In this document: piece by piece, positions 1-64,000 of the stretch
Layout of the letters: each line of letters starts with the position of its first letter
Numbering within the stretch: position 1 is the first letter of the stretch
NCBI GenBank assembly: GCA_037893245.1
Contig: JBAIAA010000598.1
Location: 352,081 to 416,080 of the forward strand
Origin: Crossaster papposus
Taxonomy: Eukaryota > Echinodermata > Asteroidea > Velatida > Solasteridae
Length of the DNA stretch: 64,000 nucleotides
Reading direction: 5' to 3'
Notes under the pieces: model-generated
Told to the model about the DNA's origin: nothing
Seen by the model: only the letters and a program-made list of their open reading frames with translations
Databases searched by the model: none
Position numbers and translations under genes: made by a program

Positions 1-432
1 AAATAAATACTTCGTTGTCGTTGCTGTATATTTACAGCAAAATGTGTTGTTATAAAACAGTAATGTTGATGTGTCTTAACATAACGGAAGAAAATGCTTG
101 TTCTAAAGATGATGTTTCTTGTTCCAGTACAAAACTTTAATTTAACAGCGAACTTTCTGTAACCAAACTGAGAAATTCAGAAAAATGTACATAGACAGTA
201 CTAGTTTTGTTTATATGCAAAGAAATCTCAAACAGTAATATCTACTGTTATATATTGACATTTTCAACAGAAAAACAACTGTGAAGTTTCACAATTGTCA
301 ACAGTGTACCGCCTTTCCTCTCCACGTTGGTTTGTTCGGGCTCCGGTTTCTTCTCTCGAATCTCCCCATGTCTAAAACTCTAGTATAGATTCTGGGGCCC
401 GAACAAAGCAGCAGTGCAAATAGAGTACTAAT
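1..432. other. AT-rich DNA without a gene
   Basis: No open frame or repeat that I can support. The last 60 bases run into the SGNH pseudogene without a recognisable boundary. Confidence 0.5.
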
Positions 433-956
433 TTGACAGGTCCCGTGTGGATCGTTGGGGATTCCCTCATTCGCTGGGTAGCGCAGCCTTTGGATCCCAA
501 TATCACTGTGTTGTGGCAAGGCAAAACGGGTGCCGGGCTAAACGATCTTCCTGAATTACTACACAGTATGCAAGGGCCCCTTCCTTCCGTTATCATTGTA
601 CATTTGGGTTCAAATGACCTGGGCAATATTGATTTTTTCTCGATGCGACAACGCGTTGTGATTTTCATGCAGTTTTGTAGAAATGCATATCCAGATACAC
701 TTTTGATCTGGTCCGAAATACTCCCCAGGGCGTTCTATTACGGGGCCAATCCCCAGGACAGTATGGACAGGCAACGGCGAGCAGTTAACCGCTGGGCAAG
801 GTCCCGCTGCGGCAGATTGGGGCAATCAGTTTAAATCACCCCCAAATCATTCGAACCCATTTTCACTTGTATAGGCAAGATAGGGTGCATCTTTCACCCG
901 CTGGCAATACAATTTTCAGGGAAAATTTTCAGTCGGCCATTCGACACTTTATGTAA
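433..956 (+). pseudogene. SGNH/GDSL hydrolase-like domain fragment of a transposable element (Ngaro/tyrosine-recombinase type), frameshifted
   Basis: The open part (433-834) shows block I WIVGDSLIRW with the nucleophile-position Ser, then IVHLGSNDLG, then IWSEILPRAFYYGA and RRAVNRWARS. At about 825-834 the frame breaks. A -1 shift restores NHPQ, then HFHLYRQDRVHLSPAG with the terminal Asp-x-x-His pair, and a stop at 954-956. This block order is typical of the SGNH domain carried by Ngaro-type tyrosine-recombinase retroelements of marine animals (family knowledge). No recombinase or reverse transcriptase is seen beside it, so it is a relic. The first codon is TTG and no ATG is evident upstream. 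It shares its domain with the fragment at 42134-42484. Confidence 0.7.
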
Positions 957-1090
957 CCCAGCCGCCCCCTCACCCCAGCCGCCCCCTCACCCCAGCCGCA
1001 CCCCAGCCGCACCCTCACCCCAGCCGCACCCCAGCCGCACCCTCACCCCAGCCGCACCCTCACCCCAGCTGCACCCTCACACCAGCCACA
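957..1090. repeat. C-rich minisatellite, unit about 17 bp
   Basis: Tandem units of the form CCCAGCCGCACCCTCAC, with shortened variants, start right after the SGNH stop codon. About eight units are present and the last ones are diverged (ACCAGCCACACCC). Confidence 0.85.
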
Positions 1091-1611
1091 CCCTTACTTT
1101 ACCAAAAAAAATTCATCTTGTACCCCTACCCAGCCCCCATTTTAACCGTAGATGGGGTTGGTTATAGTGCAGGAATACAAGAAAATACAATTGGGTATCC
1201 TCGATCATTATGTGGTTCACGACTGGGTGCTCAAATCCTATGGAGATATATGGAGTATAAACAAAAGAGGGACAACGGTCGGACAATGCCCTGTCCACGA
1301 TCGAAGGTCTTTGGAAACTTGCGTGTGTGGGGTTTTTTTTTGGTTTTTTTTGTGGGGGGGGGGGGGGGGGGGGGCGGGGTCAGTTTAGATTGGTTTTTCC
1401 ATAAATATTGTAAGATAAATAGTTTGAGGTAACACCATATGGTAATTCTCTTAAGTGAGTTGTGTGGTTCTGTGAAGAACCGGAGGTTGGAGAGTTACGA
1501 TTCGTTTCAGTTCGCATTTTTTATTTGTATCCATCATGTTTTATGTTGATTTGGCCTGATCATTACCAGAACGTCTCACAAATGGTTCCTTTTTTCCCGT
1601 TTCTTTATTAG
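1091..1611. other. Non-coding DNA with a 21-bp poly-G run
   Basis: An uninterrupted run of 21 G lies at 1354-1374, preceded by T-rich tracts. Short open frames across it are products of the homopolymer. It ends in the pyrimidine tract and TTAG acceptor of exon A. Confidence 0.6.
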
Positions 1612-1827
1612 GAGATTCTGAGCGGGGAAGACAAGCTCGACAGAGGCAAGCGCCATCCTAGAGAAATATCTGGACGATGTTGGGGAGCTCCAAGGCAAGA
1701 TGGACACAGCCCGGCAGGAGCAGAGAGCGCACCTCCTAGCCAAGCTGGCTGCCAGGAAACGACTCAAGGAGGACTAATGACCGAGGAAGCGGTGGCTAAG
1801 CAGCTGGACCACATCACCAAGAAACAG
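1612..1827 (+). pseudogene. Coiled-coil gene, exon A (two frameshifts, donor lost)
   Basis: Acceptor TTTATTAG|GAG precedes EILSGEDKLD. A one-base insertion near 1642 shifts to the frame giving ASAILEKYLDDVGELQG, then KLAARKRLKED. A one-base deletion near 1776 shifts again to MTEEAVAKQLDHITKKQ. Correcting both leaves 216 nt (72 codons, phase 0 to 0), ending in CAG at 1827 like the other exons. The next bases are ATTAGA where GTTAGA would be a donor, so the first donor base appears mutated G to A. The charged heptad-like composition indicates a coiled coil. Function is not recognised. The exon cannot be translated through as it stands. Confidence 0.6.
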
Positions 1828-2607
1828 ATTAGATGGAGGAAATACGGTTTGTGCCAAAACTAGCAGAGACTTTAGAGCGCTTTTTCATCAAGAGAAACCT
1901 TTAATTGTATATGATCATACGACAGTTTCTTAAGTCTATACATATGTATTTAAAGGTTCTACGCAGACCTTTCGTGAAGAATTGCTGTTTAATAATTTAA
2001 AATGTGCCTTGGTGTGTAAGTAACAAGACCAACTATTCTTTTGGTACATATCGTTATGGGGACAACCCATAGGGTTTGTGTGTAAACTGAAATCTCTCTA
2101 ATCTCAAACTCAGAACACTCTAAAATTCAAAAATGTTCAGGATCACCCTAATTTGTCCTCTTCTTCAATTTCTTTCATTATACCCTAACCCGATTTTACC
2201 TTGTTCTACCTTAACTGAACACCCAACGCGCTATGGGGACTCGAAAATGTCCTCACTACTCGGTCTGTCTTTTCCAAACAAAAGAGCCTGTCCCCCTAAC
2301 GCGGTGAGTGCCTACCCAGGGGTGATAAAATGGTATAAAATGACATTAATTGGGGTTAATCACCGTAAATGTAATTGGCCCCCTCATTAACATGTTCAAA
2401 CACTGACAAATGGTGGCGCTGTTCGTGACGAACATTTGGCAACCCCCAAAAAGAAACAAAATTATAGTCTGCTACCTGACAATACGTCTGGACACGGCGT
2501 GCGTGCAGCATGCGATTCGCGTACGTAAATACATGTACAATGTACATGTACATGCACATGCGAGATGCCATGCACAAGCATACGCACGCAGCAGATTTTG
2601 TTCAGAC

Positions 2608-2760
2608 ATGGCGAGTGAAAACGACAGTTCGGGGCCGGGGAGCGCATATTCCACAGAATCGGACAAAATATCCGCAGTATCATCAGGTCCTACATCTGAA
2701 GAAGATATTCCACTTGACAATTCTTTTGACAATAACTTGAGTCGACCATCAACTGAATGA
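2608..2760 (+). CDS. Small acidic Ser-rich ORF, 50 aa, uncertain
   Basis: ATG at 2608 opens MASENDSSGPGSAYSTESD and ends SRPSTE-stop. The residues are Ser, Asp and Glu rich, as in the acidic N-terminus of many transposases, but nothing downstream continues it. It could be a chance ORF. The preceding TACATGTA palindromes are genome-wide sequence texture rather than a promoter signal I can defend. Confidence 0.15.
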   Translation: MASENDSSGPGSAYSTESDKISAVSSGPTSEEDIPLDNSFDNNLSRPSTE

Positions 2761-3328
2761 TTTTGCATCGATACGCGTGGCACATGATGCATACGTCACA
2801 ATTATGCCAATTTTACATGTTAATAAGCTACCATTCTAGGGGCGGGGCTGGTCCCCCAAAGCACTTCATTTTTTTTTGTTCATATTAATTACCCCAAAAT
2901 AAAACTTTTATGAACTGAAAATCACTCAATTAGTTATGATCTTTCATTTAAACTAATACAAACCACATTTCTAGGACCCTTAATATTGGTTTAATAACGG
3001 TTTCATTATGTATGTATTTTGCGAGTCCAACAATATTTCCTGGGATTGTTTTTAAACATTGGTTGACAAAATATATCTACATCAGGTATCTATCTAAAAA
3101 AGACAAACGGTGAAATGTCAGCATTGAGGAGATGGATGGTTTATATGTGAGGGGTTCTGGTAAAATGAGACGAAACTGGGCAGATGTTGACGTTGAAATT
3201 TTCTTGACAAGTTATGGCTGGTCAAAGTTCGCATTTATCAACATGTCGCAAAAGTAAAACGTTGAGAAAAGGACCCTGAAGTTTTGAGTTTTGCACAGGT
3301 GATATTGAACAATGCCAATTGTTTTTTC

Positions 3329-3677
3329 TTAACTAGTTCGCGCCGGATGACGTATATAAACGCAAAGTTTTCCCAAAATTCAAAACGGATGACGCATAAA
3401 CACGCCAAGTTCAAGTTCAGAAAATTTCCTTCAGCAGCGAGCAAGGCCGGAAATGCGTGGGTGTTCTTCCTGGCACTATCGGCCTGAATCGACTGGGACA
3501 AGGCGCGGGATTGTTTTTCACAAACCTCGCACCGAGACAGGTTCATGCCAGCATCTGTGGGTAACACACCCTGATAATTCTGGCCTTGCTCACTGCGAGT
3601 TGGTCACTGACAGCCTTGCTCATGACGTGTTTATTAGTCATCCAGCCATTTTAAATTTTCGAACTCAAACTGGTTAA
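3329..3677 (+). mobile_element. TTAA-flanked MITE, long-arm copy
   Basis: It begins TTAACTAGTTCGCGCCGG and ends with CTCAAACTGGTTAA. TTAA borders both ends. Inside are the family words GGATGACG and CGCATAAACACG and the inverted word GCTCATGACGTG, giving a fold-back arm longer than in the 245-bp copies at 41602 and 50159. Confidence 0.7.
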
Positions 3678-3830
3678 AAATAATTACAGAAGAATCATAT
3701 TTATACAATACGTCTGAATCAATCTCTCTTGTCCGATTGGTGGGAATGCACAGTTTCATTGCATGATTGCCCCTTTTGGCCTATCTAACCAATGTTACAG
3801 ATTTGAGCATTGAAAATAATAATTGTATGT

Positions 3831-3886
3831 GGTAACAGATGAAATATTGCATTCGCCTCGTGTTATGGAACATTGCATCTGTTACC
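3831..3886. repeat. Hairpin, first of a related pair
   Basis: GGTAACAGATG pairs with CATCTGTTACC across a loop of about 34 nt. The 3' side runs into ATTATTCTTGCCATCGCACTC, which recurs almost unchanged after the hairpin at 4427. Confidence 0.6.
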
Positions 3887-4426
3887 TCATTAAATTATTC
3901 TTGCCATCGCACTCCAAAGAAATATTATTTGTGACCCACTCCATCAAAATCAGGAATAAGTCTCGAAATGACTTTTTGAGATATACACATGGTGAAAAAG
4001 GGAATTTCATAAGCTTTCTAATGATACCCATCACAAGTGTGTATCTTCTTAGGTTAACGAGTTATGGTCTGATGAAAAACGACTTGGTCACGATTTTCAT
4101 CCATGCGTTCACTTCAACGGCCGATTGCGTAAAACGGCCCCAGCCACTTATTCCTGATTACGATGGAGCGGGTCACATTTGTGTATTATACAACATCTGA
4201 ATATGAACCCCCCTCATCTGATTGGTGGATCGTTGATCACGTGCATTTAATAATTTGTCCCAATGTTAGGCGTTACCGCCCGGCAAAAACGGTGAATAGA
4301 GCTTCCATTGTGTGGTCACATCATTGGTTGCTCTCTGACCAATCAGATGGCAATGATGTATTCAGGCCTTGTAAAAAGCAACAACTAATGTTTCACGTTC
4401 ATGCGATGGAAAGAATAATTTCATTT

Positions 4427-4493
4427 GGTGACAGATGGAATGAACCATTCCACTCAGCTTTGCCTCATGTCGTGGAACATTCCCTCTGTCACC
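4427..4493. repeat. Hairpin, second of a related pair
   Basis: GGTGACAG pairs with CTGTCACC, with a secondary GGAATG/CATTCC pairing inside. The same downstream ATTATTCTTGCCATTGCACTC follows. The two hairpins probably are terminal parts of one decayed element spanning about 3.8-4.5 kb. Confidence 0.5.
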
Positions 4494-4678
4494 TCATACA
4501 ATTATTCTTGCCATTGCACTCACAAACATTTATTTTTTGTTTACTACCATGCAAGATGCCATGTTGAAGCAAACCCAAATCCTCTGTCCAATCAATTTTT
4601 CTTCCCCAGTTATATAATTTTGACTATTATAAAACAACAAACTGACATATTTCCATTTTTTTTGTGTGATCCTTTTAG

Positions 4679-4774
4679 GTGTTGAAGGGCACGAACGAGG
4701 GTGCTTTTGCCATTGATACAGTCAACAGCAATGTCATGGCCGACGAGGCGCTGGAGGAGAGAAAGAAACTGCTG
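4679..4774 (+). CDS. Coiled-coil gene, exon B (intact)
   Basis: Acceptor CCTTTTAG at 4678 and donor GTGAGA at 4775 bound 96 nt, exactly 32 codons, phase 0 at both ends. It encodes VLKGTNEGAFAIDTV, then MADEALEERKKLL. There is no stop or frameshift, the only undamaged exon in the 5' block. The splice sites, codon-aligned ends and composition match exons A, C, D and E. Confidence 0.6.
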
Positions 4775-5335
4775 GTGAGATTTCCAATTGAATAAAGCTT
4801 GATTTTAAATTAACGATTGTTAAGAAGTCTGAACAGGTTTTATTTTTTTACAAAAAATACAACTTATCTTGTGCGACCCCAAACAAAAATGTGGCTCCAC
4901 ATGTAATAACCCGCTCAATGTTGAGAGAGTGAATATTTTGTAAAAGTCTTTGAATATCTACTGTTTCAGGTTTCATTCACAGAAATGTTGATTTTGATAT
5001 AAAGTTTTAAAAAAACGCCCATTTTGTGTGCATCGTTCTGTTGTTTTACAACAGAGCCAGCTATTTCAAAGCCTGTTTTCTCAGTTGTGTATTTTGAACT
5101 TGAAGATAGTAATCAATTTGCAAACGAGTCATATTTCTGAAACAGGAGGGGCTAATGAGCTCTATTACACATGTATATATCAAATGCTGACATTGTGGGG
5201 TTTTCAACCACGTATATAACCTATTTTTACTTTGTTTGCGACATAATAGCTTTGTTTGTGAAGCAGGTCACATAATGTACCATCTCACTTCTGATTGCCT
5301 CTTTTCTCCCCCCCCCCCCCCCCCAATCCCTACAG

Positions 5336-5578
5336 GAATAGCAAGAATCCCGCCAGGCCCAGCTGCATCTGTCCCAGCAGGCCAAGCTGAACCGAGCGGA
5401 AGAAAGTCTGGATGAGGAGCTGGCCACGACGACAGCTGCGGTGGAAGAGCAGCTGGAGGACCAGAAGAGGGCGCTCCTGTCGCGCCAGGGACTGGAGTTT
5501 GAGAAGGAGATGCAGGTGAAGCGCAAGACACTGACAGAGGAGGCTTCCAAGGAGTTGGTAGACGAGCACGAGAAGAAT
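5336..5578 (+). pseudogene. Coiled-coil gene, exon C (in-frame TAG)
   Basis: Acceptor CCCTACAG after a poly-C tract and donor GTGAGG at 5579 bound 243 nt (81 codons, phase 0 to 0). The second codon is TAG (5339-5341), probably a former CAG. Thereafter the frame is open: QESRQAQLHLSQQAKLNRAE, then EELATTTAAVEEQLEDQKRA, then EEASKELVDEHEKN. The heptad pattern and lack of glycine/proline fit a long alpha-helical coiled coil. Apart from the TAG the exon is well preserved. Confidence 0.65.
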
Positions 5579-5701
5579 GTGAGGGGGTTCTCCAGACACT
5601 TTGATTCAAATTTAAACTGGAATTTTATGAAAAACCTAATAAAAAATCCTGTTTGGGAGAATATTATGTTCACCCTTAAGGTTTTATTTGGCCAGGTTGG
5701 C

Positions 5702-6120
5702 ATATATGTGACCTGCTCTGTGAAAATGAGTCAAATGTCGACAATTTGACAAACAGAGTTATGTATACCATTAGAAAGAGTGCACTGTCTTTTTGTGGGA
5801 GGTCTGTAGCATATGTTGCGTTCTTGTGATATACCGATTTTTATTTTGACGATTGTGTGAAATATAAAAAACCCATTCATGACAAAACATGCATTAAACA
5901 AATTATTTCCCTTTAGGAGATGTATGCAATAGAAACCCTGTGTTAATTCAGCACGTTTTAATGAAGAAATTGAAAATATAGATCCTGACCAAGGTGAAAA
6001 TCATAAAATAGGAATATCAAATTTTCTTACGAAAACCCCCCTCTCCGCGTTCAACCACCCAAATCTCGTAAGTGCGCTGTACGACATCTGACTCATTTTC
6101 ACAGAGCAGGTCACATATGA
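5702..6120. mobile_element. MITE with TIRs of about 35 bp, probable TA target
   Basis: The left end TATGTGACCTGCTCTGTG, continuing AAAATGAGTCA, is repeated inverted at the right end (6082-6119, ...TCACAGAGCAGGTCACATA). TA is present at both edges, so a Tc1/mariner-type target duplication is likely. It has no coding capacity. Confidence 0.7.
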
Positions 6121-6411
6121 GCATCTTAATTGTGTCTTGTCCAAGTTTGGTTCATTGACTGACTGGCCATGGTGGCTAATTGTTTGTGCTTATGCAGTGC
6201 GAGTATGAGAGGTGATTGATAATGTTTTGTGGCCTCGAGGTAGAAGAGGTACATTTTTTGAAAATCAAACACATCTATTTCTTAACCTAGTTTCCTCCTA
6301 CATTTAACACACTTCTAGCGGACATTGGGCATACAGTTAGGATCCCTTCTAGGTACCCCAGGAAGTGATCCACAGCATCAATGAGGCAAAAAAACATTAT
6401 TTTGTTTGCAG

Positions 6412-6591
6412 ATGGAGAAGCTATTTCAGAACATGGATTTGGAGAAGGGCCGGCAGAAGGCGGCCCTGGCCGATCGCATCGCGGAGAAACGACAGCAGCA
6501 CAAGGAGTGACTACAGCAGAAGAACCAAGCCGAAATGTCCAAGAAAATATTGGATCAGAGAGCTGAGAGAGAGCAGCTCAACAATAAACAG
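6412..6591 (+). pseudogene. Coiled-coil gene, exon D (in-frame TGA)
   Basis: Acceptor TTTGCAG at 6411 and donor GTGGGA at 6592 bound 180 nt, 60 codons, phase 0 to 0, ending in CAG. It reads MEKLFQNMDLEKGRQKAAL, then ADRIAEKRQQHKE, then TGA (codon 33, 6508-6510; CGA to TGA is the simplest origin), then LQQKNQAEMSKKILDQRAER and EQLNNKQ. Strong coiled-coil composition. A MITE begins only 7 bases after the donor. Confidence 0.65.
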
Positions 6592-6598
6592 GTGGGAC

Positions 6599-6832
6599 CA
6601 GGGACCTGTTTCATGGAGCTGCTTAGCATGAGCATTTTTCTTTAGCAAAAACAGTGTTACCGACCAAGATTTCAAGGGATGTATGTTGTTTGTGACTGAT
6701 ATTCAGTTGGATTTGTTTTGGCTTAGCATGAAAAGCACATGGAATTTTGGCTGGTAACCTTTTTTTACTGAGCAAACTTCCTTTACACTTAGCAAATTTG
6801 TGTGCTAAGCAGCTCCATGAATTTGGCCCCTG
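6599..6832. mobile_element. MITE, about 234 bp, CAGGG termini
   Basis: The left end CAGGGACCTGTTTCATGGAG, continuing CTGCTTAGCA, is matched inverted by TGCTAAGCAGCTCCATGAAT and TTGGCCCCTG on the right. It belongs to the broad CAGGGCCCAATTT group that also includes 48425-48679. I could not define a clean target duplication. Confidence 0.75.
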
Positions 6833-7341
6833 CTCGATTAAGACAACGCCTTCTCTTGTCCAATTGTGTGTCGCCTAAACAAAGTGCTAAACTCTGTAAG
6901 ACCGTATGATCAGATCAACATGCTTTCATGGATTTTGATGAAACTTGGATGCAGTGACCCTTGGGTGAAGGATACAATTCTTCATCGGTTTACGGATGTC
7001 AAAAATCATGTCGGGGTAATTAGAGGCCATTGTTCAAATATGCTTCAAATTTTTCTGTGATGAATTTTATGGATTTTCATGCAACTTGGATGGGGGTTCA
7101 TTGCACTCTTTCTAAATTGGAGGTCAAGAGTTATCTAGAGGTCATTTGGGGTCGTCTTAAAAACAATAAACTGTATAATTTTACTTTTTTTAAGAACACA
7201 AAACATATAATATGTATCGATTGCAGGACTAAATAATGCCACAAGCAATACGAGGATCACTTGTTGAACATGTAGACTGCCTAATAAACCTCATGGACAA
7301 AGACAACAACCTAACCATGAAGTGATTTATGACGATGGGAC

Positions 7342-7680
7342 CAGTTCTGCACTCGGGTACTATGCACGCATTACGCGCTATCTAGACCAAAAACATTCAA
7401 GGCATAGTAACCATTTGTCAGTTCTGCATTCGAGTACTATACACGCATTACGCGCTCTCTAGACCAAAAGCATTTAAGGCATAGTATACCATTTGTCAGT
7501 TCTGCATTCGGGTACTATACACGCATTACGCGCTCTCTAGACCAAAAGCATTCAAGGCATAGTATACCATTTGTCAGTTCTGCATTCGGGTACTATACAC
7601 GCATTACGGGCACTATACACGCATTACGGGCTTTGTAGACCAAAATCATTCAAGGCATAGTATACTATTTGTCAGTTTTG
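7342..7680. repeat. Tandem repeat, 77-78 bp unit, about four copies
   Basis: Each unit starts CAGTTCTGCATTCGGGTACT, continues ATACACGCATTACGCGC, TAGACCAAAAGCATTCAAGG and ends ATAGTATACCATTTGT. Starts fall at about 7342, 7419, 7497 and 7575. The last unit contains an internal duplication of ACTATACACGCATTACGGGC. Confidence 0.85.
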
Positions 7681-7853
7681 CAAAATCTATAGAAAAACGA
7701 TTGTCAACTTTAAACCTGTTGGAAGTTTAAGCCTGATAAATTTTATTTATTCCGCGAAATTTTTTTTTCAAAATGCGCGCAAACCATCTACTAATGGACA
7801 TTTCCAAAGATGCGTCTCTAGAAGTTAAGATTTTCTCGTTGTGTTGTTTACAG

Positions 7854-7973
7854 TTAAAGGGGGCAGAACATCAAGCGCTGGTGGAATCACTAGAAGACGA
7901 GGAGAACGGGAAAGCTGAAAACATCATCTATCGGGTGCTACGGCAACGCCACATAAAGGAGCAAGTCCAATAG
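7854..7973 (+). pseudogene. Coiled-coil gene, exon E (terminal CAG changed to TAG)
   Basis: Acceptor TTTACAG at 7853 and donor GTTCGT at 7974 bound 120 nt, 40 codons, phase 0 to 0. It encodes LKGAEHQALVESLEDEENGK, then AENIIYRVLRQRHIKEQVQ, and its last codon is TAG. The other exons end in CAG before the donor, so this is most simply a C-to-T change. It could instead be a genuine terminal codon if the 5' half ends here. The next exon downstream (F) lies beyond an LTR retrotransposon. Confidence 0.6.
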
Positions 7974-8896
7974 GTTCGTCTGTCTGTCTGTCTGTTGTTC
8001 TCTTACATGTCTTATGTCAGTTTATTTGCAACAGACTGGTTTTTGTCTGGGCTGTCCGTCCGTCCATAGTCCATCTGTCTGTAGTCTGTATGTGTCATTC
8101 CGGTTAAAATCTTTGAAAAATTGGTCTTACATGTGAGGCATTTTGACAGAAAGGAACAAAACTGGGCAGATGCCAAAATGAGGGTCTGCAAGTGTTGAGA
8201 AAAAAGTACTTTGTTGGACTTCAATCGGACATTCGTGTGACGTGTTATGCCTGTTTAAAGTTTGCATTGATGGACACGACAAACAATAAAAACAAATGAG
8301 GAAAAGGCCCACAGATGTTCAATTTGTTTATTCGAGAAAAATGCCAAAATGCGTTTTTCATTAAAAACATTTTTATTCAACATATTTTATACTATAACTT
8401 TAAAACATGTGTAGTAGACATATCAAGAATTACAAATAAATAAATTTGAAAAAAATATTAAAAAATTGTCATTTCAGTTTTGGGCTGTTTTGAGTCTGTT
8501 CCAGGTTACGTCCCATTTTGCCATAACGCCTCAAATATAGGCAAAGTTGAAGTCCAATTGCAATCAAACTTGGGTCATGGATGCAATATTGTAATGTCTG
8601 CTGTACCTGTGTTTGCTAATTTTAAGTAACCCCCGCACTAGACTTGATGACAAGTCGTTAGATAGTCAGGTTTAATCCGTGTATTTCAGTCGAAGTTTAT
8701 CGGCACGGCTGGTTTAAGACTAGTAACGTGCCATATCTAACGACTTGATTAATACGTTCTCGCACCGTTATTCATATATGCGTGCAGCGCAATACATAAT
8801 GCAATGTATTTCTGCGGTGAGATCCAATGGCGCACTGGTATGCAAATGAATGCTGGTATGCATCCATTCCGTTATATGGGGAGTTCTTCTCAATAC
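7974..8896. other. Intron sequence upstream of the LTR element
   Basis: It contains a short (TCTG)n run at 7980-7996 and a dispersed repeat (8125-8310) related to 3130-3290. No exon or RNA gene is visible. Confidence 0.5.
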
Positions 8897-9180
8897 TGTA
8901 GCGCCGGCGCCGGGTTTGGGGCAGAGGGCGCTAGAACGATTCCACGGTGGAATCGCTCTGGTGGTTTCCGCGGGTGCGCGCGGGGGCCCGTGTTGGGTTG
9001 CGCGCGCGCCGAGCCAGTTAGAACCAGTCTTAGAGACCGCGTGTAAAGCGGAGTTTAGTACGACAGTTGTCAGTAGGGTTTTGGAGCAATAAACCAGGCT
9101 AAAGGCAGCCATTTTCACAGAAGGAGTGTTTCCGTGTGTCGGTTAATGCGTCAGGGAACCCCGGGAGAAATCTCGTTACA
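8897..9180 (+). repeat. 5' LTR
   Basis: 284 bp, TG...CA ends, GC-rich, with AATAAA at 9088. Identical to the 3' LTR at 12803-13086. Confidence 0.93.
9088..9093 (+). promoter_or_regulatory. AATAAA polyadenylation signal in 5' LTR
   Basis: AATAAA within GGAGCAATAAACCAGG, in the sense orientation of both the element and the surrounding coiled-coil gene. Confidence 0.5.
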
Positions 9181-9181
9181 T

Positions 9182-9199
9182 TGGTGGCAGCGGTGGCAT
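9182..9199 (+). promoter_or_regulatory. Putative primer-binding site
   Basis: TGGTGGCAGCGGTGGCAT starts one base after the LTR. TGG is the expected complement of a tRNA 3' CCA, but I cannot assign the tRNA. Confidence 0.4.
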
Positions 9200-9231
9200 A
9201 GACTGACGAAGGAAAACAGGTGAAGTTTGGC

Positions 9232-12200
9232 ATGTTTTTGAGGAAAACGAGTGGCCTGGGGGCCGACTCGCCATGCGGCGAGGAGGCCGGCCAAGGGATG
9301 GGCCCGGGAAGCGGGGCTCAGACTACGGAGGGGTCCGGCGGACAAGGGATCACGCCGGGGGACCTGGAGGCTTTCTTTAGGGATGTACCGGAAAATTCTG
9401 GGGGGGCCATGGGGTCCTGGGAGTCGGGTTGTTTTGTGGGAGAGGAATTGGGGGATGAGAGCGGGGATTTTGGAGACATGGACAAAGGGCCGGGAGGTGG
9501 CAAGGCGTCCACTCCGATTTGGAGTGAGGGCGCCCTCACCCATGACCGGTCCGGAGTCCCAGTCGAGTTTGGGAAGGGCCCGGCCCGCGCAGCGGAGGGC
9601 GGCGCGGCAGACGGTGTGTTCCCCACGGGACGTTCCCGGGCCGCGTCCGCCGATGCGGCGGGGGCGGGGCCACGTGAAAACTGTTCCCAAGGGTCTGAAA
9701 ATAAGAGTACCGAGTACCGGGGGGGCCCGGCCCGTGCCGTAGATGGCGGCGCGACCGATGGGTTGCGTCATACGGAGCGACCCCAGGTTGTTGCCGGCGG
9801 TGCGGCGGGGGCGGGGCCCTGTTGGGGCAGTTTCGGGGCCTGCCAGGCCACCCCAGAGTGTTTCCGGTCCAGGGGGGGCCCGCACAGGAGCGAAGGGGGC
9901 GGGGCGGCCGGGGGGTCGTTCCAATCGGAACGCCCGCGGGCCAGATCCGCCGGAAGCAGTGGAAGGGAACACTCGAGACTGCTACTCACGAGGGGGCGGG
10001 GAGCGGAACCAGTGGAGCTGCTCCTCACAGGGAGCAACGGGACGAGGCTGCTACGCACACGAGGCAACGGGTCAGAACAGCCGGAGCTTCTGCTCGTGGG
10101 GACCAACGGGACGGAGCTGCTCCGCGCACAGGGGAATGGAGCGGAGTCGTCGGAATTGCCCCGCGCGCAAGCGCATGGAGCGGAACCGATGGAGTTGCTC
10201 CGCACACGACTCAGCGGGGCGGAGTTGCTGCAGCTGCTCCTCACACGACCGGACGGGGCGGAGCTGTTGGAACTGCTCCGCGCGCATCCCAATGGAGCGG
10301 AGCCGACGGGGCTGCTCCGCGCACGACTCAACGGTGCGGAGCAACCGAGTTCGCTCCTCACACCTCCCTACGGAGCGGAGCAACCAGGATTGCTCCTCAC
10401 GCAAACCAATGGAGCGGAGCCGTCGGCACTGCTCCGCATGGGGGTCAATGGAGCAGAGCTGCTCCGCACACAAACCAATGAAGCGGAGCCGTCGGCACTG
10501 CTCCGCATGGGAGTCACTGGAGCGGAGCTGCTCCGCGCACAAGCCAATGGAGCGGAGCCGTCAACGCTGCTCCGCACACAAGTCAATGGAGCAGAGCTGC
10601 TACGCGCACAAGCCAATGGAGCGGGGCCGTCAACGCTGCTCCGCACACAAGTCAATGGAGCGGAGCTGCTCCGCACACAAACCAATGGAGCGGAGCCGTC
10701 GGCACTGCTCCGCATGGGAGTCAACGGAGCAGAGCTGCTCCGCACACAAGCCAATGGAGCGGAGCCGTCGGCACTGCTCCGCATGGGAGTCAATGGAGCG
10801 GAGCTGCTCCGCACACAGGAACCAATGGAAACGGGAGGCCGAAGACCGTTGATGCTCCCGGATAGGTTTGATGGGGTCTCGTCTTGGTCGGACTACTTGA
10901 TCCATTTTGAGAGCGTCGCGGCGGTCAACCATTGGAGTGAGTCCGAGAAGGCGATGTATCTGGCGGCTCACCTGAAGAGCACAGCTCTGGAAGCACTGGC
11001 AGATATGGCGCCAGAGGCACGGGGGGAATTCTCCTCTATCTTGGAGAACTTTGATCACCAGTTCGGCGTGACGGCACAGGTCCCATTACATCGGGCCCAG
11101 TTGTCCATGCGGACGAGGGGCCGCGACGAGTCGCTCAGCAGCCTGGGACATTCTATTCGGCGGCTGGTGCTAAAAAGCTACCCAAGGTTCCCTGCGCACG
11201 CCCGGGAGGACTTGGGCGTAGAGGCGTTCCGGAGGGCCTTGGGGGAGGAACAGCTGCAGCGTCACCTGTTCTCCCGGAAGGCGGCAACCCTGACCGAAGC
11301 AATCACGCTCGCAACCGAGATGGAGGCGTTCATGAAGTCACAGGAGTACATGTATAGCCGAAAAAGGAAGACCGGAGCCAGAGACGTGATGTCGGTAGGG
11401 AAGCTTCCTCCAGTTTCTGCTGCAGAGCCTGAGTCGGTTCCCCAGGTGGAGTACAAACCTAACGCGCCGGCTCAGGTGGAGTGCTACAGGTGCCACGAGT
11501 TTGGCCACTTCAGGAGAGACTGCCCCCGCCGGAGGGGAAGAGCCAGCCCCCCGCCGCCCCAGCCTGGGGCCGAAGGAGTGCTGAGACCGCCTGTTCCTGG
11601 ACCGACGGGTCAAGCCAGGCCAGCCCCGCAAGGGGACATGGGTGACCAGACGGACGAGGAGGAACTACCACCGGCATTGACAGAGGCGGAGGCGTCGCCA
11701 CCAATTGCGAAGGCGGATGCCGCCCCTGAAGGGCAGGTTGAGACGGGTGCAAAACCGGGTCCGGGGCTAGGCGAGCACGAGGCGGGGTGCGATCGGCCAC
11801 CTTCTCCACCGACGGAACCAGACGCCGGGAGGTATACTCGTGCCGGCCGGAAGGTAGTCCGGCCTAGCCGATATTGTATTGCGTTAACCAAACTTCCTTC
11901 CCTCCGCAGGAGGGCTCCCGTGATGTGCCCCCACTGTGGGAAGGCTTTCACCCGCAGCAGCAACCGCCGCAGACACATCCTTACTGCGTGCGAGAAGCTC
12001 CACGCGGAACGCCCGTACGCGTGCGAACGGGGCTGCGGAGTGCGGTTCTACCGAGACGATATCCGGGGACGTCACCATCGGTACTGCCGGGAGGGGCTGG
12101 TGGCCGGGGTGATGGCGGAGATGGACGCCCTAGAGATTCATCCCAGCGACGACGAGATAGAGCTCATCAATCCCGCCGGCCGAGGACCTTCTCCGCCTCG

Positions 12201-12672
12201 CCTCTCCCGACAGGAGAGCCCCGACCTTTCCCACGGCAGGCGGGATCACCCAGCCGCTGCCAGTCCCGCGTCAACGCCCCCGGCCAAGAGACGACGGGGC
12301 CCAGTTCCAGCGGGAGAGCCGGGGAACCACCTCCACTCGGAGCGGCCCTCCCGGCCTCCTCGCACGAAACAGGACGAGTCGGCCAGCCAGCCAAGCCAGG
12401 ACCAGGAGAGGCTACCTCGGCGCCCCCGGGCCGTTGGTCAGGACAACGGGGACACTGACACCGCTCTCGCCACCCAGAAGGAAGCAGCACCGCCAGACTC
12501 TCCCCGCCAGCTCGGGCAGAAGGAGGGACGCAGACGGAGCTCCAATGGCGTGGGCAGCCCTGATTCTTGCCGGCCGGGTGTCGGGTGGAGCTACCGGACG
12601 GGACCTGGATGCGTTTGGACAGGGACGGTGTCATCCGGCGGCCACCTCCCACCTCCTAGACGGGAACTTTAA
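9232..12672 (+). CDS. gag: Gag polyprotein with repeat array, CCHC knuckle and C2H2-like fingers; no pol
   Basis: The first in-frame ATG (9232) gives 1146 aa. Residues about 1-250 are Gly/Ala/Arg rich. About 250-535 form a degenerate array of NGAE-x-LLR units. About 539-703 form a retrotransposon Gag domain: MLPDRFDGVSSWSDYLIHFE, then EKAMYLAAHLKSTALEAL and the helical stretch to MEAFM. A CCHC zinc knuckle CYRCHEFGHFRRDC lies at about 751-764. The tail has a basic RYTRAGRKVVRPSRY motif (about 867) resembling the C-terminus of Gypsy Pol, then paired zinc-finger-like Cys/His clusters (CPHCGKAFTRSSNRRRH, then CERGC to HHRYC, about 898-952) and a Pro/Arg-rich end. Structural protein of retrotransposon particles, RNA binding through the knuckle (family knowledge). 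The missing enzymes and the Pol-like tail suggest an internal deletion that joined Gag to the end of Pol, plus gained fingers (inference). Confidence 0.85.
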   Translation: MFLRKTSGLGADSPCGEEAGQGMGPGSGAQTTEGSGGQGITPGDLEAFFRDVPENSGGAMGSWESGCFVGEELGDESGDFGDMDKGPGGGKASTPIWSEGALTHDRSGVPVEFGKGPARAAEGGAADGVFPTGRSRAASADAAGAGPRENCSQGSENKSTEYRGGPARAVDGGATDGLRHTERPQVVAGGAAGAGPCWGSFGACQATPECFRSRGGPHRSEGGGAAGGSFQSERPRARSAGSSGREHSRLLLTRGRGAEPVELLLTGSNGTRLLRTRGNGSEQPELLLVGTNGTELLRAQGNGAESSELPRAQAHGAEPMELLRTRLSGAELLQLLLTRPDGAELLELLRAHPNGAEPTGLLRARLNGAEQPSSLLTPPYGAEQPGLLLTQTNGAEPSALLRMGVNGAELLRTQTNEAEPSALLRMGVTGAELLRAQANGAEPSTLLRTQVNGAELLRAQANGAGPSTLLRTQVNGAELLRTQTNGAEPSALLRMGVNGAELLRTQANGAEPSALLRMGVNGAELLRTQEPMETGGRRPLMLPDRFDGVSSWSDYLIHFESVAAVNHWSESEKAMYLAAHLKSTALEALADMAPEARGEFSSILENFDHQFGVTAQVPLHRAQLSMRTRGRDESLSSLGHSIRRLVLKSYPRFPAHAREDLGVEAFRRALGEEQLQRHLFSRKAATLTEAITLATEMEAFMKSQEYMYSRKRKTGARDVMSVGKLPPVSAAEPESVPQVEYKPNAPAQVECYRCHEFGHFRRDCPRRRGRASPPPPQPGAEGVLRPPVPGPTGQARPAPQGDMGDQTDEEELPPALTEAEASPPIAKADAAPEGQVETGAKPGPGLGEHEAGCDRPPSPPTEPDAGRYTRAGRKVVRPSRYCIALTKLPSLRRRAPVMCPHCGKAFTRSSNRRRHILTACEKLHAERPYACERGCGVRFYRDDIRGRHHRYCREGLVAGVMAEMDALEIHPSDDEIELINPAGRGPSPPRLSRQESPDLSHGRRDHPAAASPASTPPAKRRRGPVPAGEPGNHLHSERPSRPPRTKQDESASQPSQDQERLPRRPRAVGQDNGDTDTALATQKEAAPPDSPRQLGQKEGRRRSSNGVGSPDSCRPGVGWSYRTGPGCVWTGTVSSGGHLPPPRREL
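9985..10820 (+). repeat. Tandem palindromic repeat array inside gag
   Basis: Units of about 30 and 39 nt alternate. Each contains GCGGAGC followed by GCTCCGC, either with one base between (a near-perfect palindrome) or with a 10-nt loop such as CGTCGGCACT. The units keep the frame as NGAELLR and NGAEPSALLR. Later units (10400-10820) are the most uniform. Because unit lengths are multiples of three and stop-poor, several other frames are also open here. Confidence 0.85.
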
Positions 12673-12802
12673 CTGTTGTTTTTCTTGCTGTTCTTTTCTT
12701 TGTGTTGTAAGGCTTGGCGTGTGCGTTCCCGGCGCGGGTCCTACGGGCGGGGCGGCGGAGCCGTTGTTGTTTGAGGGCAAACAAAGTCTTAGTGGGGGGC
12801 TG
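12673..12802 (+). promoter_or_regulatory. 3' untranslated segment and polypurine tract of the LTR element
   Basis: A T-rich run (TTGTTGTTTTTCTTGCTGTT... at 12673-12705) follows the stop codon. AGTGGGGGG at 12791-12799, just before the TGTAG of the 3' LTR, is the best polypurine tract. Confidence 0.5.
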
Positions 12803-13086
12803 TGTAGCGCCGGCGCCGGGTTTGGGGCAGAGGGCGCTAGAACGATTCCACGGTGGAATCGCTCTGGTGGTTTCCGCGGGTGCGCGCGGGGGCCCGTGTT
12901 GGGTTGCGCGCGCGCCGAGCCAGTTAGAACCAGTCTTAGAGACCGCGTGTAAAGCGGAGTTTAGTACGACAGTTGTCAGTAGGGTTTTGGAGCAATAAAC
13001 CAGGCTAAAGGCAGCCATTTTCACAGAAGGAGTGTTTCCGTGTGTCGGTTAATGCGTCAGGGAACCCCGGGAGAAATCTCGTTACA
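12803..13086 (+). repeat. 3' LTR
   Basis: 284 bp, identical by reading to 8897-9180, followed by target duplication ATAC. It carries a second AATAAA at 12994-12999. Confidence 0.93.
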
Positions 13087-14485
13087 ATACTTTAGGAACA
13101 TGTTTCTAGATCTGGCGATGTTTAACGACCAACACACTCAGCTAGGTCAATTGCGTGTTGCAATAAAATATATCATTGTGATACACTTGATTTATTTGAG
13201 TTGTGTATGCTCTATTATTACTTTTGTAATGCTACACAATACAAAGTACGAACCCTTGAAGTAATGAGAATGATCTACGTAGAAAAAGAATAGTAGCTAA
13301 ACACCTCTTTTTAACCGCATGTGTTGTACGAGATCTGTAAAGGTGGTTTAAAAACACTGCAGGCGTACACATGTTCGTATAGCGCACGACCGAGAAAACG
13401 AATTTAATATCACAGGAAACGAAGTTAATATCACAAAAACAATCCAGTTTGATCAGGAAAATTAAGTTAAACATAAAAACACCCAAGAATGACATGTATA
13501 CGCCAAGTTTGAATGTTAGGTAGACCTATTTTCGGGAAAAGATACGAGACACTCGTGTGAGACGATGCAATGCAGTGCACGTATTTACAAGATGTTAAAA
13601 AAAAAAATTTAGAAAAGTTTTTTTTGGGGGAAAGAATTCCAGGGGACATCATAATCTTATGCACAAACCATAGAAAAACGAGATTTTTTTGATTAAGAAC
13701 ATTTTTGAAAATGTTGATTTAATTTTATATCCAGACAATAAAAAGTGCAAGTTTTATGATAAAATTAAAAAGGGAAAATGTCTGTGTTTTAGGAAAATGT
13801 ATTTGGCACATTAATTGGTTTGTTCGTGGGGACAGTGTCCAGATTTGGAATCAACCTAATGTTTAACCAGGGTCCCAACAATTCTTGCTGGACAAGTGGA
13901 CAGAAAAAATAAATTATGTGGTTTGAGCTTAAACCATAGAGCTGTATAATAAAGATACAGCTCTATGGCTTAAACTATGAACTTGAGAAACTTGAAATAA
14001 ATCACAATTAAAAATACCAATCACACATGTAACTAACGACATACAAGTCACACAATGGATTAAATTTTGCTTGCTTTTATTTGGCATTGATACACTGCAG
14101 ATAACATGTAATAACTACTGCCATAGTATTAATATTCGTATTCTTACATAATATGCATTGTTTACTGATGTTATAAAACCAAAATAATAAAACGAAAACA
14201 AAATTTCTATGAATTTAAAACCAAAAATAAAAACTTGCGATGTCATTTTAGAATAATAATTGTTCATACTATGCAAAGATACATTTGGCAGCGTTCTTCA
14301 CAGGCCAAATTTTGATAGGACACCCTGTACGGCTTTAACTTCGAATTGTGAGTGTTTCTAGATATTTGTGCAATATGAACACGATATTAAAGATTTGTAC
14401 AACACAATTTCTGTTTTGTATAAAACCGTGATTGAAAAGCAAAACAGGGCGGCATAAAAAGAATGTTCAGAATATGGCAGAACAG
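13087..14485. other. AT-rich intron with a strong hairpin
   Basis: No exon. A perfect 14-bp inverted repeat CCATAGAGCTGTAT / ATACAGCTCTATGG (13934-13947 and 13955-13968, 7-nt loop) is flanked by imperfect TTAAAC extensions. It is too small for any RNA gene I can name and is probably a MITE relic. Confidence 0.5.
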
Positions 14486-16029
14486 CGTAACATTTACACA
14501 GGGCAGGCTACCCTGCTAAAATAGATTGTGGAGAACACTGACTGGGTAAATCTATGTCATTTTAACATCTGTATAATTTGCTTTGAATATTAACAATACA
14601 ATTTTAACCAAACTTGTCGGTTTTCATGAATCACATATTCACTATACGAAAGCTCAAAAGAATATTATGTATACTTCCATGTTTCCAAGATAATTTTGTG
14701 ACTGTTGCGACTGTTTTATTATCTGTACTTATATTGTTGAAACATGAAATGCCAAGATGCAGAGTTCTGCGATATTTTTACAGCACATCTAAAAAATGTG
14801 GAACACCGAGATAGCTTATCTTGGAAAATTTAGTTGGTCAATTAAGCTTCCGTAGTTTACTGATGGTTAAACAAAATAAGTTTTGACATTCGCTGTCATC
14901 TGTTATCCCTCTGTCATATTAATGGGAGCAGTTCGTCCTGTGACTTGTGCAGCCGTATTAATAAGCTGTACAGCCTGACATCTCAGTAGTAAGAAGTGGA
15001 CTTGGGTAAACCAATTAGCTGTAGTGTACAAAGAAAGAAAATATACAGGTATAAATTAAATGCCAAGGGAATAATGTTGCAACATTAGGTGGCTCTACAC
15101 TTCCAGAATTGTGAGAGAAAAAACTGACCATTGCGATTTTAGGAAAATTCTACAGAACATTACATTTATGCACGTCAAATAGTTCATGACACAATATGTT
15201 GTGTACACAAATTACCACCATGAACCAAAGTCAACGGGACAGTCTTATGGGAATGTGTACAACATTGATCTGAAAATACCTGTATTGTGGAATTCAATCC
15301 TTTGTAAAGGGTACCCTAGACCAACTGATTCTACTGTTCTTTCGAAATATTCAAGTTTTTCTCTCAGAAAGGACCACAATAATAATGAACAAATCCCGCT
15401 GAAAACAAAAATAACATTTTCGCCAAGAGCAATGTTCTCCTAAATCTCACTTAAAACCGTAGTTCTGACATTTTCTACACGGATAGTTCACTGATCGTAC
15501 AGTCTGCGAGTTTATATAATAAATTTAATTATTTACAAAGGATTTTAATGCAATTTTACCCACCATCGCTGCTGCCACTGTGTCACTCTCGACGGTCTAC
15601 GGTACGCATGCACGAACTTGCGAATGCGAAGGCAATACAAGTTTCACGGCTCTCTATCCTATTAATGTACGCTCGAATTATCCAGTTTGTAGAGATCAGT
15701 GGTACCGGGTAACAGTACAATACGCGAAGCAGCGTAGAATACATGCTGTATAAAACTGCTCATAAATTTGTATCCCTCTGGAATCTGAACCAATCAGAGT
15801 GCTCGCATAGAATTCGCTAGCGATTGTCATAGGTTGTGTACAAAACTGAAAACGAATTGTCCAAGTCGGTAATTTAACTTCGAAATTGGGAACGAGGCAA
15901 CCGCAACCTCCCCCCTGTATATACCGAGTGGACCGCTATTACCGACTTGGCACCAAGTCTACCCCCGCACCAGCCAATCCACGCATGTTCTCTAATATTG
16001 TTTGTGTTCAATGGTGGTGTTCTATTCAG
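14486..16029. other. Intron upstream of exon F
   Basis: AT-rich with only short chance ORFs. The pyrimidine-rich acceptor of exon F (GTGTTCTATTCAG) is at its end. The corresponding copy-2 stretch is 23718-25261. Confidence 0.5.
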
Positions 16030-16224
16030 GAGGATCAAATGGATCGGGAGAAGGAGGCAGATGTCGCCAACGCCCGATCCAAGATGGCCGAGCTCTGCCA
16101 GAAGGAGCGTGACGCCCTGATTGAGGCTCAGCAGAAGGAGTTCCTAGAGCTGGTGTCCAACTCGGGCTCGCTGTCAGCCGCCAACCTGGCCGAGAGGGAA
16201 GAGAAACTGCAGCAGCAACACCAG
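16030..16224 (+). CDS. Coiled-coil gene, exon F
   Basis: Acceptor TCTATTCAG at 16029 and donor GTGGGT at 16225 bound 195 nt, 65 codons, phase 0 to 0, ending in CAG. It reads EDQMDREKEADVANARSKMA, then QKERDALIEAQQKEFLELVS, then SGSLSAANLAEREEKLQQQH. It is highly charged and helical with no lesion. Exon E before it also ends in phase 0, so E-F splicing across the LTR element would keep frame. Confidence 0.75.
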
Positions 16225-17442
16225 GTGGGTTAGAAGCCTCACTTGGACAGGGATGTGGCAAATCCAGCAATGTTTGAATCAATTCTAATTCAGTCTGGGA
16301 ATCGTGATTTCACTCGGAATCGATTTCGAACATAAACAAAAACCAAACATAAAAGAACCTCAGTTTTTTATAAAGATGTCATCAGAAGTAACCAGACCTC
16401 ACCTTTGCGGCACTATCAACAAAAGACGACTGAAAATTGCATCTTGCGACAGGCGGGTCACGTGGAAAAGAGTGTGGCGCCGGCTGCCTTTGTATTCCAC
16501 AAATAAAATAGCTCACGTTTAAACAAAAAGACGGCTTTATTATTGTGCTATCAGCTTGATGCACTGCGTGCTTTTTAAACATTTTAGGATACGTTTCGTT
16601 AAAGAATCAGACGTTCTTTGAAGTTGTGTTGGAGTTGGTCAGTCTTTAAAATCATTGCGCAAATACAGGAATTGCTGCTCGCAGAACTGTAATTGGCTAC
16701 ATCAGAGAATCGATTCCTCGGAAAAAGTGTAATCACGATTCTGATTACGAGTTTGGAATCGATTTTAATCAATTCTGGTGTGGAATCACCCAAGCATATA
16801 GTCTAGTCCATCACAAATCCCTTGCAAGTCTACCACAAGTTCTCCAGTCCCTATTCAAATTAAAAGCTGCCCCGCTTCCAGTCACCATACCAAGCTGTTG
16901 GAATCTCTCAGTCTCCTAGCCAACTTCAATTAAACATCTTCAATTAGGATAATTAAAGCCATCTAGTGTCAAATCTAGTAAAACTGTTCAAACTAGCTGG
17001 GACAACGGTATTCTCTTGTCATTGGTCATTTCTCTTGTCAGGGATCACGCCCTATTTTATGAAAGAGACCGCTTAAAGAGCTGGCTGAGGCCATGAGGGA
17101 CCTGCCCCTGAAGAAGTCAGTAGATCATAGTGGCCTAGTGATGTCTAGGGGTGGTAAGGGGAGGGTTGAGTTACTCAGAGGTTACAAACCCCTGTCAGAC
17201 TGGCCATGAGAGAGAGAAACAGCTCAAGGAGCTGGCTGAGATCATGAGAGAAAGGTCAGTAGATCATAGTGGCTCAGTAACGGGTAGAAGTAGGAAGGGG
17301 CCGAGTCATTTGGATATGGTGAAACGGAGAGGGGGGTGTAAAATCAGATCGTGCAATTAGATCATGTCTAAGGCTTTAAAAACAAAAGTTTTGATATGCT
17401 TTGTTATGCCAATTTAACTGTTTTTATTTATTCATTTATTAG
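16225..17442. other. Intron F-G with inverted-repeat element and exon-like duplications
   Basis: The segment 16272-16790 is bordered by inverted GAATCGTGATT and GGAATCGATT words, so it is probably a decayed MITE. At 17075-17130 and 17228-17280 two related blocks share GAGCTGGCTGAG and GTCAGTAGATCATAGTGGC. Confidence 0.4.
17200..17255 (+). other. Possible cryptic or former exon between F and G
   Basis: After CCCCTGTCAG the frame ACT GGC CAT GAG gives TGHEREKQLKELAEIMRE, followed by donor-like GTCAGT. The composition is that of the host coiled coil, but phase 0 to 2 does not fit phase-0 exon G. A diverged, frame-broken relative lies about 153 bp upstream (RLKELAEAMRDLPLKK-like). Confidence 0.3.
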
Positions 17443-17585
17443 TCGCTGGTCCACCAGTACACAGAGGATGCCAAGAAGTTCCGGGAGCAGAAGATGAGCC
17501 AGATGACCTCGGAGATCGAACGCATCAAGGTGGAGAAGAAGAAACGGAACGAGGAGAGGCGACACAAAATGGAGAAAGAAATGAT
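17443..17585 (+). CDS. Coiled-coil gene, exon G
   Basis: Acceptor ATTTATTAG at 17442 and donor GTAAGA at 17586 bound 143 nt (47 codons plus 2 nt, phase 0 to 2). It encodes SLVHQYTEDAKKFREQKMSQ, then MTSEIERIKVEKKKRNEERR and HKMEKEM. The split codon AT|G is completed by the first base of exon H, restoring Met. No lesion. Confidence 0.75.
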
Positions 17586-18954
17586 GTAAGATGTATTTTG
17601 TATTGTTTATTTGAACCTCATCTTTAAGGCACTTGATCTTCAGTAGATCTCTTAACCTTGGTGTAGGTGTCTGACGATCGATAGTCGGTCACTAACAGTA
17701 GCCACTTGCTAGCACCCGCACATACTGTTGAAGCACGAACAGTGACCTCGTGTTGTGAGGCTACAATCTGAAAATCAGTTGGTGCTTGCCAAATGTCTTG
17801 GCACAACTGTTTGTTTTAGCTTTATTTTTTCTTGTTTTGTCACTGGATTTTCAGCGATGGCCTTGTATTTGATTTAAGATGGTATTTGGATACAGTATTT
17901 GGTTGCAGAGGTTATGTTTCACACGGATAGAGAGCTGGATAGTGCGGCTACATTCTCAATGTATCAATATAAAAGTAGTAGGCTTAATGCCTGTTGGTAT
18001 CACTTCACAGATGTGCATATGCTTCCAACTGACAACTATATAAACTGCCCAAAAAGGCTTTAGTGTCCATCGCGACCATGAGCATCGGACGTTATAATTA
18101 TCGCATAACCGACTATAAATCTGGGGAGCTTTCGTGTGATTTGGCGCGGTATTAATCAATATTCATAAATACCTAGGACAGTTTAGGCATTCCTATTGGT
18201 CGAGAGCCCGTCACGTGGCCGGTATTAAACGGACAATAAAGACATGGCTGGAAGTGTTTAAAACCAGCTGGCAACAAAACAATGTCACGCGATGTCGCAT
18301 TATACTCGTCCCCAGGGCTTACTTTATTTCCAACTGTACCTCGTCTCTAATATGAAGAGCGGTAGTGTTGGGCGCGTACATCTCGACACCCTAGGAACAA
18401 GGTTGCCAATGGCAGTAATAGTCTGGTTCATAGTGAATACGCTTTATTGCATGTATTGTGTAGAGCGACAGAGGCGGAAACATGTCATTTGACATTGCGA
18501 AACACCAAAATTGACTTGCGAAAATTTTTGGGGATTTTCAGGGTTTTTTTTGCTGAATTTTACAAAAAGGTATTTATGAATGAGAATAAATGTGTGTTCG
18601 GTCGGTATTAATCACTCTGTTTAATACCGCTTGGAGTTTGGGTGCTGATAATTACCCTTGCTTCGGCTCGGGTAATTATCAGCACCCAGACTCCAGCGGT
18701 ATTAAACAGTGATTAAAACCTCTCGAACACACATTTATTCCCTTATTAGGAAACGTCTCAAATGCTTGAAACATTTCATTTGGGATCAAAAGATGTTTTG
18801 GAGAACGGCAGGGAACACCGCAGATTCCAAGTCATTGGCTGTTCCCATTGGGAACAACGAATCTTCTTGATAGGAAGATCCAATGTTCCAAACGGAACGT
18901 TCCGAAAGAAACAAGAACGTTCTGACTTTTCAGACGTTGTTGTCACTATTACAG
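17586..18954. other. Intron G-H with a long inverted repeat
   Basis: It contains the 155-bp fold-back at 18585-18739. TTCATAAATACCT at about 18168 is inverted as AGGTATTTATGAA at about 18570, and GGTATTAA words recur, so a decayed element may span about 18145-18740. No exon seen. Confidence 0.5.
18585..18739. repeat. 155-bp near-perfect inverted repeat (fold-back)
   Basis: The arms run AATAAATGTGTGTTCG to GGTGCTGATAATTACCC and its inverse, with a short centre TTGCTTCGGCTC. Each arm is about 70 nt and the outer halves carry a few mismatches. The same structure is duplicated at 27817-27971. Confidence 0.8.
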
Positions 18955-19111
18955 GACTTTGGAGTCGGAGCTTGAGATGGACCGCTTCAGAGACGATCAC
19001 CGTCGGCAGGAACGCGACGAGCAGAGAGCGAGGACTCTGGAGGAGCAGGAGAAAGAGAGACGACTACAGCAAGAACTGCAGCAGCTGGATGGCAACAAAG
19101 AGGCTCAGGCG
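18955..19111 (+). CDS. Coiled-coil gene, exon H
   Basis: Acceptor TATTACAG at 18954 and donor GTAAAG at 19112 bound 157 nt (1 nt plus 52 codons). With the split codon from G it reads M-TLESELEMDRFRDDHRRQER, then DEQRARTLEEQEKERRLQQE and LQQLDGNKEAQA. Dense Glu/Arg/Gln heptads, no lesion, phase 2 to 0. Confidence 0.75.
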
Positions 19112-19629
19112 GTAAAGGCAGTTGAGCACGTTCAAAAGAGGAATCCATGTAGTTGAAAGAAGAGAGTCAAGTGTTGATTTTGTGTACACAGTTGGCCCAT
19201 AGCATTATAATCAACTAAAGTCATTGTGTCATGATAGTGGTTGTTTAATTAACTCTTATCTCTGATGGTGAAATTTATGTATTAATCACTTTCTGTCGCG
19301 CTGTCTGTCGGGTTGTCTTGGTGTGGCTGTCTGTCGGGGTGTTTGTTTGTTTGTTTGTTTGCTAGGAGGATTATGAAATTTATTTGGGAGGAATGTTAAC
19401 GAAACTTGGTGGGTCACAAGGATGATTCCTTTATATTTTTAGATTGATCTGTGGGCAGATTAGAAATCTGGATAACATTTAGGGTGGAAATCTGCACTCT
19501 ACCGAGTAGCCTTTTTCAAGTTTACTCATGTTATTTCCTTATTTGTGCCTTAGCTCTTGAAAATCGGATATAATTTTGACTGCCCCCTCCTAATAGTTTT
19601 TAATATAATAACACATTTCGCTCTCACAG

Positions 19630-19846
19630 AAACTATTGAGGGAGCATGAGGAGAACATGAAGCGCTTTGAGGTCTCGCAACGCCTGGAGCAGGGGCGCAA
19701 CCAGGAGAAAACGCGAACCCGGCTGGAAGCCAGACGGAGGAAGAAGAGAGCGCAGGAGACGGAGAGGATCAAAGGGGATGTGAAGGGACAGGCTGAGGTG
19801 GATGAGAGGCGAACCCAGGACTATCTGAATAACATCCAGAGGCCGG
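19630..19846 (+). CDS. Coiled-coil gene, exon I
   Basis: Acceptor GCTCTCACAG at 19629 and donor GTAAGG at 19847 bound 217 nt (72 codons plus 1). It reads KLLREHEENMKRFEVSQRLE, then QGRNQEKTRTRLEARRRKKR and RIKGDVKGQAEVDERRTQDY, ending NNIQRP plus one base. It ends in phase 1, unlike the other exons. Neither F' (phase 0) nor the proposed exon J (phase 0) fits directly. Either one base has been gained near GGCCGGG or a further exon is missing from my list. Confidence 0.7.
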
Positions 19847-20307
19847 GTAAGGTTTTATAGGATGTGAACCCTCCAGCCACCCAAGACATTATTATAATGT
19901 ACTTTTGTACTTTAGCAGTTGCAATGCACTTTAAAAAACATTATATCAACAGAGGGCGCAATTAAGTTAAGGCTCCAAGTCAAGACAACTCTACTTTCTA
20001 GACTGGGGCTGAGATGGTTAGGGGCCGAGTTTACCTGTACCCTGGACAAAGCTATACCATGTATGATCACCTAATCTTGCCGAAGAAAACAATCTTTGCG
20101 ATTAATGTATGATAAAAAGGTACCTTTATGTGCTGACATCGCAGAAATGTGCACAGAAATCTGCAAAGAAATTAGTCTTGGGCTTAACCAGTTTGCGCCG
20201 GTTGACATATATACACACACAATTTTTCTGAGATTTAAAACGGATGACAAATAAACACATCCCGAGCAAAGCCCCAACAAATTGTTTACTATCCACGGAT
20301 GACGTGT
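19847..20307. other. Intron and left part of a TTAA element
   Basis: TTAACCAGTTTGCGCCGG starts at 20184, the end motif of the TTAA family. About 120 bp of that element follow (GGATGACAAATAAACAC..., then TACTATCCACGGATGACG) before the LINE tail. The rest of the same element is at 34566-34980, beyond the full-length LINE. Confidence 0.65.
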
Positions 20308-23300
20308 TTTATTTATTTATTTATTTATTTATTCCATTTCTTTACCCAGGGTGTGCCCAAACAGTTTAAAACTGGTTTTCATTGGGGCCCTGCATACATC
20401 ATCAAATAAAATAACAGTACATATTATAAATACAAGGATATTACAGGAATTCTAAACATTAATACTAACTCTGATTTACGAGATAGGCGAAAACCCGCCA
20501 AATAAAAAAACCTTTTAGGTGAAAAATAAGAAGGGGAAATTCCTATCCGGCTCCACATTATAGTGGCAACCAAGTTCTAACTCCGTAGGTCAGCGCAATT
20601 GGCATAATATCTAACACTCAGATGGCATGTCGGAGTTCTGATTTAAATGTGCTTAATGAGTCCAATGTTCGCAATTGTTCGGGCAGATTATTCCAAATAT
20701 TTGCACCACTCACAGCGAAACTTGTGGCGTAGCATTCTTTTTTGGCGAAAGGAACTTTCAGTGCCGTGTGGGTTGATTGCCTTGTTTCGCGAATTACTGT
20801 AAGTGGTTTGAAAATATTTGTCATGTACAAAGGAGTCATTTTGTTGATACTTTTGAAGACAAGAATAGCCTTTTTTGACTTGACTCTTTTTGAAAAAGGG
20901 GTCCAATTAAGACGAGCAAACATATCCTCTGAAGGGGTGAGGAAGGTACATTTAAGGATTATCCGCGCGGCTCTTTTGAGACATTTGTTTAAAATATTAT
21001 CGTGAGATATGTACCTTCCTCCCCACACAGTACAACAATACTCTAATGTTGGCATAATTAGACTTACAAATAGTGTGTGCAAGCTGTGCTGAGGAATACA
21101 ATCACGGATTCTTCTTATACCTAATTTAGACACCACATTTTTTCTTACGTATTCGACATGTGGGCCCCAACTTAATGCTTCATCAATAATTACACCCAAA
21201 CATTTATATGACTTCACATTTTCAATACGACTACCAGCAATGCATACATTTAAATTAACATTAGATATTTTCTGCCTAGTACCAATAAGCATGCATTTGG
21301 TTTTGGTGGCATTTAAAGCTAGCTTGTTTTTTCCGCACCAGTTGTGAAAACTAGTAAGAGCTGTATTTAAGCTACTTTCTATTATATTAATGTTGGAGGA
21401 GCTACACGTTAATGTTGAGTCATCTGCATACATAAATAAGTTGCAGTTTGGGGCAATACAAAATGGAAGGTCACTAGTATAAACAATGAATAAAAGTGGA
21501 CCTAGTATCGACCCCTGTGGAACACCAGTGTTTACGGACAGGACCTAATTTGATATGGTGCCGCCAATATTCACAGACTGACTACGTTCACTTAGGTACG
21601 ACTTAAACCAATTTGTTACAGAAGATGACACGTTCATCCTTTCTAGTTTCTTTAGTAAGATTTCATGATCAACACAATCAAATGCTTTACTGAGGTCTAT
21701 AAACACACTGCCTGTAACTTGTCCATTCTCCATGGCCGCAAAACACTTGTTTGTTAAGTCATGTAGGGTGCTTTCAGTTGAGTGCAGGGGTCTAAATCCC
21801 GACTGGCAACTAGGAATCAGATTGTTTTCATCAAGATATCTATATACCGATGAGTGCACCCATCTTTCTAAAATCTTAGAGATAATTGGCAGTATAGAAA
21901 TTGGACGATAGTTACCTGTACTACATTTATCTCCTCCCTTGTGAATTGGTGTTACTAAAGCATGTTTCCAATCTTTAGGGTATCGCTCACATCTTATAGA
22001 CAGGTTAACAATATGAGTTAAAGATTTAATGATATAAGGTGAAGCAATTTTAATCATTTTAACACTAATTCCATCCGGACCTGTTGCTTTCCCAACCGAC
22101 ATAGATGATATTTGCTTTCGAACAAACTCTTCTGTAATGTTAGGTACTACGCAATCTTCATCAACAGAATCAAATATAGAGGCGTCAGTATTGTCATCTA
22201 TATCAAGTTCACGCAAAGGGTAATTTCCAGCAGTACGCTTGCCGATTGTTGAAAAGTGTTCATTTAATGTATCAGCAATGTCGGCGATATTGTCAATATT
22301 TTCCCCATTTGGGGAAGTAATCGAATTTGGTACAGTTTTTTGTTTCTTAGGGAGTACCTCCTTCAGAGTTTTCCACAGCATAGAAGAGTTGCTTTTATTT
22401 TCTTCTATGGCGGATGTGTAGTAATTACTCTTTTTACTGCTGATTTTATTAGTAACATTGTTCCGCAGGTTTTTGTATGAATCCCAATGAATTTGTAAGC
22501 CTGTGTGCTTTGCAATTTTGTGTACACGATCGCGCTGCCGCATAAGTTTAAGAATTTCGCTATCGAGCCACGGAACTGAGGCACCCCGAATGCGTTTGGT
22601 TTTGACTGGCACATGGAGGTTAATAATACTCATAAATATGGAGTACCATATAGACCATGCATTATCCACATCATAACAACCAAAAACATCTTGCCATGGT
22701 GCATTACGGAGATCGTCCGTAAATGCATCACTGTCTATATTTTTTAGACATCGAAAATTTATTGAACGACCTTTCATTTTTGGTGTTTTCCAACTGTGTA
22801 GCCCATAAACAAGATAATGATCACTGATTAGGACTGGTAAAACACCACAGTCCTTTATGAGCTCTGGGTGGGAACTAAAAATGAGATCGATGGTAGTTTT
22901 AGTAGATTCAGTGACACGTGTTGGGTCATGTATGAGTTGCGCCATTTGGAACAAACTAAAGCAAGAAATAATTGGATTTGATTGCATACTATCGTATTCC
23001 TCTGAAACATCACAATTAAAGTCCCCAGTTGTAATAATTTCTTTACATTCACACGAGGCCTTATTAAGGATATCACTCAGTTTTCCCATAAATTCGACAG
23101 AGCTTGAAGGAGGCCTATAAATAGAACTGATAAGCACAGGCTGTCTTTGTTTGCACTTAATTTCAACCCATATACACTCGACATCATATATTTCGAGATC
23201 TTCACGACGAGAGAACATTAGGGTATCTCGAATGTAAATTGCAACACCGCCACCATGTCGGTTCCTGTCTTTTCTGACAATAGAATAATTTGGTAGAGTT

Positions 23301-23717
23301 ATTTCGTCATCAGAGATTGAGGCGTCGCAAAAAGTTTCGTTTAGACAGATGATGTCGAATGGATTTTTAGACATTACAATCTTAAAATGGTCAAATTTGT
23401 TTATGAGGCTTCTTACATTAAGATGGGCGAATGAGAAACCCTCTGAACTTTGATTGCAGATAATACCATCTGTTATGTCTATTTTAGAACCTTGCCTTGT
23501 GGGTTGAGCAGCTCCCTGACCATTTTCAGATGTTGGTTCCACTCCTGGCCTCGATAATGTGTCGGGGCGGGTGCTCTGGTCTGGGATACTGGCTGCCGTC
23601 GTTGATTGAGGTTGATTTGGTGCCGTTTCTGATGGGGATGCGGGTAATACTGGTTGGCCATTAGAAAACCCGTCGGAACATCACGGGTCGCTGTAGTCCG
23701 CTTCGTCAGGACATCAG
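20308..23717 (-). mobile_element. CR1/L2-group LINE, copy 1, truncated by the duplication breakpoint
   Basis: On the minus strand it has the last ~80 codons of ORF1, then ORF2, a 3' UTR and an (AAAT)n tail (TTTATTTATTTA on the plus strand from about 20308). The 5' limit at 23717 is the duplication junction, not a normal LINE truncation. Confidence 0.9.
20618..23542 (-). pseudogene. LINE ORF2 copy 1: endonuclease-reverse transcriptase with one in-frame TAG
   Basis: From MEPTSENGQG (23542) an APE-type endonuclease is seen: FSFAHLNVRSL, IICLNETFCD, GGGVAIYIRD, ISSIYRPPSSS, TGDFNCD and ISDHYLVYG. The reverse transcriptase follows: GKATGPDGISVKMI, HKGGDKCSTGNYRPISILP, QSGFRPLHSTES, FIDLSKAFDCVDHE, GVPQGSILGPLLF and the catalytic YADD. 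A 3-bp insertion relative to copy 2 turns one Lys codon into Asn-TAG (stop at 21545-21547) just before GVPQG, separating the first 665 codons from the catalytic YADD and C-terminal part. Otherwise intact, about 973 codons. CR1/L2-group by its motifs and short-repeat tail. Confidence 0.9.
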
Positions 23718-25261
23718 CGTAACATTTACACAGGGCAGGCTACCCTGCTAAAATAGATTGTGGAGAACACTGACTGGGTAAATCTATGTCATTTTAACAT
23801 CTGTATAATTTGCTTTGATTATTAACAATACAATTTTAACCAAACTTGTCGGTTTTCATGAATCACATATTCACTATACGAAAGCTCAAAAGAATATTAT
23901 GTATACTTCCATGTTTCCAAGATAATTTTGTGACTGTTGCGACTGTTTTATTATCTGTACTTATATTGTTGAAACATGAAATGCCAAGATGCAGAGTTCT
24001 GCGATATTTTTACAGCACATCTAAAAAATGTGGAACACCGAGATAGCTTATCTTGGAAAATTTAGTTGGTCAATTAAGCTTCCGTAGTTTACTGATGGTT
24101 AAACAAAATAAGTTTTGACATTCGCTGTCATCTGTTATCCCTCTGTCATATTAATGGGAGCAGTTCGTCCTGTGACTTGTGCAGCCGTATTAATAAGCTG
24201 TACAGCCTGACATCTCAGTAGTAAGAAGTGGACTTGGGTAAACCAATTAGCTGTAGTGTACAAAGAAAGAAAATATACAGGTATAAATTAAATGCCAAGG
24301 GAATAATGTTGCAACATTAGGTGGCTCTACACTTCCAGAATTGTGAGAGAAAAAACTGACCATTGCGATTTTAGGAAAATTCTACAGAACATTACATTTA
24401 TGCACGTCAAATAGTTCATGACACAATATGTTGTGTACACAAATTACCACCATGAACCAAAGTCAACGGGACAGTCTTATGGGAATGTGTACAACATTGA
24501 TCTGAAAATACCTGTATTGTGGAATTCAATCCTTTGTAAAGGGTACCCTAGACCAACTGATTCTACTGTTCTTTCGAAATATTCAAGTTTTTCTCTCAGA
24601 AAGGACCACAATAATAATGAACAAATCCCGCTGAAAACAAAAATAACATTTTCGCCTAGAGCAATGTTCTCCTAAATCTCACTTAAAACCGTAGTTCTGA
24701 CATTTTCTACACGGATAGTTCACTGATCGTACAGTCTGCGAGTTTATATAATAAATTTAATTATTTACAAAGGATTTTAATGCAATTTTACCCACCATCG
24801 CTGCTGCCACTGTGTCACTCTCGACGGTCTACGGTACGCATGCACGAACTTGCGAATGCGAAGGCAATACAAGTTTCACGGCTCTCTATCCTATTAATGT
24901 ACGCTCGAATTATCCAGTTTGTAGAGATCAGTGGTACCGGGTAACAGTACAATACGCGAAGCAGCGTAGAATACATGCTGTATAAAACTGCTCATAAATT
25001 TGTATCCCTCTGGAATCTGAACCAATCAGAGTGCTCGCATAGAATTCGCTAGCGATTGTCATAGGTTGTGTACAAAACTGAAAACGAATTGTCCAAGTCG
25101 GTAATTTAACTTCGAAATTGGGAACGAGGCAACCGCAACCTCCCCCCTGTATATACCGAGTGGACCGCTATTACCGACTTGGCACCAAGTCTACCCCCGC
25201 ACCAGCCAATCCACGCATGTTCTCTAATATTGTTTGTGTTCAATGGTGGTGTTCTATTCAG

Positions 25262-25456
25262 GAGGATCAAATGGATCGGGAGAAGGAGGCAGATGTCGCC
25301 AACGCCCGATCCAAGATGGCCGAGCTCTGCCAGAAGGAGCGTGACGCCCTGATTGAGGCTCAGCAGAAGGAGTTCCTAGAGCTGGTGTCCAACTCGGGCT
25401 CGCTGTCAGCCGCCAACCTGGCCGAGAGGGAAGAGAAACTGCAGCAGCAACACCAG
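25262..25456 (+). CDS. Coiled-coil gene, exon F' (duplicate)
   Basis: Exact counterpart of exon F at offset 9232, with the same splice signals and no difference that I could see. Joining exon I (phase 1) to F' (phase 0) would shift the frame, so a transcript using both sets in series would not read through. Confidence 0.7.
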
Positions 25457-26674
25457 GTGGGTTAGAAGCCTCACTTGGACAGGGATGTGGCAAATCCAGC
25501 AATGTTTGAATCAATTCTAATTCAGTCTGGGAATCGTGATTTCACTCGGAATCGATTTCGAACATAAACAAAAACCAAACATAAAAGAACCTCAGTTTTT
25601 TATAAAGATGTCATCAGAAGTAACCAGACCTCACCTTTGCGGCACTATCAACAAAAGACGACTGAAAATTGCATCTTGCGACAGGCGGGTCACGTGGAAA
25701 AGAGTGTGGCGCCGGCTGCCTTTGTATTCCACAAATAAAATAGCTCACGTTTAAACAAAAAGACGGCTTTATTATTGTGCTATCAGCTTGATGCACTGCG
25801 TGCTTTTTAAACATTTTAGGATACGTTTCGTTAAAGAATCAGACGTTCTTTGAAGTTGTGTTGGAGTTGGTCAGTCTTTAAAATCATTGCGCAAATACAG
25901 GAATTGCTGCTCGCAGAACTGTAATTGGCTACATCAGAGAATCGATTCCTCGGAAAAAGTGTAATCACGATTCTGATTACGAGTTTGGAATCGATTTTAA
26001 TCAATTCTGGTGTGGAATCACCCAAGCATATAGTCTAGTCCATCACAAATCCCTTGCAAGTCTACCACAAGTTCTCCAGTCCCTATTCAAATTAAAAGCT
26101 GCCCCGCTTCCAGTCACCATACCAAGCTGTTGGAATCTCTCAGTCTCCTAGCCAACTTCAATTAAACATCTTCAATTAGGATAATTAAAGCCATCTAGTG
26201 TCAAATCTAGTAAAACTGTTCAAACTAGCTGGGACAACGGTATTCTCTTGTCATTGGTCATTTCTCTTGTCAGGGATCACGCCCTATTTTATGAAAGAGA
26301 CCGCTTAAAGAGCTGGCTGAGGCCATGAGGGACCTGCCCCTGAAGAAGTCAGTAGATCATAGTGGCCTAGTGATGTCTAGGGGTGGTAAGGGGAGGGTTG
26401 AGTTACTCAGAGGTTACAAACCCCTGTCAGACTGGCCATGAGAGAGAGAAACAGCTCAAGGAGCTGGCTGAGATCATGAGAGAAAGGTCAGTAGATCATA
26501 GTGGCTCAGTAACGGGTAGAAGTAGGAAGGGGCCGAGTCATTTGGATATGGTGAAACGGAGAGGGGGGTGTAAAATCAGATCGTGCAATTAGATCATGTC
26601 TAAGGCTTTAAAAACAAAAGTTTTGATATGCTTTGTTATGCCAATTTAACTGTTTTTATTTATTCATTTATTAG

Positions 26675-26817
26675 TCGCTGGTCCACCAGTACACAGAGGA
26701 TGCCAAGAAGTTCCGGGAGCAGAAGATGAGCCAGATGACCTCGGAGATCGAACGCATCAAGGTGGAGAAGAAGAAACGGAACGAGGAGAGGCGACACAAA
26801 ATGGAGAAAGAAATGAT
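26675..26817 (+). CDS. Coiled-coil gene, exon G' (duplicate)
   Basis: Counterpart of exon G, splice sites ATTAG and GTAAGA preserved, coding sequence unchanged. Confidence 0.7.
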
Positions 26818-27816
26818 GTAAGATGTATTTTGTATTGTTTATTTGAACCTCATCTTTAAGGCACTTGATCTTCAGTAGATCTCTTAACCTTGGTGTAGGT
26901 GTCTGACGATCGATAGTCGGTCACTAACAGTAGCCACTTGCTAGCACCCGCACATACTGTTGAAGCACGAACAGTGACCTCGTGTTGTGAGGCTACAATC
27001 TGAAAATCAGTTGGTGCTTGCCAAATGTCTTGGCACAACTGTTTGTTTTAGCTTTATTTTTTCTTGTTTTGTCACTGGATTTTCAGCGATGGCCTTGTAT
27101 TTGATTTAAGATGGTATTTGGATACAGTATTTGGTTGCAGAGGTTATGTTTCACACGGATAGAGAGCTGGATAGTGCGGCTACATTCTCAATGTATCAAT
27201 ATAAAAGTAGTAGGCTTAATGCCTGTTGGTATCACTTCACAGATGTGCATATGCTTCCAACTGACAACTATATAAACTGCCCAAAAAGGCTTTAGTGTCC
27301 ATCGCGACCATGAGCATCGGACGTTATAATTATCGCATAACCGACTATAAATCTGGGGAGCTTTCGTGTGATTTGGCGCGGTATTAATCAATATTCATAA
27401 ATACCTAGGACAGTTTAGGCATTCCTATTGGTCGAGAGCCCGTCACGTGGCCGGTATTAAACGGACAATAAAGACATGGCTGGAAGTGTTTAAAACCAGC
27501 TGGCAACAAAACAATGTCACGCGATGTCGCATTATACTCGTCCCCAGGGCTTACTTTATTTCCAACTGTACCTCGTCTCTAATATGAAGAGCGGTAGTGT
27601 TGGGCGCGTACATCTCGACACCCTAGGAACAAGGTTGCCAATGGCAGTAATAGTCTGGTTCATAGTGAATACGCTTTATTGCATGTATTGTGTAGAGCGA
27701 CAGAGGCGGAAACATGTCATTTGACATTGCGAAACACCAAAATTGACTTGCGAAAATTTTGGGGGATTTTCAGGGTTTTTTTTGCTGAATTTTACAAAAA
27801 GGTATTTATGAATGAG

Positions 27817-27971
27817 AATAAATGTGTGTTCGGTCGGTATTAATCACTCTGTTTAATACCGCTTGGAGTTTGGGTGCTGATAATTACCCTTGCTTCGGCT
27901 CGGGTAATTATCAGCACCCAGACTCCAGCGGTATTAAACAGTGATTAAAACCTCTCGAACACACATTTATT
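27817..27971. repeat. 155-bp inverted repeat, duplicate copy
   Basis: Copy of 18585-18739 within the segmental duplication. Both arms are retained. Confidence 0.8.
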
Positions 27972-28186
27972 CCCTTATTAGGAAACGTCTCAAATGCTTG
28001 AAACATTTCATTTGGGATCAAAAGATGTTTTGGAGAACGGCAGGGAACACCGCAGATTCCAAGTCATTGGCTGTTCCCATTGGGAACAACGAATCTTCTT
28101 GATAGGAAGATCCAATGTTCCAAACGGAACGTTCCGAAAGAAACAAGAACGTTCTGACTTTTCAGACGTTGTTGTCACTATTACAG

Positions 28187-28343
28187 GACTTTGGAGTCGG
28201 AGCTTGAGATGGACCGCTTCAGAGACGATCACCGTCGGCAGGAACGCGACGAGCAGAGAGCGAGGACTCTGGAGGAGCAGGAGAAAGAGAGACGACTACA
28301 GCAAGAACTGCAGCAGCTGGATGGCAACAAAGAGGCTCAGGCG
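28187..28343 (+). CDS. Coiled-coil gene, exon H' (duplicate)
   Basis: Counterpart of exon H, same acceptor TTACAG and donor GTAAAG, unchanged coding sequence. Confidence 0.7.
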
Positions 28344-28861
28344 GTAAAGGCAGTTGAGCACGTTCAAAAGAGGAATCCATGTAGTTGAAAGAAGAGAGTC
28401 AAGTGTTGATTTTGTGTACACAGTTGGCCCATAGCATTATAATCAACTAAAGTCATTGTGTCATGATAGTGGTTGTTTAATTAACTCTTATCTCTGATGG
28501 TGAAATTTATGTATTAATCACTTTCTGTCGCGCTGTCTGTCGGGTTGTCTTGGTGTGGCTGTCTGTCGGGGTGTTTGTTTGTTTGTTTGTTTGCTAGGAG
28601 GATTATGAAATTTATTTGGGAGGAATGTTAACGAAACTTGGTGGGTCACAAGGATGATTCCTTTATATTTTTAGATTGATCTGTGGGCAGATTAGAAATC
28701 TGGATAACATTTAGGGTGGAAATCTGCACTCTACCGAGTAGCCTTTTTCAAGTTTACTCATGTTATTTCCTTATTTGTGCCTTAGCTCTTGAAAATCGGA
28801 TATAATTTTGACTGCCCCCTCCTAATAGTTTTTAATATAATAACACATTTCGCTCTCACAG

Positions 28862-29078
28862 AAACTATTGAGGGAGCATGAGGAGAACATGAAGCGCTTT
28901 GAGGTCTCGCAACGCCTGGAGCAGGGGCGCAACCAGGAGAAAACGCGAACCCGGCTGGAAGCCAGACGGAGGAAGAAGAGAGCGCAGGAGACGGAGAGGA
29001 TCAAAGGGGATGTGAAGGGACAGGCTGAGGTGGATGAGAGGCGAACCCAGGACTATCTGAATAACATCCAGAGGCCGG
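28862..29078 (+). CDS. Coiled-coil gene, exon I' (duplicate)
   Basis: Counterpart of exon I with the same phase-1 end. In the duplicated gene this would be the set adjacent to the downstream exon J. Confidence 0.7.
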
Positions 29079-29415
29079 GTAAGGTTTTATAGGATGTGAA
29101 CCCTCCAGCCACCCAAGACATTATTATAATGTACTTTTGTACTTTAGCAGTTGCAATGCACTTTAAAAAACATTATATCAACAGAGGGCGCAATTAAGTT
29201 AAGGCTCCAAGTCAAGACAACTCTACTTTCTAGACTGGGGCTGAGATGGTTAGGGGCCGAGTTTACCTGTACCCTGGACAAAGCTATACCATGTATGATC
29301 ACCTAATCTTGCCGAAGAAAACAATCTTTGCGATTAATGTATGATAAAAAGGTACCTTTATGTGCTGACATCGCAGAAATGTGCACAGAAATCTGCAAAG
29401 AAATTAGTCTTGGGC

Positions 29416-29539
29416 TTAACCAGTTTGCGCCGGTTGACATATATACACACACAATTTTTCTGAGATTTAAAACGGATGACAAATAAACACATCCCGAGCA
29501 AAGCCCCAACAAATTGTTTACTATCCACGGATGACATGT
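29416..29539 (+). mobile_element. Left part of the TTAA element interrupted by the LINE (copy 2)
   Basis: Same TTAACCAGTTTGCGCCGG start as at 20184. It matches the first ~120 bp of the uninterrupted relative at 45783, up to TATCCACGGATG. Confidence 0.7.
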
Positions 29540-29849
29540 TTTATTTATTTATTTATTTATTTATTCCATTTCTTTACCCAGGGTGTGCCCAAACAGTTTA
29601 AAACTGGTTTTCATTGGGGCCCTGCATACATCATCAAATAAAATAACAGTACATATTATAAATACAAGGATATTACAGGAATTCTAAACATTAATACTAA
29701 CTCTGATTTACGAGATAGGCGAAAACCCGCCAAATAAAAAAACCTTTTAGGTGAAAAATAAGAAGGGGAAATTCCTATCCGGCTCCACATTATAGTGGCA
29801 ACCAAGTTCTAACTCCGTAGATCAGCGCAATTGGCATAATATCTAACAC

Positions 29850-32769
29850 TCAGATGGCATGTCGGAGTTCTGATTTAAATGTGCTTAATGAGTCCAATGT
29901 TCGCAATTGTTCGGGCAGATTATTCCAAATATTTGCACCACTCACAGCGAAACTTGTGGCGTAGCATTCTTTTTTGGCGAAAGGAACTTTCAGTGCCGTG
30001 TGGGTTGATTGCCTTGTTTCGCGAATTACTGTAAGTGGTTTGAAAATATTTGTCATGTACAAAGGAGTCATTTTGTTGATACTTTTGAAGACAAGAATAG
30101 CCTTTTTTGACTTGACTCTTTTTGAAAAAGGGGTCCAATTAAGACGAGCAAACATATCCTCTGAAGGGGTGAGGAAGGTACATTTAAGGATTATCCGCGC
30201 GGCTCTTTTGAGACATTTGTTTAAAATATTATCGTGAGATATGTACCTTCCTCCCCACACAGTACAACAATACTCTAATGTTGGCATAATTAGACTTACA
30301 AATAGTGTGTGCAAGCTGTGCTGAGGAATACAATCACGGATTCTTCTTATACCTAATTTAGACACCACATTTTTTCTTACGTATTCGACATGTGGGCCCC
30401 AACTTAATGCTTCATCAATAATTACACCCAAACATTTATATGACTTCACATTTTCAATACGACTACCAGCAATGCATACATTTAAATTAACATTAGATAT
30501 TTTCTGCCTAGTACCAATAAGCATGCATTTGGTTTTGGTGGCATTTAAAGCTAGCTTGTTTCTTCCGCACCAGTTGTGAAAACTAGTAAGAGCTGTATTT
30601 AAGCTACTTTCTATTATATTAATGTTGGAGGAGCTACACGTTAATGTTGAGTCATCTGCATACATAAATAAGTTGCAGTTTGGGGCAATACAAAATGGAA
30701 GGTCACTAGTATAAACAATGAATAAAAGTGGACCTAGTATCGACCCCTGTGGAACACCAGTGTTTACGGACAGGACCTTTGATATGGTGCCGCCAATATT
30801 CACAGACTGACTACGTTCACTTAGGTACGACTTAAACCAATTTGTTACAGAAGATGACACGTTCATCCTTTCTAGTTTCTTTAGTAAGATTTCATGATCA
30901 ACACAATCAAATGCTTTACTGAGGTCTATAAACACACTGCCTGTAACTTGTCCATTCTCCATGGCCGCAAAACACTTGTTTGTTAAGTCATGTAGGGTGC
31001 TTTCAGTTGAGTGCAGGGGTCTAAATCCCGACTGGCAACTAGGAATCAGATTGTTTTCATCAAGATATCTATATACCGATGAGTGCACCCATCTTTCTAA
31101 AATCTTAGAGATAATTGGCAGTATAGAAATTGGACGATAGTTACCTGTACTACATTTATCTCCTCCCTTGTGAATTGGTGTTACTAAAGCATGTTTCCAA
31201 TCTTTAGGGTATCGCTCACATCTTATAGACAGGTTAACAATATGAGTTAAAGATTTAATGATATAAGGTGAAGCAATTTTAATCATTTTAACACTAATTC
31301 CATCCGGACCTGTTGCTTTCCCAACCGACATAGATGATATTTGCTTTCGAACAAACTCTTCTGTAATGTTAGGTACTACGCAATCTTCATCAACAGAATC
31401 AAATATAGAGGCGTCAGTATTGTCATCTATTTCAAGTTCACGCAAAGGGTAATTTCCAGCAGTACGCTTGCCGATTGTTGAAAAGTGTTCATTTAATGTA
31501 TCAGCAATGTCGGCGATATTGTCAATATTTTCCCCATTTGGGGAAGTAATCGAATTTGGTACAGTTTTTTGTTTCTTAGGGAGTACCTCCTTCAGAGTTT
31601 TCCACAGCATAGAAGAGTTGCTTTTATTTTCTTCTATGGCGGATGTGTAGTAATTACTCTTTTTACTGCGGATTTTATTAGTAACATTGTTCCGCAGGTT
31701 TTTGTATGAATCCCAATGAATTTGTAAGCCTGTGTGCTTTGCAATTTTGTGTACACGATCGCGCTGCCGCATAAGTTTAAGAATTTCGCTATCGAGCCAC
31801 GGAACTGAGGCACCCCGAATGCGTTTGGTTTTGACTGGCGCATGGAGGTTAATAATACTCATAAATATGGAGTACCATATAGACCATGCATTATCCACAT
31901 CATAACAACCAAAAACATCTTGCCATGGTGCATTACGGAGATCGTCCGTAAATGCATCACTGTCTATATTTTTGAGACATCGAAAATTTATTGAACGACC
32001 TTTCATTTTTGGTGTTTTCCAACTGTGTAGCCCATAAACAAGATAATGATCACTGATTAGGACTGGTAAAATACCACAGTCCTTTATGAGCTCTGGGTGG
32101 GAACTAAAAATGAGATCAATGGTAGTTTTAGTAGATTCAGTGACACGTGTTGGGTCATGTATGAGTTGTGCCATTTGGAACAAACTAAAGCAAGAAATAA
32201 TTGGATTTGATTGCATACTATCGTATTCATCTGAAACATCACAATTAAAGTCCCCAGTTGTAATAATTTCTTTACATTCACACGAGGCCTTATTAAGGAT
32301 ATCACTCAGTTTTCCCATAAATTCGACAGAGCTTGAAGGAGGCCTATAAATAGAACTGATCCACAGGCTGTCTTTGTTTGCACTTAATTTCAACCCATAT
32401 ACACTCGACATCATATATTTCGAGATCTTCACGACGAGAGAACATTAGGGTATCTCGAATGTAAATTGCAACACCGCCACCATGTCGGTTCCTGTCTTTT
32501 CTGACAATAGAATAATTTGGTAGAGTTATTTCGTCATCAGAGATTGAGGCGTCGCAAAAAGTTTCGTTTAGACAGATGATGTCGAATGGATTTTTAGACA
32601 TTACAATCTTAAAATGGTCAAATTTGTTTATGAGGCTTCTTACATTAAGATGGGCGAATGAGAAACCCTCGGAACTTTGATTGCAGATAATACCATCTGT
32701 TATGTCTATTTTAGAACCTTGCCTTGTGGGTTGAGCAGCTCCCTGACCATTTTCAGATGTTGGTTCCAC
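29850..32769 (-). pseudogene. LINE ORF2 copy 2: endonuclease-reverse transcriptase with one frameshift
   Basis: It has the same domains as copy 1. Here the reverse transcriptase is uninterrupted (ISKVLSVNTGVPQGSILG, YADD), but the endonuclease is broken by a net 2-nt loss at about 32358, where RQPVLISSIYRPP becomes RQPV then DQFYL and a stop. The remaining ~835 codons downstream are open. The lesion is absent from copy 1. Confidence 0.9.
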
Positions 32770-34541
32770 TCCTGGCCTCGATAATGTGTCGGGGCGGGTG
32801 CTCTGGTCTGGGATACTGGCTGCCGTCGTTGATTGAGGTTGATTTGGTGCCGTTTCTGATGGGGATGCGGGTAATACTGGTTGGCCATTAGAAAACCCGT
32901 CGGAACATCACGGGTCGCTGTAGTCCGCTTCGTCAGGACATCAGAGTACAAACTCTGACCGAAAGGGGTTTTCTGATGTGGAATGCGACTATCAAAGGTC
33001 TTTGGTGGTCCTTTGATGTGTTGGATAATGTTCGTGGCAAGTAGGCGCACTCCTGCCGAGTCGAGGTGCACACCGTCCGACACAAGGTGGTTTGAGTTTA
33101 TGTTACCGTTGTCAATGAAGCCCCAGTTATTTCGCTTTGCTATGGACTTGAGCAGATTATTGGAATCATCTACTCTCTTGCACTGTGGCACCGTTTGGTT
33201 TTTACGGTGTATGATCGAAGATATTGTCACTGATCTTGGTTGTAGTGACTCGCCGAGGGAGGTGATCTGAGCGGCAATAGTCTCCGGGTTGTCGGATGTG
33301 TTGTTGGTCCCAACATGGAGAATTACCCGAGATACGTCGTGCTTGGTCGACAGCTGTATGACGTGGGGAGCAAGATCTTGGATTTTTGCTCCACGCATGG
33401 TGTGGCACATCACTTTCTTTTGCCTGCTCAATCTCCTGGGCTGAAGCCGTTTTATCATCGAGTCACCGATTAGAAGCACATCTGCACAGTGGTGTTCCGT
33501 TGGTGATTGTTTTACTTTAGGTGCCGGTTTGTCCTTTGCAGTGGTCAGCTTCTTGTGCTTTTTCCGGTATTGATTCAGCTGTTCGTCAAATGCTAAGGAC
33601 ATTTTAGTTTTTGAGGGATGGGGCAAATGGTTTGGGGTTGGGGAGGATCCCTGCTCCTCGGTGTCAGGCTGGCCGTTTAGCTGCAAGACTTCGAAGTACG
33701 TGTCGATCACCAACTCGGCCTCGGTCCGGGAATCACCGGTGCTGGAGTCGGTGATGACGGGATCCTCTGTTGCCAATGCAGCGAAGCGGTTGCTTGTCGG
33801 TACCAGAACCGCTGGGCCGACATCCAATGTACAGTGGCTCGCTGGACTGAGATCCGCTGTACGGTGGCTCGCTGGACTGGCTAGACTTGTGGGCGTCCAT
33901 GGGTGGTTCCGGCTCAGAGCACTCGGCGGGCGTTCTGAATCATCATGGGCTTCACGAGAAGGACTCATCAGCATATCAATGGTAGAATGGAGAGCGTCAC
34001 ATTCCTTCTTCAGGTGGTCTATTGTTTCCCTTTGGGAACAAGAAGATCGAGAAATCTGGTCAGATAGTGTTGCAAATTGGTCTGAAAATTTCTGATCAAG
34101 TAATTTTATGTCATTTTTGACCTGTATGATGGCTTGATAAATGACCTGTGGGGTGGGTTCGGGGACTTGATCGGGGGTTGTGACACCTGTTAAGTCCCGA
34201 TCTGTAGTAATTGTTTGCTTGTAATTTATCTGACAAGCTGAACTAAGACAAGACATGGGAAAAGTGTTCCGATGACCAAAAATATACAGACATAGGTCCT
34301 TGATGTCATCGGATGCTGTTTGATTAGATCTACGGGATTTAAGTGAAAAAACTGTACTTAGCTTTTTTGACGAGTCGCCCGTTTCGTCGCCATCTTGGAC
34401 GTCTTCACGGTACTTCTCCATCGCAGCTTCAAAAATCACAATCCTCGCTTGTAACAATTCATCAATGGTAAAATCACTACTTAGCACTGACCGCAATGAC
34501 ATAGGCGGCGACACTTGGAATTTAGACACGATATCCTGCAT
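32706..34541 (-). CDS. LINE ORF1 protein with SGNH esterase domain, 611 aa
   Basis: I start at MQDIVSKFQVSPP (34541), because the longer open frame to 34724 runs into the flanking TTAA element. The N-terminal third is polar with a short predicted coiled coil (ETIDHLKKECDALHSTID), followed by a Ser/Pro-rich linker. Residues about 356-505 form an SGNH/GDSL hydrolase domain: LLIGDSMIKRL with the nucleophile-position Ser, ILHVGTNNTSDN and VSDGVHLDSAG with Asp-x-x-His. An Arg/Gln-rich tail follows. Esterase-bearing ORF1 is characteristic of CR1-group LINEs, where ORF1 binds RNA (family knowledge). Intact here. Confidence 0.85.
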   Translation of the reverse strand: MQDIVSKFQVSPPMSLRSVLSSDFTIDELLQARIVIFEAAMEKYREDVQDGDETGDSSKKLSTVFSLKSRRSNQTASDDIKDLCLYIFGHRNTFPMSCLSSACQINYKQTITTDRDLTGVTTPDQVPEPTPQVIYQAIIQVKNDIKLLDQKFSDQFATLSDQISRSSCSQRETIDHLKKECDALHSTIDMLMSPSREAHDDSERPPSALSRNHPWTPTSLASPASHRTADLSPASHCTLDVGPAVLVPTSNRFAALATEDPVITDSSTGDSRTEAELVIDTYFEVLQLNGQPDTEEQGSSPTPNHLPHPSKTKMSLAFDEQLNQYRKKHKKLTTAKDKPAPKVKQSPTEHHCADVLLIGDSMIKRLQPRRLSRQKKVMCHTMRGAKIQDLAPHVIQLSTKHDVSRVILHVGTNNTSDNPETIAAQITSLGESLQPRSVTISSIIHRKNQTVPQCKRVDDSNNLLKSIAKRNNWGFIDNGNINSNHLVSDGVHLDSAGVRLLATNIIQHIKGPPKTFDSRIPHQKTPFGQSLYSDVLTKRTTATRDVPTGFLMANQYYPHPHQKRHQINLNQRRQPVSQTRAPAPTHYRGQEWNQHLKMVRELLNPQGKVLK

Positions 34542-34565
34542 CTTAGTGTCGAGTTTTGATAGAAA

Positions 34566-35030
34566 ACTCGTCGGGCACAGCAGTTTAATTCCGCGGAGGA
34601 CGTGTATATACGCTGCCAAGGTTTTCTTGGTTGTTGCAGTTGAAGTGTATTTACGCCAAAAGCTACCCGCTAGCGCTGCGGAGGATGGGTATACACAACA
34701 TGTATGCATACACGCGGTGCACATGAGTATATGTCAATGTTGCCAAGCATGCTTCGTGGACGTGCTATATTGTGGTATCACACTTTAGTGATTAGGCCTA
34801 TTCGACACCCTAGTTCCATTGTTTCCGTTGAATTTATACAGCCGAGGATTATCAGCTGCGTCTAGTAATTTCTTGACGTTTAAATTGTTAAACTATTGTT
34901 CCTTAGTCTCCTTTAAAATATTTGAAAGGGTGCTTTTCAGCTGGGCTTGCAAATATTTGTATTATTATCGCATACAATGTCCCCGGCCCTGGGTGTAGTT
35001 CCACATAGATGACGTATATACGCCTGTCGG
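34566..35030 (+). mobile_element. Right part of the TTAA element split by the LINE
   Basis: It aligns by eye with 45903-46250: GGAGGACGTGTATATACGC, TTGCAGTTGAAGTGTAT, GTGATTAGGCCTATTC, ATTATCAGCTGCGTC and TTAGTCTCCTTT-AAAT. The similarity fades after about 34945. The element's far end is not recognised. Confidence 0.6.
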
Positions 35031-36580
35031 TCACTTCGCCCATTTTCCACTTCGCCCATAACCACTTCGCCCACAACCACTTCGCCCATTTACCACTTCG
35101 CCCACTTACCACTTCGCCCACTCACCACTTCGCCTACGCGCCACTTCGCCCACTTACCACTTCGCCCACGCGCCACTTCGCCCATTTACCACTTCGCCCA
35201 TCCACCACTTCGCCCATCCATTATTTCTTTAGAAGTAACAAGTTAGTATAGGGTCAGATCAGTCGGCCAAAAAAAAATGAGAAAAATGCATTCCCGACCT
35301 GTATAAATTTAATGATGACCTACGCAGCTTAATGGTTACGTCTTCAAGTCAAGAAACCACAGGTTACTTTTGAAGTCCCTTTTTTGGCCGCCAGTGGAGA
35401 CCCACGGGCGTTTTGCAAGTGCCATTGACAACTTGAGTAACAACGCGCCGGATTTCGGCGATTCAAAGAGGGCGGTCGTTCCTGTGTGGAATGCTTGACG
35501 CGTGGTGGTATGGTGCAGTGGCAGCTGTCGCTCGCTTTCACTGGAAATATCAGCTGTGATTAGACAATAGTTCATTAAGGGCGGGGAGGATGTTTCAATA
35601 AGACGAATGGGGGTGTATGTTTGTTTGTTTGGTATACATCATACATGTAGTTGTTTGTCAAGCTGCCAGGTCTGTTTATATAATGCTTAACTGCTTTACT
35701 TCTACTTCTTGCCTGTCTAACATGCAGATCCAAATCTGTAGATTTTAATTTACCGTTTACCAATCCTGCTATCAAACTTAATAAATAGTACCAAGTTATG
35801 GAAAGTTGTAGCTTGTAGCTGCTTGTCTGCATTATTTGTCTCTGTAACAATCTTGTTTCATTATTGAATTGGCGAACATTATTGAATTGGCGAACTTTAT
35901 TTCCACACGGCCTATATTCAAGGAAAGTCACGCTATCACTTCACACTAATGGTGAATTCTAACTTCATCAAAATTTACACAGGATAGAAGCGCAGTGCTA
36001 ATTGGTAGAAGAATAGTATACATGTATAAACAAGTCGACGAATGAGAAATAAACGCTTTTATATTTGAAACGGACCGTTTGATTTTATGAACTTCATGCA
36101 AAAAATGGGAGACTCGTATTTAGGAATTTGGCTGCCAAAACGCGTTACTAGCTTGGTAGGCTTACTTGGTTGATTTCCTCCTAAAAACATTATCTTTTGA
36201 TCTTGGCATTCGCCAAGAAAACAGATTTTAAAAACCTTTATTGCTTTAGTGAATACATTGCAGAATAGTAATAATCCTGTTATGTCTTTTATTGAAACAT
36301 TCCCAAATGTATGGTTTAGGGCGGGCCGGGCCGGGCCCACCCAACAAACGGTCCCCCTGCCGCCTCAAGCATGCAACGACCTGTCGAATTAACACGGGCG
36401 TGCTATGCGTGGGCGAAGTGGCGCGTGGGCGAAGTGGCGCGTGGGCGAAGTGGTAAGTGGGCGAAGTGGTAAGTGGGCGAAGTGGCGCGTAGGCGAAGTG
36501 GTAAGTGGGCGAAGTGGCAAATGGGCGAAGTGGTAAATGGGCGAAGTGGTTATGGGCGAAGTGGAAAATGGGCGAAGTGA
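35031..36580. mobile_element. Fold-back element with TIRs made of 17-bp tandem repeats
   Basis: The left arm (35031-35223) starts TCACTTCGCCCATTTTCC and continues as about 11 units of CCACTTCGCCCAYTTAC. The right arm (36407-36580) is its inverse and ends GGAAAATGGGCGAAGTGA. Both arms begin with the same order of variant units before diverging. The 1.2-kb interior (35224-36406) has no ORF of note. The arrangement resembles Foldback/Galileo-type elements whose long TIRs contain subrepeats (family knowledge). I found no clear target duplication. Confidence 0.7.
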
Positions 36581-37171
36581 CTGTAAAACTGGCATGAGTA
36601 GAGTAAGAGTACGAGTACAAGGTTATTTGTTTACACGAGTACAAGTACTTTCTTTAAGTACATGTAGAGCAAATTTCAATATTTTAACAGGTTTTCAAAT
36701 GCTTTTAGCTGTCAAAGTACTTTTATACACTTGTACAAGTTTCCCAAACAGTAGGAAACTTGATTGTTTCCAGGGTGTACAATAGCTCTTCTTTTTTTTC
36801 TTCTCATGTGTGGTAACATTTTCAAGAGTACAAGTACTTATCATCAGTATGAGTACATGTACATTTATCATGAGTACTACAACACTGCTGTATGCCATGT
36901 ACATGTAAGCCAGGGATAACTCCCAAATTCATGTACCAAAGTACAGTTTCTAACAGTTAGCAATGCTCGAAATATAGCGATCACTTTGAAATAATTCATT
37001 TAAATTTCAAGTTTTTTTCTGTTTCATTTATAGATCTTTGGATAAAGCCTCTTTAAAAATGAATTCCAAAACAAATGAGGGCAGACTTTTAAAATAAATA
37101 CAGTAACAAGTTTGATAATATTAAGACAGTAACTTAGTCCATATTGCACTCATATTTATTTATACATGTAG
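36581..37171. other. AGTAC-rich intron sequence before exon J
   Basis: Many GAGTACAAGTAC words (36596-36660, 36822-36905) form a degenerate simple repeat. It ends in the acceptor TATACATGTAG at 37171. No other exon is seen. Confidence 0.5.
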
Positions 37172-37251
37172 GAAAAAGTGAAACAGCTGGCAGAAGCAAC
37201 GGAGAACCTATACGTGAAAACCTTTGACTGTTTCACTACACATATCATCAC
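37172..37251 (+). pseudogene. Coiled-coil gene, candidate exon J, interrupted by a transposon
   Basis: After TACATGTAG the frame reads EKVKQLAEATENLYVKTFDC and goes on open to the TIR element at 37252. If the element is removed leaving one TA, the exon would continue for five bases (40494-40498) to CAG|GTACTT. That makes 87 nt, 29 codons, phase 0 to 0, the same pattern as exons A-F. Composition of the first half fits the host coiled coil. Exon I ends in phase 1, which does not fit and lowers confidence. Confidence 0.4.
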
Positions 37252-37916
37252 TAATACCCCAGTCACAATTGGCTTGCGATGGGTTTGCGATTAGTTTGCG
37301 GCGGATTTCTAGGCATTTTCGGCCGGGGCCCCACAGGACTCCTTGCGGCTGCCGGGTCATTTTTTGGCATCGGGCGGGCATCGAGTTACTTTTAACTCGG
37401 ACTTAAAACCTGGTGCGGCGTTTCGCATCGCAAACTGATCGCCAATAAATCGGTCGATGCCTAGCCGATGTCCGGCAGGGCATCGCACACGCCGGGCGGG
37501 CGCCGAACCAAATTTTGGACAACCCAGACAATCAATATATCGGCCAGGCGCCGCCCACACGCCGGCCGGGTCCCGCCAGGCGTCCGGCCGACTTGGCGGT
37601 GCCTGGCCGGAAATCGACCGGGGGCCGGACGGCGCCCTGCCGGCGCCCAGCCTGAAATCGGTCATGCATCGGCCGGGGCTCGCAGGGTAAAAAAAAGCGG
37701 CTCATCGGTCTACATCTACACACAGTTTATCACACAAGTTTCATAGTGCAAGTACTACATCTCTTCTTCAGCCACCAATGCAACAAGAACCAGGTTGTAG
37801 CGGTATAGCGTGCAAACGCCAACCTCTCCCTCAACCGGGCGACCTACACGCGCTGTGCAGGTGCCCGCAAGCGTTGTGGAGGTATCAGCGGCACCTTCTT
37901 ATTTAAAGAAGGTCAT

Positions 37917-38441
37917 GGCCCTGTCACACCAGAACGTTTTAGGCCAACGTGTTGGAATTTCGGCAACACGCGGGTAAACGTTGACCAACGCTAGGCCAGC
38001 GTTCGCAACGCGCTGCGCGCGTTACCCACACGCTGGAACACGCTGTCACACGCTGAGGCAAAAATACATTTTTCAACATACCTAAAAAATGTCAGCGTTT
38101 GCCAGCGTGTGACTGCACACGCTGGCGGCGCGCAGGAAGGCCGTTACTCACGCGTCGAACGCGCTAGACGATCGTTACCAACCCACTACTCTCACGCTGG
38201 CGACACGCTGTCGTATTTTTACTATAAATCAGTGATGCGTTCCTTACACGCTTAGCGCGTTCCTCACACGCTACTCACGCGCTGGCATACGCTATGAACC
38301 CCTTATCACCCTGCATGGACACGCTGAAATCACGGTTCCACTTGACTTTTTTTCTGTGAAAGTTCAGCAATTGCCAGCGTATCAACTATTTTTAACGCGC
38401 TACTCATGCATTGGCCTAAAACGTTCTGGTGTGGTAGGGCC
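37917..38441 (+). mobile_element. MITE, 525 bp, complete copy in the nest
   Basis: TIRs GGCCCTGTCACACCAGAACG and its near inverse CGTTCTGGTGTGGTAGGGCC enclose many ACACGCTGG / CCAGCGTGT words. No ORF. Confidence 0.8.
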
Positions 38442-40101
38442 ATAGCCAGTGTGTCGCAAGCGTACGCCAGCGTACGCCATCGTGTGAGTAGCGGGTTGAT
38501 AACGATCGTCTAGCGTGTTCGACGCGTGAGTAACGAACCTCCAACGCGCCGCCAGCGTGTGCAGTCACACGCTGGAAAACACTGGAAATTGTAGTTATGT
38601 TGAAAAAAATATTTTTTTCTCAGCGTGTGACAGCGTGTCCCAGCTAGGCTTGGACGGTATTTCGGTATTACCGGATAGTCACGGTTTTTTTTTATTACCG
38701 ACTAGTCGGTACTAATGATCTACAAAAACCGAAATACCGGTGATCTCGGTATGGAATTGCAATACCGCGATATTGTTCAGAACCTCGCAAAAGTCTTTCA
38801 AACAGAAAGAGAAACACCCGATCCACATGTTTCATTCCATTCAGTGTCATGTCTGCATTCAATCAAGTGGAAAGATAAGACGTTATTGTCAATCTCCACT
38901 TGATAACCCGATACTTCAGCAGCAGCCGTCCTTCCAGAAAGGCCTTTGAAGTTTGCTTATTACGCCGCCGTGTTTGCGGTTTTCTTTGTGTGTAGTGTCT
39001 GGACGAAAGTTCAAACAACTTTTTAAATGCTAAAAATCACTTTTTATAATTGCACGTCATCTATTGCTTGTTCCCAACTTCTCAGGCGAAACGAAAACAA
39101 ATAGCGTATTGGGTCACTACACGTGTTTGTACAATGTACAGTCGTACGCGTGTACATAGTATGTCGGTACAATAAGAGCGCATACTCCACGCACAGCATG
39201 CACAAGGTAATACACGTGCTTTTCTCCCACGCACGACTTGCACGCCGCGAGCTAATGTCATTTTAAACAAATCTGATTGGCCGTCTAAAACAACGACCAG
39301 AACATTTTTCATTCACAAATAAGGTTTCGTCACACCGATTACTCCAGTACGGCCTCCTATTGGCGCCTGCTCTGATTGTATCGTCGTACGCCCGCCCTGC
39401 AAACAGGGCGATATTATAATACATGTACCAGTACATGTACATCGCCGCTGCATATGCTGCGAACGCACACGCAGTAGGAATCGCTGGTGGCCGGCATGAA
39501 TCGCATGATGAGCCAATTGAATCACTGCCATTGATGCAGGATACCAACTGATAGCTAGCATGATCGTGGGAAGCAAGTTCGCAGTGTGCCGGTGCAGTGC
39601 ATGGGCATTACGACTGGGCATCGGTCGCTAACAATCGGCATTTCTTTGATAGACATATCAATGACTTTACAAACTCAAACAATGATTCCACAAAAAGTAA
39701 GCTTTTAATTTTCAATAATCCATCACAGTGATACATTTTTACAAATATAAAGACTGATAATGAATCTTAGGTGTTGAAGAATTTGCCATGAAGATGCAAT
39801 TACGTGGTTTGCGGGTTCGACGTAGCATGCAGTGATCGCTGTAATTTGTTTGGGTTGATAATAATGACGTAATACCCACTTAACATAACACCTCGGTATT
39901 ACCGAATACCGCGGTTTTTTTTGTCACGGTATCCCGGTATAGTAAAAGGCAATACCGTCCAAGCCTAGTCCCAGCGTGTGAGTAACGCGCTCAGCGTGTT
40001 GCTAACGCTGGCCTAGCGTTGGTCAGCGTTTGCCAGCGTGTTGCCAAAATTACAACACGCTACTCGCGCGTTGGCCTAAAATGTTCTGGTGTGACAAGGC
40101 C
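38442..40101 (-). mobile_element. Second copy of the same MITE, inverted, split by a hAT element
   Basis: Read on the minus strand from 40101 (GGCCTTGTCACACCAGAACA) it matches the left half of the 525-bp MITE through to the word GCTAGACGATCGTTATCAAC, then stops at the junction with copy 1. It is interrupted at 38645-39967. Confidence 0.75.
38645..39967. mobile_element. hAT-type non-autonomous element, 1323 bp, perfect 8-bp TSD
   Basis: TIRs TAGGCTTGGACGGTATT and AATACCGTCCAAGCCTA are perfect. The 8-bp duplication GTCCCAGC is present at 38637-38644 and 39968-39975. Subterminal GGTATTACCG / CGGTAATACC words reinforce the ends. The 1.3-kb interior has only short ORFs, so there is no transposase. 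An 8-bp duplication is the hAT hallmark (family knowledge). Confidence 0.9.
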
Positions 40102-40498
40102 ACCAGAGGAGAGCTTCTGCCGCCGGCCGTTGATCGCTGGCCACTCGACAGGCACACTACAGATGCCCGTCCGGCCGCCGTACGACCTGTAAGAATTGGT
40201 TGGCACCCTGCCGGATACCGCAGGGGTATCGCAAGGACATAAGCAGGGCACCGGACGAGTGCCTGCCGGACACCGGCCGATAAACGGGCCAATAATTCGA
40301 CCCCATTTCCAAGAAAGTCGGCCGATCGCCGGTCGGCGACCCCCCGGGCCCCGTCATGGCAGCGTACGGGGCACTTTTAATTGTGACTGTGACCGCCATA
40401 TCGCACGATCTTTCGCCGACCTCTACACGCCGGCCGATGCCTAGAAATCGCACACGCCGCCCGGGCTCCGCTTTAATTGTGACTGGGGTATTACACAG

Positions 40499-41601
40499 GT
40501 ACTTGTAGTTGTAGAAGCGTTATTCATTTACTGTTAGTTTTGTATAATTTCTAATGTAAATGAACTTCCAAGTCATGTATTTGTTCATCAAGTTGGGTTG
40601 ACTTGGTCAAACCGACATAAACCAGACCAAACCAAACTCCCAAAAAAATTGAATCTGGCCTGGGAAAAATTTTCGCAGACGCTGTGTCTGGTTTTCGTTC
40701 TAGAAATTGGTTTCCACAATTGTGCTCCTCTAATTTTTAATATTCCACATCAAAATTGCCGATGTCACTTTTTACTAACGCACGTTACATGTATCCATGC
40801 CCTAATATTTACGGTCAATAATTCTTTAAAAGAATGGAAAGTTTAGGTCATGAACAGTGCTATGCACAACGCCTGGGCACGACTTTGTGGTGCGGTGGTA
40901 AGCGTGCGTGATGCACTGTGTATGGCGGGCGACGCACCTTGTGTTGCGGTAGGAAATGTCGGGCAAAACACGCTGGGCTATCACTTCACGTACAAGCTGT
41001 ACAACCTCGAAATAAATTCATGAACACGGAAAATACATTACACAGACAAGAGAATCAAGTTCTGTGAATTAACTTGCAAAAATCATCTTTTTCCATCGAT
41101 GTTTACTTGCCATTTTTACACTGTCAGATCGACCCTGAACTCCAGTGTTATGATGTTGGTCGGCCGTGTATGCATAGACTCCATCCTGCCTTCTTTGGCA
41201 CTTTTAGTGGGCGGTGCGGGGGGAACCAGTACAGCATTGCTGCATTGAGCATTATGCACGTGTTTTCATCACCGTGATACTGATAGGGAATCGTGCACCG
41301 CGTTGTCATCGCGAAGGGAACTTGTAAAAATAACAGAGGTTTCTTCTCAGAAAATAGCAATTGTAAGTAGGTAGTTGAAAAGCATTTTGTAAATATTTTT
41401 TTTTGTAATATTCTTTTTCTACTTGCTGATAACATTTTTAGGGTCGCAGCCTTAAATTAGGATCGGTCGGGTAACCGGAAGCAGAACTTTATTTTGTGTG
41501 GTCTATAACCACGCAAGAAAATCTATTTTTCAGCCAGAACCACCTGAATCAAGCAGACATTCTGATAAAGTATTATTTAATACAAAAGACTTCCACTGAG
41601 T
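40499..41601. other. Gene-free stretch
   Basis: It begins with the GTACTT that would be the donor of exon J. No exon, RNA gene or clear repeat is visible. Short ORFs at 41074-41435 look like chance. Confidence 0.5.
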
Positions 41602-41843
41602 TTAACCAGTTCGCGCCGGGATTATTTTAACATCGCCGAGCCGACGGGCGGGATTATTTTTAACGAAACTCGATCTGAAGCGGGTTCAGGCTGATAGTGC
41701 CGGGAAGCACACCCACGCATTTCCGGCCTTGCGCGCTGCTGACATACATTTGCGAACTTGAACTTGGCGTGTTTATGCGTCATCCGTTTTGAATTTGGGG
41801 AAATTTTTGCGTTTATACACGTCATTCGGCGCGAACTGGTTAA
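41602..41843 (-). mobile_element. TTAA MITE, 242 bp
   Basis: TTAACCAGTTCGCGCCGG at the left and GGCGCGAACTGGTTAA at the right, with TTAA at both borders. The interior is nearly the same as at 50159-50404 (shared GGGATTATTTTAACATCGCC and CGAACTTGAACTTGGCGTG). Confidence 0.85.
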
Positions 41844-42133
41844 GAAGAGAACTTGTGTAAAATGGTTTAGAAACTTTGACCCAATGGATCACAGAACACT
41901 CTTTTGGCTTTACATGTATCTTAAGTTTGAAAACCATTTTTCAAGGTCAATAAAAGCAACATTTTGGCCAAAATGGATTTGACCTTAATTTTTCGAAAAT
42001 TACTCAACTGGTATGGGAATATACTGGTAGATTAGTAATAGACTTTGGGGCAGAAACCCAATTTCTGTAAGTTTTATTTACTTATAATAACTATTTTCAT
42101 CCACCCAGATCTCGACAAATTTTAAAACCTAAA

Positions 42134-42484
42134 AATAACGATCTTGTGCCTTTGGATGCCTTTTGTATTCGCCAAAGCATCCGCATATTCATGGCGGAGT
42201 GTCGTGCCCGATTTCCTGAAGCACAGTTAGTGTGGTCAGATATTTTACCTCGGGCCTGTTTTTATGGGGCTTTTTCTCAGTCAAAAATTGAAATGAAGCG
42301 GCGGGCAATAAATAGATGGGCGCGATCGGTCGCGCGCAGGTTGGGCGTAACAGTATTGCACCACCCACAGTTTAAATGGTCGTTTTTTCATCTTTATCGA
42401 TTCGATGGGGTACACCTCTCTGCTGAAGGGCTCACTCTATTTCGGCAAAATATTTCCCATTGCATCATTTCATATTTTCGGTAA
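42134..42484 (+). pseudogene. SGNH/GDSL hydrolase-like domain, 5'-truncated (Ngaro-type)
   Basis: The open frame starts within the block corresponding to GSNDL (here NNDLVPLDAF) and continues IRIFMAECRARFPEAQLVWS, DILPRACFYGA, RRAINRWARSVARRLGV, FFHLYRFDGVHLSAEG and LFRQNI to TAA. The Asp-x-x-His motif is intact but the GDSL block with the nucleophile is missing. CCACCCAG just upstream could be an acceptor, so it may have been an exon or simply a truncated insertion. It is about 50-60 percent similar by eye to the fragment at 433-956 and better preserved. Confidence 0.65.
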
Positions 42485-44120
42485 ACTTGTTGCCGATGAG
42501 GAAGCAACATGAGTCATCGTGCCAGTTCCTTCTTCCCAGGGGTCGCTTTTGGTGGCGCGAGTGGCATTTTTGCTGGGGGAAGGACTGACACAGACTCATT
42601 TTGCTTTAGTTAACCTGTAAATTAAGAAGTAGATAGAAACAATTGTAAGCATAGTCTGCACCCACGTCCAAGTTCAGCGGGGGCAATTCATTTCCAACTG
42701 CCAGTTCAGGCGGTGGAAAGCACTATGCAGTAAAATTATAGGTTAACTTTTAATAAATCACCATTAGTGTTTTTAGAAACTCCTAATCATTAAGAAGACA
42801 TAGTAATGCATTGTGGTTACTGGACTTGTTGGCAAGCTGCCATGGGGGTGTGATCAACCCATACAAGTCTAATGCAAGTTTATTGTAGAATGGTTATCAT
42901 CTTTTTGTGTAATCGATTGTAGATTCATTATTACCAATACGGTTTTATAAAAATCGTTCATTGTAATCGACTTTTGGCAAGCTGCCATGGGGGTCTAATC
43001 AGCCCATAAGTCAATTGCAACTGGGGCAAGCTGCCCATTCGTTCATGGTCCAGGCCACAAGCTGTGGCCTATCTGGCAAGCTGTCATCACGTGCTTGTAT
43101 GAAATTGGTTTATAATGGATTTAATAGATTGATAATTACCAGGTGCAGTGGTCAAGCCTGACCTCTGCTAACTTTTCTTATTTGGGGGTCGGTGGCCGAT
43201 TGACCCCCGTAAGGGCACGGTACCATTTAGCGAACATTAATAAATTTGCAAGCTGCAGCAAAATAGCAAAAACAAAAATCGTTCTCCTTTGTCCTTTATT
43301 GCGTGTATCCGAGTGTAAAAGCGTGTGGCCCCAAACAAATCTAACAAAAAAATACCACAGCTGATTGTAAGCATGCTGAACGCGTTAACGTTAATCTGGA
43401 TGCGTGCGTGCGTGTGTGCAGACTGGTATTATGCATTTTATTTTGTTTTCATAGCGTGCAGTGGGAACCAGTTTAGCACATCGTAGTCAACCATAGACTA
43501 CATGTAGTTTCCACTCCCTCCATCATTTTCTAACTTACACAAAGTAAGCGTGAGTAGCCACTGCGGCACGTACACGCCAAAACAAATTATTAACCCATTT
43601 TTTAAGCCAAAAGATAACGGGAAGGATTGGGAACCAGTCTAATATTGAGCATTGGTGTGTTATAAATCATTTAAGTTACAAATTAACCAAGTTAACCATT
43701 AAAAAGGAGGACAATGTCTCATAATGTACATGTAACACAATTTTCCAATGTTGCAAATGTTTGCCTAAAAATTGGCATTTTTTGCTCATTTTTTATAAAA
43801 TTTTAAAAATACATTGCCATGGAAGATTCATTGTAGGTTTTATTCAGTACAGATTAATGGTGGCAACAAAATAAATACACAGATTTGAACACGGTGATCA
43901 AAATTAAATAGCAAATTCCATATGAAAGTATAGATATTAGAATTTTAACATTGGCTCCTTATTTATGGATGACCCAAATACTAAATAGTGCTGCTGTCTT
44001 TACATATTTTTAAAAAGCTTCTACTTTTTTAATCAGATGATCAAAACCTTGCTCAAGAAAGGACTCTAAAATCCTTTCAAGGAATTGCTGCTCGTGTGTG
44101 GGTTGTGAGCTACAAGTGTA
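42485..44120. other. 3' flank of the SGNH fragment, short direct repeats, otherwise empty
   Basis: GGCAAGCTGCCATGGGGGT plus AACCCATACAAGTC-like sequence occurs at 42831-42866 and 42975-43010, with weaker GCAAGCTG copies to 43085. Direct repeats near the 3' end would fit a Ngaro-type element but are not proof. From 43120 I see nothing coding. Confidence 0.45.
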
Positions 44121-44121
44121 A

Positions 44122-44870
44122 AGCCTTTTTCACACTGCAGAGCCAATCCCCGGGAAATAAATCCCTGGAAAATTCCAGAGGATTTTTTACCCCACCAACA
44201 CCTCGGCAACAGTTCACACTGGACCCATTTGGTAACATCCGGGGACACTATTTCCCGGGAATATGCACGGTCGTTTCACACTGGCCATCAAACCCCGGGA
44301 AATGTTTAAACTGAGGGCGCGTGGCATGGGTCGACGATAACCGCTGCGCCACGCATCATGCGGATAAGAAAATAGAAGACTGGTACCTAACCACACGGGA
44401 CGTTATAAATACATGTACACGAGAAGGAAGCTAAACACAGTCTTGTTCACGACACTTCTTTTATTAAATATTAAAACCATTCATTTTGCTCATATTCTTT
44501 AAAATTAAATTATTTGTATAATTTTCAAACGTTATTATTTGTCTTTTGTACTTAACTGTAAATATATTTACAAAAAGTTTGAAAGGTACTGCATTACAAT
44601 ACTAAGTCACCACGCGAATTATTTGTGACCCTGTGACCTTTCGAGATTACCCGTGGACGCAAAAAGGTGGGGTAAGTTCAAACCCTGCGACGTTCACAGT
44701 AGTTGCTATTCTCCGGGAAAAACGTTAAACCCCAGGGATTTCTCCTTTAACCCTACTCACAAGCAGTCCCGGGGAAAAGCAGTTTCCCGGGGATTTCTTT
44801 GGCAGTGTGAACAGACCGACCGCAATTCCCCGGGGAATTCCTGGGGAAATCGTCCAGTGTGAAAGGGGCT
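44122..44870. mobile_element. MITE, about 750 bp, TTTCACACTG ends
   Basis: The left end GCCTTTTTCACACTGCAGAG is roughly matched by the inverse of CCAGTGTGAAAGGGGCTCT at the right. The motif CACACTGG and CCCCGGG(A)AAT are repeated inside both arms. No ORF. Confidence 0.6.
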
Positions 44871-45782
44871 CTAGTATTCATTCTTTGAACATTTGTTTTT
44901 TTAACAAACCAAAAGTCAAAGTTGTTTACAATATGAAATAATAGACCATATTCACGGTGGAGCCATTTTTGATCGTGCTCCCTGAACACATAAGCGATTT
45001 TGTTGAGCGATAATGTCGCCCGTATTAATATACACGCCCAAATCAATGACCGTGTTTACATTTACGCGACAAAGTCGTGCGACTGCGACATGGCGCTAAT
45101 AATTTCAAAAATCGTGCAACATACATGTACCACGTATTATTTTGTTCATTTACACACGCGCACGTGTGTGACATGCAGTGCGACATAGTCGTTGCAACCA
45201 AATCACCGTTGAATTGGATGGTGGCAGACTATTTATCCGTTCCAAGCCTCACTTTCATTTTTATTTAATGTGGCTTAAAACATTAGCGGGGCATTAATCG
45301 CAAATTTGTAATCATTCATCAGAGCAGACTGGTATTAATTTGTAATTAACTTTATTTCATTACTTTAATTATTATAGAGTAAGGCCTATTGGGAAACCCC
45401 CCCAAAAAAAACAAAAATAGAGAGAGAAAAAAAAAAAAAAAGGAAAAGAGGATCAAAGTCAATGTCGTACTTGATTGAATGTATATTTAACACTCGAAAC
45501 CCCCTGAAAAGGGACTGAAATGCGGCTAGGCCCTATACACAATAGGTCTAGATTTCGCGGTTTTGAACAAAGCATCGAGTGATGTCCGGCACGTCAGTGG
45601 AGGATATAGGAGAAGGGGGGGGGGGGGGGGGGGCGGGTTGCATGACTTGCATCGTGGACTAAAGTTTTGATACTACACCAAATTGACTCAGAGTTCCAAA
45701 ATTTATTCTCAAATTACCGTATAATCCAGGCCGAATCATTGTAGATTATCAAAATTTTCCAGGGAGCACGCCCACGAACCTT
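44871..45782. other. Gene-free stretch with homopolymer runs
   Basis: A-rich run at 45401-45441 and 19 uninterrupted G at 45615-45633. No exon seen. Confidence 0.5.
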
Positions 45783-46260
45783 CTAACCAGTTCGCGTCAG
45801 ATGACGTACACACAAAGTTTTTGCGGAATTCAAAACGGATGATGGACAAACACGTCATGAACATCCCATACAAAATTGTGTACTATCCACGGATGTCGCG
45901 TTAACCCGTCAGGCATGGCGGTTTTATTCAGTGGAGGACGTATACACGCTATGGAAGTTTGCTTGATTGTTGCAGTTGAGGTGTATACACGGCTTACGTT
46001 AATGACAGTGACACATGTTGTGGTGGACATGTATACACACTAACGTTGTCATGCCATGCCGCATTGACTTGATATCATGGCATCATGCACGCTTCAGTGA
46101 TTAGGCCTATTCAAAACCCTACTTCCATTGTCTCCATTAATGCCTACAGCTGAGGGATTATCAGCTGCGTCAACTAAGTTCTAGACATACATATTCCCCC
46201 ACCATTGTTCGTTAGTCTCCTTTGAAATTTGTGAAAGGGTCCTTTAATTTTCAGCTATGA
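45783..46260 (+). mobile_element. Long relative of the TTAA family, uninterrupted
   Basis: It starts CTAACCAGTTCGCGTCAG and shares the opening ~120 bp with 20184-20307 and the following ~350 bp with 34566-34945. It shows the pre-insertion order across the LINE site (ATCCACGGATGTCGCGTTAA then CCCGTCAGGCATGG). The right end is not recognised. Confidence 0.6.
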
Positions 46261-47978
46261 ATGTTCTGTGCATTTCCTATCGGCCAACACCCCAAACAGC
46301 TCGCGTCTTAACCAATCATGTAACGTGTCACTACAACACAATGGGGGCTCTGCCTGTATTCTCTGCCATTATTTGATTAGGCCATTTCAAATTGATTTTT
46401 AGGTTTTCATCACGGCCCGTCCATTTCTACTCCCGCCCCAATGTTCTAAAAAAATAAAAAAATAAAAGCATGGCGTGAGAGTCACGTGCTGCAGGCACTT
46501 GGTCCGGGTGGCCTTCCCCGAATTTTTTTTAATCTAGATGCGCTTAGACGCGATTTCAGGCTTACATGTATGTTGGACACTATATAGTAAGGTGAAAAGC
46601 CGTATTTTCAGTGCACAAATCATGTCTGCCGATCAATTTTGTTCGCACAAGGTCAAATGAACAACAAAGTTTGGTCGTGGGACAAAATAACTTGCAGCGA
46701 TGGGACACAATCAGGGAGTTTCACATTTCACGCCAATCTTGAAAAGTGCCACCATTCGACTTACAAGAGCCAGTCACAGGAGAACAGAATCAGCGACTGG
46801 AGCTAGCTCATCGAAACAACGGAAATTATCCGTCGTTCGAGGGACTGTAGTCGACTATAATAAACTATATATAGTCGCTTAATCAAACTTGCTCATGATT
46901 GCTGGAAGACGTTACAATGTTAACCCGACAGAGGGCACCCTTTTCGTTCTTGAATTCATCGCGGCGCGGCTGACGACTGTAGTGGAAGTCAAACCAAGGA
47001 TATAGTGACGCCCTCTGTTGTTGAAATTGATTCATGCGAAGGTCTTGGAACCAATTAAGACTGCCAACATGCACATGTGAAACGGTATTGACTAAACTAG
47101 TGCGTCCTTCACGTCCATTTAAACAAGATCGGTCCCATGAACCAGGAATGCGTTAATGTCCAAGGTGCAGTATTTCTTTGACATCATGAGTTTAGCTGCA
47201 TTTGTGATGGCTTTGGTTAATACTTGGCTGCCAGATTGGGTGTATTTTTTTAGCATGGCGGCGATTTTTAAAGCATGGCGAGATTACCAATCTCAAAAAT
47301 ATAGCATGGCGGGCCGCCATGGTTTATTATACATGTACACTTGGAGAACACTGCGCCCCAATTTATAATTTTTTTTTCTCTCCCCAAAAAGGTATTTTCC
47401 AGACAAGTTTCTCACTAAATCCACCAAATTTGCACGCTAACGTTCTGCACGATAGCTACTGTATTGTGTTATGCATGCCTTGGCCATAGTGCGCTTGTGT
47501 TGTCGTGTCAAGCTTGCTGTGATGTGGCTCCCGACTAAATGATGACGTCTCCCACAGGCCGTTTTCTGAACCCCCGCTTCATCTCCGTTTTAGATTTGTT
47601 CATTCAGTTTGGTAATGGTGATAATACGAACAGAGTCTGTGCCACCCGTTGATCTTTTTTTTATTATGGAGATTAATGGTGCAACCCTACAACAGTTAAC
47701 AAACCACATCGCGCGAATTTATTATGCTATTAATGCAATGCGTCGTCGTATAGTCGGGAACCATGATGGGTCGATGTGGTATTGATACGACAACGCTCTA
47801 GGCTCCATACATACATACATACGATACATAACATGTCGTGCGTGAACTGTGAATTGAGCTAAGCGCTTGTTGTATACAGTGCTCGTAGAGTTTAAAGTTT
47901 GACATCTATAGCTGGCAAGGGTAGGCCAATTAATTGCTGTGTTGTTGGTTGAACTCTACATCATACCTTTTGTAATCA
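46261..47978. other. Gene-free stretch, minor repeats
   Basis: GACAGAGGGCACCC (46929) and GACGCCCTCTGTTG (47008) are inverse and may bound a ~100-bp MITE. AGCATGGCG occurs three times in 47253-47313. (CATA)n lies at 47808-47822. No exon that I can defend. Confidence 0.4.
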
Positions 47979-48017
47979 CACAGATTACGTGCACAGATTA
48001 CGTGCACAGATTACGTG
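47979..48017. repeat. Three perfect 13-bp tandem copies
   Basis: CACAGATTACGTG repeated exactly three times. Confidence 0.9.
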
Positions 48018-48424
48018 TGGGTTGAAGGTTGTCAAGCCATGGTTTGGAATTAATGATCCATATGCCTGACGTCGACCCCTCAATGTTGAGTGATAAAAGC
48101 CTAAAAATAAATTTTAAATGGCCTTATGAGAATATATATATCTCACTGTATAAGATGACAGCGGACACTTGTCCATGTTCTGCGGTCTGTTTCAAGTTTG
48201 AATCAATCTGATGAAGAAAGTTAATTTTTTAATTGTTGACCTCAGTGATGATTACTTTTGAAACACGCACTGTTACAGTTACACATGTAATTGGTTGACC
48301 ATAAATGTTTTTCACCCCCAAAATATTGTTCACTTTTATGAGGCAATTGGTATTATTAACCAAAGCTAACACATTTCACCCTTCAAAATTGATATTATGT
48401 TGTGAAAATTGCACATGTTTAAAC

Positions 48425-48679
48425 CAGGGCCCAATTTCTTGGCTCTGCTAACCACAGAATTTCGCGCTTACGGTCTCCATTTTCCGCTAACCGCGCTAGC
48501 AGAAACTTTTTGCGCTAACCCTGTAAGCACAGAATCCTTAGTTACGGGGTGTACGCATGCTCAGAGACCGAAATTCCTCGCTAACGCGTGAAATACGTTT
48601 ACCGTAAGCACCGAATTTTCTGCTATAGTAAGCAGGGATTTTTCGCTAACGGTAAGCAGAGCCAAGAAATTGGGCCCTG
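48425..48679. mobile_element. MITE, 255 bp, 29-bp TIRs
   Basis: The left CAGGGCCCAATTTCTTGGCT, continuing CTGCTAACC, is matched inverted at the right (GGTAAGCAGAGCCAAGAAAT, TGGGCCCTG) with one mismatch. CGCTAAC and GTAAGC words recur inside. No clear target duplication. Confidence 0.85.
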
Positions 48680-49564
48680 TTCTGAAACTATGCTTTCGAA
48701 ACATCAGGTCTTAATTTATTTTATTCTTACGAGATTGTTTGTCTTTCTATATTTAGGGGTTGAAACTTCAGTTGAAGCATGTGCATTGGTGCCAGAGGAG
48801 GAATACAAAGTTCAGGGAGACAGCATAGCAGGCAGAACACTGGCACCAAAGCGTGCCCGAGATATGAGGGAACCTTTGTTCCAACATTTGTTATTCTTCA
48901 TAATTGGCCAAGGAGCAAATGTATCAAATGGTATATATGCAATTTCTATTTTTTAAAGTGATAACATGCTGTTTGGAAATCTCTTCAGTAGTCTAATGGC
49001 AGACTATGGCAGACTGTTTTTTTTACACAGTTGACTGATTCGTTCTAAAGTTGTATTGGACAGGGTGTTTGATGTGTCGGTCTATTTTCTTGTGTTGTAT
49101 GTTTTCAGTATCTTACACAGGAGTGTGAGAATTCAGCTTTTTAGCAGATTTCAGTTTGTTTTTTTAGATTTTTACCCTAAATTTAAGCTTTTTGGTACAC
49201 CTGCTCTGTACTAAAGTATGGGAACTGATTAAATGTCAGCTTTTTGCTGGCCGTTTTCAGTTTTTTTTGCATGTGGCCACTCACACCCCTGCTTACATTT
49301 AGGGACTCCCATACACAGTATTGAGAGTTCCAAATATTGGACTAGTAAAGTGGGTGGATCAGATGGCTGTAAGGGGAGAAGGCCATTATTAATTAAATCT
49401 GATTGTTAAAATCTAACAAATGGTTAGCCTAAAATCAGCGGTTCATCAGTATTATAATATGAATACTCTTTAGTTTGATAATTATGCTATTTTCCATTTA
49501 TCCCCGCATGATACAACCGCGATGTGACAACTTCTCTGAGCTGAAAGCTCGGGACAGCAATCAA
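48680..49564. other. Mostly empty; one unplaced ORF
   Basis: An ORF that opens in the preceding MITE continues to 48956 (VETSVEACALVPEEEYKVQG from about 48757, after an acceptor-like TATATTTAG). I cannot relate it to a family or to the coiled-coil gene. Confidence 0.3.
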
Positions 49565-49768
49565 AGCGATATTGTTGCAGTTTGTTCCCGTTCGAAGCTA
49601 AACGCGAAACAGCCATTATATCAAGCAATATTGTCGCAGTTTGTTCCCATTCGAAGCTAAACGCGAAACAGCCATTATATCAAGCAATATTGTCGCAGTT
49701 TGTTCCCATTCGAAGCTAAATGCGAAACAGCCATTATGTCAAGCAAAATTGTCAGTTTGTTCTTTAAC
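49565..49768. repeat. Tandem repeat, 59-bp unit, 3.4 copies
   Basis: Units of ATTGTCGCAGTTTGTTCCCA, TTCGAAGCTAAACGCG, AAACAGCCATTATATCAAGC. Starts at about 49571, 49630 and 49689, then a decayed partial copy. Confidence 0.9.
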
Positions 49769-50027
49769 AAATCTGTTGTCGCAGAACTGCAATATACCAT
49801 AAGCAAAATTCTTAAAGGGTAACTGAAATTTAAAACTTTAATATGGCGAAATATACGCTTTAATAACGCTGAATACTTAACAACTGCAAAAACTTATTTG
49901 TTTAGGTTTTGCTCATTAATCGTGACCCTAAAATGAAAAGCAATATGCGCCGTGCCCCGCCCACAAAAGATGACGTCACGGTAAGAATATAGCGTGGATA
50001 TACCAGGCTAAGCCTAGCCTTGAATAC

Positions 50028-51768
50028 AGATTTCTTCAGATTTAGCAACTGACACATAGTTGCGAGATGCTTTCTGAGCTTTGTACATCTGATTGTGAAT
50101 GGCTGTTGTAGCTTAGGTTCAGCAGATGCTGCTAACTTGGCAACAATGCCAGACGCCCTTAACCAGGTCACGCCGGGATTATTTTAACATCGCCGAGCCG
50201 AAGGGCGGGATTATTTTTAACGGTCGAAACTCGATCCGAAGCGGGTTCAGGCTGATAGTGCCGGGAAGCACACCCACGCATTTCCGGCCTTGCTCGCTGC
50301 TGACATACATTTCCGAACTTGAACTTGGCGTGTTTATGCTTCATCCGTTTTGAATTGGGGGAAATCTTTGCGTTTATATACGTCATCTGGCGCGAACTGG
50401 TTAAAGGAGTGGTTGAATTCTCACAAAGTCGAGAAAACAGGAAACTTTTACCCTTGTTTTCTTTAGCCAACATATCCAAACTTTCTTTCATGTTAACTGG
50501 CATGAGAATTGGAACTCCACGCCCTCGCTTTCCCCGCACCATAAGCAATGTCAGCCTTTTTAGAGAAACCTTTTCGGGTGGAGTTAGCTTTCGAGAATTT
50601 CATCATGAACAGCTCTCTTGGATTGTACTTGCTGATTATAGTTGTAAACCTCAATACTTTCATATTTTGGTCTCCTATTGTACAAAACAACCTGTGTAAG
50701 TGTTGGCCAGCTCCTTGTATGTTGTAGCCGTGCGTTCACCTTTGACTTGATTTTGTGTTCACTTCTTCTGAAGAAATGCATTGAATGCAACACAATCCTT
50801 GGTTAAGGGCAACAGTTTTGGAGCTTTCCAATTTTGTTGTTGCATCTGGCGCAGTGCTGATGATGTCACCCGAGCCTTCCACTCAGTTTCCCTGAGATGC
50901 ATGAAATCATCCACTTTAAGAATGGCAGCACGGTTTTGTTCCTTTATGTAGATGTTCTTCATGATTAGTGAAAGATCCGTCGGTGCAAAGCCCACGAGTA
51001 TGCTTGGTGTTTTTGTGTTTCTTTCTGATAGCCTGACATGATCAAAGTACTGTTAATGACTGCATCAAAAGACTTGGGCTTCACCAGATCTCTGGCCTGT
51101 ATAATAGTAGAGTCGAACCCTCTTGCATGATTAAGGATTATACCAAGTGTTCGCATTTTTTTCTCTGGCCTTGTCTTGTCTTCTGTTCGAGTTTGTTGTG
51201 TTCATCACATTTTCCCCACTCGTGGAATGTCCTGATCATTTCTTACAGTTAATCGTATCTTGTCTTTTTGCACAGAATGCAGAACCTCTTTCAATTCCCT
51301 GGATACGTCATGTTTTAGGGGAATAAGCATCCGCCTGGTCTTGCAGTGTTTACTGTAAGGAAGGTGTTTATGAATTACCATGCAGCAGTTTTTTTTGTTT
51401 ACCCATATAAGGTACTCTCTTATGAAAATATCCAAAGCAGTCGGCACAGGGAATGTAGTCATGGATTGATTTTTTTTTATTTCCTTCCGTTGGTCTTTTG
51501 CGGACAATCGGGTCCTTAGCCTCTCCTTAAAAATCATGTTGTTGTGTTCATGGTTGCCCAGGTTACGAATATGCAGCCAACTCTGCCGCTTCATTCCTTT
51601 TTCCTCCTTTGAGATTGCCAAAACTTCACAAATCAATGTTTCCTGACAGTGGTGCCTACGGCAATGCCTCCGGGTGAGTTTCTGCCGAGGTTTTCCACAG
51701 AACAAACAATAACTGCACTTGCCTGGATCTCCAGAATCTGTGACATAAGTGCCATCAGGGTCACCCAT
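50028..51768 (-). pseudogene. Crypton-like tyrosine-recombinase element, degenerate, with MITE inserted
   Basis: Read from 51768: a C-x2-C finger (YCLFCGKPRQKLTRRH...H), then IRNLGNHEHNNMIFKE. From about 51150: RTLGIILNHARGFDST, KPKSFDAVINST and GYQKETQKHQAYSWALHR. Then EWKARVTSSALRQM, NWKAPKLLPLTKD, TLTQVVLYNRRPKYESIEV, VRGKRGRGVPILMP and SFLFSRLCENSTTPL. After the MITE comes RLRKH-like KLRKHLATMCQLLNLKK (Arg-x-x-His box of tyrosine recombinases). This order of blocks matches a family of animal proteins with an N-terminal Cys/His finger and a C-terminal tyrosine recombinase, which I take to be Crypton-type (family knowledge, medium certainty). At least four frame breaks make it non-functional. 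Confidence 0.65.
50159..50404 (-). mobile_element. TTAA MITE, 246 bp, inside the Crypton-like pseudogene
   Basis: CTTAACCAGGTCACGCCGGG at the left and GGCGCGAACTGGTTAA at the right, TTAA on both sides. The related Crypton fragment on the plus strand at 60737 has a single TTAA in the same context (ACTCCTTTAAGGGCGTC), i.e. the unoccupied site. Confidence 0.92.
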
Positions 51769-52079
51769 GTCTTCTTGATATCTTCATCCCCCTGTTCTCC
51801 ATCACTAAGGATTTCATTATCATTTATGTTCCTGGTGTCCATTTCATCAATCGCTGCTGCTGTCAGCATTCCTGCTGTTGTCATTGCTTGTGCTGTCATG
51901 ACTACTTAACATATATCAACTATCATCACCGCATCATCTTCATTAACTTCAACTTCATCAAAGGGATCTGCTTATTACTATGCTGCCAGATGTACAAGGT
52001 TGGGAATCTTTTTCTGTGCAGCCTGTTGAAAAGGTTTGGTAATAGGCATCATGGCAGCCAGATGACTGTGCACCACGGT
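51769..52079. other. Spacer between Crypton-like element and minisatellite
   Basis: The minus-strand frame remains partly open to 51899, but no recombinase motif is seen. The first poor repeat units appear from about 52050. Confidence 0.4.
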
Positions 52080-53815
52080 GTCCAGATGTACGCAGTTGTG
52101 ACTGTGCATCACGGTGGCCAGATGTACTCGGTTTGGACTCTGCATTATGGTGGCCAGATGTACTAGGTTAGGACTCTGCATCATGGAGGTTAGATGTATT
52201 CAGTTGGGACTGTGCAAAGTGGCCAGATGTACTCAGTTGGGACTCTGCATCATATGGTGGCTAGATGTACCCAGTTGGGACACTGCATCATGGTGGCCAG
52301 ATTTATCCGGTTGGGACTGTGCATCATAGTGGCCAGATGTACTCACGTGGTGCGTTATGGTGGCCAGATGTACTCAGTTGGGACTGTGCATCATGGTGGT
52401 CAGATTTAGGCTGGGACTCTGCACCACAGTGGTCATATACACTCAGTTGGGACTCTGCATCATGGAGGCTAGAGGTATTCAGTTGGGACTCTGCATCATG
52501 ATGGCCAGATGTACCCAGAGTTGTATGACTCAAGTCCAGGACTCGGACTCGAGTCCGTCTCGAGTCATAATTTTGGTGACTCGGACTTGACTCGAGTCAC
52601 GTCGGCAAAAGACTCGGACTCGGACTCGACTACCATGACTCGGACTTGACCTCGAGGACTTATGACTCGAGTCACGTATTTTCACCAACAATACCTTTTT
52701 ATTTTTTTTGTAAATATTAAAAACAATTCCAATGATCCGATCGTCATGCACATTGGGGAATATTAACGTTTAGCACACGAAATAAGCAGTTATACTGATG
52801 TTGCAAGTAATAGTGTTCGTGATTAATGTGTTGCTATGCCCATGTAATGTACAGCGCACGTACATGTACATGTGTATGTTCAATACGCATAATAACACTG
52901 GGATATATTTCTGTAAAAGCATTATTGTGCACGACACCAATATTAACGCTGGTATTCTGTCAACCTTAACACCATAGCCACTGCTTGATGCATATTACTA
53001 GGGAAATAGGAATTCGTCTCCGGAATCCGAATGACGGCTTTAGCTGGCTGCGGCTATATCGCTACCTCTTTTTAATGTTAAAACATAGGCGGCTTACGCG
53101 CTGATCTAGCCATAGACGCAACCGAAGCTGACCATAGTCTGGCATGTCTGGTACCTGTAAAAACACCGCCTGACTGAGATGGCTGTGTGTTGTTTGCGAT
53201 CAATAGTGATCCAGTCATCTAAGTGAACTGGTCAAAGTAGTTTAACTATTTAATTATTTAAACTTAAGTGACCCGTGACTCGGACTCGGACCAAGTGACT
53301 CGGGACTCGGACTCGACATAGGTGACTCGACTACAACACTGGATGTACCCGGTTGGGACTGTGCATCGACCATGCATGGCAAGATGTACATGTACTCAGC
53401 TGGGCTTGTGCATCATGGTGGCCAGATGTACCCGGTTGGGACTGTGCAACATGGTGGCCAGATGTACTCAGTTGGGACTGTGCAGCATGGTGGCCAGATG
53501 TCTCCAGTTGGGACTTTTCATCATGGAGGCCGGATGTACTCGGTTGGGACTGTGCAGCATGGTGGCCAGATTTACCCGGTTAGGACTGGGCATTATCATG
53601 GTGGCCAGATGTAGGCTGGGACTCTGCACCACAGTGGTCATATGTACTCAGTTGGGACTCTGCATCATGGAGGCTGCAGTTGGGACTCTGCATCACGGTG
53701 GCCAGATGTATACCGCTCAGTTTGGACTCATGGTGGCCAGATCGTTGTACTCTGATGGGGAATCTCCTGTTAGCCAGATGTACTCAATTGAGACTCGGCA
53801 TCATGTAGCCATTAG
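52080..53815 (+). repeat. 36-bp minisatellite, first array, split by a hAT element
   Basis: Units such as GTTGGGACTGTGCATCATGG, TGGCCAGATGTACTCA fill 52080-52515 and 53342-53815 in one orientation. The unit length is a multiple of three, so long HHGGQMYSVGT-like frames exist in several frames on both strands. I regard none as a gene. Confidence 0.88.
52516..53341. mobile_element. hAT-type non-autonomous element, 826 bp, 8-bp TSD
   Basis: Ends CAGAGTTGTATGACTCAAGT and (inverted) CAGTGTTGTAGTCGAGTCAC. Dense GACTCGGACTCGAGTC words sit in both termini. The duplication GATGTACC is perfect at 52508-52515 and 53342-53349. No ORF in the interior. It lies inside a minisatellite unit. Confidence 0.88.
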
Positions 53816-53929
53816 CTTCTACAGTTTCACTATCTACATGTACCCGGGTTTGTTCGAACCCACACTGGTCAATGATGGTTGGACTAGGCAGGACCAGCTA
53901 ATGATCGAGGTTGGGCGCATATTTCTTCT

Positions 53930-54003
53930 TTGAAGAAATGCATTGAATGCAACACAATCCTTGGTTAAGGGCATCAGTTTTGGAGCTTTCCAATTTTGTT
54001 TTG
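53930..54003 (-). pseudogene. Small Crypton-like fragment
   Basis: Minus-strand frame QNWKAPKLMPLTKDCVAFNA-FLQRR is almost identical to part of the element at 50028-51768. The upstream side (53789-53890) is shared with 55801-55890, linking it to the second array. Confidence 0.75.
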
Positions 54004-54782
54004 AGAGAACAGCCAGCTCCCAGGACCTCTCCCTTTTGTACATCTAATACAAGTTTAGCTGCCTAAAGATTTGGTCTGTCAAGGACTTGGTATTAAAGTG
54101 AGATTTGATGATTTGAATAATCTTAGGATTTCCTTGTTTTGTAATGTGTGCTTATGCGTTTTACTTGTTGTCTTGAACCAATTATGAGGTTTTAGGGCAA
54201 AACTTTCTTTGTTAAGTTTTGGAATGTACAGCCCAAGACTAGTAGACGCTTATGTTTTATTCAAATCATGAGCTGGATTACCGGAACTTTACTGTGAATT
54301 ATGAATGTTAACATTCATATTTCACATGGCTTGATAACTATATTCCACTGATTTTCCTGGCACTGCTTTTGTAAATGTGGTGCATTGCGTGTACATTTCA
54401 GTGAACCGTTTGCGATAGAAGCTTTGAAGAAAAGTCAACCAACAAGAGTATTAATATGCAATTTCCATTTTAGTGTTAATTCTCTACTAAAATCAAGTGT
54501 ATTTTTTGTCGAGCTCAATTTGTATCGTTTTTGAAGTAGTCTTATTTTATTCCATCCTGATGTGTAGCTATAGGCAATGTAGGGAGGGTTACGAGAAAAC
54601 TAGTTTACACAATTTAGATAGTTGCAATTTCGACCATTTTTGCCAGACTAGTCACCAGATTTGCCCAATTTTTATCACTTTCAAAGATCATGACACACAT
54701 TTTGAGAACACAGATTTGATTTGCAATGTGTAATGACTCTGTTCATAACACTCAAAACATAATTGAGAAAATATTTTGTGCC
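54004..54782. other. Gene-free spacer between the minisatellite arrays
   Basis: AT-rich, no repeat or exon recognised. Confidence 0.5.
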
Positions 54783-55790
54783 CAGATGTACATTTGTACT
54801 CGTTGAGACTCTGCATCATGGAGGCTAGATGTATTCAGTTGGGAATCTGCACCACGGTGGCCAGATATACGCAGTTGTGACTGTGCATCATGGTGGTCAG
54901 ATGTACTCGGTTGGGACTCTGCACCACGGTGTCCAGATGTATGCAGTTGTGACTGTGCACCATGGTGGTCAGATGTACTCGGTTGGGACTCTGCACCACG
55001 GTGTCCAGATGTATGCAGTTGTGACTGCATCATGGTGGTCAGATGTACTCGGTTGGGACTCTGCACCACGGTGTCCAGATGTACGCAGTTGTGACTGTGC
55101 ATCATGGTGGTCAGATGTACTCGGTTGGGACTCTGCACCACGGTGTCCAGATGTATGCAGTTGTGACTGTGCATCATGGTGGTCAGATGTACTCGGTTGG
55201 GACTCTGCACCACGGTGTCCAGATGTACGCAGTTGTGATTGTGCATCATGGTGGTCAGATGTACGCAGTTGTGACTGTGCATCATGGTGGTCAGATGTAC
55301 TCGGTTGGGACTCTGCACCACGGTGTCCAGATGTACGGAGTTGTTACTGTGCATCATGGTGGTCAGATGTACTCGGTTGGGACTCTGCACCACGGTGTCC
55401 AGATGTATGCAGTTGTGATTGTGCATCATGGTGGTCAGATGTACGCAGTTGTGACTGTGCATCATGGTGGTCAGATGTACTCGGTTGGGACTCTGCACCA
55501 CGGTGGCCGGATATACTCAGTTGGGATTGTGCATCATGACGGCCAGGTGAGCTCAGTTGGTAGTCTGCATCAAGGTGGCCGGGTGTACCCGGTTGGGACT
55601 GTGCAGCATGGTGGCCAGATGTACTCGGTTGGGACTGTGCATCATGGTGGCCATATGTACTCAGTTGGGACTCTGCATCATGGAGGCCAGATGTACCTGG
55701 TTACCTGGTTGGGAGTGTGCATCATGGTGGCCAGATGTACCCAGTTGGGACTCTTCATCATGGTGGCCAGATAGATGTACTCTGATGGGA
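54783..55790 (+). repeat. 36-bp minisatellite, second array with 72-bp higher-order period
   Basis: Two alternating variants, ...GGTCAGATGTACTCGGTTGG GACTCTGCACCACGGTG and ...TCCAGATGTAYGCAGTTGTG ACTGTGCATCATGGTG, give a dimeric 72-bp unit repeated from about 54890 to 55500. The edges return to simple 36-bp units. Confidence 0.9.
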
Positions 55791-55866
55791 CTCTTCTGAG
55801 ACTCGGCATCATGTAGCCATTAGCTCCTACAGTTTCACTATCTACATGTACCCCGGTATATTCGAA

Positions 55867-56110
55867 CCCACACTGGTCAATGATGGTTTGTTCTGTGGAA
55901 AACCTCAGCAGAAACTCACCTGGCATTGCAGTAGGCACCACTGTCAGGAAACATTGGTTTGTGAAGTTTTGGCAATCCCAAAGGAGGAAAAAAGAATGAA
56001 GCGGCAGAGTTGGCTGCATATTCGTAACCTGGGCAACCATGAACCCAACAACATGGTTTTCAAAGGAGAGGCTAAGGACCTGATTGTCCTCAAAAGACTA
56101 ACAGAAGGAA
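55867..56110 (+). pseudogene. Crypton-like element, N-terminal fragment
   Basis: Frame LFCGKPQQKLTWH, then CEVLAIPKEEKRMKRQSWLH and IRNLGNHEPNNMVFKGEAK matches the N-terminal finger region of the minus-strand element at 50028-51768. The frame stays open to 56196, but recombinase motifs are absent here; the matching C-terminal region reappears at 60390-60785, beyond the LINE. The two may be halves of one element separated by insertion and loss. Confidence 0.6.
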
Positions 56111-56120
56111 ATAATAAACT

Positions 56121-56320
56121 AGAAATGTGTTTGTGGACAAACACAGAGCTGTTTCGAGTGTCTAAAATTACTTTCAATTTGTGTGTGGTGGTCTAAGTAT
56201 GTACCCAGTCTGAAGTTGATCGGATTTACCCAAGTGACAAAGATATTATTGGTTAAAAAAATGTGTACAAATCCTATGGGGAAAACTACACCTTTAATGT
56301 GACGTCACATGCAGGCGATG
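56121..56320 (+). repeat. TGACGTCA-bearing module, first copy
   Basis: GAAATGTGTTTGTGGACAAA, CACAG-AGCTGTTTCGAGTG, GTGTGTGGTGGTCTAAGT, then AAACTACACCTTTAATG followed by TGACGTCACATG. The same order recurs at 60845. Confidence 0.75.
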
Positions 56321-56974
56321 ATGTCACCATCACCTACTGGAAAGCAGCGTTTTCTCTGATTGTCGTATAAATTTAACGCATTAAAGTTACATGGTGTCCA
56401 CTTCTCAGTTGAGTCATTGAGTCAAGTCAAAGAAATTTATTTATTTTTTATTTAAGTTAATGTGTTCCTCCTATGTTGAAGTAAAAAATTTAAAAAAAGA
56501 CTTTGTTTTTATCGGCATATTAAAAGGTGGACACCGTAACTAACTACCGTTAAGCTAGACTACTAAAGTTTTACCATTTAACCAGTGATTAAATACCCTT
56601 AGTTTTCAAGATCTGATCATGCATGTTAACATTAGTTACAAAAATGACGTGGACACCATAAATTTTAAATCAAGGCAAACATTTCAAGTGTGTCAAGTTT
56701 ATTATCACTTGCTCAACTAAAGCCTTCAAGGTACTTGCCTTAACAGTGGCCTGTTTTCATTGCATGGTTCTCAAACAGGTTACAAAAAATACACCAACCT
56801 GCCAACATGGCTGTCTACTGAAACCAATGTTAGTGTCCACTAAACCAACGTTAACAAAAAAGGTCGCCACTCGCAGCAAGTTTTCCTACTAAAACATGGT
56901 AAAATGTTGAACTTAATGTTGATACGTACCTTTTTTGTTGTTATTTACATTTTGATCTGGTAGAATTTAAGGAA

Positions 56975-56977
<3 letters not shown>
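56321..56977. other. Gene-free stretch
   Basis: Several GTGGACACC words. Nothing else supportable. Confidence 0.4.
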
Positions 56978-57008
<31 letters not shown>

Positions 57009-59235
57009 TAGTACATTTATTTCAACGCTGCCATTAGCACAGAATAGAAGAAAACAGAATTCACTTTAACAAAGAGTAAACAATTAAATGATCTAATTAT
57101 AATTATATACAGAAGTATAAAATTATAATCAAATTAATGACAACATTTAGGTATAAGGTGAAGCGAATTGCTTTTGTACCCTAACCTATTGACAGACAAT
57201 CTATACGGTCAACACAAAGGACAAATGACATTATACGTAAACAAACAATATAACAAAACACACACTAGAAAACACAAGCTGGTGAGAGACACATAAATTA
57301 ATTTCATAAATTATAACTAATTATATAGATGTGAATCAAGAAGATAGAATTTCAGCTTTTTAACAAATATAGAGAGGGAGTTTGATGATTTTAGGGACTC
57401 GTCTAAGCTATTCCAATATAAAGTGCCACGTTTAAAAACACTATTTTTACACAACTCTGTTCGGCTAAACTGGACATAAAAATTGTTCTTGGCAGTACTT
57501 CGGGTATTATACAAATGAATGTCAGAGGTTAACATGAAGAATGAATTAAAACAACTTGGTAATACATTGGTTTTAAATTTATACATCAATTTGCCTAAAT
57601 TAAAATAGTACAGGTCATAAAACTGTAAAAGACTCAGGTTTGTAAATAAAGGAAGGGAATGATCACGATAGCCAGCTTTTGATACTATTCGGACTGCTCG
57701 TTTCTGCAAGGTAAACAGTTTGTTGTATTTAGATGAAGAACCCCCCCAAGTCAAGATTGAATAATTTAAATATGGCAAAACAAAAGAATTATACAGAGTT
57801 AACAAGATTCTACTGGGCAGGTAATATTTTAGACGGTTCATTATGCCAACATTTTTAGATATTTTTGTCGCTATGTCATCAATATGGTTTCTCCAGGTGA
57901 GATGCTCATCAATAGTTATTCCTAGGAATTTAGTAGTTGTTACTTGGTTTAGCCTTGATTCATTTAAAATTAGAGGAACAGATTGAGAATATTTATACTG
58001 ATGGGCACAGAAAATCATATAGTTAGATTTCAATAAGTTAAGACATAATTTGTTTGCTAAGAGCCAAGTGCTAATTGTTTTAAGTTCAACATTGAGGTTT
58101 CTAACAGCAGTGTCAACATTTTGGTGAGTATATAGTAAACTTGTGTCATCAGCAAATAAGCAAAATGAAATAATGTCGGAGGTGTTACAAATATCATTTA
58201 TATAAAGAATAAAAAATAGAGGACCTAACACAGAACCTTGTGGTACTCCACAGACAATATCACGATCAGTTGAGTTTACAGAATTATAAGACACATACTG
58301 CTTTCTGTTAGTCAGATAACTTTTAAATAGGTCCAAGGCAATCCCACGCACCCCGTAATGTTCCATCTTACTTATTAATATTTCATGATTGACTGTGTCA
58401 AATGCTTTAGATAAGTCAAGGAATATGCCAATTGAAAATTTATTATGATCGATCGCATTACATATTTTACTGAGAACATATGATGTTGATAATTCAGTTG
58501 ACCGGTTTTGTCTGAAGCCAAATTGTGCCTCCGAAAGAATATCATTCTTGTTTATAAAAGATATTAACCTAATGTATATAAGCCTTTCAAATAACTTGGA
58601 GAATGTCGACAGAACTGAAATTGGTCTATAATTAGTAATATCATGTCTACAACCTTTTTTGTAGATTGGTATAACTTGGGCTATTTTTAAGCCATCGGGG
58701 AAATACTCCTGCTGTTAGACATTTATTAAAAATAATAGCTAAAGGTTTTGCTAACGAATACCTTGCCTGTTTTATTACAAAAGAATTCAAAGCGTCGAAA
58801 CCAGGGGCCTTGCCAGAAGGAATTTTGTTAATATTGTCCACAATCTCCTCTTGGGTAATAGGTGACAAGAAGAATGAATCCGAACATCGGGTATTTAAAA
58901 ATGAATGAAAAGAGGTGTTACATAATGGTAGTCCACTAGAAAGACTGCTGCCAATATTAACAAAATAGTTGTTAAATGAATCAGCAATTTCGGTGTCGTT
59001 CGTAATGTTAATGCCATCATGGTTAAAATAGGAGCTACTTTTTTGTTTACGCTTATTTAAAAGAGAATTAATTACATTCCACGTACCTTTTATATTATTT
59101 TTTACTTCATTGAATTTTTTATATAGATAATTCTTTTTGGATAATTTAATCAGAAAGTTAAGTTTATTTTTAAAGCTAGTATAAGTAGATTTATTCCAAC
59201 ATGTTTGATCAAAACTTACGTTAGTTACAATAAGA
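56978..59235 (-). mobile_element. LINE, 5'-truncated, with 29-nt poly(A) tail
   Basis: On the minus strand: the C-terminal part of ORF2, a ~310-bp 3' UTR and a poly(A) tail (29 T at 56978-57006). The endonuclease and ORF1 are missing. The 5' limit near 59235 is approximate. The tail type and sequence distinguish it from the (AAAT)n LINE at 29540. Confidence 0.85.
57317..59230 (-). pseudogene. LINE ORF2 fragment: reverse transcriptase with one frameshift
   Basis: The N-terminal part has KKNYLYKKFNEVKNN and PSGKAPGFDALNSFVIKQA. An extra C near 58698 shifts the frame (GVFP|RWLK instead of DGLK). In the other frame the sequence continues IPIYKKGCRHDITNYRPISV, EAQFGFRQNRST, FLDLSKAFDTVNHEI, CGVPQGSVLGPLFF and the catalytic FADD, then the typical C-terminal TLQKRAVRIVSKAGYRDHS and LYNTRSTAKNNFY. 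CR1/Jockey-superfamily reverse transcriptase (family knowledge). Confidence 0.85.
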
Positions 59236-60389
59236 CGCGAAACAGAATGCAGTGGACACGACGCGTAAATTAGCAAATAAGTGACCTTCAGGTCATCGAC
59301 ACAGGGTACTTTTCATGTGTACTGGCCAACTCAGGATTCTGTTGATTACCAGTTAAATTGCGACAACATTTAACGTACAAGTGGACACGAACATAAATGA
59401 GTGATCGATGTGTGGATTTTTTTCATCCTTATATTAATGGGGGATGTACAGACATTTTACACGATGATTATGCAGCTAATTCAGAAAACAATTGCTTAGT
59501 TTGGCAAGAATGAGGTTTAAAAAAAACAATCTGGCTTTTTGAACATCATATGATGTGGTGAACACGACGTGTAACTTTTGGAACACGCAGATCACAGCGT
59601 TCATGTGCGTATTTTTTTTGTGGGCCAGTATATTTACTTACTCAAGTAATATGCACAAAGTAATGAAAATAAATAAGGGATATTAAAGTCTTTGATTTAA
59701 TGAAATTTTGATGAAATTTTTTTTAATCTGTGTCCCGTTTTTAGATGCCATTTTGATGCTTGTAAACGTGAATTTAAAACGAAATATCCTGTATTCACAC
59801 ATTATTTATCTCTTAAACATATGTACATGATGTACAATATTATCTAAAATAAAAAAATGATTGCAAATAGTAATATATGAGAAAGTCAAGATTGTGTTTG
59901 CATAATGAAAGATAGTCAGTATTGTGTCCTTACACTTATGAACCTGACTATAAGCCAGAGTGAAATACAACAACAATTTTTTAAGATGGCCACTCCAGGA
60001 AAAACCCTTAGTTTACGGATGATCAAAAGAGCCAACGACCTGCATGACAATAAAAGCTGGAGAGATATTAACAACAAGACACTCACAGTGAAAGCAAAGA
60101 TGAACAAGAAGGAACAGGAACAAAAACGTTAAGATCAACATAAATCAGGCACTGCAAGATTGATAAGTTGTTTTCCATCACCAAATCACATAAAGCTTGG
60201 TTGCTTTAAAAAAATTCCCCTCAATATGACTGCACTGTTGATTGCTACAAAACCTCATCATCATGAAATTCAGTTGCATCATGGAGGAATAAGAAGGAAT
60301 CTCCATGGTTGCATTGTGTAAATCTCTACTGGGTATGCAATTGTACAATGTCATACGCGTGGCCATTGGTAATCAGCAAAAAGGTTAAC
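59236..60389. other. AT-rich DNA with an unplaced 75-aa ORF
   Basis: The ORF at 59905-60132 (+) is Lys/Gln rich toward its end (KAKMNKKEQEQKR). I see no family motif, and its position between Crypton-like pieces may be coincidence. Repeated GTGGACACGACG words occur at 59253-59270 and, varied, at 59560. Confidence 0.3.
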
Positions 60390-60785
60390 GCAGATGGAAA
60401 ACTCACGGCTAAAACATACAAGGAGCTGGCCAAGGTGACACTTACACAGGTTGTTTTGTACAATAGAAGACCAAATATATGAAAGTATTGAGGTTGACAA
60501 CTATAATCAGCAAGTACAATCCAAGAGAGCTGTTCATGATGAAATTCTCGAAAGCTAACTCCACCCGAAAAGGTTTCTCTAAAAAGGCTGACATTGCTTA
60601 TGGTGCGGGGAAAGCGAGGGCGTGGAGTTCCAATTCTCATGCCAGTTAACATGAAAGAAAGTGTAGATATGTTGGCTAAAAAAAAACAAGGGTAAAAAGT
60701 TCCTGTTTTCTCGACTTTGTGAGAATTCAACCACTCCTTTAAGGGCGTCTGACATTGTTGCCGAGTTAGCAGCATCTGCTGAACA
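60390..60785 (+). pseudogene. Crypton-like element, recombinase fragment (plus strand)
   Basis: Nearly the same DNA as the inverse of 50410-50790: ACACTTACACAGGTTGTTTT, then GTTCATGATGAAATTCTCGA, then GGTGCGGGGAAAGCGAGGGC and KFLFSRLCENSTTPLRASDI with VAELAASAEQ. Frames are broken several times (extra bases at 60680 and 60475). It preserves the empty TTAA site at about 60738-60742. Confidence 0.75.
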
Positions 60786-60844
60786 AAAAATGTGTACAAA
60801 CCCAATGGAGAGGAGACTAAAACAGAAGAAAAAGAAAAAAAAAC

Positions 60845-61500
60845 CTAGAAATGTGTTTGTGGACAAACACAGCTGTTTCGAGTGTCTACAATGACTTTCA
60901 ATATGTGTGTGGTGGTCTAAGTGTGTGCCAAGTCTGAAGTCGGTTGGATTTACCCAAGCGCCAAATATATATTGGTAAACAAAAAACGTGTCCGAATCTT
61001 AGAGGAAAAACTGCACCTTTAATGTGACATCACATGACACCCGTTGACGTGATCATTAATTTTTAGTGATTAATTTTAGTCTATAACACATACTTGTATA
61101 CCAAGTTTGACGCAAGGGTCTTAAAAACTACACCTTTAATGTGACGTCACATGACCTACAGTAACGTCACCGTGACGATTTTTCTCTTGGCCCACTTGTG
61201 GATGGTGGTCGAGGTGTGTGCTATGTCTCAAGTCGATCGGATTTACCAGTGTCAAAGTCAATAGTCTGAAGAAAAACGTGTACAAAACCTATGGGGAAAA
61301 ATTGAACATTTAACGTGACGTCACGTGACCACTAATGACGTAATCGCAACGAATTTTGTTCTAGGACCATCCTTGGGTGATGGTTCAACTGTGTGCCAAG
61401 TCCCAAGTCGTTCGGACTTGCCAAAGTGTATTGGTCGAAGAAAAACGTGCACAAACTCTATGGAGAAAAGTCTGAAGGAAAAGAACATAGGGCTTTTTCG
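60845..61500 (+). repeat. Degenerate tandem modules with TGACGTCA (CRE-like) cores
   Basis: Modules near 60845-61035, 61080-61160, 61165-61330 and 61365-61500 share GTGTGCCAAGTC-like, AGTCGWTCGGATTTACC, AAAACGTGTACAAA-CYTAT and CACCTTTAATGTGACGTCAC. TGACGTCA is exact at 61142 and 61317 and altered to TGACATCA at 61025. One more module lies at 56121-56320. Confidence 0.65.
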
Positions 61501-62310
61501 CATTTGTATTTTTTCCTCAAAAACCATTCAAAAGGAATTATAAACAGATTAAAAGTAATCAAAACGAATTTAGGTTATTTAAACAGATTAAAGTTAATTT
61601 AAAGTGATTAAACCGATGACGTCACACATTTGTAAACTTTCGGTAAACTACCTAACCAACCCAATACAAATTTTTTTTTATTTTAGCATGTTCCGTTGCT
61701 GAGATACGGCTTAAAGGTCAAAACGTAATAAATCACATACAATTGTATGATGGCGTCAACTTCCGGTCTGGTGACGTCAAAATTTGTTATCGAGAACGAC
61801 TCACGCGCCTATTATATTCACGATTTCTTGCCATTCAGGAGTACATGGGCGCGTCCATATCATTGTTCAAATTTCCCGCCTCACCCGGGACATTATGACG
61901 TAGTGTTTGCACATCGCTTTATTGTGTGTTGTTCGCACTGGTATCCTACCTTGACGTGGCCAACTACATTATGCAGACGTATGTTGTACGGCGCCCGACT
62001 ATTGCGAGTACATGTATTGCATTTCTGTGCAGAATATCGACTTGAGGCGCCACAAACTATCGTTTATTTTTGTATTTTCTGAGAAGAATAGAAAATCTGT
62101 GAGCTAGTAATTATGGCATCAGGTCCTTCTCCGTATTATTTTGAGCCCACTTTCACATGTACAGTACACATTATGTATACACTATGCCGTACACAAAAGG
62201 GTTCACTTGCATTCATTGCGCGTGCAGGGCCGCTATCGATCGGGCTTCGCGTACTGATGGTGCAGACACTACGTCACAATATCTCGGATGTACCGATAAA
62301 CCAGAACAAA
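61501..62310. other. Gene-free stretch with chance ORFs
   Basis: TTAAAnTAATTAAA-like words at 61535-61605. The open frame at 61747-62082 shows no family motif and its composition looks like untranslated DNA. Confidence 0.4.
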
Positions 62311-62328
62311 ATGGCGGCTCGCATGACG
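62311..62328 (+). other. Possible first coding exon of an unseen downstream gene
   Basis: AAAATGGCGGCTCGCATGACG is followed by donor GTAAGC. The AANATGGCGGC context is that of a YY1 site overlapping a start codon, common at metazoan promoters (established knowledge). It encodes only MAARMT before the donor. No downstream exon is found in this window. Confidence 0.2.
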
Positions 62329-63240
62329 GTAAGCGCAGTGCGAGGAAATCTCTGTTTTATGATTTTTATCGGTTTCGGTAAACCGATAAAAATGAAATAA
62401 AAATCAAGTCACAATGGCAATTGACACTCTTTAGCATTATGCAATTATAAACTATGGATGGAGTTTCCCTTTTAAATACACTGGTTATAAAGTGGTTTCA
62501 GCAAACTTCGCCACACACATAAACATATTATTAATTTCAACCATTTTCAACCTGCCACTAGAGGGCGCTATAACATGTTATGACGTCGACGGTAATTTGT
62601 TTGAAAAGTTCATTCTAGCAAGACACTAACATCGTTGAAAGTAAGTTCATGAAATTTTTCATTTTCAAATTATAAGGCACTTCCGGTTTGGACCGGAAGG
62701 AAGGGTCACGTGACTTTACGCGCACGAGATAAAAGGAAGATCCTGGATTATTCTATCAAATGCCACAAACATCAAGTTTCTAAACTAATCCAGTAAAAAA
62801 ATTGGCAACTTCAGGTCTAGGTGTAATGTTGTCTTGGTCATTAAAAAAAATAGGTAATCCAATGCAAGGGAGGACCTGGGGTTCAAATGGGGACCATGCA
62901 CCCCCTTCTTTATTTTGAATTGCCATGAATCTTGCTTAAAACAAGTAAAGTTTCCCTTTTAAAATGAAATATATACAATACCAAGAAAATGTCTAAAGGA
63001 ATGTGTGGTTTCTGATGGGAAAAGATGAACAATTGCAGCACAATGTCAAGCCAAGGAGGTCTGTTGAAACATATTTGATGAAATGTGGCCTAAAATGTGT
63101 GGTTGCTTTTATGGAACGGTTAAGATTTAACTGAAAAGGAATCCCTTTTTGTATCAGTTACATTTGATAGTTTTTCACAATTTCTTGAATCAGTGTAAAT
63201 TGTTGATATTTGTGTGTTTTTACTTGCATATTGATGATAA
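62329..63240. other. AT-rich DNA with dispersed short repeat
   Basis: TGAATTGCCATGAATCTTGC begins near 62918 and recurs at about 63624 and 63821. GTTGAAACATATTTGATGAA is also shared (63063 and 63862). It is probably an unnamed dispersed repeat in three partial copies. Confidence 0.55.
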
Positions 63241-63478
63241 TTAACCAGTTAGCGTCGGATGACGTGTATACACGCAAAGTTTTTCCGGAATTCAAAACGG
63301 ATGAGGATGAACACGTCACGAGCAAGGCCGGAAATATCTGTCAGCGACTGGCTCGCAGCGAGCAAGGCCAGAAATATCAGGTGTGCTACCCACATATGCC
63401 GACTCGAACCCTCAAGGTTTGTGAAAAACAATCCTGGGTCTGGTCAATGTCAAAATAATCCTGGCGTGAACTGGTTGA
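63241..63478 (+). mobile_element. TTAA MITE, 238 bp
   Basis: TTAACCAGTTAGCGTCGG at the left and CGTGAACTGGTTGA at the right (right border TTGA, one change from TTAA). Family words GGATGACGTGTATACACGC and GAGCAAGGCCGGAAAT are present. Confidence 0.8.
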
Positions 63479-64000
63479 AACAGTGCAATTTCACTGTTGC
63501 AATGGAAAGATCACACCACGATGAAATGCATGGTTACTGTATGTAACATGCATTATGAATTAAATATCCTAATGAGTCTTGCTACTAGTGTTAATCCCAA
63601 CTTTAATGATTTGAAAAAAATATGAATTGCCATGAATTTTGCCTAAAACAAGTAAATTTTCCCTTTTAAAATGAAATAAGTACAATATAGGATATGTATG
63701 TACATGTAAACCAAGAAATGTACACAGAGAACTAGGGGAATGTTTAGCTGAAACAGTCACTGGCAGCTGTTGGTGTTAAGGGGTGCTTAATTTGCAGTAT
63801 AACCCAGCAAAAAGAAAACATGAATTGCCATGAATCTTGCCTAAAATAAGTACATCTTCCTTGTTGAAACATATTTGATGAAATGGCTTAGGATTTAATT
63901 ATTAATATTATGTAATTACATGCACTGTCGGCCAAATTGATGTTTTAAAAACACTACATGCTTGATCGTGTTTCACAATTACTTAACGGATCATTGAAAT
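63479..64000. other. AT-rich DNA with two further copies of the short dispersed repeat
   Basis: Copies of TGAATTGCCATGAATYTTGC at about 63624 and 63821. No gene to the end of the window. Confidence 0.5.

Follow-up and report, generated by a model that had tools for sequence, protein, structure and literature searches.

Short piggyBac derivatives that accompany a full-length element have been described in coral and in Daphnia. The CMITEs of Acropora and their autonomous partner AmiPB1 resemble the family described here: they are TTAA-flanked piggyBac MITEs whose partner shares their TIR, and an occupied/empty allele pair has been demonstrated there too (PMC2872659). They differ in their length of ~100 bp, in their CC[C/T]T tips and in showing only weak similarity to the partner inside the TIR (PMC2872659). 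Pokey, likewise a piggyBac, is accompanied at TTAA by MITEs derived from it through deletion (mPok), and some copies are inserted in the TTAA flanking another copy (PMC3849761). Unlike the present family, mPok is reported as 90-110 copies of ~750 bp and is known from a site in the 28S rRNA gene (PMC3849761).

The solved transposase closest by sequence to the one described below is that of piggyBat from Myotis lucifugus (structure 9c0f, E=3e-80), followed by that of Trichoplusia ni piggyBac (6x67, E=1.2e-33). The T. ni element shares with ours the TTAA target, the DDD catalytic domain, the C-terminal cysteine-rich domain and a palindromic internal repeat near the tip; it is more distant by sequence, and its TIR tip differs from that of our MITE and parent. 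The left-end sites of piggyBat are reported to bind transposase dimers, a two-site left end being optimal: a left end cut to two sites gives an ~8.7-fold rise in activity, and shortening of the right end ~2-fold (PMC11707139). The same report cites the rice Stowaway MITE as the one case reported before of longer ends restricting activity (PMC11707139).

Here we follow a MITE family of Crossaster papposus from one stretch of 64,000 nucleotides (the window) to a full-length piggyBac element in the same genome. The family is new and very abundant, while the kind of element is ordinary and already known. A search of titles and abstract openings with limited terms returned nothing on this MITE family or on a piggyBac end with eight sites, and the opening bases of the TIR, sought in the context of piggyBac MITEs and again on limited terms, gave no match.

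Filled and unfilled target sites in the window

The window holds a MITE with both a filled and an unfilled copy of its target, as an earlier note on this DNA had claimed: two TTAAs enclose the MITE at 50 kb, and one stands in the paralogous sequence at 60.7 kb (Table 1). The filled site reads TTAA-CCAGGTCACGCCGGG...CTGGCGCGAACTGG-TTAA; the inverted ends of the element are CCAGGTCACGCCGG and CCAGTTCGCGCCAG, and its TIR is CCAGTTCGCGCCGG, with TTAA at each edge. The empty site reads ACTCCT-TTAA-GGGCGTC. When the two flanks of the MITE are joined with one TTAA, they align with the host-repeat copy at 60.7 kb over 106 bp, in line with the comparison that the earlier note had proposed, and the long arm of the host repeat (50401-50736 vs 60742-60400) shows 95.3% identity across 343 alignment columns. 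A Pfam scan of two ORFs of this repeat gave no match at E≤0.001, and the Crypton identity given to it earlier is not confirmed.

Table 1 Copies, long forms and target sites of the MITE family in the window
Feature	Position	Strand	Remarks
349-bp variant, TTAA both sides	3329-3677	+	left 160 bp 94% identical to consensus
Long-form left end, second copy of that at 29416	20184-20308	+	inside 9.24-kb tandem duplication
Long-form left end	29416-29540	+	parent positions 1-125, then LINE-like sequence
Probable continuation of the 29416 long form past LINE-like sequence	34565-35021	+	parent position 126 onward
234-bp MITE, TTAA both sides	41602-41843	-	4.1% from family consensus
Long-form (parent-like) fragment	45783-46245	+	left end = parent positions 2-211, several phased sites
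MITE, TTAA both sides	50159-50404	-	element 50163-50400, 238 bp; family left end at 50404
Single TTAA, empty paralogous site	60739-60742		within host repeat 60400-60784
Old MITE copy, 21% diverged	63241-63478	+	flanks TTAA/TTGA; of the phased sites, site 1 alone scores

The pair had been taken as proof that TTAA is duplicated on insertion. The count of one TTAA against two stands, but the pair does not give the direction of the event, because precise piggyBac excision would leave an identical empty site. Footprint-free repair after piggyBac excision has been reported as possible (PMC7351741); reading the single TTAA at 60739 as an excision site would nevertheless require an extra event for which the sequence gives no call, and we consider this improbable next to a site that was never filled. 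A second empty site came from a scan in which the flanks of 44 TIR pairs, some of them duplicates through overlapping loci and some sister-family, were joined and compared with the sequence gathered for the analysis. Two of the 44 gave junction-spanning matches: the MITE at 50159 and a copy at locus L013, the latter against an unfilled paralogue on contig C1, with TCAA at the junction and 124 bp aligned.

TIR matches at ≤3 mismatches number 11 in the window, vs 1.9 expected, and none of 100 shuffles reaches 11. The further copies listed in the earlier note are real at 3329, 41602 and 63241, and those at 20184 and 45783 are long forms; two flanks had to be corrected, 45783 being preceded by CTAA and 63241 lying between TTAA and TTGA, each one base from TTAA. 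The variant at 3329 has a diverged right TIR and a third site-like match at element position 291. The window has four short MITEs and three long-form loci, of which two belong to one duplication: the left ends at 20184 and 29416 represent a single long form present twice, and 45783 is a separate long form whose second block (46090-46245) matches a long form at another locus, L078. The duplication is in tandem (14483-23721 and 23715-32948), spans 9.24 kb at 99.8% identity and carries LINE-like reverse transcriptase ORFs, recognised by eye, together with the long-form left end. At 29416-35021 a long-form piggyBac derivative has apparently been split by a LINE-like insertion; the break lies in phased site 3 and separates parent positions 125 and 126.

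A full-length piggyBac element shares the ends of the MITE

A full-length relative lies on contig C222 (243113-246893; reverse-complement positions 371-4151 of a contiguous stretch of that contig). With both TTAAs included it is 3,781 bp long, begins TTAACCAGTTCGCGCCGGATGACG and ends CCGGCGCGAACTGGTTAA, and carries the exact MITE TIR at both ends. Its gene (C222:244402-245994) is an open ORF of 547 aa. The protein matches PF13843 (E=2.4e-84) and has a C-terminal cysteine-rich (zinc) domain matching PF13842 (E=5.5e-7). Its DDD triad (D221, D300 and D405, counted by hand) aligns with positions 268, 346 and 447 of 6x67. The search that the earlier note had advised, for a full-length relative encoding a DDE transposase, leads to this element, and the guess of a piggyBac origin is borne out by its PF13843 and PF13842 domains. 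A second copy, on contig C502, resembles it in its ends but has a TGA in frame. The transposase searches scored the best 116 of 1336 and the best 79 of 1306 candidates; both autonomous relatives found among these best-scored candidates are piggyBac, and an autonomous relative with another enzyme, which the earlier note had named as a refutation, did not turn up there.

The left 76-78 bp of the parent are 90.8-91.0% identical to three of the window MITEs and 93% identical to the family consensus, and the fourth window MITE is 85% identical over 95 bp. At the right end, 60-61 bp are 81.7-86.9% identical to two window MITEs, the near-consensus copies retaining the last 60 bp of the parent. The middle of the MITE (~positions 95-182) matches nothing in the parent. 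The short element is a MITE in the usual sense: it is non-coding, has TIRs, is homogeneous in size and high in copy number, and has ends (left 76 bp, right 60 bp) in common with a full-length element of the genome. Judged from its sequence, that 547-aa element is an autonomous-looking parent. We put at roughly 0.93 the probability that the MITE is a non-autonomous piggyBac, derived from the C222 element or a close relative and mobilised in trans by its transposase. As the identity of the left ends is only ~91-93%, the MITE may have come directly from a closer relative, unfound or extinct.

The tip of the MITE and of its parent, CCAGTT, departs from the CC[C/T]T that is usual in piggyBac (PMC2872659), a common but non-defining feature, and also from the CACTA, CCCTC, CCCTT and CCCAT reported for members (PMC10813416); the earlier note had rightly found this TIR unfamiliar. 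With CACTA and CCCAT among the members, a CCAG tip does not exclude membership. Further marks of the superfamily are present, namely TTAA target site duplication (two empty sites, one with TCAA), the PF13843 transposase, the DDD triad and the PF13842 domain that most members have, though not all. TTAA alone would not suffice for the call, because it is the target of Kolobok elements as well, which have been connected with MITEs of high copy number (PMC6004289). A Kolobok-type MITE would suit this target and abundance as well as a tip that is not CC[C/T]T, but Kolobok TIRs are reported to begin with AG/RR (PMC6004289), not CCAG, and the transposase of the C222 element, which shares its TIR and ends with the MITE, is a piggyBac enzyme with PF13843. 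We rejected a Kolobok origin once the parent transposase had been read, and regard it as hardly credible. The link to the parent settles a very abundant CCAGTT/TTAA family as piggyBac despite its atypical TIR tip.

Other piggyBac families of the genome

A sister piggyBac family has a similar TIR, CCANTTSGCGCCGG, which differs from that of the MITE at 1-2 of 14 positions. The sister element is 3,718 bp long, encodes 549 aa and has TIRs CCACTTGGCGCCGG/CCATTTCGCGCCGG with TTAA on both sides. That sister and parent share this class of TIR places the class within piggyBac in two families. At least 11 full-length copies have 100% (rounded) protein identity, and three copies compared are 99.95-99.97% identical in DNA; from this likeness the sister family was probably active recently. 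Its derivatives include 274-bp forms, alike by eye in three that were fetched, and mid-size forms with both ends.

The close TIRs and the many near-identical full-length copies raise the question of whether the sister transposase, now or formerly, has been the main one to mobilise the MITE. We find this unlikely: the MITE consensus has no match inside the sister element at E≤1e-10, the site TGACGTATATACACG has none there at ≤3 mismatches, and the sister family has 274-bp derivatives of its own. The C222 element or a close relative is retained as the probable source of the transposase.

At L046:426-640 and at L061 a sister piggyBac is inserted in the internal TTAA of a MITE of the present family. 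A sister-family derivative at L074 has the right-end type of TIR on both ends, perhaps from gene conversion or recombination between ends. Two tandem MITEs at L033:3348-3836 share one TTAA and lie beside the end of another piggyBac element, an arrangement that we read as serial insertion at flanking TTAAs.

Other piggyBac genes were considered as parents. A 505-aa family was rejected on CCCTTTC-type TIR pairs at 13 of 15 fetched loci, none being found at the other two, and an abundant 503-aa family was rejected alongside it, the TIR evidence coming from the 505-aa loci only. Among the best 116 of 1336 PF13843 candidates, these 503- and 505-aa genes form tandem arrays with a period of 11-12 kb (C863, C430, C336, C669, C592 and C80). 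An rRNA search of four 505-aa loci, with ~285-380 bp of outside flank per side, gave no match; the same loci gave only microRNA-family matches below gathering scores. For a relative on C826, whose protein is 61% identical, no convincing TIR pair was found.

Target sites and copy number

The TIR-pair scan gave 32 pairs, two of them repeated through overlapping loci (L003/L004), and thus 30 distinct pairs; three of its 30 loci (L019, L025 and L029) gave none. TTAA stands on both sides of 27 of the 30 distinct pairs, and the other three are one base off on one side (TTAT, TTGA, TTGA). The 27 genome copies had been sought with a pattern that included the near-side TTAA; on the unselected far side, TTAA is present in 25 of these 27. 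Within the window, two of three pairs have TTAA on both sides, and the copy at 3329, also with both, fell outside the scan, its right TIR being too diverged. All four non-TTAA flanks seen (CTAA at 45783, TTGA at 63241, TTAT at L009 and TTGA at L027) are one base away from TTAA, and no exceptions of the kind on which the earlier note would have dropped its claim appeared among the copies searched.

The family is abundant, as had been supposed from its copies in the window. TTAA followed by the 14-base TIR, at ≤2 mismatches, occurs at 59,629 ends in the 1.02-Gb genome, vs 6 for the reversed control, a figure that includes long-form ends and some sister-family ends; if both ends of each copy were found, the family has about 30,000 copies. 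A stricter pattern of TIR and MITE body, with two sites, has 6,132 matches (control 0), and a strict three-site pattern has 5. The ratio of these two counts is overstated, since exact matching loses old long forms; the three-site pattern misses long forms present in the window itself. A looser pattern for site 3 finds 578 matches at ≤3 mismatches in 27 bases (control 0). The fairer comparison is of these 578 with the 59,629 ends (18 bases, ≤2 mismatches), two patterns that differ in length and stringency. MITE length is 234 bp in 17 of the 30 distinct pairs and 148-240 bp in the others. Among 31 aligned copies, divergence from the consensus is 3.7-10.7% in 25, 15-21% in three and >30% in three.

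Phased sites at the ends and the spread of the short form

The parent left end presents eight palindrome-like sites ~42 bp apart, and the right end three. Matches to CGGNTGACGTRTATACACGTC start at 16, 58, 113, 155, 198, 240, 282 and 323 on the left (spacings 42, 55, 42, 43, 42, 42 and 41) and at 3477, 3519 and 3559 on the right. In 500 dinucleotide shuffles the first 400 bp gave a mean of 0.2 sites and a maximum of 3, against the observed 8; the site consensus was drawn from the parent sites, and the count, unlike the regular spacing, is partly so by construction. All eight left sites recur in the C502 copy, where the first is weaker. The near-consensus MITEs of the window (41602 and 50159) keep only sites 16 and 58. 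Among 28 MITE copies, 22 have a spacing of 42 between sites 1 and 2 and four a spacing of 41-49; in two it was not found.

This architecture recalls piggyBat, in which regular left-end sites, each a short G-rich motif with a palindrome, lie 44 bp apart. The right-end G motifs of piggyBat are reported at bp 12-15 and 44-48; the MITE has CCGGGA at 11 and GCGGGA at 43. The two systems differ in TIR sequence and in number of sites, piggyBat having three on the left. At its right end piggyBat has, in addition, two motifs in opposite orientation; the third motif of the MITE, GCGGGT at 75, is a direct one.

By what is known of piggyBac and piggyBat biochemistry, transposase dimers would bind the terminal motif together with the adjoining palindrome-like site, the bound ends would then be synapsed by the transposase, and the MITE would be excised via TTAA hairpins and joined to a new TTAA. 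By analogy with piggyBat, the MITE would have lost inner sites at both ends, which suggests this loss as a reason for its spread over the long form. We tentatively propose that the parent may be self-restrained by its array of eight left and three right sites, the MITE being a deletion that released it from inhibition while keeping the optimal two-site left end. If true, the success of the MITE would be explained by its ends, and piggyBac would have its own parallel to Stowaway in rice; Stowaway itself depends on a mariner-type transposase and a TA target, unlike the piggyBac MITE here. The genome would then hold a natural experiment, with a two-site short form in tens of thousands and long forms bearing site 3 in hundreds.

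We lean, however, towards small size, age and chance (a founder effect) as the source of the high copy number. Any internal deletion removes inner sites, and the long forms differ from the MITE in size (777-850 bp vs 234-238) and in age. Two sites are not universal among the short copies, in view of the third site-like match at 3329 and the single site at 63241. Conservation across 28 of the 31 aligned copies, three having been dropped for >30% divergence, is 0.934 at site 1, 0.944 at site 2, 0.913 in the body and 0.876 in the spacer between the sites; the sites exceed the body by a little and the spacer by a clear margin, a weak signal that does not decide the matter. What speaks against size, age and chance is that transposase-less long forms with inner sites do exist and are far rarer by the counts made: L077 (777 bp) has many sites and a mutated right flank (TTAA/TGAA-like ends), and L078 (850 bp) has many sites and TTAA on both sides. 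The 578 site-3 matches fit a release from inhibition, and they fit effects of size, age and founding too. The eight-site array and its two-site remnant offer, through the piggyBat-based prediction, a concrete test of why MITEs outnumber their parents.

Other features of the window and assembly

The window has a GC content of ~42%. A block of long repeats, ~77-87% alike to each other, occupies 52063-55888, and a GC-rich open frame of 1,156 aa at 9202-12672 has zinc-knuckle-like and zinc-finger-like motifs by eye. In the mitochondrial COX1 (C1841), 6 of 7 AAA codons stand opposite Asn of a mammalian COX1, all 13 TGA codons are read as Trp, and several of the 21 ATA codons stand opposite Ile, a pattern that corresponds to the echinoderm/flatworm code (NCBI table 9). 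Close similarity to the mammalian protein and the GC content of the window would favour an echinoderm. Elsewhere in the assembly, contig C8 (L080), >5.2 Mb long, carries cytochrome oxidase genes without TGA codons (open frame of 682 aa) and is possibly bacterial.
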